The translations under genes were made by a program, and so were the position numbers. A stretch of DNA of 64,000 nt. Source: Pseudoxanthomonas sp. CF385 (GTDB taxonomy: Bacteria > Pseudomonadota > Gammaproteobacteria > Xanthomonadales > Xanthomonadaceae). The stretch is taken from positions 682,001 through 746,000 of the forward strand of contig NZ_FNKZ01000002.1 in the NCBI RefSeq assembly GCF_900104255.1. Reading direction: 5' to 3'. This document shows, one piece after another, positions 1 through 64,000 of the stretch (positions are counted from its first letter, which is position 1; the number at the start of each line of letters is the position of its first letter). Below the pieces are notes generated by a model that was not told where the DNA came from, did not search any database, and worked only from the letters and a program-made list of their open reading frames with translations.

Positions 1-1
1 C

Positions 2-1225
2 CAGGCCATTTCGGCGGCGGTACGCTGGCACAAGGTGCTGGAACTCGAACCGGATTTCCCCCCGGCGCTCAACCACCTGGCGATGCAGGCCATGCAGCGG
101 GGCGATCTGTCCCAGGCGCGCGATCTGCTGCAACGTGCCGTAGCGGCGGCACCGGACTATACGATGGCGCATGCGAACCTGTCCCGCGTGCATTCGGCCC
201 TGGGCGATTCCGACGCGGCGCTGGTACAGATCAATGCCGCGATCAGGGCCGAACCGGTCGCCTGGGGCGTGCACGTCGAGAAGGCCCGCCTGCTCGAAGA
301 GCGGGGCAACATGCGCGGGGCGGCCGCGTCGTACAGCTCGGCGATGACCTACATGCCCGAGGCCGCCAGACAGGCGCCCGAGCTGCAGCCGTTGATTGAG
401 CACGCGCAGCGCTTGGTCACCGAAAACCGGGCGCAGCTGCGCGAGTTCCTGATGTCCCGCATGGGGGACCTGCTGCGCACCGGGTCCCCGCGTCAGCTGG
501 AGCGTTTCCAGCACAGTCTGGATGTCGTCACGGGGCGCCGCGACATGGCGCTGTCGAAACCGCTGACCCTGCCCTTTCCCCGCCTGCCGTCGATCCCGAT
601 CTTCCACCGCGAGGATTTCGATTGGGCGCCAGCCGTCGAGGCCGCCTACCCCGACATGCTGCGCGAGCTGCAGTCCCTGCTGGAAGAACAGGCGGAATTC
701 GTCCCCTACGTCGAGATGTCGCATTACGAGCCCAAGGGCCAGTTCGCCCCATTGGATCGCAATCCGGACTGGGGCGCGTACTACTTCTGGAAGAGCGGCA
801 AGCTCGACGAAGAGCATGCGCGGCGCTGTCCGAAGACCGTCGCCGCGCTGATGGACCACGCGCCCATGTGCACCGTGCCCGACCGCGCACCGGTCACGTT
901 CTTCTCCGCGCTCAAGCCCGGCACCCACATCGCGCCCCACCACGGCGCGACCAACACCCGCCTCACGGTCCACATGCCGCTGATCATCCCGCCCGACTGC
1001 GCCCTGCGCGTCGGCGGCGAAACGCACGTATGGAAACCCGGCGAACTGGTCATGTTCGACGACACCATCCTCCACGAGGCCTGGAACAACAGCGATCGCC
1101 TGCGCGTGGTGCTGATTTTCGACGTGTGGCATCCGATGCTGACGCCCTTGGAACGGGAACTGGTCACCCACACTATTCAGGGGATGCTCGACTACAACGG
1201 CCGCGACACCATGGGTGAACTCTGA
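2..1225 (+). CDS. TPR-containing aspartyl/asparaginyl beta-hydroxylase family protein (5' truncated by window edge)
   Basis: The reading frame is open from the first bases of the window, so the true start lies upstream; the GTG at 35 is an internal codon. The first ~130 residues are tetratricopeptide repeats (for example a helix with AHANLSRVHSALGD). From about residue 200 the protein is an AspH-type Fe(II)/2-oxoglutarate dioxygenase. Candidate iron ligands are the histidines in LTVHMPL and DDTILHEAW, and the HHGATNTRL stretch fits the 2-oxoglutarate pocket region of the family. Relatives hydroxylate Asp or Asn side chains in proteins or peptides; the substrate here is unknown. The stop overlaps the proposed start of hslO. 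TPR plus a side-chain-modifying domain is the same design as the two sulfotransferases nearby, which suggests related biology (inference). Confidence 0.85.
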   Translation, partial: QAISAAVRWHKVLELEPDFPPALNHLAMQAMQRGDLSQARDLLQRAVAAAPDYTMAHANLSRVHSALGDSDAALVQINAAIRAEPVAWGVHVEKARLLEERGNMRGAAASYSSAMTYMPEAARQAPELQPLIEHAQRLVTENRAQLREFLMSRMGDLLRTGSPRQLERFQHSLDVVTGRRDMALSKPLTLPFPRLPSIPIFHREDFDWAPAVEAAYPDMLRELQSLLEEQAEFVPYVEMSHYEPKGQFAPLDRNPDWGAYYFWKSGKLDEEHARRCPKTVAALMDHAPMCTVPDRAPVTFFSALKPGTHIAPHHGATNTRLTVHMPLIIPPDCALRVGGETHVWKPGELVMFDDTILHEAWNNSDRLRVVLIFDVWHPMLTPLERELVTHTIQGMLDYNGRDTMGEL

Positions 1226-2103
1226 ACGACTTCCTGACCCGCTTCCTGCTGCCCGGCGCCGGCGTGCGCGGCGTCGCCGTACGCCTGGACGACACCTGGC
1301 GGACCGTGTCCGGCCGTGCCGAGTACCCGGCGGCCGCGCACGAACTCCTGGGCGAAGCCATCGCGGCCAGCGTGCTGTTCACCGGACACACCAAGGTCGA
1401 CGGCCGCCTGTCCATCCAGCTCCGCAGCCAGGGCGCCCTGCGCACCCTGTTCGCCGAGTGCACGGCGGCCGGCACCGTACGGGGCATCGTCCAGTTGCAG
1501 GAAGGGCAAGACGCTCCCCGCGACCTGCGTGATCTCGGTGAAGACGCCCTGCTGGCCATCACCATCGAAAACCCGGGCCTGGACCCGCGGGAGCCCCAGC
1601 GCTACCAGAGCCTGGTCTCCCTGCAGTCCAGCCGGCTGGCGGAGGCGTTCGAAGACTATTTCCGCCAGTCGGAGCAGCTGCCGACCCGCCTGCTGCTGGC
1701 AGTCGACGAGGGCCGCGCCTGCGGCCTGATGCTGCAGAAGCTGCCGGGCGACGAGGGCGATGCGGACGGCTGGAACCGCGCCGGCGCCCTCTTCGACACC
1801 CTCCGGGAACCCGAGCTCCTGGCGCTCCCCACCCGGGAGCTGCTGCATCGGCTGTTTCACGAGGAATCCCTGCAAATACTGACCGAGCGCCCAGTTCGCT
1901 TCGGCTGCTCTTGTTCCCGCGAGCGGGTTGCGAGCATGCTGCAGTCGTTGGGGGAGGAAGAAGCGACCGCGGCACTGGCCGACGGCGTGGCGGAAGTCCG
2001 TTGCGAGTTCTGTGGGCAGGAGTATCGGTTCAGTCCTGCCCAGATCGCGGAACTTTTCAGCCTGCCGCCGGTCGATGTGGAAGCGCCGGGTCGGTTGCAG
2101 TAG
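1222..2103 (+). CDS. hslO: Hsp33 redox-regulated chaperone HslO
   Basis: Cytosolic holdase chaperone activated by oxidative unfolding. The C-terminus carries the zinc-binding redox switch as CSCS and CEFC, about 30 residues apart, matching the family's CxC...CxxC signature. The N-terminal fold starts at NDFLTRFLLPGAGVRG, which is conserved in the family, yet the frame has a TGA at 1216-1218 and no ATG, GTG or TTG before the GTG at 1264, which would remove 14 conserved residues. The only codon that retains this segment is CTG at 1222, which overlaps the upstream TGA by four bases (CTGA), like the common ATGA coupling. I therefore place the start there with moderate confidence; GTG 1264 is the alternative. 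Length is then 293 aa, normal for Hsp33. Confidence 0.9.
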   Translation: MNDFLTRFLLPGAGVRGVAVRLDDTWRTVSGRAEYPAAAHELLGEAIAASVLFTGHTKVDGRLSIQLRSQGALRTLFAECTAAGTVRGIVQLQEGQDAPRDLRDLGEDALLAITIENPGLDPREPQRYQSLVSLQSSRLAEAFEDYFRQSEQLPTRLLLAVDEGRACGLMLQKLPGDEGDADGWNRAGALFDTLREPELLALPTRELLHRLFHEESLQILTERPVRFGCSCSRERVASMLQSLGEEEATAALADGVAEVRCEFCGQEYRFSPAQIAELFSLPPVDVEAPGRLQ

Positions 2104-2133
2104 CCCGGCCGTCGGGCAGCCGCCCCCGGGGAC

Positions 2134-2186
2134 TTGTTAAAGAAACATAAACGGCATAGCATCAGTTCCCCTTCGGGAGGGGAACT
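2134..2186 (+). promoter_or_regulatory. Candidate promoter and leader hairpin upstream of the exported protein gene
   Basis: TTGTTA at 2134-2139 and TAGCAT at 2157-2162 are separated by 17 bp, four of six matches to each sigma70 box. Directly after lies a perfect 9-bp hairpin (arm AGTTCCCCT, 2164-2172 and 2178-2186). No U tract follows it, so it is more likely a leader structure or weak hslO terminator than a strong intrinsic terminator. Confidence 0.35.
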
Positions 2187-2216
2187 CCAGGTCGTCCCAG
2201 GAGTCTGAAGCGAGCC

Positions 2217-3086
2217 ATGAACCTGCGTAGCCTCACACTGTCGCTTGCCCTGCTGCTCGCCTCCGGCGTGGCAGCGGATGCGCATGCGCAGAAGGCGCCA
2301 CGCAAGCCGGCTGCGGATCCCCAAGCGACCGCCCTCCCCATCTGGAACAACGACGGCAAGGTCGAAGCGGTACTGCTGCTCGAACCCACGGGCCAGGCCG
2401 AAGCCGGTGCCCGCTGGCGGTTGGGGCGCAACACCCTGACCACCGCGTTCGGGCTCGACAGCGGGGACTCCCTGGGCCTGGTCTGCAATCGTAAGGCGGG
2501 GGTCGTCGGCAACATCGGCAACCTGGCCAGCCACTGCATGCTCGCCACCCTCGGCGACGAGGACGACGACACCGACAGCCAGCGCATCGGCGCGTCGGCG
2601 ATCCTGAGCCGCCCGGGCGGCAAGCTGGGCCTCTCGGCCGGCACCGGGCGCGACACGCTGCCGGCCTGGCTGTCTTCCGGCCGCGCGGCAGGCCGCATCG
2701 AACAGAACGATCTGGCGGTGTTCGGCCAGAAGAACATCGGTCGCGAAGGGTTTGTCTCGATCGGTGGTGCCGTGGCGAAGGCCACGCTGGTACCCGTTTC
2801 GGATGTGCCGGCGTTCGCCGACCGCTGGAACACGCGCAGCGTCACCGTCGGGGGTGGCTATGGCCCCTTCAGCGCCAACATCATCGGCCGCGTCGTGGAC
2901 GTCCCGGGCCAGCCCGGCAAATGGGAAGGCCTTGGCCTTGGCGTGACCTGGCGTACACCGTGGAGCGGCCAGCTGACGGTGGGCGCAGAGAATGTCATCA
3001 CCCGCGGCAAGAACCCCTTCTCGCTGACCAACGAGAATGCCGACGAAGGCACCGTGCCTTACGTCCGTTACGAGCAGGATCTGTAA
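2217..3086 (+). CDS. Exported protein of unknown function
   Basis: A 289-residue protein with a clear Sec signal peptide: positive start MNLRS, a Leu/Ala-rich core, and likely cleavage after ADAHA around residue 24. The mature part is rich in Gly and in short alternating hydrophobic/polar stretches (for example VTVGGGYGPFSAN, LTVGAENVI). This suggests beta structure, possibly a small outer-membrane barrel or periplasmic beta-protein; that is inference. Only two cysteines are present (LVCN, SHCM), which could form a disulfide. I do not recognise a named family. The gene has its own candidate promoter and is followed by the sulfotransferase gene, whose start lies two bases after its stop, so the two are probably co-expressed. 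Confidence 0.75.
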   Translation: MNLRSLTLSLALLLASGVAADAHAQKAPRKPAADPQATALPIWNNDGKVEAVLLLEPTGQAEAGARWRLGRNTLTTAFGLDSGDSLGLVCNRKAGVVGNIGNLASHCMLATLGDEDDDTDSQRIGASAILSRPGGKLGLSAGTGRDTLPAWLSSGRAAGRIEQNDLAVFGQKNIGREGFVSIGGAVAKATLVPVSDVPAFADRWNTRSVTVGGGYGPFSANIIGRVVDVPGQPGKWEGLGLGVTWRTPWSGQLTVGAENVITRGKNPFSLTNENADEGTVPYVRYEQDL

Positions 3087-3087
3087 T

Positions 3088-4698
3088 TTGTCCACCCATG
3101 ACGGGTCGTCCGCGTCTCGCGGACCGCGCGCTAGCGTCGAAAACAGGCTCCTCAGAGTACGCAGCCTGCTGACGGCGGGCGATCTGCCGGGCGCTCGGGC
3201 GATCAGCGATTCCATCCTGGCCGAGCACCCGGGCGATGCCGGCGCCCTTATCCAGCGCTCACGGCTGGAATCGATGGACGACAACTACCGGGTGGCGCGG
3301 GAGTACGCGCTGTCCGCCTGTCGCGTCGGCGTGCGCAACAAGCGGCAATGCATGTTTCTGCTGCGCCGCCTCAAGACCTTCAATCTCATTCCCGAGCTGC
3401 ACGGCTTCATCCCGCGCATTCCGCCGGAGCTGCTGCAGGACGTGGACGTCGCGCAGCTCGTGGCGCTGTTCCTGCAGACCTTGAACAAACCGCAGCTGGC
3501 GCTGCACCACCTGCAACTCGCCGATACGCACCATCCGTCCTCGGCGCCGCTGAAGTCGGATATCGGCGTGGCACTGCTCAACCTCGGGCGCTTCGAAGAA
3601 GCCGAGCAGCATTTCCGCGAGTCCTTGGACCTTCAGCCGGACCATGCGTCCGCCTGGTGGCACCTTTCGCGCCTGCACGAGAAAGGCGGCGCCGATGCTG
3701 ACCAGGTGGAAGCACTGAAGCACGCGATCGCCCGCGCCACCGACCCTGGCAATGTGGCGCTGCTCGCTTATGCCCTGCATCGTGAGCTCGACAGCCTCGG
3801 CGACCACCCCGGCGCCACCGATGCGCTCGAGCAGGCGTGCACCTCGATGAGGAAGGTGGTGGCTTATTCGGGCGAGGAAGACGAGCGCTTGTTCGCGCTG
3901 CTGAAGTCGCTGCCGACGGAAGCCGGTCGCGACAGCGGGAAGGCGGACGCCCCCTTCACTCCCGTCTTCATCGTCGGCATGCACCGTTCCGGCACGACGC
4001 TGCTGGAACAACTGCTGTCCGGCCACACCGACATCTGTTCGGGCGGCGAACTCTATGACTTCACCAGCCAGCTCCGTCTGGCGGCCGACCACCATTGCAG
4101 TACCGAGCTCGACGCACAGATCGTCCAGGCCTCGCCGGACTTCGACTACGAGGCGATAGGAAGAGGCTATCTGGAGTCGGTGGATTGGCGCCGCTCCGCC
4201 GGAGAGCGTTTCGTCACCGACAAACTGCCTTCGAACTTCCTCAACATCGGCTTCATCCTCCGGGCGCTGCCCGGGGCCAAGATCCTGCACATGTCGCGCG
4301 ATCCGATGGAAACCTGCTTCTCGAACCTTCGGGAACCCTTCTCGGGGACCACGTGCCGCTACTCATATGACCAGGCCGAGCTCGCCAATTACTACCGGCA
4401 GTACTTCGCCCTGATGCAGCACTGGCGTCAGCGCTTCCCCGGGCGTATCCATGACGTGACCTATGCGGCGCTGGCCACCGATCCTGCGGCGGAACTGAAG
4501 CGCGTGATGGCGTATCTGGGCACGGGATTCCAGCCGGCGATGCTGGATCCGCAATCGTCCACCGGCAGCGTCACGACGGCGAGCGCAGTGCAGGTCCGGC
4601 AGAAGCCCGGCCTGCCCCTGCGGCCCAAATGGCACGCCTATCGCGACCACCTCACCCCGTTGGCGTGGCGCTTGTCGGAGCTCGGTCAGCGTTATTGA
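3088..4698 (+). CDS. TPR-repeat sulfotransferase (paralogue 1)
   Basis: N-terminal ~270 residues are TPR helices (LNLGRFEEAEQHFRESLDL is typical), followed by a PAPS-dependent sulfotransferase domain. The 5'-phosphosulfate loop reads FIVGMHRSGTTLLEQ and the 3'-phosphate motif reads ILHMSRDPMETCFSN. Relatives transfer sulfate from PAPS to protein tyrosines or small acceptors; the acceptor here is unknown. The frame opens further upstream, inside the preceding gene. A TTG at 3088, two bases past that gene's TAA and preceded by GAGCAGGA, gives a natural start and avoids a 50-bp overlap. It is a close paralogue of the gene at 6304-7881. The 3' end overlaps the convergent methyltransferase gene by 7 bp. 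Confidence 0.87.
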   Translation: MSTHDGSSASRGPRASVENRLLRVRSLLTAGDLPGARAISDSILAEHPGDAGALIQRSRLESMDDNYRVAREYALSACRVGVRNKRQCMFLLRRLKTFNLIPELHGFIPRIPPELLQDVDVAQLVALFLQTLNKPQLALHHLQLADTHHPSSAPLKSDIGVALLNLGRFEEAEQHFRESLDLQPDHASAWWHLSRLHEKGGADADQVEALKHAIARATDPGNVALLAYALHRELDSLGDHPGATDALEQACTSMRKVVAYSGEEDERLFALLKSLPTEAGRDSGKADAPFTPVFIVGMHRSGTTLLEQLLSGHTDICSGGELYDFTSQLRLAADHHCSTELDAQIVQASPDFDYEAIGRGYLESVDWRRSAGERFVTDKLPSNFLNIGFILRALPGAKILHMSRDPMETCFSNLREPFSGTTCRYSYDQAELANYYRQYFALMQHWRQRFPGRIHDVTYAALATDPAAELKRVMAYLGTGFQPAMLDPQSSTGSVTTASAVQVRQKPGLPLRPKWHAYRDHLTPLAWRLSELGQRY

Positions 4699-6281
4699 GC
4701 CGTGTGCCGCAACAGCAGGGCGGACCCCGCCAGGCGTTGCAGCATGTCCGTCACGCGCGCTGCGGCCTGCGTCTCGATATCGTCTGCAGGCGCTGAAGCA
4801 AGACGACCCTCGCGCATCGCGGCCGCCGTGGCAGCCGCCAGTCCGTTCCGATCCAATGATCCATCCATCAGCGGGATCAGCAGGCGGTCGATATCGGTGA
4901 GCTCCACCGTGTCATGCCAGGCGTTAGCCACATGTTTCTTCTCCGGCGGGAGCGCGGCGACCTGCCGCCTGGCGACCGGATCCACGACCGGATGGTCGCT
5001 GGGCCCCGTCGCTTCGACAGGCGCCAGGCGGACTTGCGCCATGCCGCGCAGCGCCAGCCGCTCGCAAAGCTCGTCGACCGCTTCGCTCAGTATTTCGGGC
5101 GGCACCGGGTCATTTTCGCCTTGGGTGAGGGTGGCGTGGCGAATCATGTCCTCACGCGTCACCGTGCCGGGCCACGCTCGCGCAAGCGCATCCATGGCTT
5201 GCTTCAGGCCGCTGAGGCTGGCGCCGATGCTCGCCCTGTTGGGAGGTGCGACGAAGTCCTGCAACTGGCCGTCGAGACGAATGGCCCCGTCGGTGGCGGA
5301 CAGGTTCGCCGCGAAGTGCATGCCGTGCAGTGTCTTGCGGTCAAGCTCCCAGCGCAGGTCCTGCGCACGCTTGGCATGCACGACCAGGGTCTGCCGAAAG
5401 ACGCGACTCACGGCGAAATCCAGGTACTGCTCTACACGCACCTGATCGCCGCCGAGCGCACCGTACAGCTGCTCGGCGAGTTCCTGGCTGTAGTTGGACG
5501 GCAGCATCATCGATGGCTGCGCCTCACCCAGGTATGCGAGTCCATGCGCGCCGGTACGTTCCACGAACTCATAGAAGTAACACGGCCGGTTGTGGGGGGC
5601 GAGATACTCGTGGGCCACATAGTCCACGGGACCGTTCATGATCGAAGGCGTGCACTCGTCGACCGCCGCGGCGGTCAGGCCACCTGGCAAGGCCGTTTGC
5701 TTCAGGAAGTTGAGCATCGAACGGCCGTAGCCGACCTGCTCGTCGACAGTCGGTCGCGTACCGCCATGCATCCGCATCGCATCGCGGACGATCTCCTTCG
5801 TCTTCCAGCCCGGATACGTGTTGTAGCTGACGTAGGCGACGCCCTCGGGTGCGAGGCTACGTGCGATCAGGCGAAGGATCGCGTCCTGGACCTCGGGCGG
5901 CACCCAACTGTAGAGGCCATGGGCGATGATGTAATCGAATTCGCCGAGCGCACTGGCGTCGAGATCCAGCAGATCCGCTTCGATCAGCACGACGTTGTCG
6001 AGCCCCAGGCGCTCGACGGAGGCCTTGCCCTCAGCGACCTGGACGCCCGAAATGTCGACGCCGACCACCGAGCATCGCGGGTGGCGGAGCGCGATGGGAA
6101 TGAGGTTGCCGCCCGATCCGCAGCCGAGCTCCAGCACACGCGCCGTCGCCACTTCACCGGACGGCAGGCCGAACAGGCTCGCGACGGCAGCCAGCTGTTC
6201 CGGCGCACTGTACTGGTAGGCGAACGAGCTGTACGGCAGATCGTCGTAGCGCGCCCTGGTTTCTTGATTGACGGATTTCAT
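4692..6281 (-). CDS. Class I SAM-dependent methyltransferase with C-terminal regulatory domain
   Basis: The Rossmann methyltransferase domain occupies roughly residues 15-190, with motif I LELGCGSGGNLIP and the acidic end of strand 2 at VVGVDIS. The following ~300 residues resemble the methyltransferase regulatory domain (MethyTransf_Reg type, around NYSQELAEQLYGALGG) seen in this family. The start at 6281 is chosen because a strong Shine-Dalgarno sequence (GGAGAG) lies 4-9 bases before it; the open frame upstream to 6368 overlaps the preceding gene. It lies 22 bp downstream of sulfotransferase 2 on the same strand, so the pair is very likely one operon. The methyl acceptor is unknown; co-occurrence with TPR-sulfotransferases hints at a shared substrate (inference). 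Confidence 0.85.
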   Translation of the reverse strand: MKSVNQETRARYDDLPYSSFAYQYSAPEQLAAVASLFGLPSGEVATARVLELGCGSGGNLIPIALRHPRCSVVGVDISGVQVAEGKASVERLGLDNVVLIEADLLDLDASALGEFDYIIAHGLYSWVPPEVQDAILRLIARSLAPEGVAYVSYNTYPGWKTKEIVRDAMRMHGGTRPTVDEQVGYGRSMLNFLKQTALPGGLTAAAVDECTPSIMNGPVDYVAHEYLAPHNRPCYFYEFVERTGAHGLAYLGEAQPSMMLPSNYSQELAEQLYGALGGDQVRVEQYLDFAVSRVFRQTLVVHAKRAQDLRWELDRKTLHGMHFAANLSATDGAIRLDGQLQDFVAPPNRASIGASLSGLKQAMDALARAWPGTVTREDMIRHATLTQGENDPVPPEILSEAVDELCERLALRGMAQVRLAPVEATGPSDHPVVDPVARRQVAALPPEKKHVANAWHDTVELTDIDRLLIPLMDGSLDRNGLAAATAAAMREGRLASAPADDIETQAAARVTDMLQRLAGSALLLRHTAQ

Positions 6282-6303
6282 GGCTCTCCGGGACTCGTTT
6301 GCT

Positions 6304-7881
6304 TCAGCGCAGCTCGTTGAGGAGCGGCTGCAAGTACTGTTCGTAGGGGGCCCACTTGGGGACTTCACGCGCGATCACTTTCTCGCGCACCTGCACTGCG
6401 CTGGCCGTAGCGACGCTCTTGCCCTGGGAATTGGGCTGCAGCATCTTGTCGGTGAACGGGAATCCACAGAAGTCCGCCACCTTCCGCATGGTCGCCTCGG
6501 TATTGCGCGTCAGGTCAGCGTAGGTGACGTCGAGTATCCGTCCCGGCAACACCTGGTGCCAATGGTCCATCAGGTCCCGGTACTGGTTGCTGTAGTCGGC
6601 CAGCTCCACCTGATCGTAGGAGTAAGGCGCGGCGTGCGCGAAGAGTTCGCGCAGGTTGGAAAAGCAGGTCTCCCTCGGGTCGCGCGACATGTGGATGACC
6701 TTCGCGTGCGGCATGGCCTGGCAGATGAAGCCCACGTTCATATGGTTGGGCGGCCACTTGTCCGTGATGTGCGTATGCCCGTCCAGACGCCAGGCCACAC
6801 CCTCCATGTAGTTGCGGCCCAGTTCCCTGAAGTCGATGCCCGGAGCGCGCGCGACCGCGATCGGGTCGGTCGCGCTCGGGAAGTAGTGATCGGTCGCATA
6901 GCGGACGCGCGCCGCCATGTCGTGCAACTCGCCGGCATTGAACACGCCGGGATCGCCGCCCACGAGTTGTTCCAGAAGCGTGGTGCCGGAGCGGTACATG
7001 CCGACGACGAAGATCGGCGTGACGTCCGACGTGTAGCCCGGCGCATTCGCCTGAACCGGCATCTGCTTCAACTGGGCGAACAGGCGGTGCGTACCTTCCT
7101 TGTCGTACTTGTGCGCGGCGCGATGGATGCGATTCGCGGTCTCGAGCGCCGCAAACGCGCCGGCGACATCGCCCAGATCGTCGAGTTCCTTGTGCAGGGC
7201 GTAGTACAGCCGCGTCTTGTCGACGAGGCTGAGCGACGGCTTCAGCAGTGCGCGCCGGATGCCATCCACGTGATGCTTGTCCGCGCTCCACTTGCGCATC
7301 CAGGCCAGCACCCAGTAAGCGTTCGCGAAGCCAGGATCCATCCGCAGGCATTCCATGATGTCCGCTTCCGCATCATCGAAGCGGCCCAGGAACAGCTCCA
7401 TCGTCGCCCGCGCGAGGCGGAGCGAAGGCATCTGCGGCTGCAGTTGCATGGCCCGGCTGACGAACTCGATGGCCAGGGCCTGGTCGCCCAGCCAGCTGAG
7501 CTGCGCGGAGACCAAGTGCAACGTCTTGGGATCGGCCATGCTGCGCAGGAACGGCGATGCATCGATGTAACCGCGCAGGGCAGCGGATTCCTCGAAGTGC
7601 CTGAGGCACAGCAGGACGCTGGGCACGAGTGCCGGATTGCCGACCGCGGACGACAGTGCACGCAGGGCGTAATCACGACCCTTCCGGTAATTGTCGTTCG
7701 CCCGCGCTTCGAAACTGGACAGATGCAACAACGCCTCGGCGTTGTCACCCTGCTCCAGGACCTTGCGGTAATGCTCCGTGGCTCCCGCCATGTCCTTGGC
7801 GGCGACCGCATGCCGCGCACGCGACAGCCATTCATCGATTTGCGGCATACCCACGCTTGTCATGTCGTACTTCTCACGCAT
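6304..7881 (-). CDS. TPR-repeat sulfotransferase (paralogue 2)
   Basis: Same architecture as the gene at 3088-4698: about 270 residues of TPR followed by a PAPS-dependent sulfotransferase domain with the loop FVVGMYRSGTTLLEQ and the motif VIHMSRDPRETCFSN. C-terminal segments (SYDQVELADY, TASAVQVR) are shared almost word for word with paralogue 1, so the two arose by duplication. The start at 7881 (MREKYDM) or the internal ATG at 7863 (MTSVG) is possible; the latter has GAGAAG at a better distance. The gene follows the TonB-dependent receptor on the same strand across an intrinsic terminator whose T tract ends only about 10 bases before the start. It therefore depends on read-through or on a promoter hidden in that gap. 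Confidence 0.87.
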   Translation of the reverse strand: MREKYDMTSVGMPQIDEWLSRARHAVAAKDMAGATEHYRKVLEQGDNAEALLHLSSFEARANDNYRKGRDYALRALSSAVGNPALVPSVLLCLRHFEESAALRGYIDASPFLRSMADPKTLHLVSAQLSWLGDQALAIEFVSRAMQLQPQMPSLRLARATMELFLGRFDDAEADIMECLRMDPGFANAYWVLAWMRKWSADKHHVDGIRRALLKPSLSLVDKTRLYYALHKELDDLGDVAGAFAALETANRIHRAAHKYDKEGTHRLFAQLKQMPVQANAPGYTSDVTPIFVVGMYRSGTTLLEQLVGGDPGVFNAGELHDMAARVRYATDHYFPSATDPIAVARAPGIDFRELGRNYMEGVAWRLDGHTHITDKWPPNHMNVGFICQAMPHAKVIHMSRDPRETCFSNLRELFAHAAPYSYDQVELADYSNQYRDLMDHWHQVLPGRILDVTYADLTRNTEATMRKVADFCGFPFTDKMLQPNSQGKSVATASAVQVREKVIAREVPKWAPYEQYLQPLLNELR

Positions 7882-7890
7882 TCTACACGT

Positions 7891-7919
7891 AAAAAAAAGG
7901 GGCCCCTGACGGGGCCCCT
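7891..7919 (-). terminator. Intrinsic terminator after the TonB receptor gene
   Basis: On the minus strand, GGGGCCCC, a four-base loop GTCA, GGGGCCCC, then eight T residues. This is a textbook rho-independent terminator 22 bp after the receptor stop codon and immediately before the sulfotransferase start. Confidence 0.93.
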
Positions 7920-7940
7920 CCAAACTCGCCAGAACCGCTA

Positions 7941-10574
7941 TTACCAGTTCTGGGTGTAGCGGAAGTAGATCTCGCGGCCGATACCGTAGTACAGGGCGCT
8001 CTGGTAGTACGGCGGGGTGAAGCCCAACTGGTCGAGGCGCGGCTTCTTGCCGGTCACGTTGGTGGCGCCCAGCGTGATACGGCCGTTCCACGGCGTCTTG
8101 TAGCTGGCCGACAGGTCATGCGTGATGTACGGCTTGTTGTCACCGCAGTTCGACAGCAGGTAGCCGAAGTCCACCACGTCCTGGCAGGTGTAGCCCAGAT
8201 CGTTGACCAGGTAGTCCTCGGTGTACGAGACCGTCTGATCCATGCCGTTGATGGTCCATGCCAGCGAGAAGTCACCCTTCTCCCACTCGTTGACCAACGT
8301 GGCGCGCCACTGCGGAGCGTCGGTGGTGTTGATGTTGTCAACGGTGACCGAGTTCGGACCGCCCTGCTCGAACTTGTTGATCCAGCTGACGGCCAGGTTG
8401 TTACGCAGCGAACCGAAGGCGCCCAGGTCGAAGCGGAAGGCGGCGTTGAAATCGAAACCGTCGGTCTCGATGAAGCCTTCGTTGGCGTAACCGGCACGGA
8501 CCTGCAGCAGCGCGTTGTTGGCCGGGTCACGAACGGAGTACAGGCTCGACGGCAGGAAGCCACCGTTGCGTTCGCGGTTGATGACCGTCTGCGCCGAGAA
8601 GAACCGGATCGAGTTGGTCAGTTCGATGTTGTAGTAATCGAGCTTCAGGCTGACCCAATCGGTCGGATCCCACACCACGCCGGCGCTCCACTGCTTGGAG
8701 TCTTCCGCCTGCAGATCCGGGGTGGCCACACGCAGGCCGTCGATCTGCAGCGTCGAGCCGAGAGGCTGGCCGTAAGCGGCGGCGGTATCCGGGTCGACCA
8801 CGCTGTCGGCCGAGAACGCATCCTTGGAGTTCAGGATGGTCAGCGGCGGCGCGCGGAAACCTTCACCGTAGCTCGCGCGCAGGGTCAGGCTGTCGATCGG
8901 GTGGTAGCGGAACGAGATCTTCGGCACGAACGAGGTACCGAAGTCCGAGTACGTGTCGTAACGCGCGGCCAGGTCGACTTCGAACGTGCTGTGGAACGGC
9001 ATCAGCCACTCGAAGTACGCCGAGGAGAAGTTGCGGCTGCCCGAGCTCGAGTTGCCCGACGAACCGCCGATGTTGCCGGCTTCCGACTGCGCATCGTACA
9101 GGTCAGCGAACTCCTGCTTGTGGTGCTCGGCACCGACGACCAGGCCCGAGGTGCCGCCCGGCAGCTCGAACAGGTCGAAGTTGGCGCTGGCGTAGACTTC
9201 GTCTTCCTTGAAGATGCCATCGCGGCCGATCGTGGCGCGCACGGCGTCCAGCACTTCCTGCGGGTTGCCGATCGGGTTGAAGATGTCGTACGTGCCGTCC
9301 TGGATCAGCGCGGTCGCGATCGGGATGTTGACGTAGTTGCGGCCCAGCGAGATGTACTTCGACTCGGCACGACGCAGACCGATGTCCACCGCCACCGTGT
9401 CGCTCACCTGCCAGTTGAAGCCCAGGTTGGTGTCGTAGGTGTTGGTGTCGTCGTAGTTGTCGCGCGGACCGACGGCGGCGAAGCGGTGCTTCAGCACCAC
9501 GTCCTGGCCGGTGGTGTTGTTGGGGCTACCTGCCGGAATGAAGATACCGGAGTCGGCCAGCGTCGGTGCGAAGCGGCCGAAGCTGCTGACGCGGGTCACG
9601 CTGGAATTCAGGTAAACGGTCCAGTCGTCGTTGATCTGGTAATCGCCACGCAGGAACAGGCCCTTCTGCTCAAGCGACGCCGTGTCGGCTGCGACCAGGT
9701 TGTAATCGTAACGGCAGGTATCGACCGCCGGAGCGGTGTCGAACCAGAAACCCGGGTTCGTACAGCCACCCGGCACCGCGGAGATGATCTTGCCGGGCGA
9801 AACGCGGCCGGTGATCGGGTTGGTGGCCGGGGTGTAGTAGTTGTTGGCGTTGGACGACGGGCCGCGGCGGCCTTCCATCCACGGCAGGTCGCGGATGTAG
9901 GAGATGTCACGGTTGGCGTACGACACGCCACCCAGCATGCGGCCACGGTCACCCGAGATGCCGAACACGACCGAGCCGGACTCGGTGTCACCGCCGTACT
10001 GGGCCTGGCCCACGCCGATGGTGGCTTCGACGCCGTTGAAGTCCTTGCGGGTGATGATGTTGACCACGCCACCGATCGCGTCGGCGCCGTAGATGGCCGA
10101 TGCGCCGTCGGTCAGGATCTCGACGCGCTCGACCGAGGCCAGCGGGATCGAGTTCAGGTCCGAACCGGCTTCGCTGAACTGCGGCGACAGCGGCAGACGG
10201 CGACCGTCGATCAGGATCAGGCTGCGACCGCCGCCCAGGCCACGCAGGCTCAGCTCGGACATGGACTGCGCCGAGGAACCGGACGCCGGCTTGTTCGAAC
10301 CGAACGAGTTGAAGGTGGAGTTCTGCAGCAGGTCAGCCACCGTGGTCTTGCCGCTGACTTCGATGTCCTGACGCGAAATCACAGTAACCGGTAGCGCGCC
10401 TTCGATTTCCGCACGCTTGATGCGCGAACCCGTCACTTCGATGCGGTCGAGGGTCTTGGTGTCCGAGCTGGAGCTTTCGGCTTCCTGGGCGATCGCATTG
10501 CCGGTGGCCAGCGATGCTGCGCTGGCGAACAACGCAAATTGGATTGCGCTGGGCAGCTTCTTGAGGTTGGTCAT
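7941..10574 (-). CDS. TonB-dependent outer-membrane receptor
   Basis: An 877-residue receptor. A signal peptide spans about residues 1-29 (core AIQFALFASAASLATG, cleavage near AIAQ), followed by a TonB-box-like segment LDRIEVTGSR. The plug domain includes SLRGLGGGRSLILIDGRRL and GADAIGGVVNIITRKD, and a 22-strand barrel ends in aromatic IYFRYTQNW as the family requires for BAM recognition. It imports a ligand across the outer membrane using TonB-ExbBD energy. The ligand cannot be told from the sequence; no heme or siderophore genes are nearby. A Shine-Dalgarno sequence GGAGAGAGAG precedes the ATG. A paralogous pair of TPR-sulfotransferases and a methyltransferase lies downstream, an arrangement suggesting the receptor, its ligand or a partner is modified (inference). 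Confidence 0.93.
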   Translation of the reverse strand: MTNLKKLPSAIQFALFASAASLATGNAIAQEAESSSSDTKTLDRIEVTGSRIKRAEIEGALPVTVISRQDIEVSGKTTVADLLQNSTFNSFGSNKPASGSSAQSMSELSLRGLGGGRSLILIDGRRLPLSPQFSEAGSDLNSIPLASVERVEILTDGASAIYGADAIGGVVNIITRKDFNGVEATIGVGQAQYGGDTESGSVVFGISGDRGRMLGGVSYANRDISYIRDLPWMEGRRGPSSNANNYYTPATNPITGRVSPGKIISAVPGGCTNPGFWFDTAPAVDTCRYDYNLVAADTASLEQKGLFLRGDYQINDDWTVYLNSSVTRVSSFGRFAPTLADSGIFIPAGSPNNTTGQDVVLKHRFAAVGPRDNYDDTNTYDTNLGFNWQVSDTVAVDIGLRRAESKYISLGRNYVNIPIATALIQDGTYDIFNPIGNPQEVLDAVRATIGRDGIFKEDEVYASANFDLFELPGGTSGLVVGAEHHKQEFADLYDAQSEAGNIGGSSGNSSSGSRNFSSAYFEWLMPFHSTFEVDLAARYDTYSDFGTSFVPKISFRYHPIDSLTLRASYGEGFRAPPLTILNSKDAFSADSVVDPDTAAAYGQPLGSTLQIDGLRVATPDLQAEDSKQWSAGVVWDPTDWVSLKLDYYNIELTNSIRFFSAQTVINRERNGGFLPSSLYSVRDPANNALLQVRAGYANEGFIETDGFDFNAAFRFDLGAFGSLRNNLAVSWINKFEQGGPNSVTVDNINTTDAPQWRATLVNEWEKGDFSLAWTINGMDQTVSYTEDYLVNDLGYTCQDVVDFGYLLSNCGDNKPYITHDLSASYKTPWNGRITLGATNVTGKKPRLDQLGFTPPYYQSALYYGIGREIYFRYTQNW

Positions 10575-10836
10575 TTAGAGGCTCTCTCTCCAAAGTTCAA
10601 TAAACGGCCGAGACCTTGCGATCCCGGCCAATGGTTCAGACGCCAACGGCTGCGACTGGTGGTCGAAGGATAACGTAAATTTTACGGCGATGAAAAGAAC
10701 TCGCTGATTTTCTGAGAAAAAAGCGTTTTTTCTTGTTCGTCAGTTACTTAGGAAACCGTTTCGTATGCAACTATGGTTGTTGCACCGCGCCACAACTCTT
10801 GGCGTGAGCCGGTACGTGTTACCGCCCCCTATTCAT
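10575..10836 (-). promoter_or_regulatory. Upstream region of the TonB receptor with palindromes
   Basis: About 260 bp without a gene, more AT-rich than its surroundings. It contains a perfect 13-bp palindrome (CGTAAA, T, TTTACG) at 10674-10686 and an A/T hairpin at 10715-10733 (arms AGAAAAAA and TTTTTTCT). Either may be an operator or an UP-like curved element for receptor expression. No clear -35/-10 pair could be fixed. Confidence 0.4.
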
Positions 10837-10874
10837 AAAAGAAGAACGGGACCGCGACTCCCGTCGCGATCCCG
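10837..10874 (-). terminator. Intrinsic terminator after the DUF4097 gene
   Basis: Read on the minus strand: arm CGGGATCGCGAC, loop GGGA, arm GTCGCGGTCCCG with one G-T pair, then TTCTTCTTTT. It ends the sigma / anti-sigma / DUF4097 unit. Confidence 0.85.
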
Positions 10875-10901
10875 TCCCAGTGTGTTGCCGATGGGGCCAG
10901 G

Positions 10902-11801
10902 CTACTCGAGACGCACTTCCGCACTGCCGGAGAACGTCTCCACGCTGATGCGCGCGTTGCCATCGCCATAGCGTGTCGTGAAGCTGGAGCCGGGGCCGCG
11001 GCGCTTCTCGATGGTCACACCCGTCGCCTTCAGCGAGCCGCTGAAACTCTCGCCGCTGACCTGCGCAGACACATCCTTCGGCAGGCGCAGGATCAGGTCG
11101 CCGCTGACGGATTCCATGCTGATCTCGCCGGCCGGCGCCACGTCCGTGCTGACCTCGACGCGTCCGCTGACGGTGCTCGCGCCCAGGTCGCGCACCTTTT
11201 CACCGTTGACGATCACTTCGATGCGTCCCGAGACCGTTTCGGCATCGATCTCGCCGGCAAGCCGTCCACGCAGCAGGATGGAACCGCTGACCGTGGCGAC
11301 GTCCACATCGTCGCTGTTGAGCGTCAACGTGGCGTTGCCGCTGACGGTCTCGACATCGGCCTTGCGCGGCGCCGCGGCGGCGATCACGCTGCCGCTCACC
11401 GTACTGATCGACAGTTCGCCGGAGCCGGTACCGGTGACATGCACGTCGGCGGCCACGGATTCGATATCGAGGTCCGCGCGCAGCGGCACCATCACCACCA
11501 GATCGGTCGGCCCGGTCTTCTCGCCGCCCCAGCCGTTGTTGCGCGGATAACGCACTTCGACGCTCACCTGCGGACCGGAACCGTCGATGTCCAGCTTCTC
11601 CACGCCCTTGCCCAGGGTGCCGGTGACCTGCACTTCGTTGCGCTCCCAACCGCGCACTTCGATGCGCCCCTTGAGGTTGCTGATGTCCACGCGTCCACGC
11701 GCATCCAGCGGGCGGGTTTCGTTGATGGCAGTCTGCGCGAGCGCTGCGGGTGCGAGCAGGGTCGCAGCCAGGATCAGGGAAAAGGAAAGGGTCGTACGCA
11801 T
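10902..11801 (-). CDS. DUF4097-family exported beta-repeat protein
   Basis: A 299-residue protein with a signal peptide (MRTTLSFSLILAATLLAPAA, likely cleavage after ALAQ). The rest is a right-handed parallel beta-solenoid of about 20-residue rungs, seen as recurring VSG motifs (STVSGSV, ETVSGNA, ATVSGSI, ETVSGRI, STVSGRV, ESVSGDL), the hallmark of DUF4097 (LiaG-type) proteins. The start at 11801 is supported by GAGGAG nine bases upstream and by the signal peptide; the longer open frame upstream overlaps the previous gene. It is the third gene of an operon led by an ECF sigma factor, which suggests an envelope-stress output or sensing role; the biochemical function is unknown. Confidence 0.85.
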   Translation of the reverse strand: MRTTLSFSLILAATLLAPAALAQTAINETRPLDARGRVDISNLKGRIEVRGWERNEVQVTGTLGKGVEKLDIDGSGPQVSVEVRYPRNNGWGGEKTGPTDLVVMVPLRADLDIESVAADVHVTGTGSGELSISTVSGSVIAAAAPRKADVETVSGNATLTLNSDDVDVATVSGSILLRGRLAGEIDAETVSGRIEVIVNGEKVRDLGASTVSGRVEVSTDVAPAGEISMESVSGDLILRLPKDVSAQVSGESFSGSLKATGVTIEKRRGPGSSFTTRYGDGNARISVETFSGSAEVRLE

Positions 11802-11812
11802 GGGATAACTCC

Positions 11813-12292
11813 TCAGGTCATGGCCGCGCGCTGGGTCAGCGCCAGGCGGCGGGCGTAAGTGCGGCGCAACTGGTCCAGCAGGAAGCGCGCGTTGGGATCG
11901 GTGGCGATGGCGTGGCGGATCTCGGCGGCGCTTTCGTCCAATGCGTGCAGCGCGGAGCCGTACTCGGGCGATCCCTTCGCCTGCACATCCAACTGAGCCA
12001 GGGCGCCGGTGTAGTCGCGGGTCAGGGCGGCGGCTTCGCGCTGGATCACGGCGTCGCCCGTGGGGGCACGCTGCAGTTGCCAAGTCACGGTGACGGCCAG
12101 CAGCACCGAGGCGGCCAGCGCGAACGGCGCAAGCGGGCGTCGCTTCGGTGCCGGCACCTGGCGGGGTGCGGACGCCAGTCGCGCGGCGATGTCGGGCCAC
12201 AGGTCGCGTGCCGGCGGCACGTCCTGGCGCAGCGCGCGCAGCTGCCAGCGCAGGGCGTCGTCGGACGGCTGAGTGGGATCGTGGGGGGTCAT
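11813..12292 (-). CDS. Single-span membrane protein, probable anti-sigma factor
   Basis: A 159-residue protein with one transmembrane helix at about residues 54-73 (FALAASVLLAVTVTWQL). This gives a ~50-residue cytoplasmic N-terminus (LRWQLRALRQDVPPARDLWP) and a helical periplasmic C-terminus. There is no zinc-finger HxxxCxxC motif, so it is not a classical ZAS anti-sigma factor. Its start overlaps the end of the ECF sigma gene by four bases (ATGA), the usual position of the cognate anti-sigma. Assignment rests on topology and context rather than on a recognised domain. Confidence 0.65.
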   Translation of the reverse strand: MTPHDPTQPSDDALRWQLRALRQDVPPARDLWPDIAARLASAPRQVPAPKRRPLAPFALAASVLLAVTVTWQLQRAPTGDAVIQREAAALTRDYTGALAQLDVQAKGSPEYGSALHALDESAAEIRHAIATDPNARFLLDQLRRTYARRLALTQRAAMT

Positions 12293-12882
12293 GCGTGTAC
12301 TCCTAGGCGCTCGCGCAGCAAGTGCCGCGCTCGGTGCAGCTGGGCTTTCGAACTGCCCACCGCCATGCCCAGCTCGGCGGCGATCTCTTCATGCTTCCAG
12401 CCTTCGACGTCGTACAGGACGAGTACCGCGCGGGCGCGCGGCGGCAGGGTGGCGACCGCCCGCTCCAGGTCCATCGACAGGGCGGTGGTCTGCCCGGCGC
12501 TGTCGGCCAGGCCCAGGCCTTCGATGGCGTCCTCGTCTTCGTCGAAGCGGGGGCCGTTGCGGCGGCTGCGCAATTCCATCAGCGCGGTGTTGACCGCCAG
12601 CCGATGCAGCCAGGTGCTGAAGGCGCTCTCGAACCGGAAGGCCGGCAACGCCTGCCAGGCACGCACGAAGGCTTCCTGGGTCAGGTCCTCGGCGCGGACG
12701 CCGTGGAAGCCGACCAGGCGCTGGATCACGCCGTGCACGCGTCCGGCGTGGCGGCGGTAGAGCGCCTCGAACGCCTGCGTGTCGCCGCTGGCGGCGGACC
12801 GCGCCAGCGCGCTGTCCACGGCGGCGGCCGCGTCCGGTGAGGGGCTGTCGGCGATCGGTTCCATGACGGTTGCATTCAGCAT
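12289..12882 (-). CDS. RNA polymerase ECF sigma factor (RpoE-like)
   Basis: Sigma region 2 is seen as FEALYRRHAGRVHG followed by DLTQEAFVRAWQALPAF, and region 4 as LPPRARAVLVLYDVEGW followed by the helix-turn-helix EEIAAELGMAVGSSKAQLHR. The predicted length is ~197 aa. The start at 12882 (MLNATVMEP) is taken because no homologous sequence lies before it; ATG 12864 is an alternative. It directs core RNA polymerase to stress promoters and is probably held by the membrane protein encoded next to it. The operon order sigma, membrane protein, DUF4097 is tight (4-bp overlap, then 11-bp gap). Confidence 0.9.
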   Translation of the reverse strand: MLNATVMEPIADSPSPDAAAAVDSALARSAASGDTQAFEALYRRHAGRVHGVIQRLVGFHGVRAEDLTQEAFVRAWQALPAFRFESAFSTWLHRLAVNTALMELRSRRNGPRFDEDEDAIEGLGLADSAGQTTALSMDLERAVATLPPRARAVLVLYDVEGWKHEEIAAELGMAVGSSKAQLHRARHLLRERLGVHA

Positions 12883-12939
12883 ACTGACTACGATGCCTGT
12901 TCGCGCGGAAAGGTTTAAGCCTGCCGATCGACCGGCCGG

Positions 12940-12969
12940 AAAAGCAGAAAGCCGCCCGGAGGCGGCTTT
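12940..12969 (-). terminator. Intrinsic terminator after sucD
   Basis: A perfect 10-bp stem (GAAAGCCGCC pairing with GGCGGCTTTC, loop of four) at 12946-12969. On the minus strand it is followed by TGCTTTT. It ends the sucCD transcript. Confidence 0.85.
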
Positions 12970-12993
12970 CCACATGGCCGATGGTGGCAGGCC

Positions 12994-13872
12994 TTACTTC
13001 TTCAGGCGGGCCGCGATGGCGGCACCCAGGTCGCCCGGCGAACGGACGGTGGTCACCCCCGCGGCTTCCATCGCCGCGAACTTGCCTTCCGCCGTGCCCT
13101 TGCCGCCGCTGGCGATGGCGCCGGCATGGCCCATGCGCTTGCCGGCCGGGGCGGACGCGCCGGCGATGAAGCCGACGACCGGCTTCTTCACGTACTGCTT
13201 GATGTACTCGGCGCCGGCTTCCTCGGCGTCGCCGCCGATCTCGCCGACCATGATGATGCCTTCGGTCTGCGGGTCTTCGTTGAACAGCTTGAGGCAGTCG
13301 ACGAAGTTCAGGCCGTTGATCGGGTCGCCGCCGATGCCGATGCAGGTCGACTGGCCCAGGCCCACTTCGGTGGTCTGCTTGACCGCTTCATAGGTCAGCG
13401 TGCCCGAGCGCGACACGATGCCGATCTTGCCCGGCATGTGGATGTGGCCCGGCATGATGCCGATCTTGCACTCGCCCGGCGTGATCACGCCCGGGCAGTT
13501 CGGGCCGACCAGCACGGTGTCCAGATGGGCGCGGGTCAGCACGTTCTTGACGCGCAGCATGTCCAGCACCGGGATGCCCTCGGTGATGCAGACGATGACC
13601 TTGATGCCGGCCGCAGCCGCTTCGAGGATCGCATCGGCCGCGAACGGCGGCGGGACGTAGATGACCGAGGCGTCGGCGCCGGTGCTCTTGACGGCATCGG
13701 CGACGGTGTCGAACACCGGCAGGTCGATGTGGGTCGTGCCGCCCTTGCCGGGGGTCACGCCGCCGACCACCTGGGTGCCGTACTCGATCATCTGGGTGGC
13801 GTGGAAGGTGCCCTGCTGGCCGGTGAAGCCCTGCACGATCACCTTCGTGTTTTTGTTGATCAAAACGCTCAT
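12994..13872 (-). CDS. sucD: Succinyl-CoA synthetase (ADP-forming) alpha subunit
   Basis: Catalyses, with SucC, succinyl-CoA + Pi + NDP to succinate + CoA + NTP in the TCA cycle. The N-terminal CoA-binding Rossmann domain begins with [15 protein letters not shown]. The ligase domain contains the phospho-acceptor histidine region, [17 protein letters not shown]. At 292 aa it matches the family length. It lies 27 bp downstream of sucC on the same strand and is followed by a strong terminator. Confidence 0.98.
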
Positions 13873-13899
13873 GGAAGATTCCTGATTCGGTGACGTGGG

Positions 13900-15069
13900 T
13901 TAAGCGGCGTTCTTGACCGCTTCAACGACCTTCTTGGCGCCGTCGTTGATGTTGTCGGCCGGGATGATGGCCATGCCGCTGTCGCGCAGCAGCTGCTTGC
14001 CTTCTTCCACGTTGGTGCCTTCCAGGCGCACGACCACCGGAACCTTGACGCCCACTTCCTTCACCGCGGCGATGATGCCCTCGGCGATCATGTCGCAGCG
14101 GACGATGCCGCCGAAGATGTTGACGAAGATGCCCTCGACCTTGTCCGAGGACAGGATCAGCTTGAAGGCCTCGATCACGCGCTGCTTGTTGGCGCCGCCG
14201 CCCACGTCGAGGAAGTTCGCCGGCTCGCCACCGTTGAGCTTGATGACGTCCATCGTGGCCATCGCCAGGCCTGCGCCGTTGACCATGCAGCCGATGTTGC
14301 CGTCCATGGTCACGTAGTTGATGTCCAGCTCCGAAGCCGTCACTTCGGTCTCGTCTTCCTGGCTCTTGTCGCGCATCGCGACCAGGGCCTTCTGGCGGAA
14401 GTTGGCGTTGTCGTCGCTATTGAACTTGCCGTCCAGCGCGTACAGGTTGCCGTCGTCGAGGATCGCGAGCGGGTTGATCTCGACCAGCGCCAGGTCCTTC
14501 TCGTTGAAGATGCGGTACAGGTTCACCATGATGTTGGCGAACTGGCCGGCCTGTTTGGCGGTCAGGCCCATCTTGAAGCCGAACTCGCGGCCCTGGTAAC
14601 CCTGCACGCCCTCGACGAAGTCGACGTTGAGCGTGTGGATCTTGTCCGGCGTCTCGGCCGCCACCTGTTCGATCTCCATGCCGCCTTCGGACGAGGCGAT
14701 ATAGGTGATGGTCTTGGTGCCGCGGTCGACGAGCACCGACAGATAGAGCTCCTTGACGATCTCGCCGGCGGTGGTCACCAGCACCAGGTTGACCGGCAGT
14801 TCGACGCCGGCGGTCTGGTAGGTGGCCATCTTGGTGCCGAGCATCTTGGCGGCAGCCGCCTTCACGTCGTCGGTGGTCTTGCAGAACTTGACGCCGCCGG
14901 CCTTGCCGCGGCCGCCTGCGTGGATCTGGGCCTTGACCATCCAGGGGCCATTGCCAAGGGACTGGGCGGCCGCGACCGCTTCATCCGCCGTGGACGCGAC
15001 TTTGCCGGCCGGGACCGGGATGCCGTACTCGGCCAGCAGCTGCTTGGACTGATATTCGTGGAAATTCAT
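13900..15069 (-). CDS. sucC: Succinyl-CoA synthetase beta subunit
   Basis: ATP-grasp subunit that binds the nucleotide and partners SucD. It begins [20 protein letters not shown], the typical start of bacterial SucC. It shows the ATP-grasp metal/nucleotide segment [10 protein letters not shown] and the C-terminal CoA-ligase motif [13 protein letters not shown]. Its 389 aa is standard. It is the first gene of the sucCD operon, transcribed away from pilS; the ~200-bp gap at 15070-15269 must hold both promoters. Confidence 0.98.
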
Positions 15070-15269
15070 GTGTCACCGTGGGAAGGGAACAGAAGACACC
15101 GCCCGGGGCCGGGGCCAGGGGCAGCGGCGTGGGCAAGCCCCCTATTGTCGCTGACCGGAGCGGGGGGCGCAAAACCTCGGGTCTAAGCCTTTGGTGGAAA
15201 AGGACAAGCTGGGCCAAGCAGGGGCGGTCGTGCCTATACTGTGAGCCTCGCTACAGGGGAAGTACGCGT

Positions 15270-16892
15270 TTGCGCCAGGCCCAGTCGCTGCTGTCCCGCA
15301 TTGAATCGGTACCGCGCCGCGAGCTGTACTTCTTCGCGCTGTACCGTCTGCTGGAGGCCGGGATCCTGGCGGCGTTGCTGTTCAGCCCCGTGGGCGAAGT
15401 CCTCGGACGGCCGCGCCATGCCGAACTCGGTACCGTTGTCACCATCGCCTACCTTGTCCTGGCCCTGGTCCTGTTCTTCGTCGGCCGCAACGTCGGCTGG
15501 CTGACCTCGATCGTCTTCGCCAGCGTCTGCATCGATATCACGGCCGCCACCCTGGCCACCCACGCCCTGCCAGGCGCCACCGCCGGCATTGCGATGATGT
15601 TGCTGTTTAACGTGTCGGCGGCGGCGCTGCTACTGCCCTCCACGCGGATGGCCCTGCTGGTGGGACTGATCGCCATCGCGGCGCTGTTCGGCGAGTATTT
15701 CTTCACGACGGTCCACGACAGCACCACCAGCCGTTCGGTGGCGGAAGTCATCATGTTCGCGGTCAGTTACCTGGCGCTCGCCTACCTGGCGCACCAGGCC
15801 GGGCTGAAGGCGCGCGCCAGCCAGGCGCTGGCGGACAAGCGCGGCGAGGAAGTCGCCAACCTGTTCGAAGTCAACGAACTGATCATCCGGCGCATGCGCA
15901 CCGGCGTACTGGTGGTGGATGCGGACAATCACATCAAGCTCGCCAACGAAGCGGCCAGCCTGTTGCTGGGCGACAGCGCCGACGGCCAGGGCGCGGACGG
16001 CAAGGGGATTTCGCTGCTGCACGCGGCGCCCGAACTCGCACGCCGCCTGCAGCGCTGGCGCAACGGGTGGCAGACGGACGAATCGCCGATGCAGCTCTCG
16101 CCCGAGCAGCCCGAAGTCCAGCCCCGCTTCGCCCGCCTCCTCGCCGACAGCGAGACCTCGCTGGTCTTCCTGGACGATGCCACCGTGGTGTCGCGCCGGG
16201 CCGAATCGCTGACCCTCGCCGCCCTCGGTCGCTTTTCCGCCAGCCTCGCCCACGAGATCCGCAACCCGCTGGCCGCCATCAACTATGCGGTGCAGCTGCT
16301 GGAGGAATCCCAGCAGGTCAACGACGGCGACCGACGGCTGTTGCAGATCATCCACCAGCAGTGCCAGCGCACGAACGGCATCGTAGAGAGCGTGCTGGGC
16401 CTGGCCCGCCGCGAACGGGCCACCCCGGAGCATGTGGACCTCAATACCTTTGCCCGCCGCTTCGTGGACGAGTACCAGCAAACATTGTCGATCGAGACCG
16501 ATACGCTGGAGCCGATCATCGGGGCCCGCCCGGTCCCTGCCCTGGTCGACCCCCGCCACCTGCAGCAGGTGGTCACGGTGCTGGTGCAGAACGCGCTCAA
16601 CTACGGCCGCCTGCCGGGCGAGTCGGCACGCGTGCGCCTGAGGGTCTTCAGCGCGGAAGGGCGCCCCACCATCGATGTGATGGACCGGGGGCCGGGCATT
16701 CCGGACGCCGTGGTCGCGCAGTTGTTCCGCCCTTTCTTCACCACGTCCGAGCACGGTACCGGCCTGGGCCTGTACATCGCGCGCGAGCTCTGCCGGGCCA
16801 ACCAGGCCACGCTGGAGTACGTACCCGTCCCCGGCGGCGGCAGCTGCTTCCGCATCACCCTGCCCGGTCCGCATGCCCTGCTGCCCGCCTGA
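15270..16892 (+). CDS. pilS: Type IV pilus two-component sensor kinase PilS
   Basis: Membrane histidine kinase controlling pilin transcription through PilR. About six hydrophobic helices fill residues 15-190 (for example LLEAGILAALLFSP, TAGIAMMLLFNVSAAALL). A PAS-like segment follows (VVDADNHIKLANEAA), then HisKA with the phospho-acceptor His in SLAHEIRNPLAAINY (about residue 328) and the HATPase domain (N box LVQNALNYG, G boxes DRGPGIP and GTGLGLYIA). The start is TTG at 15270: it has AGGGGA nine bases upstream and yields MRQAQSLLSRIESVPRRE, where homology to PilS begins. The upstream open frame has no homologous content. pilR follows after 81 bp. Confidence 0.94.
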   Translation: MRQAQSLLSRIESVPRRELYFFALYRLLEAGILAALLFSPVGEVLGRPRHAELGTVVTIAYLVLALVLFFVGRNVGWLTSIVFASVCIDITAATLATHALPGATAGIAMMLLFNVSAAALLLPSTRMALLVGLIAIAALFGEYFFTTVHDSTTSRSVAEVIMFAVSYLALAYLAHQAGLKARASQALADKRGEEVANLFEVNELIIRRMRTGVLVVDADNHIKLANEAASLLLGDSADGQGADGKGISLLHAAPELARRLQRWRNGWQTDESPMQLSPEQPEVQPRFARLLADSETSLVFLDDATVVSRRAESLTLAALGRFSASLAHEIRNPLAAINYAVQLLEESQQVNDGDRRLLQIIHQQCQRTNGIVESVLGLARRERATPEHVDLNTFARRFVDEYQQTLSIETDTLEPIIGARPVPALVDPRHLQQVVTVLVQNALNYGRLPGESARVRLRVFSAEGRPTIDVMDRGPGIPDAVVAQLFRPFFTTSEHGTGLGLYIARELCRANQATLEYVPVPGGGSCFRITLPGPHALLPA

Positions 16893-16973
16893 GGACGAGG
16901 CTCCCGGGGCGCTCGCCTATCATGATCAACATTCAGCCGTTACACTGGCCGCACAGGGGCATGAGGGGGATGC

Positions 16974-18374
16974 ATGAATCAAAGCCGTAGCGCCCTGATC
17001 GTCGACGACGAACGCGACATCCGTGAACTGCTGACGCTGACGCTGGGCCGCATGGGCCTGCGCATCGACACCGCGGCCAACGTGGGCGAAGCCCGCGAAC
17101 TGCTGGCCCGCAACACCTACGATCTCTGCTTCACCGACATGCGCCTGCCCGACGGCAACGGCATCGACCTGGTCGGCGAGATCTCGCGCAACTATCCGAA
17201 TACGCCGGTGGCGATGATCACCGCCTTCGGCAACATCGAACTGGCGGTCGAAGCGCTGAAGGCCGGCGCCTTCGACTTCGTCAGCAAGCCGGTGGACCTG
17301 GCCGTGCTGCGCGGGCTGGTGAAGCACGCGCTCGAGCTCAACAACGCCGAACGCGCGCCGCCGCCGCCGCCGCCGCCGGAACAGGCCAGCCGCCTGCTGG
17401 GCAACTCCGCCGCCATGGCCTCGCTGCGCGAAACCATCGGCAAGGTCGCCCGCAGCCAGGCGCCGGTCTACATCATGGGCGAGTCCGGCACCGGCAAGGA
17501 GCTGGTCGCCCGCACCATCCACGAGCAGGGCGCCCGCGCCTCCGGTCCGTTCGTGCCGGTGAACTGCGGCGCCATCCCCGCCGAGCTGATGGAAAGCGAG
17601 TTCTTCGGCCACAAGAAAGGCAGCTTCACCGGCGCCCACGCCGACAAGCAGGGCCTGTTCCAGGCCGCCAACGGCGGCACCCTCTTCCTCGATGAGGTCG
17701 CCGAGCTGCCGCTGCCGATGCAGGTCAAACTGCTGCGCGCCATCCAGGAGAAGGCCATCCGTCCGGTGGGCGCCTCCGGCGAGGTGCAAGTGGACGTGCG
17801 CATCCTGTCGGCCACCCACAAGGATCTGGGCGAACTGGCCGCAGACGGCCGCTTCCGCCATGACCTGTATTACCGCATCAACGTGATCGAGCTGCGGGTC
17901 CCGCCGCTGCGCGAACGCACCGGCGACCTGGCCCAGCTGACCACCGCCATCCTCGAACGCCTGGCCAACCAGCATGGGCGGATGTCGCCCTCAGTGTCGC
18001 CGGAAGCCATGGAGGCCCTGGGCCGCTACGCCTTCCCGGGCAACGTGCGCGAACTGGAGAACATCCTGGAGCGCGCCCTGGCCATGTCCGAAGGCCACAG
18101 CATCGAGATCGACGACCTGTACCTGCCCCAGGCCCCGGCTGGCAAGAAATTCGGCGGCGATTTCAGTCCGGGCGAAGTGGTGCGCGACGTGCCTGGCGCC
18201 GTCGACGTGGACCCGGCCGCTGGCGCCCTGCCCGACTACATCGAGCAGCTCGAACGTGCCGCCATCCAGAAAGCGCTGGAAGAAAACCGCTGGAACAAGA
18301 CCAAGGCCGCCGCCCAGCTGGGCATCACGTTCCGTGCGCTGCGGTATAAGTTGAAGAAGCTGGGGATGGAGTAG
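16974..18374 (+). CDS. pilR: Sigma54-dependent response regulator PilR
   Basis: NtrC-type activator of pilin genes, 466 aa. The receiver domain spans residues 1-120 with phospho-acceptor Asp about residue 55 (CFTDMRLPDG) and a switch Lys in SKPVD. A Pro-rich linker with eight consecutive prolines (residues ~126-133) is followed by the AAA+ domain with Walker A GESGTGKE (about 169) and the sigma54-contact loop as GSFTGA (the usual GAFTGA with Ser for Ala, which is common). A Fis-type helix-turn-helix ends the protein (NKTKAAAQLGITFRALRYKL). Sigma54 promoters upstream of pilA and pilB are the evident targets. Confidence 0.96.
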   Translation: MNQSRSALIVDDERDIRELLTLTLGRMGLRIDTAANVGEARELLARNTYDLCFTDMRLPDGNGIDLVGEISRNYPNTPVAMITAFGNIELAVEALKAGAFDFVSKPVDLAVLRGLVKHALELNNAERAPPPPPPPEQASRLLGNSAAMASLRETIGKVARSQAPVYIMGESGTGKELVARTIHEQGARASGPFVPVNCGAIPAELMESEFFGHKKGSFTGAHADKQGLFQAANGGTLFLDEVAELPLPMQVKLLRAIQEKAIRPVGASGEVQVDVRILSATHKDLGELAADGRFRHDLYYRINVIELRVPPLRERTGDLAQLTTAILERLANQHGRMSPSVSPEAMEALGRYAFPGNVRELENILERALAMSEGHSIEIDDLYLPQAPAGKKFGGDFSPGEVVRDVPGAVDVDPAAGALPDYIEQLERAAIQKALEENRWNKTKAAAQLGITFRALRYKLKKLGME

Positions 18375-18495
18375 AGCCCGCGCCGACAGCCCGAGTGCTT
18401 CCGCCGGAGAACCGTCGCGGCGGGCCGGCGATCCGTGGAAGGCCTCCACGCGAAGGACCTTGGGAGTGTCGGGATCGAACCGCATGGCCCCCCAA

Positions 18496-18522
18496 CGTCA
18501 CAATGTGACGTATCGCGTCACA
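18496..18522. repeat. Three alternating copies of a 7-bp motif (CGTCACA / TGTGACG)
   Basis: CGTCACA, one base, TGTGACG, five bases, CGTCACA. Each adjacent pair forms a perfect inverted repeat. It lies ~195 bp upstream of the pilA -24/-12 element, a reasonable place for an enhancer bound by PilR or another dimeric regulator. Function is inferred from position only. Confidence 0.6.
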
Positions 18523-18715
18523 CGGCCGTTTCCGTGCCAGTGCTTTGACGCCAATCACCGGCGCTACGGCAATGTTTGAATCTGTGATCGCGCCCCGGAA
18601 TGACCGGCTTTCCCGATACACATCGTCATTAAATGATGCGATAGTCGCCCCCGACTTCGGCGTCAGGGTTCCATACCGGGGAAGGTTTGGGGGAACCGCT
18701 GGGGGCACTGAAAGT

Positions 18716-18731
18716 TGGCACACATCCTGCT
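18716..18731 (+). promoter_or_regulatory. Sigma54 (-24/-12) promoter of pilA
   Basis: TGGCACACATCCTGCT against the consensus TGGCACG-N4-TTGCW: the GG and GC pairs are separated by exactly 10 bp. Transcription would start near 18742, giving a ~97-nt leader. It fits control by PilR encoded immediately upstream. Confidence 0.87.
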
Positions 18732-18780
18732 CCATCCTCCTAGCACGTGCAGCCGTATGCGCGGCGCCCACGGTCCACGC

Positions 18781-18806
18781 TAGGGACACGGGGTTGTGTG
18801 TCCCTA
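18781..18806 (+). promoter_or_regulatory. Stem-loop in the pilA leader
   Basis: Nine-base perfect arms TAGGGACAC and GTGTCCCTA around an 8-nt loop, within the predicted 5' leader, 32 bases before the pilA start codon. There is no T tract, so it is not a terminator. It could stabilise the mRNA or be a regulator-binding structure. Confidence 0.55.
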
Positions 18807-18838
18807 CCATCCAAGCCAATCCTGAAAGGGGAATTGTT

Positions 18839-19261
18839 ATGAAGAAGAACATGCAGGGCTTCACCCTGATCGAACTGATGATCGTCATCGCCATCCTGGG
18901 CATCCTGCTGGCCATCGCGATTCCGGCCTATCAGGACTACCTGGCCCGCGCTCGCGCTGCCGAAGGCCTGAACATGGCCGCCCCGGCCAAGCTGGCCGTG
19001 TCGGAAGCCACTCTCGCCAGCACCAACGGCTTGACCTTCCCGACCACTAATGCGCTCGCCGGCTATACGGAAGCCACCTCGACGTACGTCGCGTCAATCC
19101 AGGTTGGCGGCGCGGGCGTGATCACCGTGACCACGCGGGACACCGGTTGCCCCGGTGGCGGCGCCCAGGTGTTCACGCTGACGCCGACCGTGGACGCTGG
19201 CAAGGTCGGCTGGCGCTGCACGGCGAGCAACGACGCCTGTGCGCCGGCCAGCTGCCGCTGA
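18839..19261 (+). CDS. pilA: Type IV major pilin
   Basis: A 140-residue type IVa prepilin. The short leader MKKNMQG is cleaved after Gly by PilD, leaving N-methyl-Phe and [20 protein letters not shown] with the essential Glu5, the hydrophobic assembly helix. The C-terminal domain contains a Cys pair enclosing TGCPGG...GWRC (classic disulfide loop) plus two further cysteines in DAC and SC at the extreme C-terminus. The ATG at 18839 is fixed by the leader peptide and the upstream GAAAGGGG. It is expressed from the sigma54 promoter and followed by a strong terminator. The next gene encodes a candidate pilin-modifying membrane enzyme. Confidence 0.95.
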
Positions 19262-19280
19262 TCCGACACATCGTCAGAAG

Positions 19281-19310
19281 AACCCCGGCACATGCCGGGG
19301 TTTTTTTTTC
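19281..19310 (+). terminator. Intrinsic terminator after pilA
   Basis: AACCCCGG, a short CACATG loop region, then CCGGGG followed by nine T residues. It lies 20 bp after the pilA stop and probably limits read-through into the next gene, giving high pilin and low enzyme output. Confidence 0.92.
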
Positions 19311-19319
19311 TTCCGCCTT

Positions 19320-21290
19320 GTGAGCCGCATGCCCATCCGACGCGAACCAACGACTTGGCTGTTCTTGACCGCACTGCTAGTGACGGCATGCCTGTATTGG
19401 CCCGGCCTTAACGGGCCCTTCCTGTTCGATGACCGCTTTAACTTCACCGTCATCCAGGAATGGCTGCGTGGCGAGGCGTCGCTGCAGAAGGCCATCTTCG
19501 GCCACCAGTCCCTGGCATGGAGCCGCCCCGTCGCAATGGCTAGCTTCGTCGCCAATGCCGCAGTGGGTGGCGATTCTTCTTTCTACTTCAAACTGGGCAA
19601 CCTGCTCGTGCATCTAGTGTGCGGCACACTGGTCTGGCGGCTCTGCTTACGCCTCACGGCTCTCGATCCACGCCTTGCCCAGCTTGGTCGTTGGCCGGCA
19701 CTGGCGATCACCGCCATCTGGCTGCTCCATCCCCTACATGTGAGTACGGTGCTCTACGCCGTGCAACGCATGGCCCAGCTCAGCAGTCTTTTTTGCTTGG
19801 CGGCCGTGCTGGTTTATCTGCGTGCGAGGTCTGGCCTGCAGCAACGCCAGCCCCTCAGCGCGACGATCCTCAACCTATATTTGAGCTTCCCGCTTCTGAC
19901 CTTGCTCGGCGTCTTGAGCAAGCAAAACGCCGCCGTCGCACCGGCGTTGTGCCTCATGCTGGAATGGGCTTACTTCCAACGCGACCGCCTGCAATGGCGC
20001 GTGTTGGCGCCGTTCTACGGGATCTTCCTGATACTGCCAGCCTTGGCTTTGTTTGCGCTGTTGTTATGGAAGCCACACGCCATCTTGGCGGGCTACGAAG
20101 ACTACGACTTCTCGCTCGCACAGCGACTACTAACCGAGGCGCGTGTCTTAATGGACTATCTCGGGCAAATTGTCGTGCCGCGTGCGCCTCTGATGGGGCT
20201 CTATACGGATGATTTCCCGATTTCCACCGGATTGCTTTCTCCAACTACGACGCTGCTGAGCGTGTTCGGACTAGCGGGTATAAGCATTTGCGCCTGGTGG
20301 ATGCGCGAGCGTTCACCGACCGTATTCGCCGGCTGGTTCTTCTTCCTACTAGCCCACGTCATTGAGTCAAGCTTCCTGCCGCTGGACATCTACTTCGAAC
20401 ATCGTAACTACTTGCCAATGGTGGGCATACTGCTCGCGTTGACGGGAATCGCAGCACCATGGCTGCGCGAGTTACCCACGAATGTACTGCGGCCGCAGCA
20501 GCTGGCGTGGTTGGGCATGGGCGCACTCGTGCTGGCCCTTGGCTTCGCCACCTTTGGCAGGGTACTTGTCTGGCAGAGCAAGGATACGATCATCGCCCAG
20601 GGATTGCGATTTCATCCTGACTCCCTGAGAGCGCAGTTGGCGGAAGCCGGGGCTGCTGATGACAGGGGTGATCGGACCACTTATCGACGGATTATGGAGC
20701 GACTTAGCGCCAGCGAAGCACCCACGCCTCGCTTGGTGGGGTCGTTGTATCTATTGGCCATGTCATGCAGGCAAGATTCGTTGCCTGACCTCCGGTTGCT
20801 CCATCGGGCCGCTACCACGCGGCTGGAGCGCATCACTTTCACCGAGACCCATGCCTTCAACGTGCTGGCCCTCTCGAGTGAAAAGGGCTGCGGGCCGATA
20901 TCCCAGCGCATGCTCGCTGATACCGTGACTCAGATCGCGGATGGCGCCACCGATCAGTCAGCTGATCGGCAACCGCAATGGTTGACCAGATTCGCCGCAG
21001 CAAATCTGTACGTTCGCGCTCAAGCATGGGATGAAGCGCTTCGGCAGGCCCAATTGTCGTGGCAGCCGGGTGCGGATCCGGGGATGGGAGCACTACTGAT
21101 CCAACTTTATGCCCGCGAGGGCGATTTGGCGGCCGCCAGGCGCACGGCAGCGGAGACTGGCTCCCGCCTCAAATGCCACGACGACGCCAACCTGAGGAAT
21201 CTGGGTAAGGTATGGGAAGCTGTCAGCCAGAGTGTACCTGCAGGTTCGGTGGACCCTTCACCGCCTGCGTTCTCCTGCAGGCGCTTGTAG
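19320..21290 (+). CDS. Multi-spanning GT-C-like membrane protein with TPR-like C-terminus; candidate pilin glycosyltransferase
   Basis: About 656 residues. The first ~450 form ten or more transmembrane helices (for example LFLTALLVTACLYWPG, FPLLTLLGVLSKQNAAV). An acidic DDRFN sits after the first helix, the usual catalytic position in GT-C enzymes, and loops HPLHVSTVLYAVQRM and YFEHRNYLPMVG resemble the TMTC/DUF1736-type family. The C-terminal ~200 residues look helical and TPR-like. Position directly after pilA suggests transfer of sugar to pilin, as TfpO/TfpW do elsewhere; this is inference. The start is GTG 19320 or ATG 19329; neither has a good Shine-Dalgarno sequence. Codon use and GC content are visibly lower than in pilR and pilB (TTA, CTA and ACT codons occur), suggesting recent acquisition. 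Confidence 0.7.
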   Translation: MSRMPIRREPTTWLFLTALLVTACLYWPGLNGPFLFDDRFNFTVIQEWLRGEASLQKAIFGHQSLAWSRPVAMASFVANAAVGGDSSFYFKLGNLLVHLVCGTLVWRLCLRLTALDPRLAQLGRWPALAITAIWLLHPLHVSTVLYAVQRMAQLSSLFCLAAVLVYLRARSGLQQRQPLSATILNLYLSFPLLTLLGVLSKQNAAVAPALCLMLEWAYFQRDRLQWRVLAPFYGIFLILPALALFALLLWKPHAILAGYEDYDFSLAQRLLTEARVLMDYLGQIVVPRAPLMGLYTDDFPISTGLLSPTTTLLSVFGLAGISICAWWMRERSPTVFAGWFFFLLAHVIESSFLPLDIYFEHRNYLPMVGILLALTGIAAPWLRELPTNVLRPQQLAWLGMGALVLALGFATFGRVLVWQSKDTIIAQGLRFHPDSLRAQLAEAGAADDRGDRTTYRRIMERLSASEAPTPRLVGSLYLLAMSCRQDSLPDLRLLHRAATTRLERITFTETHAFNVLALSSEKGCGPISQRMLADTVTQIADGATDQSADRQPQWLTRFAAANLYVRAQAWDEALRQAQLSWQPGADPGMGALLIQLYAREGDLAAARRTAAETGSRLKCHDDANLRNLGKVWEAVSQSVPAGSVDPSPPAFSCRRL

Positions 21291-21483
21291 GACACGCGTA
21301 TTCATAACGTTCGGCTAGCGGCGTGCGACTGGTTCATCGCTCAAGGCGGAATAGCATGGCACCCCTAAGAAACCGGGGTGGCGGTCGGCCTTTCAGCGCA
21401 GGAGACCTATCCGTTCAGTGAGATTGGCGAGTAATCTCAACGATCGTGGGTCACACCCATGTCCACAATGATGAGGCCGCAGC

Positions 21484-21499
21484 TGGCCCGCTATTTGCA
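21484..21499 (+). promoter_or_regulatory. Sigma54 (-24/-12) promoter of pilB
   Basis: TGGCCCGCTATTTGCA matches TGGCACG-N4-TTGCW at all positions but one, with GG and GC exactly 10 bp apart. Predicted transcription start is near 21510, 22 bases before the pilB ATG, leaving room for the GAGAGAGC ribosome-binding region. Confidence 0.87.
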
Positions 21500-21531
21500 T
21501 GATCGTCGGATAGGACACGAGAGAGCTGCTT

Positions 21532-23271
21532 ATGAATGCTGTTGCCACCCCCAATCTCGTCGGCATCACCGGCATCGCCCGTCGTTTGGTGCAGGACGGC
21601 GCTATGGAAGAAGCCACCGCGCGCAGCGCCATGGCCAATGCCACCGAGGCGAAAGTGCCGCTGGCCCAGTGGGTGGCGGAGAAACGCCTGGTAACGCCGG
21701 CCCACCTCGCCGCCGCCAACGCGGTCGAGTTCGGCATGCCGCTGATCGACGTCACCAGCTTTGATCCCGCGCACCACGCCTTGAAGCTGGTCAGCGAGGA
21801 GCTGATCCAGAAGCACCAGGTGCTGCCGTTGTTCAAGCGGGGCGGAAAGCTGTTCGTCGGCACCAGCAATCCCACCCAGACGGCGGCGCTGACCGAGATC
21901 CAGTTCCACACCAACCTCGTGGTGGAGCCCATCCTGGTCGACGAGGACCAGCTGCGCCGCACCCTCGACCAATGGCTGAACGCCGCGAGCAACCTGTCCA
22001 GCAACTTTGGAAGCGGCGACGACGACGACGGACTCGACAACCTGGAAGTCGGGACCGACGACGACATGGGGGCCGGTGCCGACAGCGCCGTCGACGCCAA
22101 GGGCGACGATACGCCGGTCGTCAAGTTCGTCAACAAGATCCTGGTAGACGCGATCAAGCGCGGCGCGTCGGACATCCACTTCGAGCCCTACGAAACCGAC
22201 TACCGGGTACGCCTGCGCATCGACGGCATCCTCAAGCAGGTGGCCAAGGCGCCGGTGAAGCTGAGCCAGCGCATCGCCGCACGTCTGAAGGTGATGTCCC
22301 AGCTGGATATCGCCGAGAAGCGGGTGCCGCAGGACGGACGCATCAAGCTGAACCTGTCGAAGACCAAGCAGATCGACTTCCGCGTCAGCACCCTGCCCAC
22401 GCTGTTCGGCGAGAAGATCGTGCTGCGTATCCTCGACGGCAGCGCGGCCAAGCTGGGCATCGACAAGCTCGGCTACGAGCCGGACCAGCAGAAGCTGTTC
22501 GAGGACGCGATCCAGAAGCCCTACGGCATGGTGCTGGTCACCGGCCCCACCGGCTCGGGCAAGACGGTGTCGCTGTATACGGCGCTGGGCATCCTGAACG
22601 ACGAGGTCCGCAACATCTCCACCGTCGAAGATCCGGTGGAAATCCGCCTGCCCGGCGTCAACCAGGTACAGCAGAACACCAAGCGCGGCATGACCTTCGC
22701 CGCCGCCCTGCGCAGCTTCCTTCGCCAGGACCCGGACATCATCATGGTAGGCGAAATCCGCGACCTGGAAACCGCCGAGATCGCCATCAAGGCCGCGCAG
22801 ACCGGCCACATGGTGCTGTCCACCCTGCACACCAACGATGCGCCCCAGACGATCGCCCGCCTGATGAACATGGGCATAGCGCCCTACAACATCACCAGCT
22901 CGGTGACCCTGGTGATCGCCCAGCGCCTGGCCCGCCGCCTGTGCCCCAAGTGCAAGAAGCCGGTCGAATTGCCGCAAAAGGCGCTGCTGGCGGAAGGTTT
23001 CTCCGAGGCGGAGATCCAGGCCGGCTTCACCCTGTACGACGCCGTCGGCTGCGACGAATGCACCGAGGGCTACAAAGGCCGCACCGGCATCTATCAAGTG
23101 ATGCCGATGTCGGACGAGATCCAGGCCATCGTGCTGGAGGGTGGCAACGCCATGCAGATCGCCGCGGTGGCCCAGCAGGCCGGCATCCGCGACCTTCGCC
23201 AGTCCGCCCTGATGAAAGTCCGCAATGGCGTCACCAGCCTGGCCGAGATCAATCGCGTCACCAAGGACTGA
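21532..23271 (+). CDS. pilB: Type IV pilus extension ATPase PilB
   Basis: A 579-residue hexameric motor ATPase that drives pilus extension at the inner-membrane base. The N-terminal MshEN-like domain is followed by the GspE core, with Walker A TGPTGSGKT (about residue 338), the Asp box around STVEDPVEI, Walker B IIMVGEIRDLETA and the His box STLHTND. A tetracysteine zinc-binding site near the end reads CPKCKK and CDECTEG. The central region ~160-190 is an acidic linker rich in Asp. It is transcribed from the sigma54 promoter just upstream and is followed by pilC and pilD. Confidence 0.98.
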   Translation: MNAVATPNLVGITGIARRLVQDGAMEEATARSAMANATEAKVPLAQWVAEKRLVTPAHLAAANAVEFGMPLIDVTSFDPAHHALKLVSEELIQKHQVLPLFKRGGKLFVGTSNPTQTAALTEIQFHTNLVVEPILVDEDQLRRTLDQWLNAASNLSSNFGSGDDDDGLDNLEVGTDDDMGAGADSAVDAKGDDTPVVKFVNKILVDAIKRGASDIHFEPYETDYRVRLRIDGILKQVAKAPVKLSQRIAARLKVMSQLDIAEKRVPQDGRIKLNLSKTKQIDFRVSTLPTLFGEKIVLRILDGSAAKLGIDKLGYEPDQQKLFEDAIQKPYGMVLVTGPTGSGKTVSLYTALGILNDEVRNISTVEDPVEIRLPGVNQVQQNTKRGMTFAAALRSFLRQDPDIIMVGEIRDLETAEIAIKAAQTGHMVLSTLHTNDAPQTIARLMNMGIAPYNITSSVTLVIAQRLARRLCPKCKKPVELPQKALLAEGFSEAEIQAGFTLYDAVGCDECTEGYKGRTGIYQVMPMSDEIQAIVLEGGNAMQIAAVAQQAGIRDLRQSALMKVRNGVTSLAEINRVTKD

Positions 23272-23291
23272 CCGGCGCTGCGCAAACCCTG

Positions 23292-23310
23292 CCCCCCGTC
23301 ACACGGGGGG
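23292..23310. other. GC-rich hairpin between pilB and pilC
   Basis: CCCCCCGT, loop CAC, ACGGGGGG in the 116-bp pilB-pilC gap. No T tract follows, so it is either a weak terminator, an RNA-processing barrier or a stability element that sets pilB/pilC ratios. Confidence 0.5.
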
Positions 23311-23387
23311 TGCTTCCCTCCAGCCGATAACCGGCTACCATGGACGGAGACAGTCCGGGTGGGGAAAGCCGGACAGGGGAAAACCGT

Positions 23388-24644
23388 ATGGCCGTCACCC
23401 GTTCCGCCATCAAGAAAGCACCCACGCCGGTTCGCGAGAACCCGCTGAGCCTGTTCGTCTGGGAAGGCACCGACAAGCGCGGCGTCAAGATGAAGGGCGA
23501 GCAGCCCTCCAAGAACGCCAACTTCTTGCGCGCCGAATTGCGCAAGCAGGGCATCACGCCCAATGTGGTCAAGGTCAAACCCAAGCCGCTGTTCGGGTCG
23601 GCGGGCAAGCCTGTCACCCCGAAGGAAATCGCGTTCTTCAGCCGCCAGCTGGCCACGATGATGAAGTCCGGCGTGCCGATCGTCGGATCGCTGGAGATCA
23701 TCGAGGGCGGACAGAAGAACGTCCGCATGAAGAAGATGGTCGAGCAGATCCGCTACGACATCGAAAGCGGCTCGTCCCTGTCCGAGGCCATCAGCAAGCA
23801 CCCGGTGCAGTTCGACGAGCTGTATCGCAACCTGGTCCGCGCCGGCGAAAGCGCAGGCGTGCTGGAGACGGTGCTAGACACCATCGCCAGCTACAAGGAA
23901 AACCTGGAAGCGCTGAAGGGCAAGATCAAGAAGGCGCTGTTCTACCCGGCCGTCGTGATCGCGGTCGCGCTGCTGGTCAGCGCCATCCTGCTGATCTTCG
24001 TGGTGCCCCAGTTCGAAGCGGTGTTCAAGCAGTTCGGCGCCGACCTGCCGGCCTTCACCAAGATCATCGTGGGCGCCTCGCGCTTCATGGTGTCGAACTG
24101 GTACATCGTATTCGGCGTGGTGTTCGCCGCAATCTTCGGTTTCATCTTCTTCAAGAAGCGCTCGCTGGCGTTCCAGCACTTCCTGGACCGGATCGTCCTC
24201 AAGCTACCGGTGATCGGCCAGATCATGCACAACTCGGCCATCGCCCGCTTCGCGCGGACGCTGGCGGTGACCTTCAAGGCCGGCGTGCCGCTGGTGGAGG
24301 CGCTGGAAACGGTGGCAGGCTCCACCGGCAACACGGTGTACGAGAAGGCCGTGTTCCGCGTGCGCGACGACGTATCCGTGGGTTATCCGCTGAATATGTC
24401 GATGAAACAGGTGAACCTGTTCCCGCACATGGTCATCCAGATGACGGCCATCGGTGAAGAAGCCGGCGCCCTGGACGCGATGCTGTTCAAGGTGGCCGAA
24501 TACTACGAGCAGGAGGTCAACAACGCGGTGGATGCGTTGTCGAGCCTGATCGAGCCCTTCATCATGATCTTCATCGGCGGCATCATCGGCGCGATGGTCA
24601 TCGGTATGTACCTGCCGATCTTCAAGCTCGCGGCGACGATGTAA
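23388..24644 (+). CDS. pilC: Type IV pilus inner-membrane platform protein PilC
   Basis: GspF-family membrane protein, 418 aa, coupling the PilB/PilT motors to pilus assembly. It has two GspF repeats: residues ~80-200 (FFSRQLATMMKSGVPIVGSL) and ~285-405 (RFARTLAVTFKAGVPLVEAL). Three transmembrane helices are at VVIAVALLVSAILLIFVV, YIVFGVVFAAIFGFIFF and the C-terminal IMIFIGGIIGAMVIGMYL. The ATG at 23388 is preceded by ACAGGGGA; the open frame upstream to 23340 has no homology. The pilD gene follows after only 9 bp. Confidence 0.97.
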   Translation: MAVTRSAIKKAPTPVRENPLSLFVWEGTDKRGVKMKGEQPSKNANFLRAELRKQGITPNVVKVKPKPLFGSAGKPVTPKEIAFFSRQLATMMKSGVPIVGSLEIIEGGQKNVRMKKMVEQIRYDIESGSSLSEAISKHPVQFDELYRNLVRAGESAGVLETVLDTIASYKENLEALKGKIKKALFYPAVVIAVALLVSAILLIFVVPQFEAVFKQFGADLPAFTKIIVGASRFMVSNWYIVFGVVFAAIFGFIFFKKRSLAFQHFLDRIVLKLPVIGQIMHNSAIARFARTLAVTFKAGVPLVEALETVAGSTGNTVYEKAVFRVRDDVSVGYPLNMSMKQVNLFPHMVIQMTAIGEEAGALDAMLFKVAEYYEQEVNNAVDALSSLIEPFIMIFIGGIIGAMVIGMYLPIFKLAATM

Positions 24645-24653
24645 GCTGGTTCG

Positions 24654-25517
24654 ATGGCATTCCTGGATCAGCACCCCGAACTGGGGTATCCCGTGGTGGC
24701 GGGCCTCGGCCTGCTGGTGGGCAGTTTCCTCAACGTCGTCATCCTGCGGCTGCCCCGGCGGCTGGAGTGGGAGTGGAAGCGCGACGCCCGTGAAGTGCTC
24801 GAAGAGCCCGAGATCTACGATCCGCCCCCGCCGGGGATCGTGGTGGAGCGCTCGCACTGCCCGCATTGCAAGACGCCGCTGTCCTGGTACGAGAACATCC
24901 CGCTGTTCAGCTGGCTGGCGCTGCGCGGCAAGTGCCGCCACTGCAAGGCGCCCATTTCGCCGCAGTACCCGTTGGTCGAGCTGCTGACCGCCTTGCTGGC
25001 GGTGGCATCGGTGTGGCGGTTCGGGTTCGGCTGGCAGGGCTTCGGCGCCGCGCTGTTCAGCTGCTATCTGGTGGCCCTGAGCGGCATCGATCTCCGCACC
25101 CGCCTCCTGCCCGACCAGCTCACCCTGCCATTGATGTGGCTTGGCCTGATCGGCAGCCTGGACAACCTGTACATGCCGGCCAAGCCTGCGCTGCTGGGCG
25201 CCATCGCCGGCTATGTCTCGCTGTGGCTGGTGTGGTGGCTGTTCAAGCAGGTGACCGGCAAGGAAGGTATGGGCCGGGGCGACTTCAAGCTGCTGGCGGC
25301 GATCGGCGCCTGGGTCGGGCTCAACGGCGTGCTGCCCACGATCCTGCTCTCGTCCGTCGTCGGTGCCGTGATCGGCTCGGCATGGTTGGGCCTCAAGGGC
25401 CGCGACCGCGCCACGCCGATCCCGTTCGGCCCCTATCTGGCCATCGCCGGCTGGATCTCCTTCTTCTGGGGCCCGCAGATCATCGACGCCTACCTGCGCT
25501 TCGCCGGCCTGAAGTAA
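24654..25517 (+). CDS. pilD: Prepilin leader peptidase / N-methyltransferase
   Basis: Membrane aspartyl protease that cleaves prepilins after the leader Gly and methylates the new N-terminus. An N-terminal cytoplasmic loop carries two zinc-type CxxC pairs (CPHC and CRHC). Catalytic aspartates are in GIDLRTRLLPD (about residue 146) and GRGDFKLL (about 210). Roughly seven to eight membrane helices; 287 aa is normal. The substrate PilA is encoded in the same block. It is co-transcribed with pilC. Confidence 0.98.
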   Translation: MAFLDQHPELGYPVVAGLGLLVGSFLNVVILRLPRRLEWEWKRDAREVLEEPEIYDPPPPGIVVERSHCPHCKTPLSWYENIPLFSWLALRGKCRHCKAPISPQYPLVELLTALLAVASVWRFGFGWQGFGAALFSCYLVALSGIDLRTRLLPDQLTLPLMWLGLIGSLDNLYMPAKPALLGAIAGYVSLWLVWWLFKQVTGKEGMGRGDFKLLAAIGAWVGLNGVLPTILLSSVVGAVIGSAWLGLKGRDRATPIPFGPYLAIAGWISFFWGPQIIDAYLRFAGLK

Positions 25518-25568
25518 TCCAGTCAGCCGGATACCGCAGGTGCGCCGCTCACGCTCCATAATCGGCGC

Positions 25569-26189
25569 ATGAGTCACTATTTCATCGGCCTGACCGGCGG
25601 GATCGCGTCGGGCAAGAGCGCACTCGAGAAAGCCTTCGCGGCCCGCGGCATCACCGTGGCGGATGCCGATCTGCTGGCGCGTGCCGTGGTCGAACCCGGT
25701 GAGCCTGCTCTGGCCGCGGTGGTGGCGCAGTTCGGCGATGGCGTGCTGCAGGCGGATGGCCGGCTGGACCGGACCGCGCTGCGGGTCCGCGTCTTCAACG
25801 ACGACGATGCGCGCCGCGCGCTGGAAGCCATCCTGCATCCCGCCATCCGCACCCGGCTGCAGGCCATCTGCGTCGCGGCGCCGAGCCCCTATGCGATCGC
25901 GATGGTGCCCCTGCTGACGGAGGGCGGCGGGCGCTCGGCCTATCCCTGGCTGCATCGCATCCTCGTCGTGGACGCGCCTGCGGAGGTCCAGCGCGCGCGA
26001 CTGATGCAACGCGACGGCATCGATGCCGCGCTGGCCGAGCGGATGATGGCGGCCCAGGCCACGCGGGCCGAACGGCTGGCGATCGCCGACGACATCGTCG
26101 TCAACGATGGCGACCTCGACCGGCTGGTGCGGGCAGCGGACGCGCTGCATGCGCGTTACCTGGCGTTGGCAGCCGCGACAGCCGCCTGA
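25569..26189 (+). CDS. coaE: Dephospho-CoA kinase
   Basis: Catalyses the last step of coenzyme A synthesis, ATP-dependent 3'-phosphorylation of dephospho-CoA. The P-loop GLTGGIASGKS lies at residues ~6-16, with DADLLARAVV and the lid-region RLMQRDGIDAALAERMMAAQ following. 206 aa is typical. pilB-pilC-pilD-coaE is the conserved order in gammaproteobacteria. It converges with the Nudix gene, leaving 10 bp. Confidence 0.97.
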   Translation: MSHYFIGLTGGIASGKSALEKAFAARGITVADADLLARAVVEPGEPALAAVVAQFGDGVLQADGRLDRTALRVRVFNDDDARRALEAILHPAIRTRLQAICVAAPSPYAIAMVPLLTEGGGRSAYPWLHRILVVDAPAEVQRARLMQRDGIDAALAERMMAAQATRAERLAIADDIVVNDGDLDRLVRAADALHARYLALAAATAA

Positions 26190-26199
26190 TCCCGGTCGC

Positions 26200-27150
26200 T
26201 TACGCGGCCGGCCAGAGTCCCCGGATCGCTGCGATGCCCTGCGCGCCCTGCTGGCGGGCAGAGGGAATGTCGGCCGCCTGCAGGCCTCCGATCGCGTACA
26301 TGGGCAGCGAGACGTTCTCACGCAGGCCCGCGAAGCCCGGCCAACCCAGGGGATCGCCACCGGGGTGCGTTTCGGTCGGAAACACGCTGCCGACGACCGC
26401 GAAGTCGCATGCGAGCGCCTCTGCCTGGCGCAGTTCTGCAGCCGTGTGGCAGGACGCGGCGACGAGCGTGTCTTCGGGCAACGGCCGGAACACGAGATCG
26501 GCGAGCTGGGATGCGCGCAGGTGGACACCCACGCCGAGCGTGCGCGCCAGGTCGATGTCGCCGTTGAGCAGCACCTCCGCACCGGCTGCCTGGCAGCGCG
26601 CCACGGCCTGGCGGGCCAGCGACTCCCAGGCATCGCCTGACAGGCTGCGCGCGCGGACCTGCACGCGGCGGACGCCCTGCGCGAGCGCGCGCCCCAACGA
26701 CGTCAGCCAGGCGGCGACGTCCGTCGGCTCCGGCGTGACCAGATACCGGTCCGGGTGCAGCAGCGCGGCGACGACCGGGCGGTCCGCAGGCGGCATGGCA
26801 TAGCGCATCAGCTTGTCTGGGGCGACCCAGGCCAGCGCTTGTCCCTCATGTCCGCGGGGCGTGCCTTTCCAGCCGGTCAGATGGCGGACTTCGAGTCTCA
26901 GCCGCTTGTCCGGATACTGCTGCGGCACGCTGATGAGGTGTTCGCCGACCTGGGCTTCGATACCCAGCTCTTCGCGCAGCTCGCGCACCAGCGCGTCCTC
27001 CGGACTCTCCCCCGGCTCGCGCTTGCCGCCGGGAAACTCCCACCGTCCCGCCAGGTCCCGGCCTTCGGTGCGCCGGGCCAGCAGGATCCGCCCGCGGGCG
27101 TCGGTGATGACGGCGGCCATGACGTGGATCGAGCGCAGCGGGGTCAGCAT
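26200..27150 (-). CDS. mutT: Nudix hydrolase (MutT-type) fused to a ThiE-like domain
   Basis: Two domains. Residues ~1-135 are an 8-oxo-dGTP-type Nudix hydrolase with the box GGKREPGESPEDALVRELRE followed by ELGIEA. Residues ~150-316 resemble thiamine-phosphate synthase/TenI barrels (LLNGDIDLARTLGVGVHLRA, FAVVGSVFPT, GGDPLGWPGFA). This MutT-ThiE-like fusion is common in Xanthomonadaceae and pseudomonads; the barrel half is probably not a true ThiE and its role is unknown. The start at 27150 gives MLTPLRSIHVMAAVITD, where Nudix homology begins. It lies downstream of secA on the same strand but behind a terminator. Confidence 0.88.
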   Translation of the reverse strand: MLTPLRSIHVMAAVITDARGRILLARRTEGRDLAGRWEFPGGKREPGESPEDALVRELREELGIEAQVGEHLISVPQQYPDKRLRLEVRHLTGWKGTPRGHEGQALAWVAPDKLMRYAMPPADRPVVAALLHPDRYLVTPEPTDVAAWLTSLGRALAQGVRRVQVRARSLSGDAWESLARQAVARCQAAGAEVLLNGDIDLARTLGVGVHLRASQLADLVFRPLPEDTLVAASCHTAAELRQAEALACDFAVVGSVFPTETHPGGDPLGWPGFAGLRENVSLPMYAIGGLQAADIPSARQQGAQGIAAIRGLWPAA

Positions 27151-27200
27151 GCGCAGAGAGTGCCGGGAACCGGCAGGTAGACGCAAATATCGCCGTGCTG

Positions 27201-27234
27201 AAAAAGCGGAAAGCCGCGCGGTGCGCGGCTTTCC
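27201..27234 (-). terminator. Intrinsic terminator after secA
   Basis: A perfect 12-bp stem (GGAAAGCCGCGC pairing with GCGCGGCTTTCC, loop of three). On the minus strand it is followed by GCTTTTT. Confidence 0.9.
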
Positions 27235-27256
27235 GGAGTGTCGCGGATGCCCTGGC

Positions 27257-30010
<2,754 letters not shown>

Positions 30011-30063
30011 GTAAGGAACCGGATGGGAAAAGGACGCCGGGGCGCCGCGCTGGCGGCAGGCCC

Positions 30064-30092
30064 AAAATGAAACAGGGCGCAAGGCGCCCTGT
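30064..30092 (-). terminator. Intrinsic terminator after the M23 peptidase gene
   Basis: Minus strand: ACAGGGCGC, a three-base loop, GCGCCCTGT, then TTCATTTT. It separates the peptidase transcript from secA. Confidence 0.75.
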
Positions 30093-30184
30093 CTGGCAAC
30101 ACCGTATTGTAGCTTGGGGCGCCGCCGGGGGAATCAAGGCCGGCGATAGGACCGCCGGTTCCCCGTTTGGTTCCTCAGGCAGCC

Positions 30185-31135
30185 TCAGCCGCGCTTGATC
30201 TGCCCGACCGGCGTGGGGCCCTCGCCCAGGAACTGGCGCGGATTGACCACGCGCCCGTTCTCCCACACTTCGAAGTGCACGTGCGCACCGGTCGACCGAC
30301 CGGTGGAGCCGGCCTTGGCCACTTCCTGGCCTACGCGGACCAGATCGCCGGCCTTCACCACCAGGCGCGAGTTGTGCGCGTAGCGGGTGACGTAGCCGTT
30401 GCCGTGATCGACGTCGACGACATTGCCGTAGCCGCCCTTCACGCCCGCGAAGCTCACCACGCCGTCCGCGACCGCCAGCACCGGGTCGCCCACGGCCGCC
30501 TTGAAGTCGATGCCCTTGTGGTACTGGCCGCCGCCGCCGAACGGGTCGGCACGGCCACCGAAGCCGGACGTGATGTAGCTGTTGGCGATCGGCATGCGGC
30601 CCGGGGTCGCGTTCTTGTCGAGCTCGCGATTGAACAGCAGCGCTTCCAGCACGGACAGCTGGCGACCGGACGCGGCGAACTGCTGCTCCAGCTTCTCTAC
30701 GCCCGCCGTGAGTTCCGCCGGCTTCATGTCGTAGGACACGTCGTTGCCGCCGACGCCCACCGGCTCGTTGAAGTCGAATTCGCCGTCCTGCAGCTGGCCC
30801 ACGCGGGTCAGGCGCTCCCCCAGGGCGTTCAGCCGGTTGGCCTGCGCCTGCAACTCGCCCAGGCGGGCGGCCATGGCGTTGATTTCCTGCTGGGCGCCGC
30901 GGCGCACCTGGTCCAGTTCGGCGTCGCGCTGGCCGGCTTCGGCCTGCAGCAGCGACACCTGGCCCATCCCGACGGCGCTCCGCCCACCCACACCGACCAA
31001 CAGGCCGGCGGCAGCGAGCACCGCGGCGCTGGCGAGGGGGCGCGCGTGGAACGCGAGGCGGATACGGTACGCACCATGGGCGGACGCGTGGGCCCACCAG
31101 GTAAGCGAATTGTTTACGATGGTCTTAAAGCTCAT
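30185..31135 (-). CDS. M23-family (LytM-type) metallopeptidase, membrane anchored
   Basis: A 316-residue envelope protein. A transmembrane anchor at about residues 34-56 (ASAAVLAAAGLLVGVGG) is followed by a coiled coil (LLQAEAGQRDAELDQVRR ... MAARLGELQAQANRL) and a C-terminal LytM domain. The domain has zinc/catalytic motifs YHKGIDF, YAHNSRL and HVHFEVW, so the active site appears complete and it is probably a real DD-endopeptidase on cross-linked peptidoglycan. It sits between secA and lpxC/dcw genes, which fits a wall-remodelling role. Its ATG is only 8 bp from the divergent dciA start. Confidence 0.92.
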   Translation of the reverse strand: MSFKTIVNNSLTWWAHASAHGAYRIRLAFHARPLASAAVLAAAGLLVGVGGRSAVGMGQVSLLQAEAGQRDAELDQVRRGAQQEINAMAARLGELQAQANRLNALGERLTRVGQLQDGEFDFNEPVGVGGNDVSYDMKPAELTAGVEKLEQQFAASGRQLSVLEALLFNRELDKNATPGRMPIANSYITSGFGGRADPFGGGGQYHKGIDFKAAVGDPVLAVADGVVSFAGVKGGYGNVVDVDHGNGYVTRYAHNSRLVVKAGDLVRVGQEVAKAGSTGRSTGAHVHFEVWENGRVVNPRQFLGEGPTPVGQIKRG

Positions 31136-31143
31136 AAATACCG

Positions 31144-31611
31144 ATGTCTGATTCGAAGTCCAAGCCGCGCCGCGCCGGCATCGCGCAACCTGCCCTGCAG
31201 GCTGCCCTGACGGATGCCGCCACCGACCCGGTGCGTCGTGCCCTATGGCTCGACGCCTTGGAACAGCAGCTTCGCCCCTGCCTTCCGCCTGCCCTGGCGC
31301 CGCATTGCCGATTGGCGAACGTGGCGGGCAAACGGCTCGTTTTTATCGTCGATTCCCCCGTCTGGCATGCCAGGCTCCGCCTGGCCGCACCCGAGCTGAT
31401 CAACGTGGCCCAATCCATCGGACTGGCGGTCACCGAAGTCACCGCCAAGACGAGCCCCGCGCCGCTTTCTAAGCCTGCGCATGACCCGGTCGTACCCGTA
31501 TCGGAGGCTTCCCGCAGAGGGCTGCAAGCGGCCCTCGACCTCCTGTCCACCCCGGACTCCACCGGTGCGCCCCCCCCTAAGGGAGGTCATCGTGGGGGGC
31601 GGAAAATTTGA
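31144..31611 (+). CDS. dciA: DciA-type replicative helicase operator (DUF721)
   Basis: A 155-residue DUF721 protein. The basic N-terminus (MSDSKSKPRR) is followed by the KH-like DUF721 core: LEQQLRPCLPPALAPHCRLA, VAGKRLVFIVDSPVWHARLR, and LINVAQSIGL. The C-terminus is low-complexity and basic (GGHRGGRKI). In most bacteria lacking DnaC, DciA loads or activates DnaB at the origin; assignment is from the domain and from its conserved place next to secA/lpxC. It is divergent from the M23 gene, so its promoter must overlap that gene's 5' end. Confidence 0.8.
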   Translation: MSDSKSKPRRAGIAQPALQAALTDAATDPVRRALWLDALEQQLRPCLPPALAPHCRLANVAGKRLVFIVDSPVWHARLRLAAPELINVAQSIGLAVTEVTAKTSPAPLSKPAHDPVVPVSEASRRGLQAALDLLSTPDSTGAPPPKGGHRGGRKI

Positions 31612-31711
31612 CCCGGCCATCACGAAGGACGGGGCATGGTACCGGCCACCGCCTGTCGGGTCGTTATCCAAAGGTTAGGAAAATGTTATTTCCGGACCCA
31701 AAATCTGACCC
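31603..31711. repeat. Direct repeat AAAATYTGACCC at two sites in the dciA-lpxC gap
   Basis: AAAATTTGACCC at 31603-31614 (over the dciA stop codon) and AAAATCTGACCC at 31700-31711. The flanking sequence resembles ends left by some insertion elements, but there is no transposase. The 31612-31812 gap also contains two small hairpins (31750-31767 ACCGCG/CGCGGT and 31791-31807 CCGTCCG/CGGACGG) that may end the convergent lpxC transcript; neither has a T tract. Confidence 0.4.
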
Positions 31712-31812
31712 AGTTCACATTTTCGCGAAGGCGTAACCATTCGCACACCACCGCGTGATCGCGGTAGGAAACCGGGCGACAACAGGCTCACCGTCCGGAT
31801 CGGACGGGCGTC

Positions 31813-32727
31813 TCAGACCGCCAGTGCAGGCGTCGCATAGGTGACCGGCGAGGGCGCGATGCCGTTTTCGAAGGTCACTTCTTCCCACGCCGAGGTCTCG
31901 GCCAGCAGGGCACGGACCAGCTTGTTGTTGAGCGCGTGGCCGGACTTGAAGCCCTCGTAGGCGCCCAGGATGGGGCGGCCGGCGAGGTAGAGGTCGCCGA
32001 TGGCGTCCAGGATCTTGTGGCGGACGAACTCGTCCGTGTAGCGCAGGCCGTCCTCGTTGAGCACGCGGAACTCGTCCAGCACGATGGCGTTGTCCATCGA
32101 ACCGCCCAAGCCCAGGTTGCGCTCGCGCATGTATTCCAGGTCGCGCATGAAGCCGAACGTGCGCGCGCGCGCGACTTCCTTGATGTAGGCGCCGGCGGAG
32201 AAGTCCACTTCGGCACGCGACTGCGAGGCCGGGATCATCGGGTGGTCGAACTTCACCGTGAAACCCAGCTTGAAACCGTCGTACGGCTCGAAGCGCGCCA
32301 CCTTGTCGCCCTCAGTGACTTCCACCGGACGGGTGATGCGGATGAAACGTTTGGGAGCGTCCTGCTCGGCGATGCCGGCGGACTGGATCAGGAACACGAA
32401 CGGACCGGCCGAACCGTCCATGATCGGCAGCTCGGCCGAGGACAGCTCCACATAAGCATTGTCGACGCCCAGGCCGGCCATGGCCGACATCAGGTGTTCG
32501 ACGGTCTGCACCTTGGCGCCTTCGCAGGTCAGGCCGGTGCACAGCGTCGTCTCGGTGACCAGTTCGGCGCTCGCGGGGATCTCCACCACCGGGTCCATGT
32601 CGATGCGGCGGAACACGATGCCGGTGTCGACCGGCGCCGGACGCAGCGTCATGTAGACCTTCTCGCCGCTATGCAGCCCCACGCCCGTCGCGCGGATCAC
32701 GTTCTTGAGGGTGCGTTGCTGGGCCAT
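31813..32727 (-). CDS. lpxC: UDP-3-O-acyl-N-acetylglucosamine deacetylase LpxC
   Basis: Zinc enzyme for the committed step of lipid A synthesis, 304 aa, cytoplasmic. It contains the start [20 protein letters not shown] with the first zinc His region, [14 protein letters not shown], and the C-terminal [14 protein letters not shown] and KSGHALNN motifs that provide the zinc ligands and catalytic His. The ATG at 32727 is where homology begins; the open frame extends 17 codons further without support. It lies downstream of ftsZ at the end of the dcw cluster, with its own candidate promoter. Confidence 0.98.
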
Positions 32728-32768
32728 CGGGAGGGGTCGCAGGTGTGGGGAACCTTGGCGGGGCAGCG

Positions 32769-32797
32769 AGAATATCACGCAATTCGCTGAATCTTAA
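32769..32797 (-). promoter_or_regulatory. Candidate sigma70 promoter of lpxC
   Basis: On the minus strand TTAAGA (32797-32792) and TATTCT (32774-32769) are 17 bp apart, four of six matches to each box, about 42 bp before the lpxC start. Confidence 0.5.
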
Positions 32798-32856
32798 CGA
32801 AAGAACCGCTCTGTCCCATGGCTGAAACACCGGTCTGCTAAGGCGTTCCGGAAAGG

Positions 32857-32882
32857 GCTGCCGGGCCGGTGGGCCCGGCAGC
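32857..32882 (-). terminator. Hairpin terminator after ftsZ
   Basis: A perfect 11-bp stem (GCTGCCGGGCC with GGCCCGGCAGC, four-base loop) 64 bp after the ftsZ stop codon. On the minus strand it is followed by CCTTTCC, a weak T tract, so termination may be partial and allow read-through to lpxC. Confidence 0.55.
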
Positions 32883-32945
32883 AAAGGGACATGGCGTTGT
32901 ACTGCGAGTACGGCACCCTCCCCTCGCGGGGAGAGCTTCCATCGG

Positions 32946-34172
32946 TCAGTCGGCCTGGCGGCGCAGGAACGCCGGAATGTCCAGGTAGTCCGACGGCAGG
33001 TCCGCCGACACCGGCGCGGACGCCGGCGCAGACGGCGCGGGCGACGCCGAACCGCGGCGCAGGCCCAGGCCGCTGGTGGCCGCACCGATCGGATCCATCG
33101 AGAAACCGTCGTCGATCGGCATGCCGGTGGTCGCATCGCGGACCAGCTTGATCGGCGCACGCATCGGCTCGCGCAGGTCGCTGCCGCGGCCGACCGGCTG
33201 GCGGGCGGCGTTGCGGTTCAGGCCGGTGGCCACCACGGTCACGCGCACTTCGTCCTGCATATCCGGGTCCAGCACGGTGCCGACCACGACGGTCGCGTCT
33301 TCCGAGGCGAACCCTTCGATGGTGCGGCCCACTTCGTCGAACTCGGCCATCGTGAAGTCCGGACCGGCGGTGATGTTGACCAGGATGCCGTTGGCGCCGT
33401 TGAGGTTCACGTCGTCCAGCAGCGGGTTCTGGATCGCGGCCTCGGCAGCGGCCTGCGCGCGGTCGTCGCCGCGGGCGCTGCCGGTACCCATCATGGCCAG
33501 GCCCATCTCGCTCATCACGGTGCGCACGTCGGCGAAGTCGACGTTGATCAGGCCGGGACGGACGATCAGGTCGGCGATGCCCTGCACGGCGCCCAGCAGC
33601 ACGTCGTTGGCGGCGCGGAAGGCCTGGATCATCGTCGCGTTGCGGCCCAGCACGGTGATCAGCTTCTCGTTCGGGATGGTGATCAGCGAGTCGCAGTGGT
33701 GGCTCAGTTCCTCGATGCCCTTCAGCGCGACCTGCATGCGGCGGCGGCCTTCGAACGGGAACGGCTTGGTGACCACGGCCACGGTCAGGATGCCCATCTC
33801 CTTGGCCAGCTGCGCCACGACCGGCGCGGCGCCGGTGCCGGTGCCGCCACCCATGCCCGCGGTGATGAACACCATGTCGGCGCCGTCCAGCGCGTCGATG
33901 ATGCGCTCGCGGTCTTCCAGCGCGGCCTGGCGACCGACTTCCGGATTCGCGCCCGCGCCCAGGCCCTTGGTGACGTTGCTGCCGAGCTGCAGCTGCAGCT
34001 TGGCGCCGCAGTTCTTGATCGCCTGCGAATCGGTGTTGGCGGTGATGAACTCAACGCCGTCCACGCTGCCGTTGACCATGTGCGCCACGGCGTTGCCGCC
34101 GCCGCCGCCCACGCCCACGACCTTGATCACCGCATTCGGGGCCATCTTTTCAACCAGTTCGAAATGTGCCAT
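32946..34172 (-). CDS. ftsZ: Cell division GTPase FtsZ
   Basis: Tubulin homologue that forms the cytokinetic Z ring, 408 aa. The nucleotide-binding signature [11 protein letters not shown] is preceded by GMG, with the N-terminal [12 protein letters not shown] loop and the T7 catalytic loop [12 protein letters not shown] variable acidic/Pro-Ala linker leads to the C-terminal peptide [14 protein letters not shown] that binds FtsA/ZipA. It is preceded by an 84-bp gap after ftsA and a good ribosome-binding site (GAGGACAAGGAC), so it may also have its own promoter. Last gene of the dcw cluster proper. Confidence 0.99.
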
Positions 34173-34256
34173 GTCCTTGTCCTCGTTTATTTAGTTATGT
34201 GCTGCTGGTGGAACGAACGTCGTGACGCCTACTCGACTCGCGGAATGCCGCCCTGC

Positions 34257-35492
34257 TCAGAACTCGCCGCGATACCAGTTCTGGAGTTTCTTGAACCAGC
34301 TGCCCGCCTTGCCCGTAGGCAGCGACGGACGCCGGGGATGTTCGATCTGGCTGCCCATCAGCAGCAGGCCGACGCCAGTGGCATGCACCGGATTGCCGAC
34401 CACTTCGCCCAGGCCGGTGACGTGCTGCGGGATGCCGACGCGCACGGGCATCTGCAGCATCTCTTCGGCCAGCTCGACCACGCCTTCCATCTTCGCGGCG
34501 CCGCCGGTCAGCACCATGCCGGCGCGCACGCGTTCCTCGAAGCCCGAGCGGCGCAGTTCGGCCTGCACCATCTCGAAGATCTCCTCGTAGCGCTGCTGCA
34601 CGGCCTGCGCGAGCGCATGGCGCGGCAGGCGACGCGGCGGACGGTCGCCCACGCTGGGCACCTGGATGCTTTCCTCGGCCGTCGCCAGCTGGGCCAGCGC
34701 GCACGCATAGCGCACCTTGATCTGCTCGGCTTCGGGCGTCGGCGTGCGCAGCATGTGCGCGATGTCGTTGGTGACCTGGTCGCCGGCGATCGGCAGCGAG
34801 GCCGTGTGGCAGATCGCGCCCTGCACGAACACCGCCAGGTCGGTGGTGCCCGCACCCATGTCGACCAGCACCACGCCGAGCTCGCGCTCATCGCTGGTCA
34901 GCACCGCCACGCTGGAGGCCAGCGAGGAGAAGATCAGGTCGTCGATCTGCAGGCCGCAGCGCTGCACGCACTTGCTGATGTTGGCCGCGGCGGACTGCGC
35001 GCAGAACACCAGGTGCGCGTCCACTTCCAGGCGCACGCCGGTCATGCCGACCGGATTGCGGATGCCTTCCTGCGAGTTGTCGAGCTTGTACTCGCGCGGG
35101 ATGGCGTGGAGGATCTTCTGGTCGGCCGGGATCGCGACGGCCTTCGCTGCTTCCAGCACGCGGTCCAGGTCGCCCCAGGTCACCTCGCCGTCGCGGATCG
35201 GCACGATGCCGGGCGAATTGCGGCACTGCACGTGGTTGCCGGAGATCGAGGCGTAGACCGAGCGGATCTCGCAGCCGGCCATCAACTCGGCCTCCTCGAT
35301 CGCGCGCTGGATCGACTGCACGGTGGATTCGATGTCCACGACCACGCCGCGCTTCAGGCCGCGCGACTCGTGCGAGCCGATGCCGATCACTTCGATCGGA
35401 TTGCCCGGGGCGTATTCGCCGACCAGCGCCGTCACCTTGGACGTGCCGATATCCAGCCCGACGATCAGCGATTTGTCACCCTTGCGATTCAT
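34257..35492 (-). CDS. ftsA: Cell division protein FtsA
   Basis: Actin-like ATPase tethering FtsZ to the membrane, 411 aa. The phosphate-1 loop is seen in SLIVGLDIGTSKVTALVGE, the 1C domain follows, and phosphate-2 is VLVDMGAGTTDLAVF with adenosine motif LTGGAAKMEGV. The C-terminal amphipathic helix SWFKKLQNWYRGEF is the membrane anchor. Its start overlaps the ftsQ stop by 4 bp. Confidence 0.99.
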   Translation of the reverse strand: MNRKGDKSLIVGLDIGTSKVTALVGEYAPGNPIEVIGIGSHESRGLKRGVVVDIESTVQSIQRAIEEAELMAGCEIRSVYASISGNHVQCRNSPGIVPIRDGEVTWGDLDRVLEAAKAVAIPADQKILHAIPREYKLDNSQEGIRNPVGMTGVRLEVDAHLVFCAQSAAANISKCVQRCGLQIDDLIFSSLASSVAVLTSDERELGVVLVDMGAGTTDLAVFVQGAICHTASLPIAGDQVTNDIAHMLRTPTPEAEQIKVRYACALAQLATAEESIQVPSVGDRPPRRLPRHALAQAVQQRYEEIFEMVQAELRRSGFEERVRAGMVLTGGAAKMEGVVELAEEMLQMPVRVGIPQHVTGLGEVVGNPVHATGVGLLLMGSQIEHPRRPSLPTGKAGSWFKKLQNWYRGEF

Positions 35493-36265
35493 GTCCTGCC
35501 CTGCGAATGACCGCCTGCGGCCGCAACCGGCGCAGGCAGCGATGGAGTTTCCGTATGCGGCGTCCGCGGGGCGTCGCCCCAGCTGAGCGCGAAGCCGTTC
35601 GTGTAGCGCAGGTCCGCGCGCAGCAGGGGCTGCGCCTGCGCGGCCAGCAGCTGCGGCAGCATCCGCGCGAAGCGGCCCAGGCGCGGGCGCGCGTCGGTGC
35701 GGCCGACCACCACTTCGGTGCCGTTGCCTAGCAGCAGCGACCAGCTGCCGCGCGCATCCATCACCAGCGTGGTGACGTCAAGCCCCATCGGCGCGAACAG
35801 CTGCCGCGACTCGTTGTACAGCGCCGTCACTTCCTGCACCTGCGACTCCGGCCCGCCGAGTTGCGGCAGGTCCAGCGTCGCCAGTTCCTTCGGCATCGGG
35901 AACAGACGTCCGTGCTCCGACAACAGCTTGTCCTTGCCCCAGCGCGCGAACGGCTTGTGCTCGATCACGCGGATCTCCAGCACATCCGGCCAGCGCTTGC
36001 GCACTTCGGCGCGCTCGACCCACGGAAGGCGCTCGACCGCGTGCTTGGCATCGTCCAGGCGCACCGCGAAGAAGCCGCGCTTGGCGTGCGGCAACACGAC
36101 CTCACGCAATTGCGCCGTGTCCACGCGCGCGAACTCGCCCTGCACGCGCAGCTTGCTCAGCGGCCAGCGGTCCGCGCCGATCCAGCCGTTCACGACGGCT
36201 ACGACCGGCAGCGCGACCAGGGCCAGCGCGAGCAACCAGGCGACGATGCGCAGCGCGGCGTTCAT
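35489..36265 (-). CDS. ftsQ: Cell division protein FtsQ
   Basis: Bitopic divisome protein linking FtsA/FtsZ to FtsL-FtsB, 258 aa. A short cytoplasmic N-terminus and one membrane helix (IVAWLLALALVALPVVAVV) are followed by a POTRA domain (LSKLRVQGEFARVDTAQLRE) and the FtsQ beta domain (WVERAEVRKRWPDVLEIRVI). The ATG at 36265 shares one base with the ddlB stop (TGATG). The much longer open frame upstream is antisense-like and has no homology. Confidence 0.97.
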   Translation of the reverse strand: MNAALRIVAWLLALALVALPVVAVVNGWIGADRWPLSKLRVQGEFARVDTAQLREVVLPHAKRGFFAVRLDDAKHAVERLPWVERAEVRKRWPDVLEIRVIEHKPFARWGKDKLLSEHGRLFPMPKELATLDLPQLGGPESQVQEVTALYNESRQLFAPMGLDVTTLVMDARGSWSLLLGNGTEVVVGRTDARPRLGRFARMLPQLLAAQAQPLLRADLRYTNGFALSWGDAPRTPHTETPSLPAPVAAAGGHSQGRT

Positions 36266-37224
36266 CAGCCCGCCACCTCCGGCACCGTCTGTTCGAGGAT
36301 GCGCCAGCAAAGGGCTTCGAAACCGATGCCGATCTTCGCCGCGGCCTTCGGCACCAGCGAATGACTGGTCATGCCGGGCGCCGTGTTGACTTCCATCAGC
36401 ATGAAGCGGCCGTCGGCGTGGCGCATGACGTCCACGCGTCCCCAGCCGCTGCAGCCGGCCGCGCGGAAGCCCGCCAGCGCCAGCGCGCGGATCGCGGCCT
36501 CGTCGTCGGCATCGTCCAGGCCGGGGCACAGGTACTGGGTGTCGTCGGCGATGTACTTGGCGTGGTAGTCGTACCAGTCGCCGGCCGGCACGATGCGCAC
36601 CGACGGCAGCGCCACATCGCCGAGGATGCCGACGGTGAATTCGCCGCCGGTCAGCATCTGCTCGGCCAGCAGTTCGCCGGCGTAGGTGCTGGCGAAGGCC
36701 TGCGCCGGCGCCAGGTCGTCGTCGCCCATCAGGCGGAACACGCCAACGCTCGACCCCTCGGCGGACGGCTTCACGAACACCGGGAAGCCGAGCGCGCGCG
36801 CGGCAGCGGCCAGATCGCCGCCAGCGGGAATGCGTTCGAAGCGCGCGGTCGGCAAATCTGCGGCTTCCCACACCTGCTTGGTGCGGATCTTGTCCATCGT
36901 CAGCGCGGAGCCGAGCACGCCGGGGCCGGTGTACGGCACACCCAGCGATTGCAGCAGGCCCTGAAGCACGCCGTTCTCGCCGTCGCCGCCGTGCAGGATG
37001 TTGAACACGCGGTCCACCTTGCCCGCGCGGATCGCTTCGATCAGCGCCGGGATGCCATCCACGGCGAACGCCTGCACGCCGCGCGACCGCAGCGCGTCGA
37101 GGACGTTCTGACCGGAATTCAGCGACACCTCGCGCTCGCTGGACACGCCGCCCAGCAGCACCGCCACGCGGCCGAAACGGGCGGGGTCATCGAAGCGCGG
37201 CGCGGGCACGGTGACCTGCGTCAT
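36265..37224 (-). CDS. ddlB: D-alanine-D-alanine ligase
   Basis: ATP-grasp enzyme joining two D-Ala for the peptidoglycan pentapeptide, 319 aa. The N-terminal substrate loop is [19 protein letters not shown], with [13 protein letters not shown] in the ATP-binding region and [17 protein letters not shown] at the metal-binding C-terminus. Start [11 protein letters not shown] at 37224 overlaps the murC stop by 4 bp (ATGA). Confidence 0.98.
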
Positions 37225-38675
37225 GCGCCCTCCCGGGAGGTGAACCCGTGCGAGGCGATGTGCTGCGACATGTGCCCGATGTCGCCGGCGCCCATCAACA
37301 GCAGCAGGTCGCCGTCCTGGAGGACGTCGGGCAACACGTCGACCAGGTCGCTGACCTGGCTGACGACGACGGGTTCGTTGCGGCCCCGTGCGCGGATGGC
37401 ACGCGCCAGCGACTTGGAGTCGGCACCGGCGATCGGTTGCTCGCCCGCCGGGTACACCTCGCTCAGCACCAGCGCGTCTGCTTCCGACAGCACGGCGGCG
37501 AAGGCATCGAACTGGTCGCGCGTGCGGCTGTAGCGGTGCGGCTGGAAGGCGACGACGAGGCGCTTGTGCGGCCAACCGCCACGCGCCGCAGCGAAGACCG
37601 CGGCCAGTTCCTTCGGATGGTGGCCGTAGTCGTCGACCAACTGCACGCGCGCGCCCTGCGGCGTGGCGATCTCGCCCAGGTCGTTGAAGCGGCGGCCGAT
37701 GCCGGCGAACTTCTCCAGCGCGGCGGCGATGTTCTCCGGCGACACGCCCAGCTGCCAGCCCACGGCAGCCGCGGCCAGCGCGTTCTGCACGTTGTGGCGG
37801 CCCGGCAGCGCCAGGCTGACGCGGATGCTGGCGTCTTCCGGCAGGCGCAGAGTGAAGTGCATGCGTCCGCCTTCCTGCTCCACGTCCTCGGCGCGCACGT
37901 CGGCGTTCTCGGCGAAGCCGTAGCTCATCACGTGGCGCGGCGTATCGGCGGCGATGGCCGCGACTTCCGGATCGTCGATGCACAGCACGGCCAGCCCGTA
38001 GAACGGCAGGCGCTGGAGGAATTCGGCGAATGCGGCCTTCACGCGCTCGAAGTCGTTGCCGTAGTTCTCCAGGTGATCGGCATCGATATTGGTGACGATG
38101 GAGATCAACGGATTCAGGCGCAGGAAGCTGCCGTCGCTCTCGTCGGCCTCGGCCACCAGCCACTGGCCGTCGCCGAGCTTGGCGTTGGCACCCGCCGCCA
38201 ACAGCTGGCCGCCGATCACGAAGGTCGGATCCAGGCCGCCTTCGCTCAGGATCGCCGCCGCCAGGCTGGTGGTCGTGGTCTTGCCGTGCGTGCCGGCCAC
38301 GGCGATGCCGCGACGGAAGCGCATCAGCTCGGCCAGCATCGCGGCGCGCGGCACGATGGGAATGCGCTGGCTGCGCGCTTCCATCAGCTCGGGGTTGTCG
38401 TGCTTGATGGCGCTGGAGACCACCACGCAGTCCGTGCCCAGCACGTTGGAGGCGTTGTGGCCGCGCATCACCCGCGCGCCCAGCGACGCCAGGCGACGGG
38501 TCGCCGCGTTGTCGGCGTTGTCGGAGCCCGACACTTCGTAGCCCAGCGTGCACAGCACCTCGGCGATGCCGCTCATGCCGGAACCGCCGATGCCGACGAA
38601 GTGCACCCGGCGGAATGCCTGAGCCAGGTTGCCGGTGTGTTGCAGGCGGCGCTCGCGTGCAGCAGCCATCATCAT
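37221..38675 (-). CDS. murC: UDP-N-acetylmuramate-L-alanine ligase
   Basis: First Mur ligase, adding L-Ala to UDP-MurNAc in the cytoplasm, 484 aa. The Rossmann motif is [17 protein letters not shown]; the ATP-binding P-loop is [18 protein letters not shown]; the central-domain motif [11 protein letters not shown] and C-terminal [13 protein letters not shown] are also present. The start is [10 protein letters not shown], with the first ATG overlapping the murG stop by 4 bp. Confidence 0.98.
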
Positions 38676-39772
38676 GCCTGCGTCCTCATTTCGATTGCTT
38701 CCTCAAGAATGATGTCGGCGATGCGGTCGGCCGCATCGGTCTTGGCCAGCGTGCGCGCGGCCTCGGCCATCGACAGGCGCGTGGCCGCATCACCTGCCAG
38801 ACGGCGCAGCGTGGCCGCCAGCGCATCGGCCAGGGCGTCGTCCTGCTTCAGCAGCAAGGCGGCACCGCGCTCGACCAGGTATTCGGCGTTGCGCGTCTGG
38901 TGGTCGTCCACGGCCTGCGGGAACGGGACCAGCACGCTGCCCACGCCCACGGCGCACAGTTCGGCCAGCGTGGAGGCGCCGGCACGGCAGACCACCAGGT
39001 CCGCCCACGCGTACGCGGCGGCCATGTCGGTGATGAAGGCTTCCACGCTCGCGGTGACGCCGGCATCGGCGTAGGCCTTGGCGGCTTCGTCGCGCAGCTT
39101 CTCGCCGCACTGGTGGCGTACGTCGACGCCGCCCGCGGGCAGCGTGGCCAGTGCGCGCGGCACGGCCATGTTCAAGGCGCGGGCGCCCTGGCTGCCGCCG
39201 AGCACCAGCAGGCGCAGCGGGCCTTCGCGGCCGGCCAGGCGCGACGCCGGCGGCGCGACCGTGGCGATCTCTTCGCGCACCGGATTGCCGACGACTTCCT
39301 CGCGACCCGGGAACGCGCCCGGGAATCCCGACATGATCCGGCGCGCCACCTTGGCCAGCATGCGATTGGTGAAACCGGCCGCACGGTTCTGTTCGTGCAC
39401 CAGCAAGGGCGTTCCCATCAGGCGGGCCGCGACGCCACCGGGACCCGATGCGAAGCCGCCGAAGCTGACCACCGCGCGCGGCGCGCGACGGCGCAGCACG
39501 AAGCCCGCCGCGCGGATCGCGCGCAGCACGCGTACCGGCGCGCCAAGCAGGGCCAGCTTGCCCTTGCCGCGCAGGCCGCTGATCGCCAGCGTGTCCAGGT
39601 CGATGCCGTGCTGGGGCACCAGGCGCGTCTCCATCGCCCCGTCGGCGCCCAGCCACACGACGGGCACGCCGCGCGCGCGCAGCACCTTGGCCACGGCGAG
39701 CGCGGGGAAGATGTGGCCACCGGTGCCGCCGGCCATCATCATCACGGGAGCGGAGGACGTCGCGTGCGTCAT
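38672..39772 (-). CDS. murG: UDP-N-acetylglucosamine-undecaprenyl-PP-MurNAc-pentapeptide GlcNAc transferase
   Basis: Peripheral membrane GT28 enzyme converting lipid I to lipid II, 366 aa. The N-terminal loop [19 protein letters not shown] binds lipid I; G-loop 2 is [11 protein letters not shown]; the UDP-GlcNAc site includes [12 protein letters not shown] and [12 protein letters not shown]. The ATG at 39772 overlaps the ftsW stop by 4 bp; the longer open frame reading from 41008 runs antisense-like through ftsW and is discarded. Confidence 0.98.
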
Positions 39773-41067
39773 GCGATCCTCTCGAAGGTCGGCTCGACGC
39801 GCGTGCGCAGGCGGCTGGTGCCGCGCAGCTTCTCGGACAGCGAGGGCGCCGGCTGCGGCGCGACATCGGCAGGCGCCCGCGCTTCGCCCGCCGACGGCGA
39901 GGTCTGCAGTGCTTCGCCGCGCAGCGCGACCTGGCGCTGGGTGCGCTCCAGTTCGTACGACACGCGCAGCAGCAGGCCCATCGCCACGCAGGTCATCAGG
40001 ATGCTGGAACCACCCGAGGAGATCAGCGGCAGGGTCAGGCCCTTGGTCGGCAACAGGCCGAGGTTGACACCCATCGAAACGAAGCTCTGCATGCCGATCC
40101 ACAACGCCACGCCGAACGCGACGTAGCCGGCGAAGTGGCGGCGCATCTCCACGCAGCGCAGGCCGATCACGAAAGCACGGCCGACCAGCAGCGCGTACAG
40201 CGCGATCACCAGGCAGACGCCAACGAAGCCGAGCTCCTCGCCGATCACCGAGAAGATGAAGTCGGTGTGCACTTCCGGCAGGTAGTTGAGCTTGAGCACG
40301 GAGCCGCCGAGGCCGATGCCGGACCATTCGCCGCGGCCGATCGCCATCAGGGCGTTGGTCAGCTGGTAGCCGCTGCCAAAGGGATCCGCCCACGGATCGG
40401 AGAATGACGTCAGGCGACGCATGCGGTACGGCTCGGCGATCGCGATCACCGCCAGGATCGGCAGGCCGACCAGCACCGGGCCGAACATGCGCGGCATGTT
40501 CACCCCGCCCAGCACCAGCATGCCGGCGGTGATCGCCAGCAGCAGCGAGGACGAACCGAAGTCGGGCTGCATCAGCAGCAGCGCGACCAGCAGTACCACC
40601 ACGCCCAGCGGCTTGAGCATCGCAGCCCAGGTCGCGTTGACCTCGTCGCGGAAGCGCACCAGGTAGCTGGCCAGCCAGACGATGAAGAAGACCTTCACCA
40701 CCTCGACCACCTGGAAGTTCGACACGCCCAGGTTGATCCAGCGGTGCGCGCCTTTCACGCTGACGCCCAGGCCCGGCACGAACACCATCAGCAGCAGCAC
40801 CACGCAGCCGAGCAGCAGCAGATGGTTGCGCGCCTCGATGCTCTTCAGTTCCGTGCGCGTCACCCACCAGGCCAGACCCGCGCCCGCGACCAGGAACATG
40901 CCGTGGCGGATCAGGTAGTAGAACGGATTGCCATGCTGGTAGATCGACGCCGACGCGACCATCACCACGCCCAACGACGCCAGCGCCAGCATGGCGCCGA
41001 GCAACCAAGGGTCGAAGCGGCCCCCGATGGCTTCCAGTCGCGTCGCTTGGCGTGGCGTGTCGTTCAT
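39769..41067 (-). CDS. ftsW: Septal peptidoglycan polymerase FtsW
   Basis: SEDS-family glycosyltransferase, 432 aa, about ten membrane helices (for example [33 protein letters not shown]). The conserved catalytic-loop region reads [17 protein letters not shown], containing the essential Asp/Glu residues. It works with the transpeptidase FtsI encoded upstream in the cluster. The C-terminus has a ~50-residue cytoplasmic tail rich in Ala/Pro. Its ATG shares one base with the mraY stop. Confidence 0.98.
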
Positions 41068-42152
41068 CAACGGACCTTCAGCGTGGCCAGGCCGACGAGG
41101 ACGAGCACGACGGAGATGATCCAGAAGCGCACGATCACGCGCGGCTCGGGCCAGCCCTTCAGCTCGAAGTGGTGGTGGATCGGCGCCATCCGGAACACGC
41201 GCTTGCCGGTCAGCTTGAACGACGCCACCTGGATCATCACCGAGAGCGTCTCGATGACGAAGATGCCGCCCATGATCACCAGCACCAGCTCCTGGCGCAC
41301 GATCACGGCGATGGTGCCCAGCACCGCGCCCAGCGCCAGCGCGCCGATGTCGCCCATGAACACCATCGCGGGATAGGTGTTGAACCACAGGAAGCCCAGA
41401 CCCGCGCCCGCGATGGCCGCGCAGATGATGGTCAGTTCGCCCGCGCCCGGCACCTGCGGGATCTGCAGGTAGCTGGAGAACACCGCATTGCCCGACGCGT
41501 ATGCGAACACGCCCAGCGCGCAAGCGACCAGCACCGTCGGCATGATCGCCAGGCCATCCAGTCCGTCGGTCAGGTTGACCGCGTTGGAGAAGCCGACGAT
41601 CCAGAAGTACGCGATGGCCACGAAGCCGATCCCGGCCAGCGGCATGGCGATGGACTTGAAGAACGGCACATAGAACGTGGTCGCCGCCGGCACGTCGGCG
41701 TACAGGTACAGATACAGGCCGGCGGCCAGGCCGAAGATCGACTGCAGCAGGTACTTCCAGCGCGACTTCAGGCCATTGGGGTCGCGACGGACGATCTTGA
41801 TCCAGTCGTCGTACCAGCCGATCACGCCGAAGCACACCATGACCAGCAATACGACCCACACATACTTGTTGCGCAGGTCGCCCCACAGCAGCACCGAGGC
41901 CGCCACAGTGATCAGGATCAGCGCGCCGCCCATCGTGGGCGTACCCGCCTTGGAGAAGTGCGACTGCGGACCGTCCTTGCGGATCGGCTGGCCGCCCTTC
42001 AGCTGGCCGAGCTTGCGGATCACCGCCGGGCCCAGCCACAGCGAAAGCGCCAGCGACGTCAGCGCGGCGAGGATGCCGCGGAAGGTCAGGTAGCCGAACA
42101 GGCCGAAGAAGTTCTCCAGGCTCTGCAACCAGCGAGCCAGTTCAAGCAACAT
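41067..42152 (-). CDS. mraY: Phospho-N-acetylmuramoyl-pentapeptide transferase
   Basis: Integral membrane enzyme making lipid I from UDP-MurNAc-pentapeptide and undecaprenyl phosphate, 361 aa, ten helices. Signatures are the DDWIKI Asp pair after [30 protein letters not shown], and [12 protein letters not shown] near the C-terminus, all family active-site motifs. Start overlaps the murF end by 11 bp, the longest overlap in the cluster. Confidence 0.99.
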
Positions 42153-43521
42153 GCGGTTTGTCCTCCCCGGTGGACAGCAAGGCGGCGACGATCCGGTCCA
42201 TCGCGCTGCCGCGCGAGCCCTTGACCAGACAGCGCACGCCGGCCCGCAGCTCGGCGCGCAGCGCGTCGGTCAGCGAGGCGTGATCGTCGAATGGATGCGC
42301 GCCCTCGCCGAAGGCGGCGGCGGCGGCGGCGCTGAGCGGCCCCAGCGTGTACAGGCGGCGGATGCCTGCGCTCTTCGCGCGGCGGCCGGCCTCGGCGTGC
42401 AGCGCTTCGGCGTCAGCGCCCAACTCGCGCATGTCGCCCAGCACCAGCCAGCCCTCGCCCTGCGCCTGCGCGCTGGCCGCCGCCAGCGTGTCGATGGCGG
42501 CCATCAGCGAACCCGGGTTGGCGTTGTAGCTGTCGTCGATCACCACCGCGCCATTGGCCAGCGTGCGCGCAACCTGGCGGCCGGCGACGGGCTGCGCGGC
42601 GGACAGGCCCTCGGCGATCGTCGCCAGCGACACCCCGCACGCGATCGCGACGGTTCCCGCCGCGAGGGCGTTCAGGACGTTGTGGCGGCCCGGCAGATGC
42701 AGGCTCACCGGCACTTCCCCGTGCGGCGCGACCAGCACGAAGTCGGTTCCTTCGGCGGTCGGGCGCAGCGCGCGCGCCGTGATGTCGGCGGTCGCCTCCA
42801 GGCCGAACCGCAGGATGCGGCGGTCCGGCACGCGGCTGGCGAAGTACTCCGCGAAAGCATCGTCGGCATTGATCACGGCGGTGCCGTCGGCCGGCAGCGC
42901 TTCGTAGATCGCGCCCTTGGTTTCGGCCACGCCCATCAGCGAGCCCATCCGCTCCAGATGGGCCGCGGCGATGTTGTTCACCAGCGCCACTTCCGGGGTC
43001 ACGATGTCGGTCAGGTACGCGATGTCGCCCGGCTTGCCGGCGCCCATCTCGTAGACCGAGAAATCGGCGTCGTCCGGCGCATCGATGACGGCCATCGGCA
43101 GGCCGATCTCGTTGTTGCGGTTGCCGGGGTTGAAGTAGGTGACACCCGCACGCTGCAGGATCGCCACGACCAGCGTCTTCACCGTCGTCTTGCCGTTGCT
43201 GCCGGTGATCGCCACGGCTTTCTCGACGCGATCGCGCTGCAGGCCGGCCGCGATCCGCGCCAGCGCCATCAGCGTATCCGGCACCACCACCTGGGGTACG
43301 TCGACCTTCACTTCGTGATCGACCAGCACCGCCGCCGCGCCGCGCATGGAGGCGTCATAGGCGAAATCATGGCCGTCGAAGCGCTCGCCGCGCAGCGCGA
43401 TGTACAGGCTGCCCGGCACCAGCGTGCGCGTGTCGTGCGTCAGCGAACCGATCACCAGATCGTCGCCGAGCAGTTCGCCGCCCGCCCAGTGCGCCAGCAG
43501 GGAAAGGGGAAGGCGCTTCAT
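42142..43521 (-). CDS. murF: UDP-MurNAc-tripeptide-D-alanyl-D-alanine ligase
   Basis: Last cytoplasmic Mur ligase, 459 aa, attaching D-Ala-D-Ala made by DdlB. The P-loop is [27 protein letters not shown] and [12 protein letters not shown] are central-domain motifs; [18 protein letters not shown] is the C-terminal domain signature. Start [17 protein letters not shown] overlaps the murE stop by 4 bp. Confidence 0.98.
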
Positions 43522-45002
43522 GCGCGCTCCTCCAGGGCCTTGCGTGCCACGGCCGTGTCGTCGAACGGATGCTTCACGCCCTGGATGTCCTGGTAAGGCT
43601 CATGGCCCTTGCCGGCCACCAGCACGATGTCGTCGGCACCGGCCAGCGCGATGGCGTGGGCGATCGCCAGGCCGCGGTCGCGCTGCACCGTCGCGGTTTC
43701 CGGCCGGGCGAAACCGGCCAGGATGTCGGCGACGATGCGGTCGCCGTCTTCGGTGCGCGGGTTGTCGTCGGTGACGATCACGACATCGGCCAGGCGCTCG
43801 GCGATCTCGGCCATCTGCGGGCGCTTGCCCGCATCGCGGTCGCCGCCGCAACCGAACACGCAGACCAGGCGGCCTTGGACGTGATCGCGCAGGCTGGCGA
43901 GTGCCTGTTCCAGGGCGTCGGGCGTGTGTGCGTAATCGATCACCACCAGCGGCCGACGCTGGCCGGACGCATCGGTGTCGCCGCCCAGGCGGTTCATCCG
44001 GCCATGGATCGGCAGCAGGCGCGACAGCGTGCGCGCGATCTCGGACGGCGTATCGCCGAGCGCATGCAGCGTACCGGCCACCGCCAGCAGGTTGTCCACG
44101 TTGAAACGGCCCAGCAGGCGCGACTGCACCGGCTGCCGCTCCTCGCCGACCACCAGGTCGAACGCGATGCCGTTGCCATCCAGGCGCAGCGCATCGGCAC
44201 TGACCGCGGCCTCGACCTGGCCGCGCGAACTCACGCCCACGCGCTGCAGGCCATGCGGCAGGCGGGCGAACAGTTCACGACCGTAGGCGTCGTCGAGATT
44301 GACCACGCCCGCTTTCAGACCGGTGCGGAAGAACAGCAGCGACTTGGCGGCGCCGTAGCGCTCCATGTCGCCGTGGTAGTCCAGATGATCGCGGGTGAGG
44401 TTGGTGAACACGCCTACGTCGAAGTGCACGGCATCCACACGACCCTGGTCGAGCGCATGCGAGCTGACTTCCATCGCGACGGCCTTCGCGCCCGCATCGC
44501 GGAACTGCGCCAGTAGCGCATGCATCTGCAGCACCAGCGGCGTGGTGAAGCCCGTGGGCACCACTTCTCCGTACATGCCGGCGCCGAGCGTGCCGACCGT
44601 GGCGCAGCGGACGCCGCGCAGATGCCAGGCCTGCGCCAGCAGCTGCACCGTCGAGGTCTTGCCGTTGGTGCCGGTGACGCCGACCATCTTCATGTCCTGC
44701 GACGGCGTCGCGTGGAAACGGTCCGCCATCGCGCCCATGCGCGCACGCAGACCCGGCACCGGGATCGCATCGCGCGGGGCCTCCAGGCCATCGGGTACCG
44801 GCGGCTCGAACAGCACGGCGCTGGCGCCGTTCTCCTTCGCCTGCACGGCGAAGTTCAGGCCATGCGCGCCGAAGCCGGCGATCGCGACGAACGCGTCGCC
44901 GGGCTGCACGGCACGGCTGTCGAGGGTCAGGCCGCGCACGACGATGTCGCGCGGCACGTCCACATCGGGCAGCAGCTCGGCAAGGGCCATCATCCGCCTC
45001 AT
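43518..45002 (-). CDS. murE: UDP-MurNAc-L-Ala-D-Glu: meso-diaminopimelate ligase
   Basis: Mur ligase adding the third peptide residue, 494 aa. The P-loop is [35 protein letters not shown] is the central motif; the C-terminal [11 protein letters not shown] contains the DNPR box that selects meso-diaminopimelate, as expected for a Gram-negative. Start [13 protein letters not shown] at 45002 overlaps the ftsI stop by 4 bp; the ATG three codons later is an alternative. Confidence 0.98.
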
Positions 45003-46846
45003 CGCGCCGCTCCGGTTGCCGGCAGCGAAGCGTGCGGCGCGTCGAAGGCGGAAGGATCCGTCGTATCGACCGCGTCGTCGACGATCGGCGCCGGCGCGGG
45101 TGCGGCTGCCACGCCATTCGGCTTCTGCGTGTTCTTGGCCTGCGCGGCCAGCCAGGTCTCGATGTCGTCCGGCGGCACGTCCATCAGGCGCAACGCGCCA
45201 TCCATCACATCGTGGAACACCGGCGCGGCGACCAGGCCACCGTAGTAACCGCCTTCCTGCGAATCGTTGATCACCACGACCGCGGCGAAGCGCGGGTTGC
45301 TGGCCGGCACCAGGCCGGCGAAGAACGAGGCATAACGGCCTTTCGCGTAGCCGCCGCCGGACGCGATGCGGGCGGTACCGGTCTTGCCCGCCACGCGGTA
45401 GCCCAGCACCCCGGCGCGCTTGGCGCCGCCCTGGGTCACCACGGTTTCCATCATGCCTACGACCTCGTGCGCGATCGCCGGGTCCAGCACCTGCGGCGCT
45501 TCGCTGCGCTGGCCCTTCACGAACGTCGGCGTCACCAGCCTGCCGCCATTGCCCAGCGCCGAGTAGGCGCGCGCGATCTGCAGCGGCGTCACCGCGAGGC
45601 CGTAGCCGTACGACATCGTCGCCTTCTGCAGGCCGTTCCAGCGATCCGGCGGCGCGAGCACGCCGGCCGATTCGCCCGGGAAACCGCTGCCCGGCTTCTG
45701 CCCGTAGCCGAAGCTGTGGATGCTTTCGTAGAAGTAGGCGTTCTGCAGCTTTTCCGCGATCTTGATCGAACCGATGTTGGAACTCTTGGTGATGACGCCC
45801 GTGACGGTCAGCACGCCGTTGTTCCGGGGCACATCCCGGATGGTGTAGCGGCTGTTCAACGCCATGTAGCCGGGATTGGTGTTGATCAGCGTGGAGGGCG
45901 TGACCACGCCGGCCTTCAGCGCCGTCGACACGGTCAGCGGCTTCATCGTCGAACCCGGCTCGATCATGTCGGTCAGCGCGCGGTTGCGGCGCGCATCCGG
46001 CTTCACGCGTTCGATCGCGTTCGGGTTGTAGGTCGGCAGGTTGACCATCGCCAGCACTTCGCCGGTGACCACGTCCATGATCACGATCGAGCCGCTGCTG
46101 GCCTGGTGCTCGAGCAGGGCGTTGCGCAGCTCACGGTGCGCGAGGTACTGGATGCGGCGATCGATGCTGAGCGTCAGGTCCTTGCCCGGCTGCGCGGAGC
46201 GGATCAGGTCGACGTTCTCGACGATGCGGCCGCGGTTGTCGCGGATCACCTTCTGCGCGCCCGGCGTGCCGCTGAGCCATTCGTCGAAGGCCAGCTCCAG
46301 CCCTTCCTGGCCGCGGTCGTCGATATTGGTGAAACCCAGCACGTGGGCCATCGCCGGCCCCTGCGGATAGAAACGACGGAACTCGCGCTGCGAGAACACG
46401 CCGGGGATCTTGTGCGCCAGGATCTTCTGCGCCTCGTCCGGATTGATCCGGCGCTTGAGGTACAGGAATTCCTTGTCGGCCTTCTGCGACAGGCGGTTGG
46501 TCAGGTGGTCGAGCGGCACGCCCAGCGCCTGCGCCAGCTCGGGCAGGCGGTCGGGCGCCTTCAGCAACTCCTGCGGGTTGCCCCACACCGACTCCACCGG
46601 CGAGGACACCGCCACCGGCTCGCCATTGCGGTCGGTGATCATGCCGCGCGAGGTCGGGATCGGAATCTCGCGCAGGAAGCGCGCATCGCCCTGGCGCTGG
46701 TAGAAGTCGTGGTTGATCAGCTGCACATACGCCGCGCGCCCGACCAGGCTGATGGAGCACAGGCCCATCGCACCCAGCACCAGGGCCAGGCGGCCACGCA
46801 GGTTGAAGCGGGCGCGGTTGCGGTTCTTGGCCGGCGCGGCGTTCAT
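44999..46846 (-). CDS. ftsI: Peptidoglycan DD-transpeptidase FtsI (PBP3)
   Basis: Septal class B penicillin-binding protein, 615 aa. A single membrane anchor ([19 protein letters not shown]) and the PBP dimerisation domain ([19 protein letters not shown]) precede the transpeptidase domain: nucleophile Ser about residue 299 in PGSTMKP, SSN in ITKSSNIG, and KTGT about 488 in AGKTGTAR. A ~50-residue Ala/Pro-rich tail ([16 protein letters not shown]) follows the catalytic domain, longer than in E. coli. The ATG at 46846 overlaps the ftsL stop by 4 bp. Confidence 0.98.
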
Positions 46847-47106
46847 GGGCGCACCACCACGATGTCGGCCGCTTCCGGCGACTTCATGCCCAGGCGCACG
46901 CGTGCGATCTGGTCGATGCGGGTCGCTTCCGCCACCGTGGCCTGCTCCAGCTGCAGGCGGCCGAACTCGACGTTCAGTTCGTCGCGCGCGCGTTCGAGGC
47001 GGGTCACTTCGTCGAACAGCACGCGGTGGCGATGGCGCGCATAGACCACGCCGATCGCCGAAGCGATCGCGGCCAGTACGAGGACGATCATCAGGAAGCG
47101 GCTCAT
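46843..47106 (-). CDS. ftsL: Cell division protein FtsL
   Basis: An 87-residue bitopic protein. A membrane helix lies at the N-terminus ([20 protein letters not shown]), followed by a periplasmic leucine-zipper-like coiled coil ([20 protein letters not shown]) that pairs with FtsB and activates FtsWI. Sequence identity in this family is low, but size, topology and position between rsmH and ftsI are decisive. Both ends overlap neighbours by 4 bp. Confidence 0.93.
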
Positions 47107-48071
47107 GCGGCCACCTCCAGCTTTTCCGCCACGCGCAGGACGGCGCTGCGGGCGCGGGGGTTGGAAGACACCTCGTCGGCGTCGCCCTTCTGCCCGCTGC
47201 CGATGGCCCGCAGCGTGGGGACGAACTCGATCGCGACGGGCAGCCGGCGATTGGCCGGCGGTGCCTTGGCGTGCTTGTTGATGAACTGCTTGACGATGCG
47301 GTCTTCAAGCGAATGGAAGCTGATGACCGCCAGACGGCCACCGGCCTTCAACCGCGCCAGCGCCGCATCCAGTCCGGCTTCCAGATCCGCCAGTTCGCGG
47401 TTGATGTGGATGCGGATGCCCTGGAAGCTGCGGGTGGCGGGATGGATCTTCTCGCCGCGCGGCATCACCGATGCGATCACGGCGGCCAGGTCGCCGGTGC
47501 GGGTGAACGGCTGGGTGGCGCGGCGGGCGACGATGGCGCGCGCGATGCGGCGGCTCTGCTTCTCTTCGCCGTAGGTCCACAGCACGTCGGCGATCTCGCG
47601 CTCGTCGGCGCGTGCGATCCATTCCGCTGCGCTCTCGCCGGACTCCGGGTCCATGCGCATGTCCAGCGGACCGTCCTTGCCGAAGCTGAAGCCGCGCTCG
47701 GCGACGTCCAACTGCGGCGACGACACGCCCAGGTCCAGCAGCACGCCATCCAGGCCGGCGGCGGTTTCATCCCACTGCGCGAGCGACGCGAAGCTGCCGC
47801 GGAAGATCGACACGCGCGCATCGCCCGCGAACGTCTGTTCGGCATGCGCGATCGCGTCGGGATCCTTGTCCATCAACAGCAGCCGGCCTCCCGGGCCGAG
47901 TTGTTGCAGCACGCCGCGCGCGTGGCCTCCGCGCCCGAAGGTGCCGTCCAGGTACGTTCCGTCCTCTTTCACCTGCAGCCCTTCCATGACCTGCGTGTAC
48001 AACACCGGCAAGTGCAGCGCTGGGAGGTGACCGGCCGGCGCGGACTGCCGCTTGCCGTCACCCTTGCTCAC
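47103..48071 (-). CDS. rsmH: 16S rRNA (cytosine1402-N4)-methyltransferase RsmH
   Basis: SAM-dependent methyltransferase (MraW), 322 aa. It shows [21 protein letters not shown], the SAM loop [35 protein letters not shown] and the C-terminal [15 protein letters not shown], all diagnostic. Second gene of the dcw cluster; overlaps mraZ and ftsL by 4 bp each. Confidence 0.98.
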
Positions 48072-48514
48072 AAGCGCAGCTCGAGCATGTGTGCGCTCAG
48101 ATCGTCGTCGGTGAGGGTCTGACGGATCTGCGCGTGGTGCGCCTGCTCGCTCCAGAGCTCGAACTTCTCGCCCATGCCCAGCAGCACCGCCTTCTTCTCG
48201 ATGCCCACCGCACTGCGGTGGCTGGCGGGGATGCTGATGCGACCGTTGCCGTCCAGTTCCACGGGGGAGGCCGCACCGATGAGCTTCAGTTGCAGGCTGC
48301 GGTGGGCGCGCTGGGTGCTGGGCAGCTTGTTGACGTCGTCGCGGACGCGCTGCCAGACCTTTTCGGGATACAGGTACAGGCTGCCGGCTTCGAACGGGTT
48401 GTAGGTGATCACCAGGCGGTTGCCGCAGTCGCGCGCGACGACATCGCGGTACGCGGTGGGCACCGCGAGCCGTCCCTTGTCGTCCACTGTGATGGCGGTC
48501 TCACCTTGAAACAC
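48068..48514 (-). CDS. mraZ: Transcriptional regulator MraZ
   Basis: A 148-residue AbrB-like DNA-binding protein with two copies of the MraZ fold: the first at [22 protein letters not shown]... with the DxxGR motif, the second around [19 protein letters not shown]. It represses the dcw operon by binding short G-rich repeats in its own promoter. The start codon is GTG at 48514. Five such repeats with exact 10-bp spacing lie upstream. Confidence 0.97.
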
Positions 48515-48552
48515 AACCCCTGCCCTTCGATCTGCCGCTGGACGGTCATTGA

Positions 48553-48596
48553 ACCACGAAAAACCACTAAAACCCGGGTTTTCCCTCTGTTGCCCA
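48553..48596 (-). promoter_or_regulatory. MraZ operator: five half-sites with 10-bp period
   Basis: On the minus strand, reading toward mraZ, TGGGC, AGGGA, CGGGT, TGGTT and TGGTT occur with GG starting at 48595, 48585, 48575, 48565 and 48555. The period is exactly one helical turn with 5-bp spacers, matching the published MraZ target type (TGGGN repeats spaced by 5 bp). The first half-site touches the -10 box, so bound MraZ would block transcription. Confidence 0.8.
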
Positions 48597-48623
48597 CCTT
48601 AGCACCGCGCACAGGGTTGTCAA
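48596..48623 (-). promoter_or_regulatory. Promoter of the dcw cluster (Pmra)
   Basis: A perfect -35 TTGACA (48623-48618) and TAAGGT (48601-48596) are 16 bp apart on the minus strand, directly before the MraZ half-sites. The layout is like the E. coli mra promoter. The start of transcription would be near 48589, about 75 bases before the GTG. Confidence 0.7.
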
Positions 48624-48693
48624 CAGGAACCCGAAGGGGAAATCGCTTGGCGGATCAATGGTTTGCGGCGAACTTCAGAGACTTGTTCAAGCC

Positions 48694-48702
48694 TTATCCA
48701 CA
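48694..48702 (+). promoter_or_regulatory. Perfect DnaA box
   Basis: TTATCCACA, the strongest DnaA consensus, lies ~70 bp upstream of the dcw promoter in the mraZ/NRDE divergent gap (48515-48832). Only a single copy is seen, so it may be chance or a link between DnaA and division-gene expression. Confidence 0.45.
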
Positions 48703-48832
48703 AGTCGCTGTTTCGTCTCAAATTTTGAGATTGAGCCACGATTCAGTGAGGTGACCGTCGCTTCACATCCGGCCCGTCCGCGTGCATGCGAGCGGAGTGG
48801 AAGTGCGCAAACCGGGGGTCCAGAATCGCGGG

Positions 48833-49603
48833 ATGTGCCTGGTTGCGCTCGCCTGGAATGTCCACCCCCGCTGGCGGCTCGTGCTGGCCGGCAATCGCGA
48901 CGAGTTCCACGCCCGTCCCACGGCCGCCCTGGCCGCCTGGGAGGCGCCGGCCGGGATCCTCGCCGGCCGCGACCTGCAGTCCGGGGGAACGTGGGCCGGC
49001 ACCGACCGGCAGGGGCGCGTGGCCGTCGTGACGAACGTGCGGGACCCGGCCATCGTCGTTCCGGGCGCACCGTCGCGCGGCCAGCTCGCCACGGGATTCC
49101 TGGCCTCGCCGGATGGCGCGGACCATCGCACCGCCGGTCTGCTGGTGGCGGCGGAGTCCTTCGCACCGTTCAACCTGGTGCTGGCCGATGCGACGACCTG
49201 CGAGTACCTCAGCAACTACCCCACACCCCGCCGCATTCCGTTGGCACCGGGCGTGCACGGGCTGTCCAATGGAGACCTAGACGAACCTTGGCCGAAGACG
49301 GTTGCACTGAAGGCGCGGCTGGCGACCTGGATCGCCGCCGGCGACGAGGATGTGGCGCCACTGTGGGCGGCGTTGGCCGACGAAACGCCCGCACCGGACG
49401 AGCGCCTTCCGGATACCGGCGTAGGCCTCGACCTCGAACGCCGGCTCTCTCCCGCCTTCATCCGCGACACCCGCTATGGCACCCGCGCCAGCACGCTGAT
49501 CGCCATCGACCACCATGGCCACGGTTGGATCAGCGAGCGCCGCTTCGGACCGGAAGGCGTATTCGAAGGCGAGACGACGTTGCGGATTGGCATCGAGGCG
49601 TAG
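48833..49603 (+). CDS. NRDE-family protein (TANGO2-like, DUF833)
   Basis: A 256-residue protein of the NRDE family. It starts MCLVALAWNVHP with Cys at position 2 and contains the name-giving LAGNRDEFHARP; both are conserved in TANGO2-type proteins, whose fold resembles N-terminal nucleophile hydrolases. The biochemical activity in bacteria is not settled. The ATG at 48833 places the conserved Cys2 at the N-terminus, as in homologues; the open frame upstream to 48782 is unsupported. Divergent from mraZ. It is the last chromosomal gene before the integrated element. Confidence 0.9.
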   Translation: MCLVALAWNVHPRWRLVLAGNRDEFHARPTAALAAWEAPAGILAGRDLQSGGTWAGTDRQGRVAVVTNVRDPAIVVPGAPSRGQLATGFLASPDGADHRTAGLLVAAESFAPFNLVLADATTCEYLSNYPTPRRIPLAPGVHGLSNGDLDEPWPKTVALKARLATWIAAGDEDVAPLWAALADETPAPDERLPDTGVGLDLERRLSPAFIRDTRYGTRASTLIAIDHHGHGWISERRFGPEGVFEGETTLRIGIEA

Positions 49604-49658
49604 CGCATTCGCGACTCACGTCGCTCCCACATGAGAAACAGAACAGCCGCTCCTAATA

Positions 49659-49777
49659 GCCCCCTGAGTCAGGGGGCGGCGAGCGCACCGCGCGAGCGGG
49701 GGTGTGGCAGCGAAGGCCTGGGGCCCAAAGTTCGCACTGCGAACTTTGGGAGCTTCAACGCGCTTCGCGTTGAAGCT
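49659..49777. repeat. Three perfect inverted repeats in a row
   Basis: First: GCCCCCTGA, G, TCAGGGGGC (49659-49677). Second: 13-base arms CCCAAAGTTCGCA and TGCGAACTTTGGG around one base (49724-49750). Third, directly abutting: 12-base arms AGCTTCAACGCG and CGCGTTGAAGCT around CTT (49751-49777). The stems are perfect. They resemble extragenic palindromic (REP/BIME-like) elements and lie outside the island's coding part. Confidence 0.75.
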
Positions 49778-49852
49778 GGCGGCGGAGCCGGCCACTTAAC
49801 TGATCCGGAAAATCCCTTGTTCTAGGGGCTTTGAGCTGGTCCATCGTGTCGG

Positions 49853-49871
49853 CGTACCCGAAAACGTACCC
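49853..49871. repeat. CGTACCC direct repeat upstream of the integrase
   Basis: CGTACCC at 49853-49859 and 49865-49871, one helical turn apart and 18 bp before the integrase start. Similar pairs precede many P4-type integrase genes and may be arm-type integrase sites or an autoregulatory operator. Confidence 0.55.
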
Positions 49872-49889
49872 AATACTAAGGAAAGCCCC

Positions 49890-51110
49890 ATGCTCACCCT
49901 GTCTACGATCAAGGCCGCCAAAGCCCAGCCCAAGCCATACCGCCTGCCTGACTTCGGCGGTCTGTTTCTGCAAGTACAGCCGTCCGGCGGAAAGGTCTGG
50001 CGCTTGCGCTATCTCCGTCCCGGCACGCGGAAAGAGAACATGCTGAGCTTCGGCTCGTTCCCGACCGTCTCGCTGCAGGACGCCCGTGAGGCCCGCGAGG
50101 ATGCCCGGCGGCTGCTGAGCCGCGGAATCGACCCCGGCATGCGAAAGAAGACCGAGAAGCTGGTGACGGCCCAGAAGGCGGCTAGCACTTTCGGCGCCAT
50201 TGCCGACGAGTACTTTGACAAGCGGGCACGGGAGACGGACGAAGACCCGTCCAAGCGAGAACGCAGCCGCTACGACAACCACCTGAAACCCATCATCGGC
50301 AACGTGCCGATTGCCGACGTGACGGCACCCATGCTGCTGTCCGCTTTGCGCAAGCCCGAGGCCGCCGGCAAACTGGAAACCGCTCGTCGGCTGCGGGCCA
50401 TGTCTGGGCGCATCTTCCGCTACGCCATCGCCACCGGGCGTGCCACCCGCGACCCGTCCGCCGACCTCGTGGGTGCATTGACGATGCCGACGCCGACCAA
50501 CTTCGCCGCGGCCACCGACCCGAAAGACCTGCCCGACCTGCTGCGCGCACTGTGGAGCTATGCGGGTGGGCCGATTGTCTCGGCCGCCCTGCAACTGACT
50601 CCCCTGCTGTTTGTTCGCCATGGTGAACTGCGCTCGGCTCGCTGGGCCGACATTGACCTCGATGCGGCCGAGTGGCGCTTCTCTGCGAGCAAGACCAAAA
50701 CGCCGCACATCGTTCCGCTGGCAACGCAGGCCATTGAGATTCTCACCGAGCTGCACAAACTCACGGGACGTGGTGCATACGTGTTCCCCAGCGCCCGTGG
50801 GGGTGACCGCCACATGTCTCAGGTCGCCACTCTCTCCGCTATGCGTCGCATGGAACTGCCCGCCGACCTCGTGACCAATCACGGCTGGCGTGCCACAGCC
50901 CGCACGTTGCTGGACGAAGTGCTGGGCTTCCGTCCCGACGTCGTCGAGCACCAGCTCGCGCATGCAGTGAAAGACCCGTTGGGTCGTGCGTACAATCGCA
51001 CCTCCCACCTGCCGGAGCGCAAGGTGATGATGCAGGCGTGGGCGGACTATCTGGACAGCCTGCGTACCGGCTCGAATGTTGTGGCGATTGAATCGCGCCG
51101 GAGCGCGTAA
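49890..51110 (+). CDS. int: P4-type tyrosine integrase
   Basis: Site-specific recombinase of 406 aa. An N-terminal DUF4102 arm-binding domain (IKAAKAQPKPYRLPDFGGLF) is followed by a core-binding domain (residues ~100-190). The catalytic domain has the first Arg about 243 in RHGELRSARW, the HxxR box in NHGWRATARTLLDE, and the nucleophile Tyr in GRAYNRTSH. Near-consensus motifs indicate an active enzyme. AAGGA precedes the ATG at proper spacing. It sits at the left end of the island as expected for this class. Confidence 0.97.
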   Translation: MLTLSTIKAAKAQPKPYRLPDFGGLFLQVQPSGGKVWRLRYLRPGTRKENMLSFGSFPTVSLQDAREAREDARRLLSRGIDPGMRKKTEKLVTAQKAASTFGAIADEYFDKRARETDEDPSKRERSRYDNHLKPIIGNVPIADVTAPMLLSALRKPEAAGKLETARRLRAMSGRIFRYAIATGRATRDPSADLVGALTMPTPTNFAAATDPKDLPDLLRALWSYAGGPIVSAALQLTPLLFVRHGELRSARWADIDLDAAEWRFSASKTKTPHIVPLATQAIEILTELHKLTGRGAYVFPSARGGDRHMSQVATLSAMRRMELPADLVTNHGWRATARTLLDEVLGFRPDVVEHQLAHAVKDPLGRAYNRTSHLPERKVMMQAWADYLDSLRTGSNVVAIESRRSA

Positions 51111-51118
51111 GGAAAGCA

Positions 51119-51901
51119 ATGGGGAGGACGACTGACCGCCTGCGAAAGCACCACCCGTCACGCGGCCATGAAACGGTGTTCGACCGGTCAGATTTCACTC
51201 GATTGCTGGAAACTCATCTTGGTAGCACCCTCACCTCCGTGCGGCCGGAGGACATTACGCGCCTGATGTTCGCCATCGGTATCGCAGCGTCAGAGGAGTC
51301 GAGGATCACGGCCGGGCATGAGTCGAGGAAGGACAGCCTCGCGGCGCTCAGAGCGATGTTCCGCCTGCCTGATGACGATCTGATCGCCGTGTTACCGACT
51401 TGCGATATGGCGACGTTCGGCCGAATCCAAACAGCACAGACCGAGCTGGACTACCGCCGTAACGGGATTCCCATCGTCGAAGTGCCGAGCTCGACGCTCA
51501 CTGATGCCGACGAGGTGGACGCTAGGCTGATCCATAGGCGGTCCATCGAGTTACCGACAACCGGGCGGCAACTCTACCTGCCAATGGGCATTGACGGCCT
51601 GCGTGAAGCAGTAGCGGAAGCAATCGCGGTCGCTGAACAGGAAACCGGTAGTGCGGGCAACAAGTCCAAGCCGCACATGGAAGATCTGGCGGAAGCCTGC
51701 AACGATTTCATGAGGAAGTACCCACTACCCAGAAGAAAGCACGATGCTCCATCGCGCGATGTACCCCTGTCCGCACCGGTGAGGTTCGCCACCGAGATTT
51801 ACGCGCTGGCGGGAATGAACGGCATTGGTGACTCGAGGGTTGAGCAGCTACTTACTCGTGCGAGGAGGCGTACGGAGAAGGGAAATTGTAAGCCTGCCTG
51901 A
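51119..51901 (+). CDS. Hypothetical protein of the island
   Basis: A 260-residue soluble protein with no membrane segment and no motif I recognise. The N-terminus is basic (RTTDRLRKHHPSRGH). A middle part (TLTDADEVDARLIHRRSIEL) and a C-terminal helical basic region (SRVEQLLTRARRRTEKG) could bind nucleic acid; that is speculation. It starts 8 bp after the integrase stop with AAGGA upstream, so it is probably co-transcribed with int. Confidence 0.6.
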   Translation: MGRTTDRLRKHHPSRGHETVFDRSDFTRLLETHLGSTLTSVRPEDITRLMFAIGIAASEESRITAGHESRKDSLAALRAMFRLPDDDLIAVLPTCDMATFGRIQTAQTELDYRRNGIPIVEVPSSTLTDADEVDARLIHRRSIELPTTGRQLYLPMGIDGLREAVAEAIAVAEQETGSAGNKSKPHMEDLAEACNDFMRKYPLPRRKHDAPSRDVPLSAPVRFATEIYALAGMNGIGDSRVEQLLTRARRRTEKGNCKPA

Positions 51902-51995
51902 AATTCCCAAATAAGTAGGGATACATCCCCTCTCACGGTTAGCAAAGTGTCCAGCAAGGGCGGCAGTGGTCGCCGAATGGCAAAGGACATTTTGT
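51902..51995. other. Short gap before the excisionase-like gene
   Basis: 94 bp containing an imperfect dyad GGGAT-AC-ATCCC (51918-51929) that could be an operator for the early operon. The ribosome-binding site AAAGGA lies just before 51996. Confidence 0.35.
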
Positions 51996-52193
51996 ATGAC
52001 GTTTCATCCGAACGACCTCCTCGATGAAAAGGAGGCGGCGAGCTACCTGAAATTCAACGCCAAGACGCTGCGCAACTGGCGGGCGACCAAGCAAGGTCCG
52101 GAGTGGGTGCGCGTCTCCACGCGCTCCATCCGCTACCGCTTCTCCGATCTGGAAGCCTTCATCGCCGCTTCGACGGCGAAGGTGGTTCCGTGA
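51996..52193 (+). CDS. AlpA/excisionase-like helix-turn-helix protein
   Basis: A 65-residue MerR-type winged-helix DNA-binding protein (HTH_17 class): LLDEKEAASYLKFNAKTLRN is the helix-turn-helix and RSIRYRFSDLEAFIA the wing and final helix, the typical layout of AlpA and Xis proteins of P4-like satellites. It would control excision or the early promoter. Start at 51996 is supported by AAAGGA; a longer frame from 51966 is less likely. Its stop overlaps the next gene's GTG. Confidence 0.85.
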   Translation: MTFHPNDLLDEKEAASYLKFNAKTLRNWRATKQGPEWVRVSTRSIRYRFSDLEAFIAASTAKVVP

Positions 52194-52417
52194 GCGCCCC
52201 GGAATCCGTTACCGACTCGGCGCTGGTGTGGGTTGATGGTCACCACTTCGTGTTCATGCACCGTGGTCGCGAGGTCTGGAGCTGCTGGCCGGCCGACACC
52301 AAAGACGTGGACATGCTGCTGGAGGTGATCCTGCCCGAGAAGAACTGGTTCACCCTCGATCATCGCAACCAATTCGTGAATCTGTTGGAGGCGCGCTTCG
52401 GCGCGAAGTTCCGCTAA
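52190..52417 (+). CDS. Small hypothetical protein
   Basis: A 75-residue acidic-to-neutral protein starting at GTG, with the preceding stop nested in the start (GTGA). Contains a compact, aromatic-rich segment (LVWVDGHHFVFMHRGREVWS) that looks like a small beta domain. No family recognised. Translationally coupled on both sides (the next gene begins with TAATG). Confidence 0.6.
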   Translation: MSAPESVTDSALVWVDGHHFVFMHRGREVWSCWPADTKDVDMLLEVILPEKNWFTLDHRNQFVNLLEARFGAKFR

Positions 52418-53274
52418 TGCGCGACTATGGGAAGGTTCACACTTCGTTCTGGGAAAGCCCGTCGGCGCGCGCGCTGACGGGTGATGGTCGCTACCTCGCG
52501 CTGTACCTGTTGACCTGCAAACACAACACCACTGCGGGCGCGTTCCGTTTGCCGGATGGCTATGCGTGCGAAGACCTGCAGTGGACGTTTGAGCGGCTCC
52601 ACGAGGTTTTCCGCGAGCTGATCGAAAGCGGCTTCGCTACCCGTTGCGAAGTTTCGAAGTGGGTATTCATCCACAAGCATCTCGACTGGAACCCGCCCGA
52701 GAATCCGAATCAGGGCAAAGCCGTCGCCAAGGTCGCGGCGATGGTGCCCGAGTCTTGCAGCTGGAAGCAGGAGTTCGAAATGGTCTTGAGCCGTTTCCAG
52801 ACCGTTCCTCAGAGCACCCGCAACCCTTCGGAAACCGTTCCGGAACCCTTCGCTAACCAGAAACAGAAGCAGAAGCAGAAGCAGAAGAATGATGGCGCTG
52901 GCGCGCCCGAATCCAGCTTTGAGAATCTGAGCAACGAAGGCAGTGAGGAGCTCGCACAGATCACCAAGCAGCCCGCTGCCCTCGGCGTCTGCGAATTGAT
53001 TGCCGAGGGCATCGATCCGCAGCACGCCAAGGACTGGCTGAAGGTGCGCAAAGACAACCGCGCGCCGCTCACTCAGACCGCGTGGGACGGCGTGAAGGCA
53101 GAAGCAGCGAAGGCAGGGATCACTCCCGCTCAGGCTGTCGAGATTGCCGCTACGAGCTCGTGGCGCGGCTTCAAGGCAGACTGGGTCATGAGCGGCAGCA
53201 TGAAACAGGGCACGGCCGCTGAGGTCTCCAAGGCGAGCCAGCCCGGCGGCGGGCGCAAGCGGCTGGGCTCGTAA
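52417..53274 (+). CDS. Phage-type replication protein (winged-helix N-terminus)
   Basis: A 285-residue protein. The N-terminal ~110 residues resemble the winged-helix domain of phage replisome organisers (VHTSFWESPSARALTGDGRY, FIHKHLDWNPPENPNQGK). A flexible linker with a (Gln-Lys)5 run follows, then a C-terminal helical part (ITPAQAVEIAATSSWRGFKADW) like the helicase-loader interaction domains of DnaT/DnaD-type proteins. It immediately precedes, and is translationally coupled to, the DnaB-like helicase, which fits a helicase loader or origin-binding role. Confidence 0.7.
   Translation: MRDYGKVHTSFWESPSARALTGDGRYLALYLLTCKHNTTAGAFRLPDGYACEDLQWTFERLHEVFRELIESGFATRCEVSKWVFIHKHLDWNPPENPNQGKAVAKVAAMVPESCSWKQEFEMVLSRFQTVPQSTRNPSETVPEPFANQKQKQKQKQKNDGAGAPESSFENLSNEGSEELAQITKQPAALGVCELIAEGIDPQHAKDWLKVRKDNRAPLTQTAWDGVKAEAAKAGITPAQAVEIAATSSWRGFKADWVMSGSMKQGTAAEVSKASQPGGGRKRLGS
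52858..52887 (+). repeat. Hexanucleotide tandem repeat (CAGAAR)5
   Basis: Five units, encoding Gln-Lys repeats in the linker of the replication protein. Changes in copy number would lengthen or shorten the linker without frameshift. Confidence 0.8.
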
Positions 53275-54539
53275 TGCAGACTCCCATCCATGCGGAAGAA
53301 GCCGTACTCGGCGGCATCTTGCTCTGCAACGACAACTATCACGACGCGGCCCGCTGGCTGACGGCCGATCACTTCACGTCCATGACTCGCAAACGAGTGT
53401 GGGGCGCGCTCCGCGAGCGCATCCTCTGCGGGGAGCTGGCCGACACGATCACCATCGCCGAGAGCCTGCCGAATGATGCGGACGAAGTGTTCGCCCTCGT
53501 CGAGGCTTGCGTAACCGCCCGGACGGTTGATACGTACATCCGCATCGTCCACAACAACTGGCGGCTCCGTGAGGCAGCCCGGATCGGGGCAAGCCTGATT
53601 GCCAGTAGCCGCGAAGGTGGGGATGGCGTGAACGAAGCCATTGGCGCGCTGCTGCGGCTCAACGCGACGGTGACGGAACACGAGTTCACCGGCCAGCAGG
53701 CGATGCGCATGGCGTTCGATCAGGCCCGCGCCGCATACGAGAACGGCGGCAAACTCCCCGGCATCACGACCGGCCTCAACAAGCTGGACGCGATCCTCGG
53801 CGGCTTCCACGACTCCGACCTGACCATCATTGGTGGCCGTCCGGCGATGGGCAAAACCGCATTTCTGCTGGGCTTGGCGGAAGCGGCGGCGCAGTCTGGA
53901 GTTCCCGTGGGCCTGATCAGCGCCGAGCAACCTGCGATCCAGATCGGCATCCGTCGCGTCTCCCTGTCCTCGGGCGTGGCCGCCGCCCGCATCCGCTCTG
54001 GCCAGTTCGAAGAGGAGGACTGGGGCAAGCTGGTGTCGGGGATGACCAAGTCCAAGGATGCCCCGGTTTGGATCTATGACCGCAGCGCCGTGACGCTGGA
54101 TGAGCTGATCAGCGTCGCGCGCAAGTGGAAACACACCCACGGGATTCGCGCCTTGTTCGTGGACTATGCGCAGCGCATCACGGTGCCCGGCACTGACCGC
54201 ATCACGGAAGTTGCGACCGTGGCGCGCGGCCTGAAGAACCTCGCTCGTGACCTCAACATCCCGGTGATCGCACTCGCTCAGGTCGTGAAGGGTGTCGATA
54301 CCCGCGAGGACAAGCGCCCGAATGCTGGCGACCTCGCCAACTCCGACGAGCTGACCCGCGAGGCGGACCAGATCCTGATGCTCTACCGGGACGAGGTCTA
54401 CAACGCTGACACCCGGAACAAGGGCACTGTCGAGGTTCTGATCGAGAAGAACCGCAACGGCCCGATTGGTTTTGAGCACTTCGCCTTCTTGCCCGAGACG
54501 ATGAAATTCGCTGACCTCACGCCTGAGCCGGAATTCTAG
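53274..54539 (+). CDS. DnaB-like replicative helicase
   Basis: A 421-residue RecA-fold 5'-3' helicase of phage type. The N-terminal helical domain matches DnaB (HAEEAVLGGILLCNDNYHDA). Walker A is GGRPAMGKTAF with Lys about residue 194, Walker B RALFVDYAQR, and the DnaB C-terminal motifs NSDELTREADQILMLYRD and IEKNRNGP are present. It probably lets the element replicate after excision. TAATG coupling to the preceding gene suggests a loader-helicase pair. Confidence 0.93.
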   Translation: MQTPIHAEEAVLGGILLCNDNYHDAARWLTADHFTSMTRKRVWGALRERILCGELADTITIAESLPNDADEVFALVEACVTARTVDTYIRIVHNNWRLREAARIGASLIASSREGGDGVNEAIGALLRLNATVTEHEFTGQQAMRMAFDQARAAYENGGKLPGITTGLNKLDAILGGFHDSDLTIIGGRPAMGKTAFLLGLAEAAAQSGVPVGLISAEQPAIQIGIRRVSLSSGVAAARIRSGQFEEEDWGKLVSGMTKSKDAPVWIYDRSAVTLDELISVARKWKHTHGIRALFVDYAQRITVPGTDRITEVATVARGLKNLARDLNIPVIALAQVVKGVDTREDKRPNAGDLANSDELTREADQILMLYRDEVYNADTRNKGTVEVLIEKNRNGPIGFEHFAFLPETMKFADLTPEPEF

Positions 54540-54610
54540 TCACAAGCACGAGCCCCCACTCCACTACGGTGCCGCTCTGCACCGCGATTCTCACCAAGGA
54601 AGCAAAACCA

Positions 54611-55288
54611 ATGAATGACTTTCGAACCCTCAGCCGCACCGGCACCTGTGATGCAGCCGACACCGATGAACCCATGGGCGTGTTCGAGATCCTGAACTCC
54701 TCCATGCCCGCCGCTACCAGTGCTGCATTCATTGCCACCAAGCACGATCAAGACGCCTTGATCCGCACCATCGGTCAGCGGATGCGTGAGGCTCGCGAGC
54801 TGTGCAACCTGACTCAGAGCGAGGCGGCGCGCCGGTTGGGCTACGCCAACCCCTCCAAGTTGTCGAAGGTGGAGGCGGCAACCGACACGAATAGCGTTCC
54901 GCTGTGGCTGATCCATAGCGCCAGCAAGTTGTATGAGGTCAGCGTGGACTACTTGTTCGGTATCACGGACGACTGGGAGACCGGTGTGCCGCGCGGTACG
55001 CAGGCGTTCCTACTCGACGCATGGCAGAAAATGCGCGAACGAGACCTGCTGGCGCTGGATCGCCTGCACCGGGAAGTCGTCGCGGTCAGTGGTGGCGCCG
55101 GTGCAATGCTCTGCGCGGTCAAGGAATTGTCGGCCGCCATCAGTCTCTATTGCAGCCGCAATCCCGGCTTCGCTGAGACCCTCGGCTCGGCGACCGTGAT
55201 GCACCGTCTCGGCCGGCTGGAAGCGGCAGCAACCGTTGCCGAAGTTGATCTGAGGAAGCTGCGCCTCTCTTCGCAGGAGGTCGTATGA
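54611..55288 (+). CDS. XRE-family (Cro/CI-like) transcriptional regulator
   Basis: A 225-residue protein. A helix-turn-helix of the XRE type lies at about residues 50-105 (RMREARELCNLTQSEAARRL then GYANPSKLSKVE and VSVDYLFGITDD). The C-terminal ~100 residues are helical and may dimerise. Unlike most phage repressors it is not divergent but embedded in the same-strand gene chain, so it may regulate late rather than early genes. The ATG at 54611 has AAGGA upstream. Confidence 0.85.
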   Translation: MNDFRTLSRTGTCDAADTDEPMGVFEILNSSMPAATSAAFIATKHDQDALIRTIGQRMREARELCNLTQSEAARRLGYANPSKLSKVEAATDTNSVPLWLIHSASKLYEVSVDYLFGITDDWETGVPRGTQAFLLDAWQKMRERDLLALDRLHREVVAVSGGAGAMLCAVKELSAAISLYCSRNPGFAETLGSATVMHRLGRLEAAATVAEVDLRKLRLSSQEVV

Positions 55289-55467
55289 CCAGCGCCCTGA
55301 CCAGCCCCGACCCCGATACCAGCCACTCGACGCAAACGCTCCCTGCAGAGTCCGAATACGTGAGCGGCGGCGACACGACGTTCGTGAGCACGGAAGCTCT
55401 CGACCGCCGGACGTTCGATGAAATGGAGCGCTTGGCCCTACGCCCCTACCGTTGGGGATCGACCTAA
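55285..55467 (+). CDS. Small hypothetical protein
   Basis: A 60-residue acidic, Ser/Thr-rich protein with no hydrophobic segment, coupled by ATGA to the XRE gene. Not recognised. Its C-terminus (FDEMERLALRPYRW) is the only part likely to be structured. Confidence 0.5.
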   Translation: MTSALTSPDPDTSHSTQTLPAESEYVSGGDTTFVSTEALDRRTFDEMERLALRPYRWGST

Positions 55468-55539
55468 AGTACGGAAAAAGGGCCCGAAAGCCCGCTTAGA
55501 GCGGCGAGAACATGACTCCACCATATAGGAGTCATACGA

Positions 55540-56112
55540 ATGAAGATCCAGAACACGTTGCCGACGATCGACGGCCCGACCATGATGGAACTCTCCCGCT
55601 CGGGCGTGCTCGCCGAAGCGAATGAGGTCCGCAAGACCATCCAGCGCGCTCTGGGCGAGCTGAACCCGGCCGGCGTCGTTTCGCTCGCCCTGAGCCTCAA
55701 CCCCGATGACCCGCCGGCCTCCGCCCTCTCCAAGGTCAAGGCCGGCATCGGCGAAGCCGTCAGCGCGCTGGCAGCCGCCGGCACCGCTTCGGGCAATGCG
55801 CACCGCGCTGAGCAACAGCGCCTCGCCGGCACCGTGGCTGCGGCGACGCATCGCACGCTGCAGATCGCCGGCGAGCTGGCGAACATCAAGGCGCGAATTC
55901 GGTCGGGTGAGTACCACGAGAACGGCAAGCGGGATCGCCTGCGCGCAGCGGGCCTCGACGGCGAAGAACTGGACCGCGCTGCCGCGCCGTTCGATGCGAG
56001 CGCCCTGAACGCCGAGCACGCCACACTGGTCAAAGAGCAAGACGCCCTCGAAGCGTTCCTCCGCAGCCGCGATTCGAAGCACTTGCCGGAAGGCTTCGAG
56101 GTTTCCCCGTAA
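55540..56112 (+). CDS. Hypothetical helical protein
   Basis: A 190-residue protein, Ala-rich and mostly helical (GEAVSALAAAGTASGNAHRA, ELANIKARIRSG), with a final coiled-coil-like stretch (LVKEQDALEAFLRSRDSK). No known domain. AGGAG precedes the ATG at good spacing. It begins a second tightly coupled gene group (to 58502) in the island. Confidence 0.6.
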   Translation: MKIQNTLPTIDGPTMMELSRSGVLAEANEVRKTIQRALGELNPAGVVSLALSLNPDDPPASALSKVKAGIGEAVSALAAAGTASGNAHRAEQQRLAGTVAAATHRTLQIAGELANIKARIRSGEYHENGKRDRLRAAGLDGEELDRAAAPFDASALNAEHATLVKEQDALEAFLRSRDSKHLPEGFEVSP

Positions 56113-56345
56113 TGGGCGCGCCCTGCCGCGCCACCACTGGCCGCCCGCCCAGCGCCTCCGGTGTCCGCGCCGAGGCTGCGCGCCACGCCCGTGACAGTGT
56201 GCGCGTGCTGGCCGAGGTGGCTGCCAGCCACGCCACTTCCGTGCCTGACCGCGTGCGCGCAGCGGAGATCATCTTGACCTTTGCCACCCTCCGCAAGGAC
56301 CGCAGCAAGGACACTCGCCCGGCACAGGAGGGGGCGACGGCATGA
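56112..56345 (+). CDS. Small basic hypothetical protein
   Basis: 77 residues, rich in Arg and Ala (RAEAARHARDSVRVLAEVAA). TAATG coupling with the preceding gene and ATGA with the next. Could be nucleic-acid binding; no family recognised. Confidence 0.5.
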   Translation: MGAPCRATTGRPPSASGVRAEAARHARDSVRVLAEVAASHATSVPDRVRAAEIILTFATLRKDRSKDTRPAQEGATA

Positions 56346-57172
56346 GCGGTGGCTTGGAGATCAGCATCGTGTCGCGCACCCTGAGTTCCGAGTGGCATGG
56401 CCTCTCGACGCACTTGATCGCCAAGTTCTACGAGGTGGCGCAGCAGGATGGCTCTTGGGTCGATGCCGGCAAGGGCGTGACGGTATGTGCTCCGCTCACT
56501 GAGGCCGAAATCGACGCGACGCTCAACTGGCAGAGCCCGTTCGAGCAGTCCGGCCCCGAATCCTCCATGCCCGCGCTCATGGCGATGCTGCAGTCCGGGG
56601 CCATCCAACCCGTGCTCAACTCGCTCGATAGTCTCGCCGAAACCGTGACGGATGCGACCGGCACGGCGCGCGTACTGAATCCCGTCAAAGACAAGGTCGC
56701 CGCGGGGCTAAAAGCCGGCGCACGGGGGCTGGAAGGCCGCACCGGCATCACGCGCTTGAACTCCATGCAGGTGTTCTCCGGAATGCCGCCCGTCAAGATC
56801 ACGGTCGTCGCCCTATTCCGGGCATGGAAAGACCCCGCCAAGGAAGTCGAGGCGCCAGTGAATCAGCTCATGTCGTGGGCATTGCCGGAGCAATTGAGCG
56901 ACATGGGCCCGCTCCTTTCCCGAGCGGCCGACTACGCCGCTGGGGGCTCCACTTCGCCCACCGACGTGCTCGCGCCCTCCAAGGCTCCCAGCAAGATCGC
57001 GATGACCTACAAGGGCAAGACCTACGCGCCGCTGGTGATCGAGTTCATTGGCCAGCCCATCGCATCCCCCGTGAGCAGCGACGGCCGCTACGTCGAAATG
57101 CTCGTGCCCATGACCCTTTGCACGCTGACCGCGCTGGACAGGGGAGACTGGAAGCGAATCAACGGCGGCTAA
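56342..57172 (+). CDS. Hypothetical protein, possible phage structural or morphogenesis protein
   Basis: A 276-residue soluble protein. Mixed alpha/beta sequence with a central segment QVFSGMPPVKITVVALFRAW then EVEAPVNQLMSWALPEQLS, which reminds me of phage baseplate/tail-cap type proteins, but I cannot name a family. It lies three genes before the terminase small subunit, in a region where packaging or morphogenesis genes are expected. It could alternatively be a satellite protein that redirects helper-phage assembly. Coupled by ATGA to the gene before it. Confidence 0.55.
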   Translation: MSGGLEISIVSRTLSSEWHGLSTHLIAKFYEVAQQDGSWVDAGKGVTVCAPLTEAEIDATLNWQSPFEQSGPESSMPALMAMLQSGAIQPVLNSLDSLAETVTDATGTARVLNPVKDKVAAGLKAGARGLEGRTGITRLNSMQVFSGMPPVKITVVALFRAWKDPAKEVEAPVNQLMSWALPEQLSDMGPLLSRAADYAAGGSTSPTDVLAPSKAPSKIAMTYKGKTYAPLVIEFIGQPIASPVSSDGRYVEMLVPMTLCTLTALDRGDWKRINGG

Positions 57173-57215
57173 CGTCTGCCACAGCAATGAACAACCGGAA
57201 TAGGAGCAGGAAAAC

Positions 57216-57506
57216 GTGGAAACCGAGAATGTGATTGCGCAGACGGGGATGCAGGTTTACGTCGCCTCGCTGATGGCCATGAAAGAGGACATGGCCACTT
57301 TCCGCTCAGATCTGGGCGCCGCCTTCGACGCGATTGACGACGCCGGCCTCCTGCGGCTCATCCGGGTCGCCTACCACGACGGCGAGCACGTCACGGACAT
57401 GACCGGCCGAATCGACGCCTGCCAGTCCGCGATCAAGCGCGCACTGAGCGGTGGTGCTCTCGATTTCGCGCAGCGGCTCGCCGCCATGGAGGAGGGAGCG
57501 CCGTGA
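57216..57506 (+). CDS. Small hypothetical protein
   Basis: 96 residues starting at GTG with AGGAG upstream. Mainly helical (GMQVYVASLMAMKEDMATFR). Its stop is nested in the start of the terminase gene (GTGA), so it is translated together with it. No family recognised. Confidence 0.5.
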   Translation: METENVIAQTGMQVYVASLMAMKEDMATFRSDLGAAFDAIDDAGLLRLIRVAYHDGEHVTDMTGRIDACQSAIKRALSGGALDFAQRLAAMEEGAP

Positions 57507-58060
57507 CCGCGAAGAAGGCGCGGCGCAAAGCCGCCAAGGCACCGCCGGAGGCGAAGAACGGGCGCCCGACCAAGTACCGCCCCGAATTCGCCGAGCAGGC
57601 TCGCAAGCTGGCCCTGCTGGGCTTCACTGACGAGAAGATGGCCGATTTCTTCGAGGTCGAAGTCCGCACCATTTATCGCTGGAAGGCTGAGCACGCCCAG
57701 TTTTGTCAGGCCGTAAAGGCGGGCAAGGACGATGCCGACGCCACGGTCGCCAACACCCTGTATCGGTCGGCGCTCGGGGGCGGCACCGTCACGGAAGTGA
57801 AGCAGGAAACCGACGCCGACGGCAAAGTCATCCACCGGAAGACCGTGAAGGAACTCCCCGCCAACGTTACCGCGCAAATTTTCTGGCTGAAGAACCGACA
57901 GCCCCAGCAATGGCGGGAGAAGGTCATCGTCGAAGACGCGACGCCGCCGGAAGTGATCGCCGAGACGGCGGCCCGCTTCGACGAAATCATGCGAATTGCA
58001 CGCGAGCGCCAGCGCACGATTCTGGCGACCCGTGGACTGCTGCAGGAGGGAGAGCAGTGA
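57503..58060 (+). CDS. Phage terminase small subunit-like protein
   Basis: 185 residues. The N-terminus is basic (KKARRKAAK), followed by the helix-turn-helix of small terminases (EQARKLALLGFTDEKMADFF then VEVRTIYRWKAEH) and the conserved tail pattern KAGKDDADATVANTLYRSA ... TAQIFWLKNRQPQQWREK. Small terminase subunits select DNA (pac/cos) for packaging. No large subunit gene is present in the window. Phage satellites of the PICI type carry exactly such a lone TerS to redirect the helper phage terminase, which is the reading favoured here. Confidence 0.82.
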   Translation: MTAKKARRKAAKAPPEAKNGRPTKYRPEFAEQARKLALLGFTDEKMADFFEVEVRTIYRWKAEHAQFCQAVKAGKDDADATVANTLYRSALGGGTVTEVKQETDADGKVIHRKTVKELPANVTAQIFWLKNRQPQQWREKVIVEDATPPEVIAETAARFDEIMRIARERQRTILATRGLLQEGEQ

Positions 58061-58233
58061 CGGGGAAGACCGCACACGCCCCGCCCCGCTTTCGCGCCTC
58101 CGAAAGGCGCCGCATGGCAGCTCTCTGTGCACTGTCCGGCGATGAGGTCATTGGCGCGTCGCTGGCAGATCCGGCGCCGATGCGGATTCGCCGACCCGCG
58201 CCGAAGTCCCGAAACCGCCGCAAGAAGCCGTGA
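58057..58233 (+). CDS. Small Arg-rich hypothetical protein
   Basis: 58 residues, strongly basic (C-terminus RIRRPAPKSRNRRKKP). GTG start overlapping the terminase stop (GTGA) with GCAGGAGGG upstream, so translation is well supported. Function unknown; nucleic-acid binding is plausible. Confidence 0.5.
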   Translation: MTGKTAHAPPRFRASERRRMAALCALSGDEVIGASLADPAPMRIRRPAPKSRNRRKKP

Positions 58234-58502
58234 GCCATGACCCGCAGAACCCTCAAACCCTAATGGATGGACCAATGACGTCTGAAACGACAACCACCGG
58301 CATGCTGCGCGACGCAATCCGTGCACCCTACGTGAAACCCGAGGAGCCGAAGATGCGCGCTCAGGCGCGACAGAATCTCCGTACGGCGGTAGCCGCCTTG
58401 AAGGTCGAGATCGCTGCCAGCGCGGTCTACATGGCGCAGCCCCAGAAGAGGCGGATCACTGAACTGGCGAAGACACTGGAGGCGCATATCCAAATGCTGT
58501 AG
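58230..58502 (+). CDS. Small hypothetical protein
   Basis: 90 residues, starting at a GTG that overlaps the previous stop. The second half is helical and amphipathic (ARQNLRTAVAALKVEIAASA). An internal ATG at 58263 or later could be the true start. Not recognised. Confidence 0.5.
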   Translation: MSHDPQNPQTLMDGPMTSETTTTGMLRDAIRAPYVKPEEPKMRAQARQNLRTAVAALKVEIAASAVYMAQPQKRRITELAKTLEAHIQML

Positions 58503-58626
58503 ACGCCCGATCTGCAAGCCATGGAAATACCGCTATTGATACCTGAAACAATACCCGTAGGGCGTCGTATCGCAGCCCGCAGCGCTCCATCATGCTCCCC
58601 ACGCAATCACGCAACCGGGAGCCACC

Positions 58627-58950
58627 ATGATGAACCTTCGCCCGACCCCAGCCGTCGCCCTGTCCAGCCTCTACGTCACCGTGAAAGAATTGTGTGCATC
58701 GCAGGATGCTGCGCTCATGCAGATCCTCACCATGGCCAAGCTGGCGCGGAACGGGCTCAACGACGACATTGAAGACGCAGCGGAACATGCCGGACATGTC
58801 CTCGACGCAATCATGCGAATCGCTGCGGCAATCATTGCTGACCTCGACGTGGCCCAGAACGAGATTGAAGATGCCCGTCTGCGTGGCGGCGAGACGGGTG
58901 ACGGTTCGACCCTTGCTTCATCGCCGTTCGCGTCCCCGCAGCCGTTCTGA
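58627..58950 (+). CDS. Small hypothetical protein
   Basis: 107 residues, helical (SLYVTVKELCASQDAALMQI, EHAGHVLDAIMRIAAAIIAD), acidic. Preceded by GGGAGCC. Resembles small accessory proteins of phages in size and composition, but no family is identified. Confidence 0.5.
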   Translation: MMNLRPTPAVALSSLYVTVKELCASQDAALMQILTMAKLARNGLNDDIEDAAEHAGHVLDAIMRIAAAIIADLDVAQNEIEDARLRGGETGDGSTLASSPFASPQPF

Positions 58951-59052
58951 GGCCGGTAGAATCTTCCATGTCCGGCGGTGCGCGCGAGCTTGCCATCCGC
59001 ACCTGCAAGTAGTCCATGTCCACCCTCGGGGCTACGCCGGACACCCACGCAA

Positions 59053-59084
59053 CGGCCGCAACTCATGGCCGCTTGCTTTTTTTT
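59053..59084 (+). terminator. Intrinsic terminator before the GmrSD-like gene
   Basis: Short stem CGGCC / GGCCG with an 8-10 base loop, followed by CTTGC and eight T residues. It separates the phage-like genes from the defence cargo. The 276-bp gap 58951-59226 is otherwise empty of genes and must hold the promoter for the next gene. Confidence 0.65.
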
Positions 59085-59226
59085 GGCACGGTACCGGACT
59101 GTTTGGCCGGCACCGAAAACTGGACGACCCAAACCACAAGCAAACGGCTCGGAACTTCCTGGCGACGGCCCTGGACGGCGATCCTCCGGCATAATCTCCC
59201 TGGGCTTACTCAGCAGAGGGAAGGGC

Positions 59227-61092
59227 ATGAAGTCGGAAACCTGGACGATCCAACAGGTGTTCCAGGAACGCCGACAGTACAAGGTGCCGTTCTACCAACG
59301 CGCATATGTATGGACGCTCAAAGGGCAATGGGAACTGCTCTGGGCGGATATCAAGGACAAGGCCAACGAACGGCTCACTGGGGTCAAGCCTGCACCTCAC
59401 TTCCTCGGCGCCATTGTTGTTGAACCCCAGGAACGCATTGCGCTGCGCGGCGTCGATACTGCGCACATCATCGACGGCCAACAACGGCTAACAACGCTTC
59501 AGTATGTGCTGACCGGCTTTCGCTTAGCAGTGCGGGAACTTGGGATCAAGGAAGTGGACTCGTTCCTATCGTCGGTCTTGGACAATCCCCATCCCGATAC
59601 GATGGCAAACCCCGATGTTGAAGTGTTCAAGGTGTGGCCGACCTTCAGCGATCAGGCACATTTTACTGCGTCGATGACCTCTGATTCATTGACGCAGTTG
59701 AAGCAGCGCTATCCCGATCACTTCACCCAAGCCGGAAACATCCGCAAGATAGGCAGCCTCCACCCTGGCTCCCTGGAAGCCGTCTGGGCCTTCGCTGACT
59801 GGGCGAAGGAATGGATACAGGCCAACGGTGCGGCCAGTGCGGAAGCCCTGGTGATGGCCGTGCTTCAAGACCTCAAGGTGGTGCTCATTTCGCTAGAACG
59901 GGGCGATGATGCCCAGGTGATTTTCGAGACATTGAACGGACGCGGCGCCGAACTCCACGCGACCGATCTTATCCGCAATCACTTGTTCATGAGCATGGAT
60001 CCGGCCACCGAAGACCCGGCCCAGCTCTACGAAACGAAGTGGAAGCAGTTTGAATCGCCACAGTGGAAACAAGGCGAAACTCGCGGGCGCATGACCAAGC
60101 CACGCCTGGAATGGCTGGTCTACAACTTGATTCGAGCGGAAACCGGACAGGAAGGCGATCTTGCCCGGCTGTATGTCGATTTCAAGGATTATACGAAAAC
60201 GCTCACGGCCACACGGCAATTGGAAGTGCTGGATACCTATGCCAGCCACTACCTGGACCTGCTGACTAAGAAGGGCGACCGACCCATTGCCGGATTTGGT
60301 CGCCGCCTCGCTGCCTATGACGCCACGACGACTCATGCCCTAGCCTTAAAAGTTTCAACGGCCAACCTCGCACCGAGCGACCAAGCTGCGATCTTCAATA
60401 GCCTAGTTTCCTACATCGTGCGCCGTCAGGTCTGCGGCCTGACCACGAAGAATTACAACAACACTTTTATGTCGCTACTGCGCCAGTGGTCGAAGGGGGC
60501 GCTGACGCATGACGCCTTCAAGGCGCTGCTGGGCGTGTCCCAGGCCGACGCCACCCGTTGGCCAGATGACGCCGAGTTCACACAGGCCCTGGTCCACGCA
60601 CCGTTGTATCCCGGACGCTTGGACGCGCCGCGTTGCCGTTGGCTGCTAACCGAACTGGAAGGCTATCTGCGCAGCCAGAAGAAGAGCGAGGAACCGCAGG
60701 CACCCGACCTCTCGAATCTGGACATCGACCATCTCATGCCTCAGTCGTGGTTTGAGTATTGGCCCCTGCCGAAGGGCGACAAGGGCACGAAGATCGAAGC
60801 GGATGCCGCCTACTTGCTGGAGCTCACGGGCGGCACCTTGAGCGACCATCAGGCCGCGATCCGCACCCGCATGAGAACGGTGCCTTCACTGGGCAACCTC
60901 ACACTCTTGAACTTGAGTGTGAACCGCGAAGCCCAGAACAAGGCTTTCCCAATCAAGCAGAAGCTTTTCATCGAACACACGAACCTTAGCCTGAACACGA
61001 AGCTGATTGCCTTGGACTCGTGGGACGAAACCACCATCGCCCAGCGTGGCGCGTTGCTGGCAGACGCGGCGGTGAAGATCTATCCGCGGTGA
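59227..61092 (+). CDS. GmrSD-type (DUF262 + DUF1524) type IV restriction protein
   Basis: A single 621-residue chain. The N-terminal DUF262 (GmrS-like, ParB-type nucleotide-binding) domain shows VPFYQRAYVW, IIDGQQRLTTLQYVL and VIFETLNGRGAELHATDLIR. The C-terminal DUF1524 HNH nuclease shows DIDHLMPQSW, SLGNLTLLN and the following Asn. Family members cut phage DNA with modified (for example glucosylated) bases, or DNA marked by other systems. The ATG at 59227 has GAGGGAAGGG upstream. It precedes the type II system, forming a defence segment at the right part of the island. Confidence 0.88.
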   Translation: MKSETWTIQQVFQERRQYKVPFYQRAYVWTLKGQWELLWADIKDKANERLTGVKPAPHFLGAIVVEPQERIALRGVDTAHIIDGQQRLTTLQYVLTGFRLAVRELGIKEVDSFLSSVLDNPHPDTMANPDVEVFKVWPTFSDQAHFTASMTSDSLTQLKQRYPDHFTQAGNIRKIGSLHPGSLEAVWAFADWAKEWIQANGAASAEALVMAVLQDLKVVLISLERGDDAQVIFETLNGRGAELHATDLIRNHLFMSMDPATEDPAQLYETKWKQFESPQWKQGETRGRMTKPRLEWLVYNLIRAETGQEGDLARLYVDFKDYTKTLTATRQLEVLDTYASHYLDLLTKKGDRPIAGFGRRLAAYDATTTHALALKVSTANLAPSDQAAIFNSLVSYIVRRQVCGLTTKNYNNTFMSLLRQWSKGALTHDAFKALLGVSQADATRWPDDAEFTQALVHAPLYPGRLDAPRCRWLLTELEGYLRSQKKSEEPQAPDLSNLDIDHLMPQSWFEYWPLPKGDKGTKIEADAAYLLELTGGTLSDHQAAIRTRMRTVPSLGNLTLLNLSVNREAQNKAFPIKQKLFIEHTNLSLNTKLIALDSWDETTIAQRGALLADAAVKIYPR

Positions 61093-61387
61093 GTTGAAAC
61101 CCGCCCCTGTTCGTTCCACATGGCCGTCCCAGTTGCTGCCCCACCCAAAACAGCACGCGGACTGCATGTGTCTCCTGGGCTGGCCTTGGTGAACGCGCAC
61201 TTGGTACTGCCCATCGACGGCGGCATCGGGTCAGCCTCAAGTGCTCGATCTCGGTCAGCTGATACTCGCCTCACAGGGAGGGGGTGGAGGGGGGTGTATC
61301 AACCCATGAGACGCGTATGGTAAAAATGCGTTACCGGCCTGGCCTGTCCATTGTGGACACGCTGGGCCATTGCACGGATGAGAGGCC
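61093..61387. promoter_or_regulatory. 295-bp gap upstream of the restriction-modification genes, with operator-like palindrome
   Basis: No gene supported. A perfect 15-bp inverted repeat TGTCCA, TTG, TGGACA lies at 61345-61359, 28 bp before the methyltransferase ATG. It is well placed for autoregulation of the methyltransferase. No separate controller (C protein) gene is seen. Confidence 0.55.
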
Positions 61388-63049
61388 ATGACAGGTGCCA
61401 AGAAAAAGCCTGCCGCTGCCCGCCGTGCCCCAGCCATGAGCAAGGGGCATCTGCAGGCGCCCCGGCTGATTAAGAACGAACGCGAATTGGTGGCGCTGTG
61501 TTTGGCGCTGCTGGGCCCACGCCCGAAGCTTTCGCCACCCGAGCGGGCGCTCGCCAACGGCGTGCGTCCCTTGGCCGAACGTGCCCTGGTCAAGCGAGCC
61601 CGGGACTACATTCGCAAAGGCGCAGACCCCCTCGGTGGGGTTTTCTTGCGCCTGCGCACCCCGGCGGTTCGCCGCGACATGGGGGCGGTCTACACCCCGG
61701 ACCCCATCATCCAGTCCATGCTCAATTGGTCCGCCGACCAAGGCGTACCGGAGCGGGTGGTAGACCCTGGAGCGGGCTCGGGCCGCTATTTGCTGGCGGC
61801 AGCCGAGCGCTTCCCCAACGCCAAGTTGGTCGGAGTGGAGCTGGACCCCCTCGCCGCCCTCATGCTTCGGGCCAACATCGCGGCTCGCGGGCTGACGGCA
61901 CGCGCCACGGTGGTGGTCGAGGACTTCCGTCTGGCGGAGCTGCCCTCGGTGAAGGGCAAGACCCTTTACCTGGGAAATCCGCCTTACGTGAGGCACCACG
62001 ACATCGGCGACGACTGGAAGCAGTGGTTTGCCGTGTCCGCCAAGGCGTATGGGGTCAAGGCCAGCAAGCTGGCCGGCCTCCATATCCATTTCTTCCTTCG
62101 TGCCCTGCAGCTGGCGAAGCCTGGTGACGTGGGAACGTTCATCACGTCCGCCGAGTGGCTGGACGTGAACTACGGTGCCACGCTCCGGCGCCTGCTGGCC
62201 GAGCGCCTGGGTGGCGTGGCTGTCCATGTGCTGGACGCGCGCGCGCGCCCGTTCGAGGACGCTGCCACCACGGCCGCCATCACCTGTTTCCAGGTGGGGG
62301 GGCACTCCGACGGCCTTCGAGTCCGCTCGGTGGAAAGCCTGGAAGCACTCAACGGCTTGAGCAAGGGCGACGTGGTGCCGTGGGAGCGCGTCCAAAGCGC
62401 GGCCCGCTGGTCACCGCTTTTCCGGCCGGCTCGCCCCATTCCGCAAGGCTACGTGGAGCTGGGCGAACTGTGCCGGGTCCACCGCGGTCAGGTGACCGGC
62501 GGGAACAGCGTCTGGATTGCGGGTGAGCACGCCACCGCTCTCCCTGACAGTGTGCTGATGCCCACCATCACCAAGGCGCGCGACCTGCTTTCGGCCGGGG
62601 AGCAGCTAAACAGCCCGGAAGCGTTGCGCCGTGTCATCGACATTCCGGCAGACCTGGATGCGCTGAACGACGAAGACAAGCAATCCGTGGAACGCTTCTT
62701 GAAGTGGGCCAAGGCCCAGGGAGCGGACGGCTCCTACATCGCGCAGCATCGGCGTGCCTGGTGGGCGGTCGGCCTCAAGGCCCCTGCCCCCATCCTCTCC
62801 ACCTACATGGCTCGCAGGGCTCCGGCCTTTGTCCGCAACCTGTGCGACGCCCGGCATATCAACGTAGCCCATGGGCTCTACCCCCGCCAAGAACTGCCGG
62901 AGGCAACGCTGGACACCTTGGCGGCCTGGTTGCGTTCGAATGTCGTCACCGACGATGGTCGGACCTACGCGGGTGGGCTGACCAAGTTTGAACCGAAGGA
63001 ACTGGAGCGCGTCTTGGTGCCAAGCCTGGAAACGCTGGCCGGTCAGTGA
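61388..63049 (+). CDS. N6-adenine DNA methyltransferase of a type II system (XamI-like)
   Basis: 553 residues. The SAM-binding motif I is VVDPGAGSGRYLLAA with VGVELDP following. The catalytic motif IV is NPPYVRHHD, characteristic of gamma-type N6-adenine methyltransferases. A C-terminal ~300-residue target-recognition region follows, including the GNSVWIAG loop. It protects host DNA from the adjacent nuclease. Similarity to the XamI-type methylase is my judgement from the paired endonuclease; specificity (XamI cuts GTCGAC) cannot be confirmed from sequence. The endonuclease gene starts 10 bp after. Confidence 0.88.
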   Translation: MTGAKKKPAAARRAPAMSKGHLQAPRLIKNERELVALCLALLGPRPKLSPPERALANGVRPLAERALVKRARDYIRKGADPLGGVFLRLRTPAVRRDMGAVYTPDPIIQSMLNWSADQGVPERVVDPGAGSGRYLLAAAERFPNAKLVGVELDPLAALMLRANIAARGLTARATVVVEDFRLAELPSVKGKTLYLGNPPYVRHHDIGDDWKQWFAVSAKAYGVKASKLAGLHIHFFLRALQLAKPGDVGTFITSAEWLDVNYGATLRRLLAERLGGVAVHVLDARARPFEDAATTAAITCFQVGGHSDGLRVRSVESLEALNGLSKGDVVPWERVQSAARWSPLFRPARPIPQGYVELGELCRVHRGQVTGGNSVWIAGEHATALPDSVLMPTITKARDLLSAGEQLNSPEALRRVIDIPADLDALNDEDKQSVERFLKWAKAQGADGSYIAQHRRAWWAVGLKAPAPILSTYMARRAPAFVRNLCDARHINVAHGLYPRQELPEATLDTLAAWLRSNVVTDDGRTYAGGLTKFEPKELERVLVPSLETLAGQ

Positions 63050-63059
63050 GACGCGAGGA

Positions 63060-63965
63060 ATGCGCGTGGACCAAGCATTGAGGGACTATCACAAGGACCA
63101 GGCGGCCCGCGCCCGTGAAATCTATATCCAGTCGCGTACGTCTTCCACAGACGTTGCCGACTGGAAAGCAGCCGTCCTAGATGCCAGGCGCTCCATCAAG
63201 CAAGCCCTTCGTGCTTCGAATTACTTAAGAGACGTCGGGGCCGCGGTCCTTGCTGACAGCGAGCACACGCGCGTATTCCGATACGCCCTGGCACCACCCC
63301 TGAGCAAAGACCAGTTCGCCCTCTGCTATCCGATCGCCAAGGGCGTCACCGGAAAGGCGAGGAAGCTGGCGGTGGCCAGCGCTTTTGCGCAGTCCATTCA
63401 AGACCGCAGGGACCAAGCCCTTACCCCTTGGCTGTTAGCTGGACGACTGCCTTCCCGGCAGGAGCTGAAGAAGTTTTTTTGGTCGATAGGCCCGCTGCTG
63501 GCCCAGCAACAATTCGCTACCGCTCAGCGCAACAGGCTGGCGAGGCTTCAAGAAAGCCAGGTAACGGCCATCCTCGACGCTAGCGGCTGGGTGAAACTGC
63601 AATCATCCCTTCTCGATGTAAAGGCCGCTCTTCCGCAACGGCACTACATGCACAAGACCCGCTTCGCCACCAACACGGCCACCCCTCAAGAAGTGGACGT
63701 AGCGCTGGGATTGCCTAACACGGTGGTGTTGGCAATGGAGTGTAAGGTTTCGAACGACGAGACCAATTCGGTCAAACGCATTAACGACGTGCTGAAGAAA
63801 GCGCACGCATGGAAAGACCACTGGGGTAGCTTCGTCAAAACCGCAGCTGTGCTCCAAGGTGTCATTGCCGCAAAAGACGTTATGCGACTGCTTGATGGCG
63901 GCGTCGAAGTCTTCTGGTCCCACGACCTACCTCGGTTTGAGCGCTGGCTCTCCGAGAACGCCTGA
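63060..63965 (+). CDS. Type II restriction endonuclease, XamI family candidate
   Basis: 301 residues. The PD-(D/E)xK catalytic region is visible in the C-terminal half: Glu/Asp in PQEVDVALGL followed by the ECK triad in LAMECKVSND, a usual nuclease arrangement. The N-terminal half is helical (RAREIYIQSRTSSTDVADWK). Size, gene order and sequence feel match RE_XamI, but I cannot search to confirm. The start is ATG 63060 or GTG 63066; GAGGA sits 6 bp before the GTG and abuts the ATG, so GTG is attractive. Co-transcribed with the methylase. Confidence 0.75.
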   Translation: MRVDQALRDYHKDQAARAREIYIQSRTSSTDVADWKAAVLDARRSIKQALRASNYLRDVGAAVLADSEHTRVFRYALAPPLSKDQFALCYPIAKGVTGKARKLAVASAFAQSIQDRRDQALTPWLLAGRLPSRQELKKFFWSIGPLLAQQQFATAQRNRLARLQESQVTAILDASGWVKLQSSLLDVKAALPQRHYMHKTRFATNTATPQEVDVALGLPNTVVLAMECKVSNDETNSVKRINDVLKKAHAWKDHWGSFVKTAAVLQGVIAAKDVMRLLDGGVEVFWSHDLPRFERWLSENA

Positions 63966-64000
63966 ACCTTCTGCGTGCTGTGAGCTAAAAAGACATCGCC

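Follow-up and report, generated by a model that had tools for sequence, protein, structure and literature searches.

P4-like satellites carry an alpha primase-helicase together with Psu, Sid and Delta, and capsid-forming PICIs make their own capsid and have a number of virion genes, sometimes including a putative tape-measure gene (tmp). Satellites are known mainly for capsid remodelling and the redirection of packaging. In the available part of a 2026 paper (PMC12987554), the PLEs of Vibrio cholerae are put forward as the first family for which manipulation of tail assembly is known: among them, and in PLE11 especially, a satellite tape-measure protein (TMP), a tail assembly chaperone and, in some, a baseplate hub give rise to chimeric tails. 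The same text names capsid-forming PICIs and PLE-like elements as further carriers of tmp genes, and we found no mention in it of PmgG or of P1-like helpers. According to PMC6092414, Gram-negative PICIs have an integrase, a specific attachment site, AlpA, their own replication module and no capsid of their own, with terS in some and phage-resistance cargo in some. P1 papers describe PmgG as essential among the virion proteins, complete tails not being seen when it is missing, and as a hexameric tube-linking protein. The element described here would be a second satellite family that keeps a tail part.

The element measures 16,008 bp and occupies 49781..65788 in the coordinates of the window, by which we mean the whole 64,000-nt stretch of DNA analyzed; its right end therefore lies outside. 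The original prediction placed its start at 49853 rather than 49781 and proposed extending the sequence to look for the right attachment repeat. The right attachment repeat was sought beyond the window and found as a 13-bp copy at the 3' end of rnpB (L002:16788-17151), which is the integration site; to the right of the element the chromosome takes up again with rnpB and a DUF885 gene. The repeat is exact, but the next best chance matches reach 12 bp, so that it would be weak alone. It exceeds chance because its position coincides precisely with the 3' end of an RNA gene and because the site is empty in 27 of 29 relatives' loci, where the element is missing from the same rnpB position. The features are as follows, with percentages giving identity to two related elements (G115 and G261) or to Xanthomonas phage Rb1.

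49781..49793, no strand: attL core GGCGGAGCCGGCC, a copy of the terminal 13 nt of rnpB; marks where the element begins on the left
49890..51110, + strand: tyrosine integrase (PF22022, 7.6e-28; PF13356, 8.6e-23; PF00589, 4.5e-11; domains Arm-DNA-bind_3, Phage_int_M and Phage_integrase); 60% to G115, 43% to G261
51119..51901, + strand: orf260, function unassigned, no Pfam or PHROG match; 47% to G115
51966..52193, + strand: AlpA-like regulator/excisionase (HTH_17, 8.3e-9; phrog_66)
52417..53274, + strand: DnaD-like helicase loader or O-like replication protein (phrog_1701, 1.4e-31; phrog_678, 1.8e-16)
53274..54539, + strand: DnaB-like replicative helicase (DnaB_C, 9.6e-74)
54569..55288, + strand: REG, XRE-type regulator (HTH_31, phrog_7396), homologous to the gene that precedes TerS in P1-like phages; 57% to Rb1 over 155 aa
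55540..56112, + strand: orf190, family-specific, function unassigned; 47% to G115, 37% to G261
56112..56345, + strand: orf77, small protein; Rb1 has a homologue upstream of its TerS
56342..57172, + strand: tail276, PmgG-type baseplate tube-linking protein (PHROG, PDB profile, model)
57216..57506, + strand: small ORF ahead of TerS
57503..58060, + strand: terminase small subunit (TerS), with a phrog_309 core (1.6e-48) and the C-terminal tail of P1-like TerS
58230..58502, + strand: small ORF
58627..58950, + strand: orf107, common to G261 (37% over 75 aa)
58978..61092, + strand: cargo, GmrSD-type type IV restriction enzyme (PF03235/PF07510; PADLOC mREase_IV, 6.7e-211); by reading, the start is more likely 59227
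61388..63049, + strand: cargo, type II DNA methyltransferase (Eco57I, 3.5e-11; PADLOC MTase_II, 3.1e-230)
62988..63965, + strand: cargo, XamI-like type II restriction endonuclease (RE_XamI, 1.5e-11; PADLOC REase_II, 1.3e-16); likely start 63060 by reading
63966..64000 and onward to 65788: rest of the element, with one SH3-domain ORF, then the rnpB 3' end; the likely gene is an SH3-domain protein at L002:15304-16374, the last before rnpB
65789..65801 (L002:16789-16801): attR core, beyond the window

Profile searches agree with the gene order first proposed (integrase, AlpA-like gene, replication protein, DnaB-like helicase, regulator, TerS, defence genes) and match each part of the predicted stack of anti-phage cargo, GmrSD with the type II methyltransferase and the XamI-like endonuclease. 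They likewise bear out a loader/DnaB pair in place of a primase-helicase fusion, with matches to phrog_1701 and DnaB_C and no primase domain in the Pfam and PHROG scans. Capsid, portal, large terminase (TerL) and conjugation families were absent from the 18 island ORFs searched against Pfam, 10 of which were also searched against PHROGs, and the same genes, which the original prediction had named as fatal to it, were sought just past the window and none was found. A search with 45 Rb1 reading frames gave no match to the major capsid protein (MCP), protease or TerL of Rb1 in the whole element. With its integrase and att repeat it is a mobile element in integrated form and, as had been suggested, of satellite type, with a lone TerS and no recognizable capsid, portal or TerL gene. 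The further claim that structural genes are lacking stands for these three and fails for the tail, given the PmgG-type baseplate gene at 56342-57172. Repeats inside the island include no clear iteron or pac array.

The integrase with its specific attachment site and the AlpA/MerR-type regulator are those of a Gram-negative PICI as described in PMC6092414; the island differs in having a DnaD-like loader and DnaB instead of a primase (pri) and rep module, with no primase or Pri-Rep match, and in carrying a tail gene and a helper-type regulator. With P4-like satellites, on which PMC6092414 and PMC4936722 touch, it shares an integrase, an AlpA-like gene and, as we infer here, a temperate myophage helper. 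An alpha-type primase-helicase was not found in the island, and no Psu, Sid or Delta family was matched in the Pfam and PHROG scans, in which several small ORFs had no match of any kind. AH14b, a Pseudomonas satellite, was also considered; PMC4936722 describes it with a P4-like primase and without a terminase. Capsid-forming PICIs resemble it in having some virion genes but differ in the capsid, for which no gene was found here. Both P1 and the 91-kb phage Rb1 (PQ569993) hold PmgG homologues, and Rb1 also holds homologues of REG, orf77 and the TerS tail; the MCP, protease and TerL that would mark a P1-like phage or prophage are in Rb1 and were not found in the island. Compared by description, the likeness to the PLEs of V. 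cholerae, especially PLE11, would lie in satellite tail genes beside hijacked helper parts and in a host protected from phages. Hosts differ, however, as do the helpers (lytic ICP1 versus a presumed temperate P1/Rb1-like phage), and TMP is typical of PLEs whereas PmgG, REG and TerS recur here, the island itself having no TMP.

PHROG, PDB profile and model all identify tail276 as homologous to PmgG of the P1 baseplate, in sequence as well as in predicted fold. The tested TMP proteins had no match in the island, which carries PmgG without one. PmgG is 67-72% identical among three family members, with dN/dS of about 0.14-0.25, and the Rb1 protein shares 81% identity with the G115 copy and 75% with the G261 copy; the frames compared are intact and dN is below dS, although part of this purifying selection may have been exerted inside phages. 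The synonymous distance of the island gene is 0.56 to Rb1 versus 1.46 to G115 and 1.14 to G261. In the tail tree, which carries long-branch warnings, four changes are needed for nine satellite rows, and G115 groups with Rb1, not with the island. Judged from these four changes and from the lower synonymous distance to Rb1, the tail gene was acquired or exchanged on more than one occasion and does not represent a single old satellite lineage. PmgG-like genes are seldom met, with 3 among 395 genomes of the family and 1 among 369 of the class, and late genes adjoin PmgG in 50 of 54 PmgG loci. The presence of PmgG in the element points to P1/Rb1-like myophages as the probable helper type.

Island TerS has 185 residues, compared with 142-152 in six phage controls and a median of 158 for generic viral contigs. 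Its additional residues match the tail of P1-like TerS (E 1.9e-6) in a profile built solely from 22 P1-like phage TerS. This profile matches 12 of 17 satellite TerS (E 5.5e-12 to 1.6e-4, scaled to 1000 sequences), which gives at least one matching TerS in 11 of the 12 TerS-bearing satellites, and 1 of 82 generic TerS, that one adjoining REG and TerL matches. The five satellite TerS without a match are the short copies of L040, L041, L042 and L043, plus L117_12908. We used the profile instead of a strict text motif, which missed many tails (satellite 3/14, P1-like 6/20, generic 1/76). Phage records that match the phrog_309 core number 401 and are of many kinds. Because P1-like phages themselves combine several TerS cores with the same tail, the island protein may have been captured as a phage variant and not be a chimera of the satellite's making.

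We compared the 45 Rb1 frames with 14 elements (E<1e-5), and ten matched at least one: REG in 14, PmgG in 13, orf376 in 10, TerS and TMP in 7 each, DnaB in 6, orf77 and BPL in 5 each, an internal-head part in 4 and DUF1376 in 1. The MCP, TerL and protease of Rb1 were found in none of the 14. REG and PmgG occur together in 13 elements, eight of which, besides the island itself, were found through PmgG. Five elements came without a PmgG query, L116 and L117 through orf376 and L158 to L160 through TerS (from the best 80 of 546 TerS relatives); four of them carry PmgG and the fifth a TMP. The contigs of L158 and L159 measure 6.4 and 4.4 kb, and 11.8 of 14.2 kb was covered for L160, so that absence of a capsid there means little; for L107, 26,685 of 31,370 plasmid bases were examined. 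L169, with REG, TerL and TMP matches nearby, was taken as a phage and left out; L109, a second copy of the L108 plasmid region, was excluded from the count; L144, L145, L147 and L157 stand for contigs already listed as L043, L042, L040 and L041, respectively; and L151 and L156, viral loci with orf376 and without an Rb1 structural gene, were left unclassified outside the 14.

A common gene order recurs in related elements: REG-(orf376)-orf190-orf77-PmgG-TerS is preserved in the island (G000), G115, G261 and L116, with BPL and TMP between PmgG and TerS in G115. The same backbone lies beside three RNA genes (rnpB, tRNA-Pro and tRNA-Ala) in three genera; a 12-bp candidate is the only right att found for G115, and none was found for G261. 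The family cannot be defined by a loader/DnaB pair: G115 has a DUF1376-type initiator and G261 an apparent ATPase loader. The family does appear to be undescribed, as the original prediction suggested, but it is wider than the Xanthomonadaceae proposed there, extending to Halomonas plasmids, where REG matches are weak (24-35%), and to further viral contigs.

We propose, with a probability of roughly 0.65, that the element is a phage satellite specialized on P1/Rb1-like myophages. Infection by, or induction of, a P1-like phage would cause it to excise and replicate with its own loader and DnaB; the TerS core would bind the satellite's own packaging site while the helper-type tail docks helper TerL, directing satellite DNA into helper heads. 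Satellite PmgG would then replace or compete with helper PmgG in the ring between the tail tube, with its 6-fold symmetry, and the 3-fold hub, which it joins, yielding chimeric tails; in relatives that also have a tape-measure protein, a larger share of tail assembly would come under satellite control. GmrSD and the restriction-modification pair would shield the host from other phages. Mobilization and defence by the island are both inferred.

A satellite of P1-like phages could also carry PmgG as a dominant-negative interference factor or decoy instead of a virion part, with a drop in helper yield. Satellites and prophages are known to direct defence against tail assembly (Rta in PLE11 and other tail-interference systems), a poor copy of a protein essential in P1 could block tails, and the island has PmgG without TMP. 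We nevertheless consider this unlikely, since the conservation of PmgG among the three members and its closeness to Rb1 are as expected of a part that fits the helper, and a tape-measure gene in half of the elements suits building more than blocking. An ordinary PICI-like or P4-like satellite of an unrelated siphophage or podophage, with PmgG a passenger and the TerS core setting the helper, would account for the broad range of that core and for the PICI-like set of lone TerS, AlpA and integrase; the P1-like extension of TerS and the recurrence of REG with PmgG, even with eight elements found through PmgG, make it improbable.

Searches of three member genomes found no Rb1-type MCP or TerL as a sign of a resident helper (both of two MCP positive controls were matched; the TerL search had no such control). 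This result, together with three restriction-modification genes as cargo, would suit a passive integrative element selected for defence (GmrSD, R-M) and no longer mobile. We give that reading very little credence, as the integrase, replication, TerS and PmgG frames are open, the att repeat is exact and most relatives lack the element at the same site. Least credible is the decay of a P1-like prophage with loss of the capsid genes, even though REG, PmgG, orf77 and the TerS tail have Rb1 homologues: the backbone, with its family-specific genes and the same gene subset, recurs at different sites with the compared frames intact, the phage-like genes are drawn from scattered places on the Rb1 map, and only 3, 8 and 3 of the 45 Rb1 frames match in the G000, G115 and G261 regions. 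A prophage remnant was rejected on these grounds.

Whether the proposed specialization on P1/Rb1-like helpers extends to a widespread, unnamed class is, in our estimate, an even bet. Such satellites would hijack the tail and not the capsid, using helper PmgG and/or tape measure, a helper-type regulator and a TerS with a helper docking tail, and would exchange parts with local helpers to keep their fit. Our searches, made in open-licence papers, brought up no satellite family for P1-like phages; as far as those papers go, these would be the first satellites of the P1 phage group, and with the PLEs they would represent an independent invention of chimeric tails. PmgG is a single essential baseplate part with solved P1 structures, so that the reason for a satellite to supply a tail part of its own can be tested directly, and the common TerS tail offers a simple marker for predicting the helper of a lone-TerS satellite.

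Several family genes gave little by homology. No PDB match to BPL or orf376 was convincing, and the tape-measure profile matched the phage Mu tape-measure protein weakly (E 0.026). Neither orf190 nor orf260 had a confirmed match in viral contigs, and orf190 had none in 50,697 phage records; within the genus it occurs in its own genome, with two weak partial matches (34-36% over 58-70 aa) that were not counted as members. Among genome contigs, orf260 is present at one locus, in a Lysobacter MAG.

The element, a putative satellite of P1-like myophages in the Pseudoxanthomonas sp. CF385 genome, spans 16,008 bp (window 49781 to 65788), as delimited by a repeat of the end of rnpB, the RNase P RNA gene, and by empty sites in relatives. 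It is flanked by the following genes:

Window 48782-49603: TANGO2-family gene, left flank
L002:16788-17151 (in the stretch read rightward of the window), minus strand: rnpB, right flank, 323.5 bits
Right flank, chromosome side, with rnpB: DUF885 gene

The att core, GGCGGAGCCGGCC, constitutes the final 13 bases of rnpB, with a second copy at window 49781-49793. A search of 38 same-genus genomes gave 30 loci, including our own. In 27 of 29 same-genus loci TANGO2 is followed directly by rnpB with the identical 13 bases (gap 75-1157 bp); in the remaining two, the fetched stretch did not include rnpB. ARAGORN detected no tRNA across the window, nor within the 40 kb that surrounds and extends past it. 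The start of the dcw cluster (window 43518-48514, minus strand; MraZ, MraW, FtsL, FtsI-like and MurE, named by reading) adjoins the insertion site.

All genes of the element lie on the plus strand, in the order integrase, orf260, AlpA-like protein, DnaD-like loader, DnaB, XRE-type regulator (REG), orf190, orf77, a 276-residue homolog of the P1 baseplate tube-linking protein PmgG, a small ORF, TerS, two small ORFs, GmrSD, a type II methyltransferase and a XamI-like endonuclease; the last gene, for an SH3-domain protein, lies past the right edge of the window. Comparison of 18 ORFs with Pfam, and of 10 with PHROGs, gave no match to primase, capsid, portal or TerL families. What the sequence shows is the insertion site, the gene content, the relationship of REG, PmgG and the tail of TerS to P1-like phages, and a lack of recognisable head genes.

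PmgG was found in only three of 395 family genomes, representing three genera: our own, G115 and G261. The G115 element, to which orf260 provided an independent second route, shares the integrase (60%), orf260 (47%), AlpA (58%), REG (54%), orf190 (47%), orf77 (48%) and PmgG (72%), and adds orf376, BPL, a 994-residue tape-measure-like protein and a full-length TerS (67%) of the type found in Rb1, a P1-like Xanthomonas phage (PQ569993). It is inserted at tRNA-Pro (C15:30500-30576); a 12-bp repeat of the tRNA T-loop region ca. 15.3 kb away, at C15:15238-15249, is a possible right end. The G261 element, inserted at tRNA-Ala, encodes an integrase (43%), replication protein, REG, orf190, orf77, PmgG (68%), TerS (61%), orf107 and an orf376 81% identical to that of G115; from our own reading of the Walker motif, its loader looks like a DnaC type.

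Scanning viral contigs with PmgG produced 54 loci, 50 of which have the gene among at least three further Rb1-type late genes. The other four (L040-L043) gave no match to MCP, TerL, protease, the "tail connector" or its neighbor h38; all four encode the tape-measure protein (TMP), PmgG, orf376 and REG, and three also BPL and a long TerS. Also encoded in L040-L043 are a shorter TerS that lacks the P1-like tail, at least two REG-type genes and a free-standing inorganic-pyrophosphatase-like domain. This domain, whose family was searched on the L042 copy, belongs in phages to large internal head proteins or to DarB-like ones. In L043, the same contig as L144, the tape-measure gene appears as two frames, of roughly 509 and 221 aa. 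Five more elements, L116, L117 and L158-L160, came from scans that used orf376 (42 loci) or TerS (best 80 of 546) as the query. Two further viral contigs, L151 and L156, with an orf376 homolog but no match to the Rb1 structural genes tested, were left unclassified.

REG, orf376 and PmgG also occur on two Halomonas plasmids, neither of which matched the tested capsid genes. On pZM3H1 (NC_019426; 2349-7655 and 7693-17060) the satellite-like block ends in a fragment matching only the first ~70 TMP residues. An integrase and a cluster of mercury-resistance genes come next, which looks like the insertion of a mobile element at this point. In one Halomonas strain, the same satellite-bearing MobV plasmid region is found as a 23-kb plasmid (pTHAF12_c) and within a 169-kb plasmid (pTHAF12_a). 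A 709-kb Ideonella dechloratans plasmid (NZ_CP088082) has a P1-like prophage region at 582-616 kb, with an annotated TerS and an Rb1-type MCP (62%).

We tallied matches to Rb1 protein queries (E below 1e-5) across the 14 elements or fragments. REG is present in 14, PmgG in 13, orf376 in 10, TMP in seven and BPL in five; MCP, TerL and protease are matched in none. Of 45 Rb1 frames tested (44 of its 92 annotated features and one unannotated), 35 had no match in any element. PmgG itself led to eight elements besides our own (G115, G261, L040-L043 and, via the L042 gene, both plasmids); the five reached without it comprise four with PmgG and one with a TMP.

The core of the island TerS is a common type (401 phage records). 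The protein has 185 residues, versus 142-152 in six controls with the same core, which stop where it continues, and the extra tail resembles the final residues of Rb1 TerS (51% over 33 residues). A tail profile built solely from 22 TerS of P1-like phages matches 12 of 17 satellite TerS (island E 1.9e-6), with at least one matching TerS in 11 of the 12 satellites having any TerS in the examined stretch, versus one of 82 generic TerS (L169, adjoining REG and TerL matches). Among phage TerS, the P1-like tail occurs with several different cores. Because TerS C-termini have an established role in binding TerL, this protein is most naturally read as an exchangeable DNA-binding core that carries a tail for docking the helper.

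We propose that the element would excise and be packaged by the TerL of a helper, probably a P1-like phage, into particles with a chimeric tail. An Rb1-type MCP had no match in our own, G115 or G261 genomes, although both control records matched, nor did an Rb1-type TerL, searched without a positive control; these results suggest that no helper is resident in the three. Among the open-licence papers searched, the closest precedent is that on the PLEs, which encode TMP, a chaperone and sometimes a hub, and are described there as the first known case of a family that manipulates tail assembly; PLE TMP enters virions, tmp removal strongly cuts transfer, and putative tmp genes are shown in PLE-like elements and cf-PICIs (PMC12987554, Nature 2026).

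The tail-gene tree requires four changes for nine satellite rows (bootstrap 3-4; shuffled mean 8.5), and in it the island, G115 and G261 cluster with Rb1, G115 pairing with it. Satellites thus appear to take up or swap PmgG from local phages, with the backbone staying family-specific. Among the three family members, PmgG pairs have dN of 0.22-0.28 versus dS of 1.14-1.58; for the island and Rb1, the values are 0.24 and 0.56, suggesting that part of PmgG history may have passed in phages.
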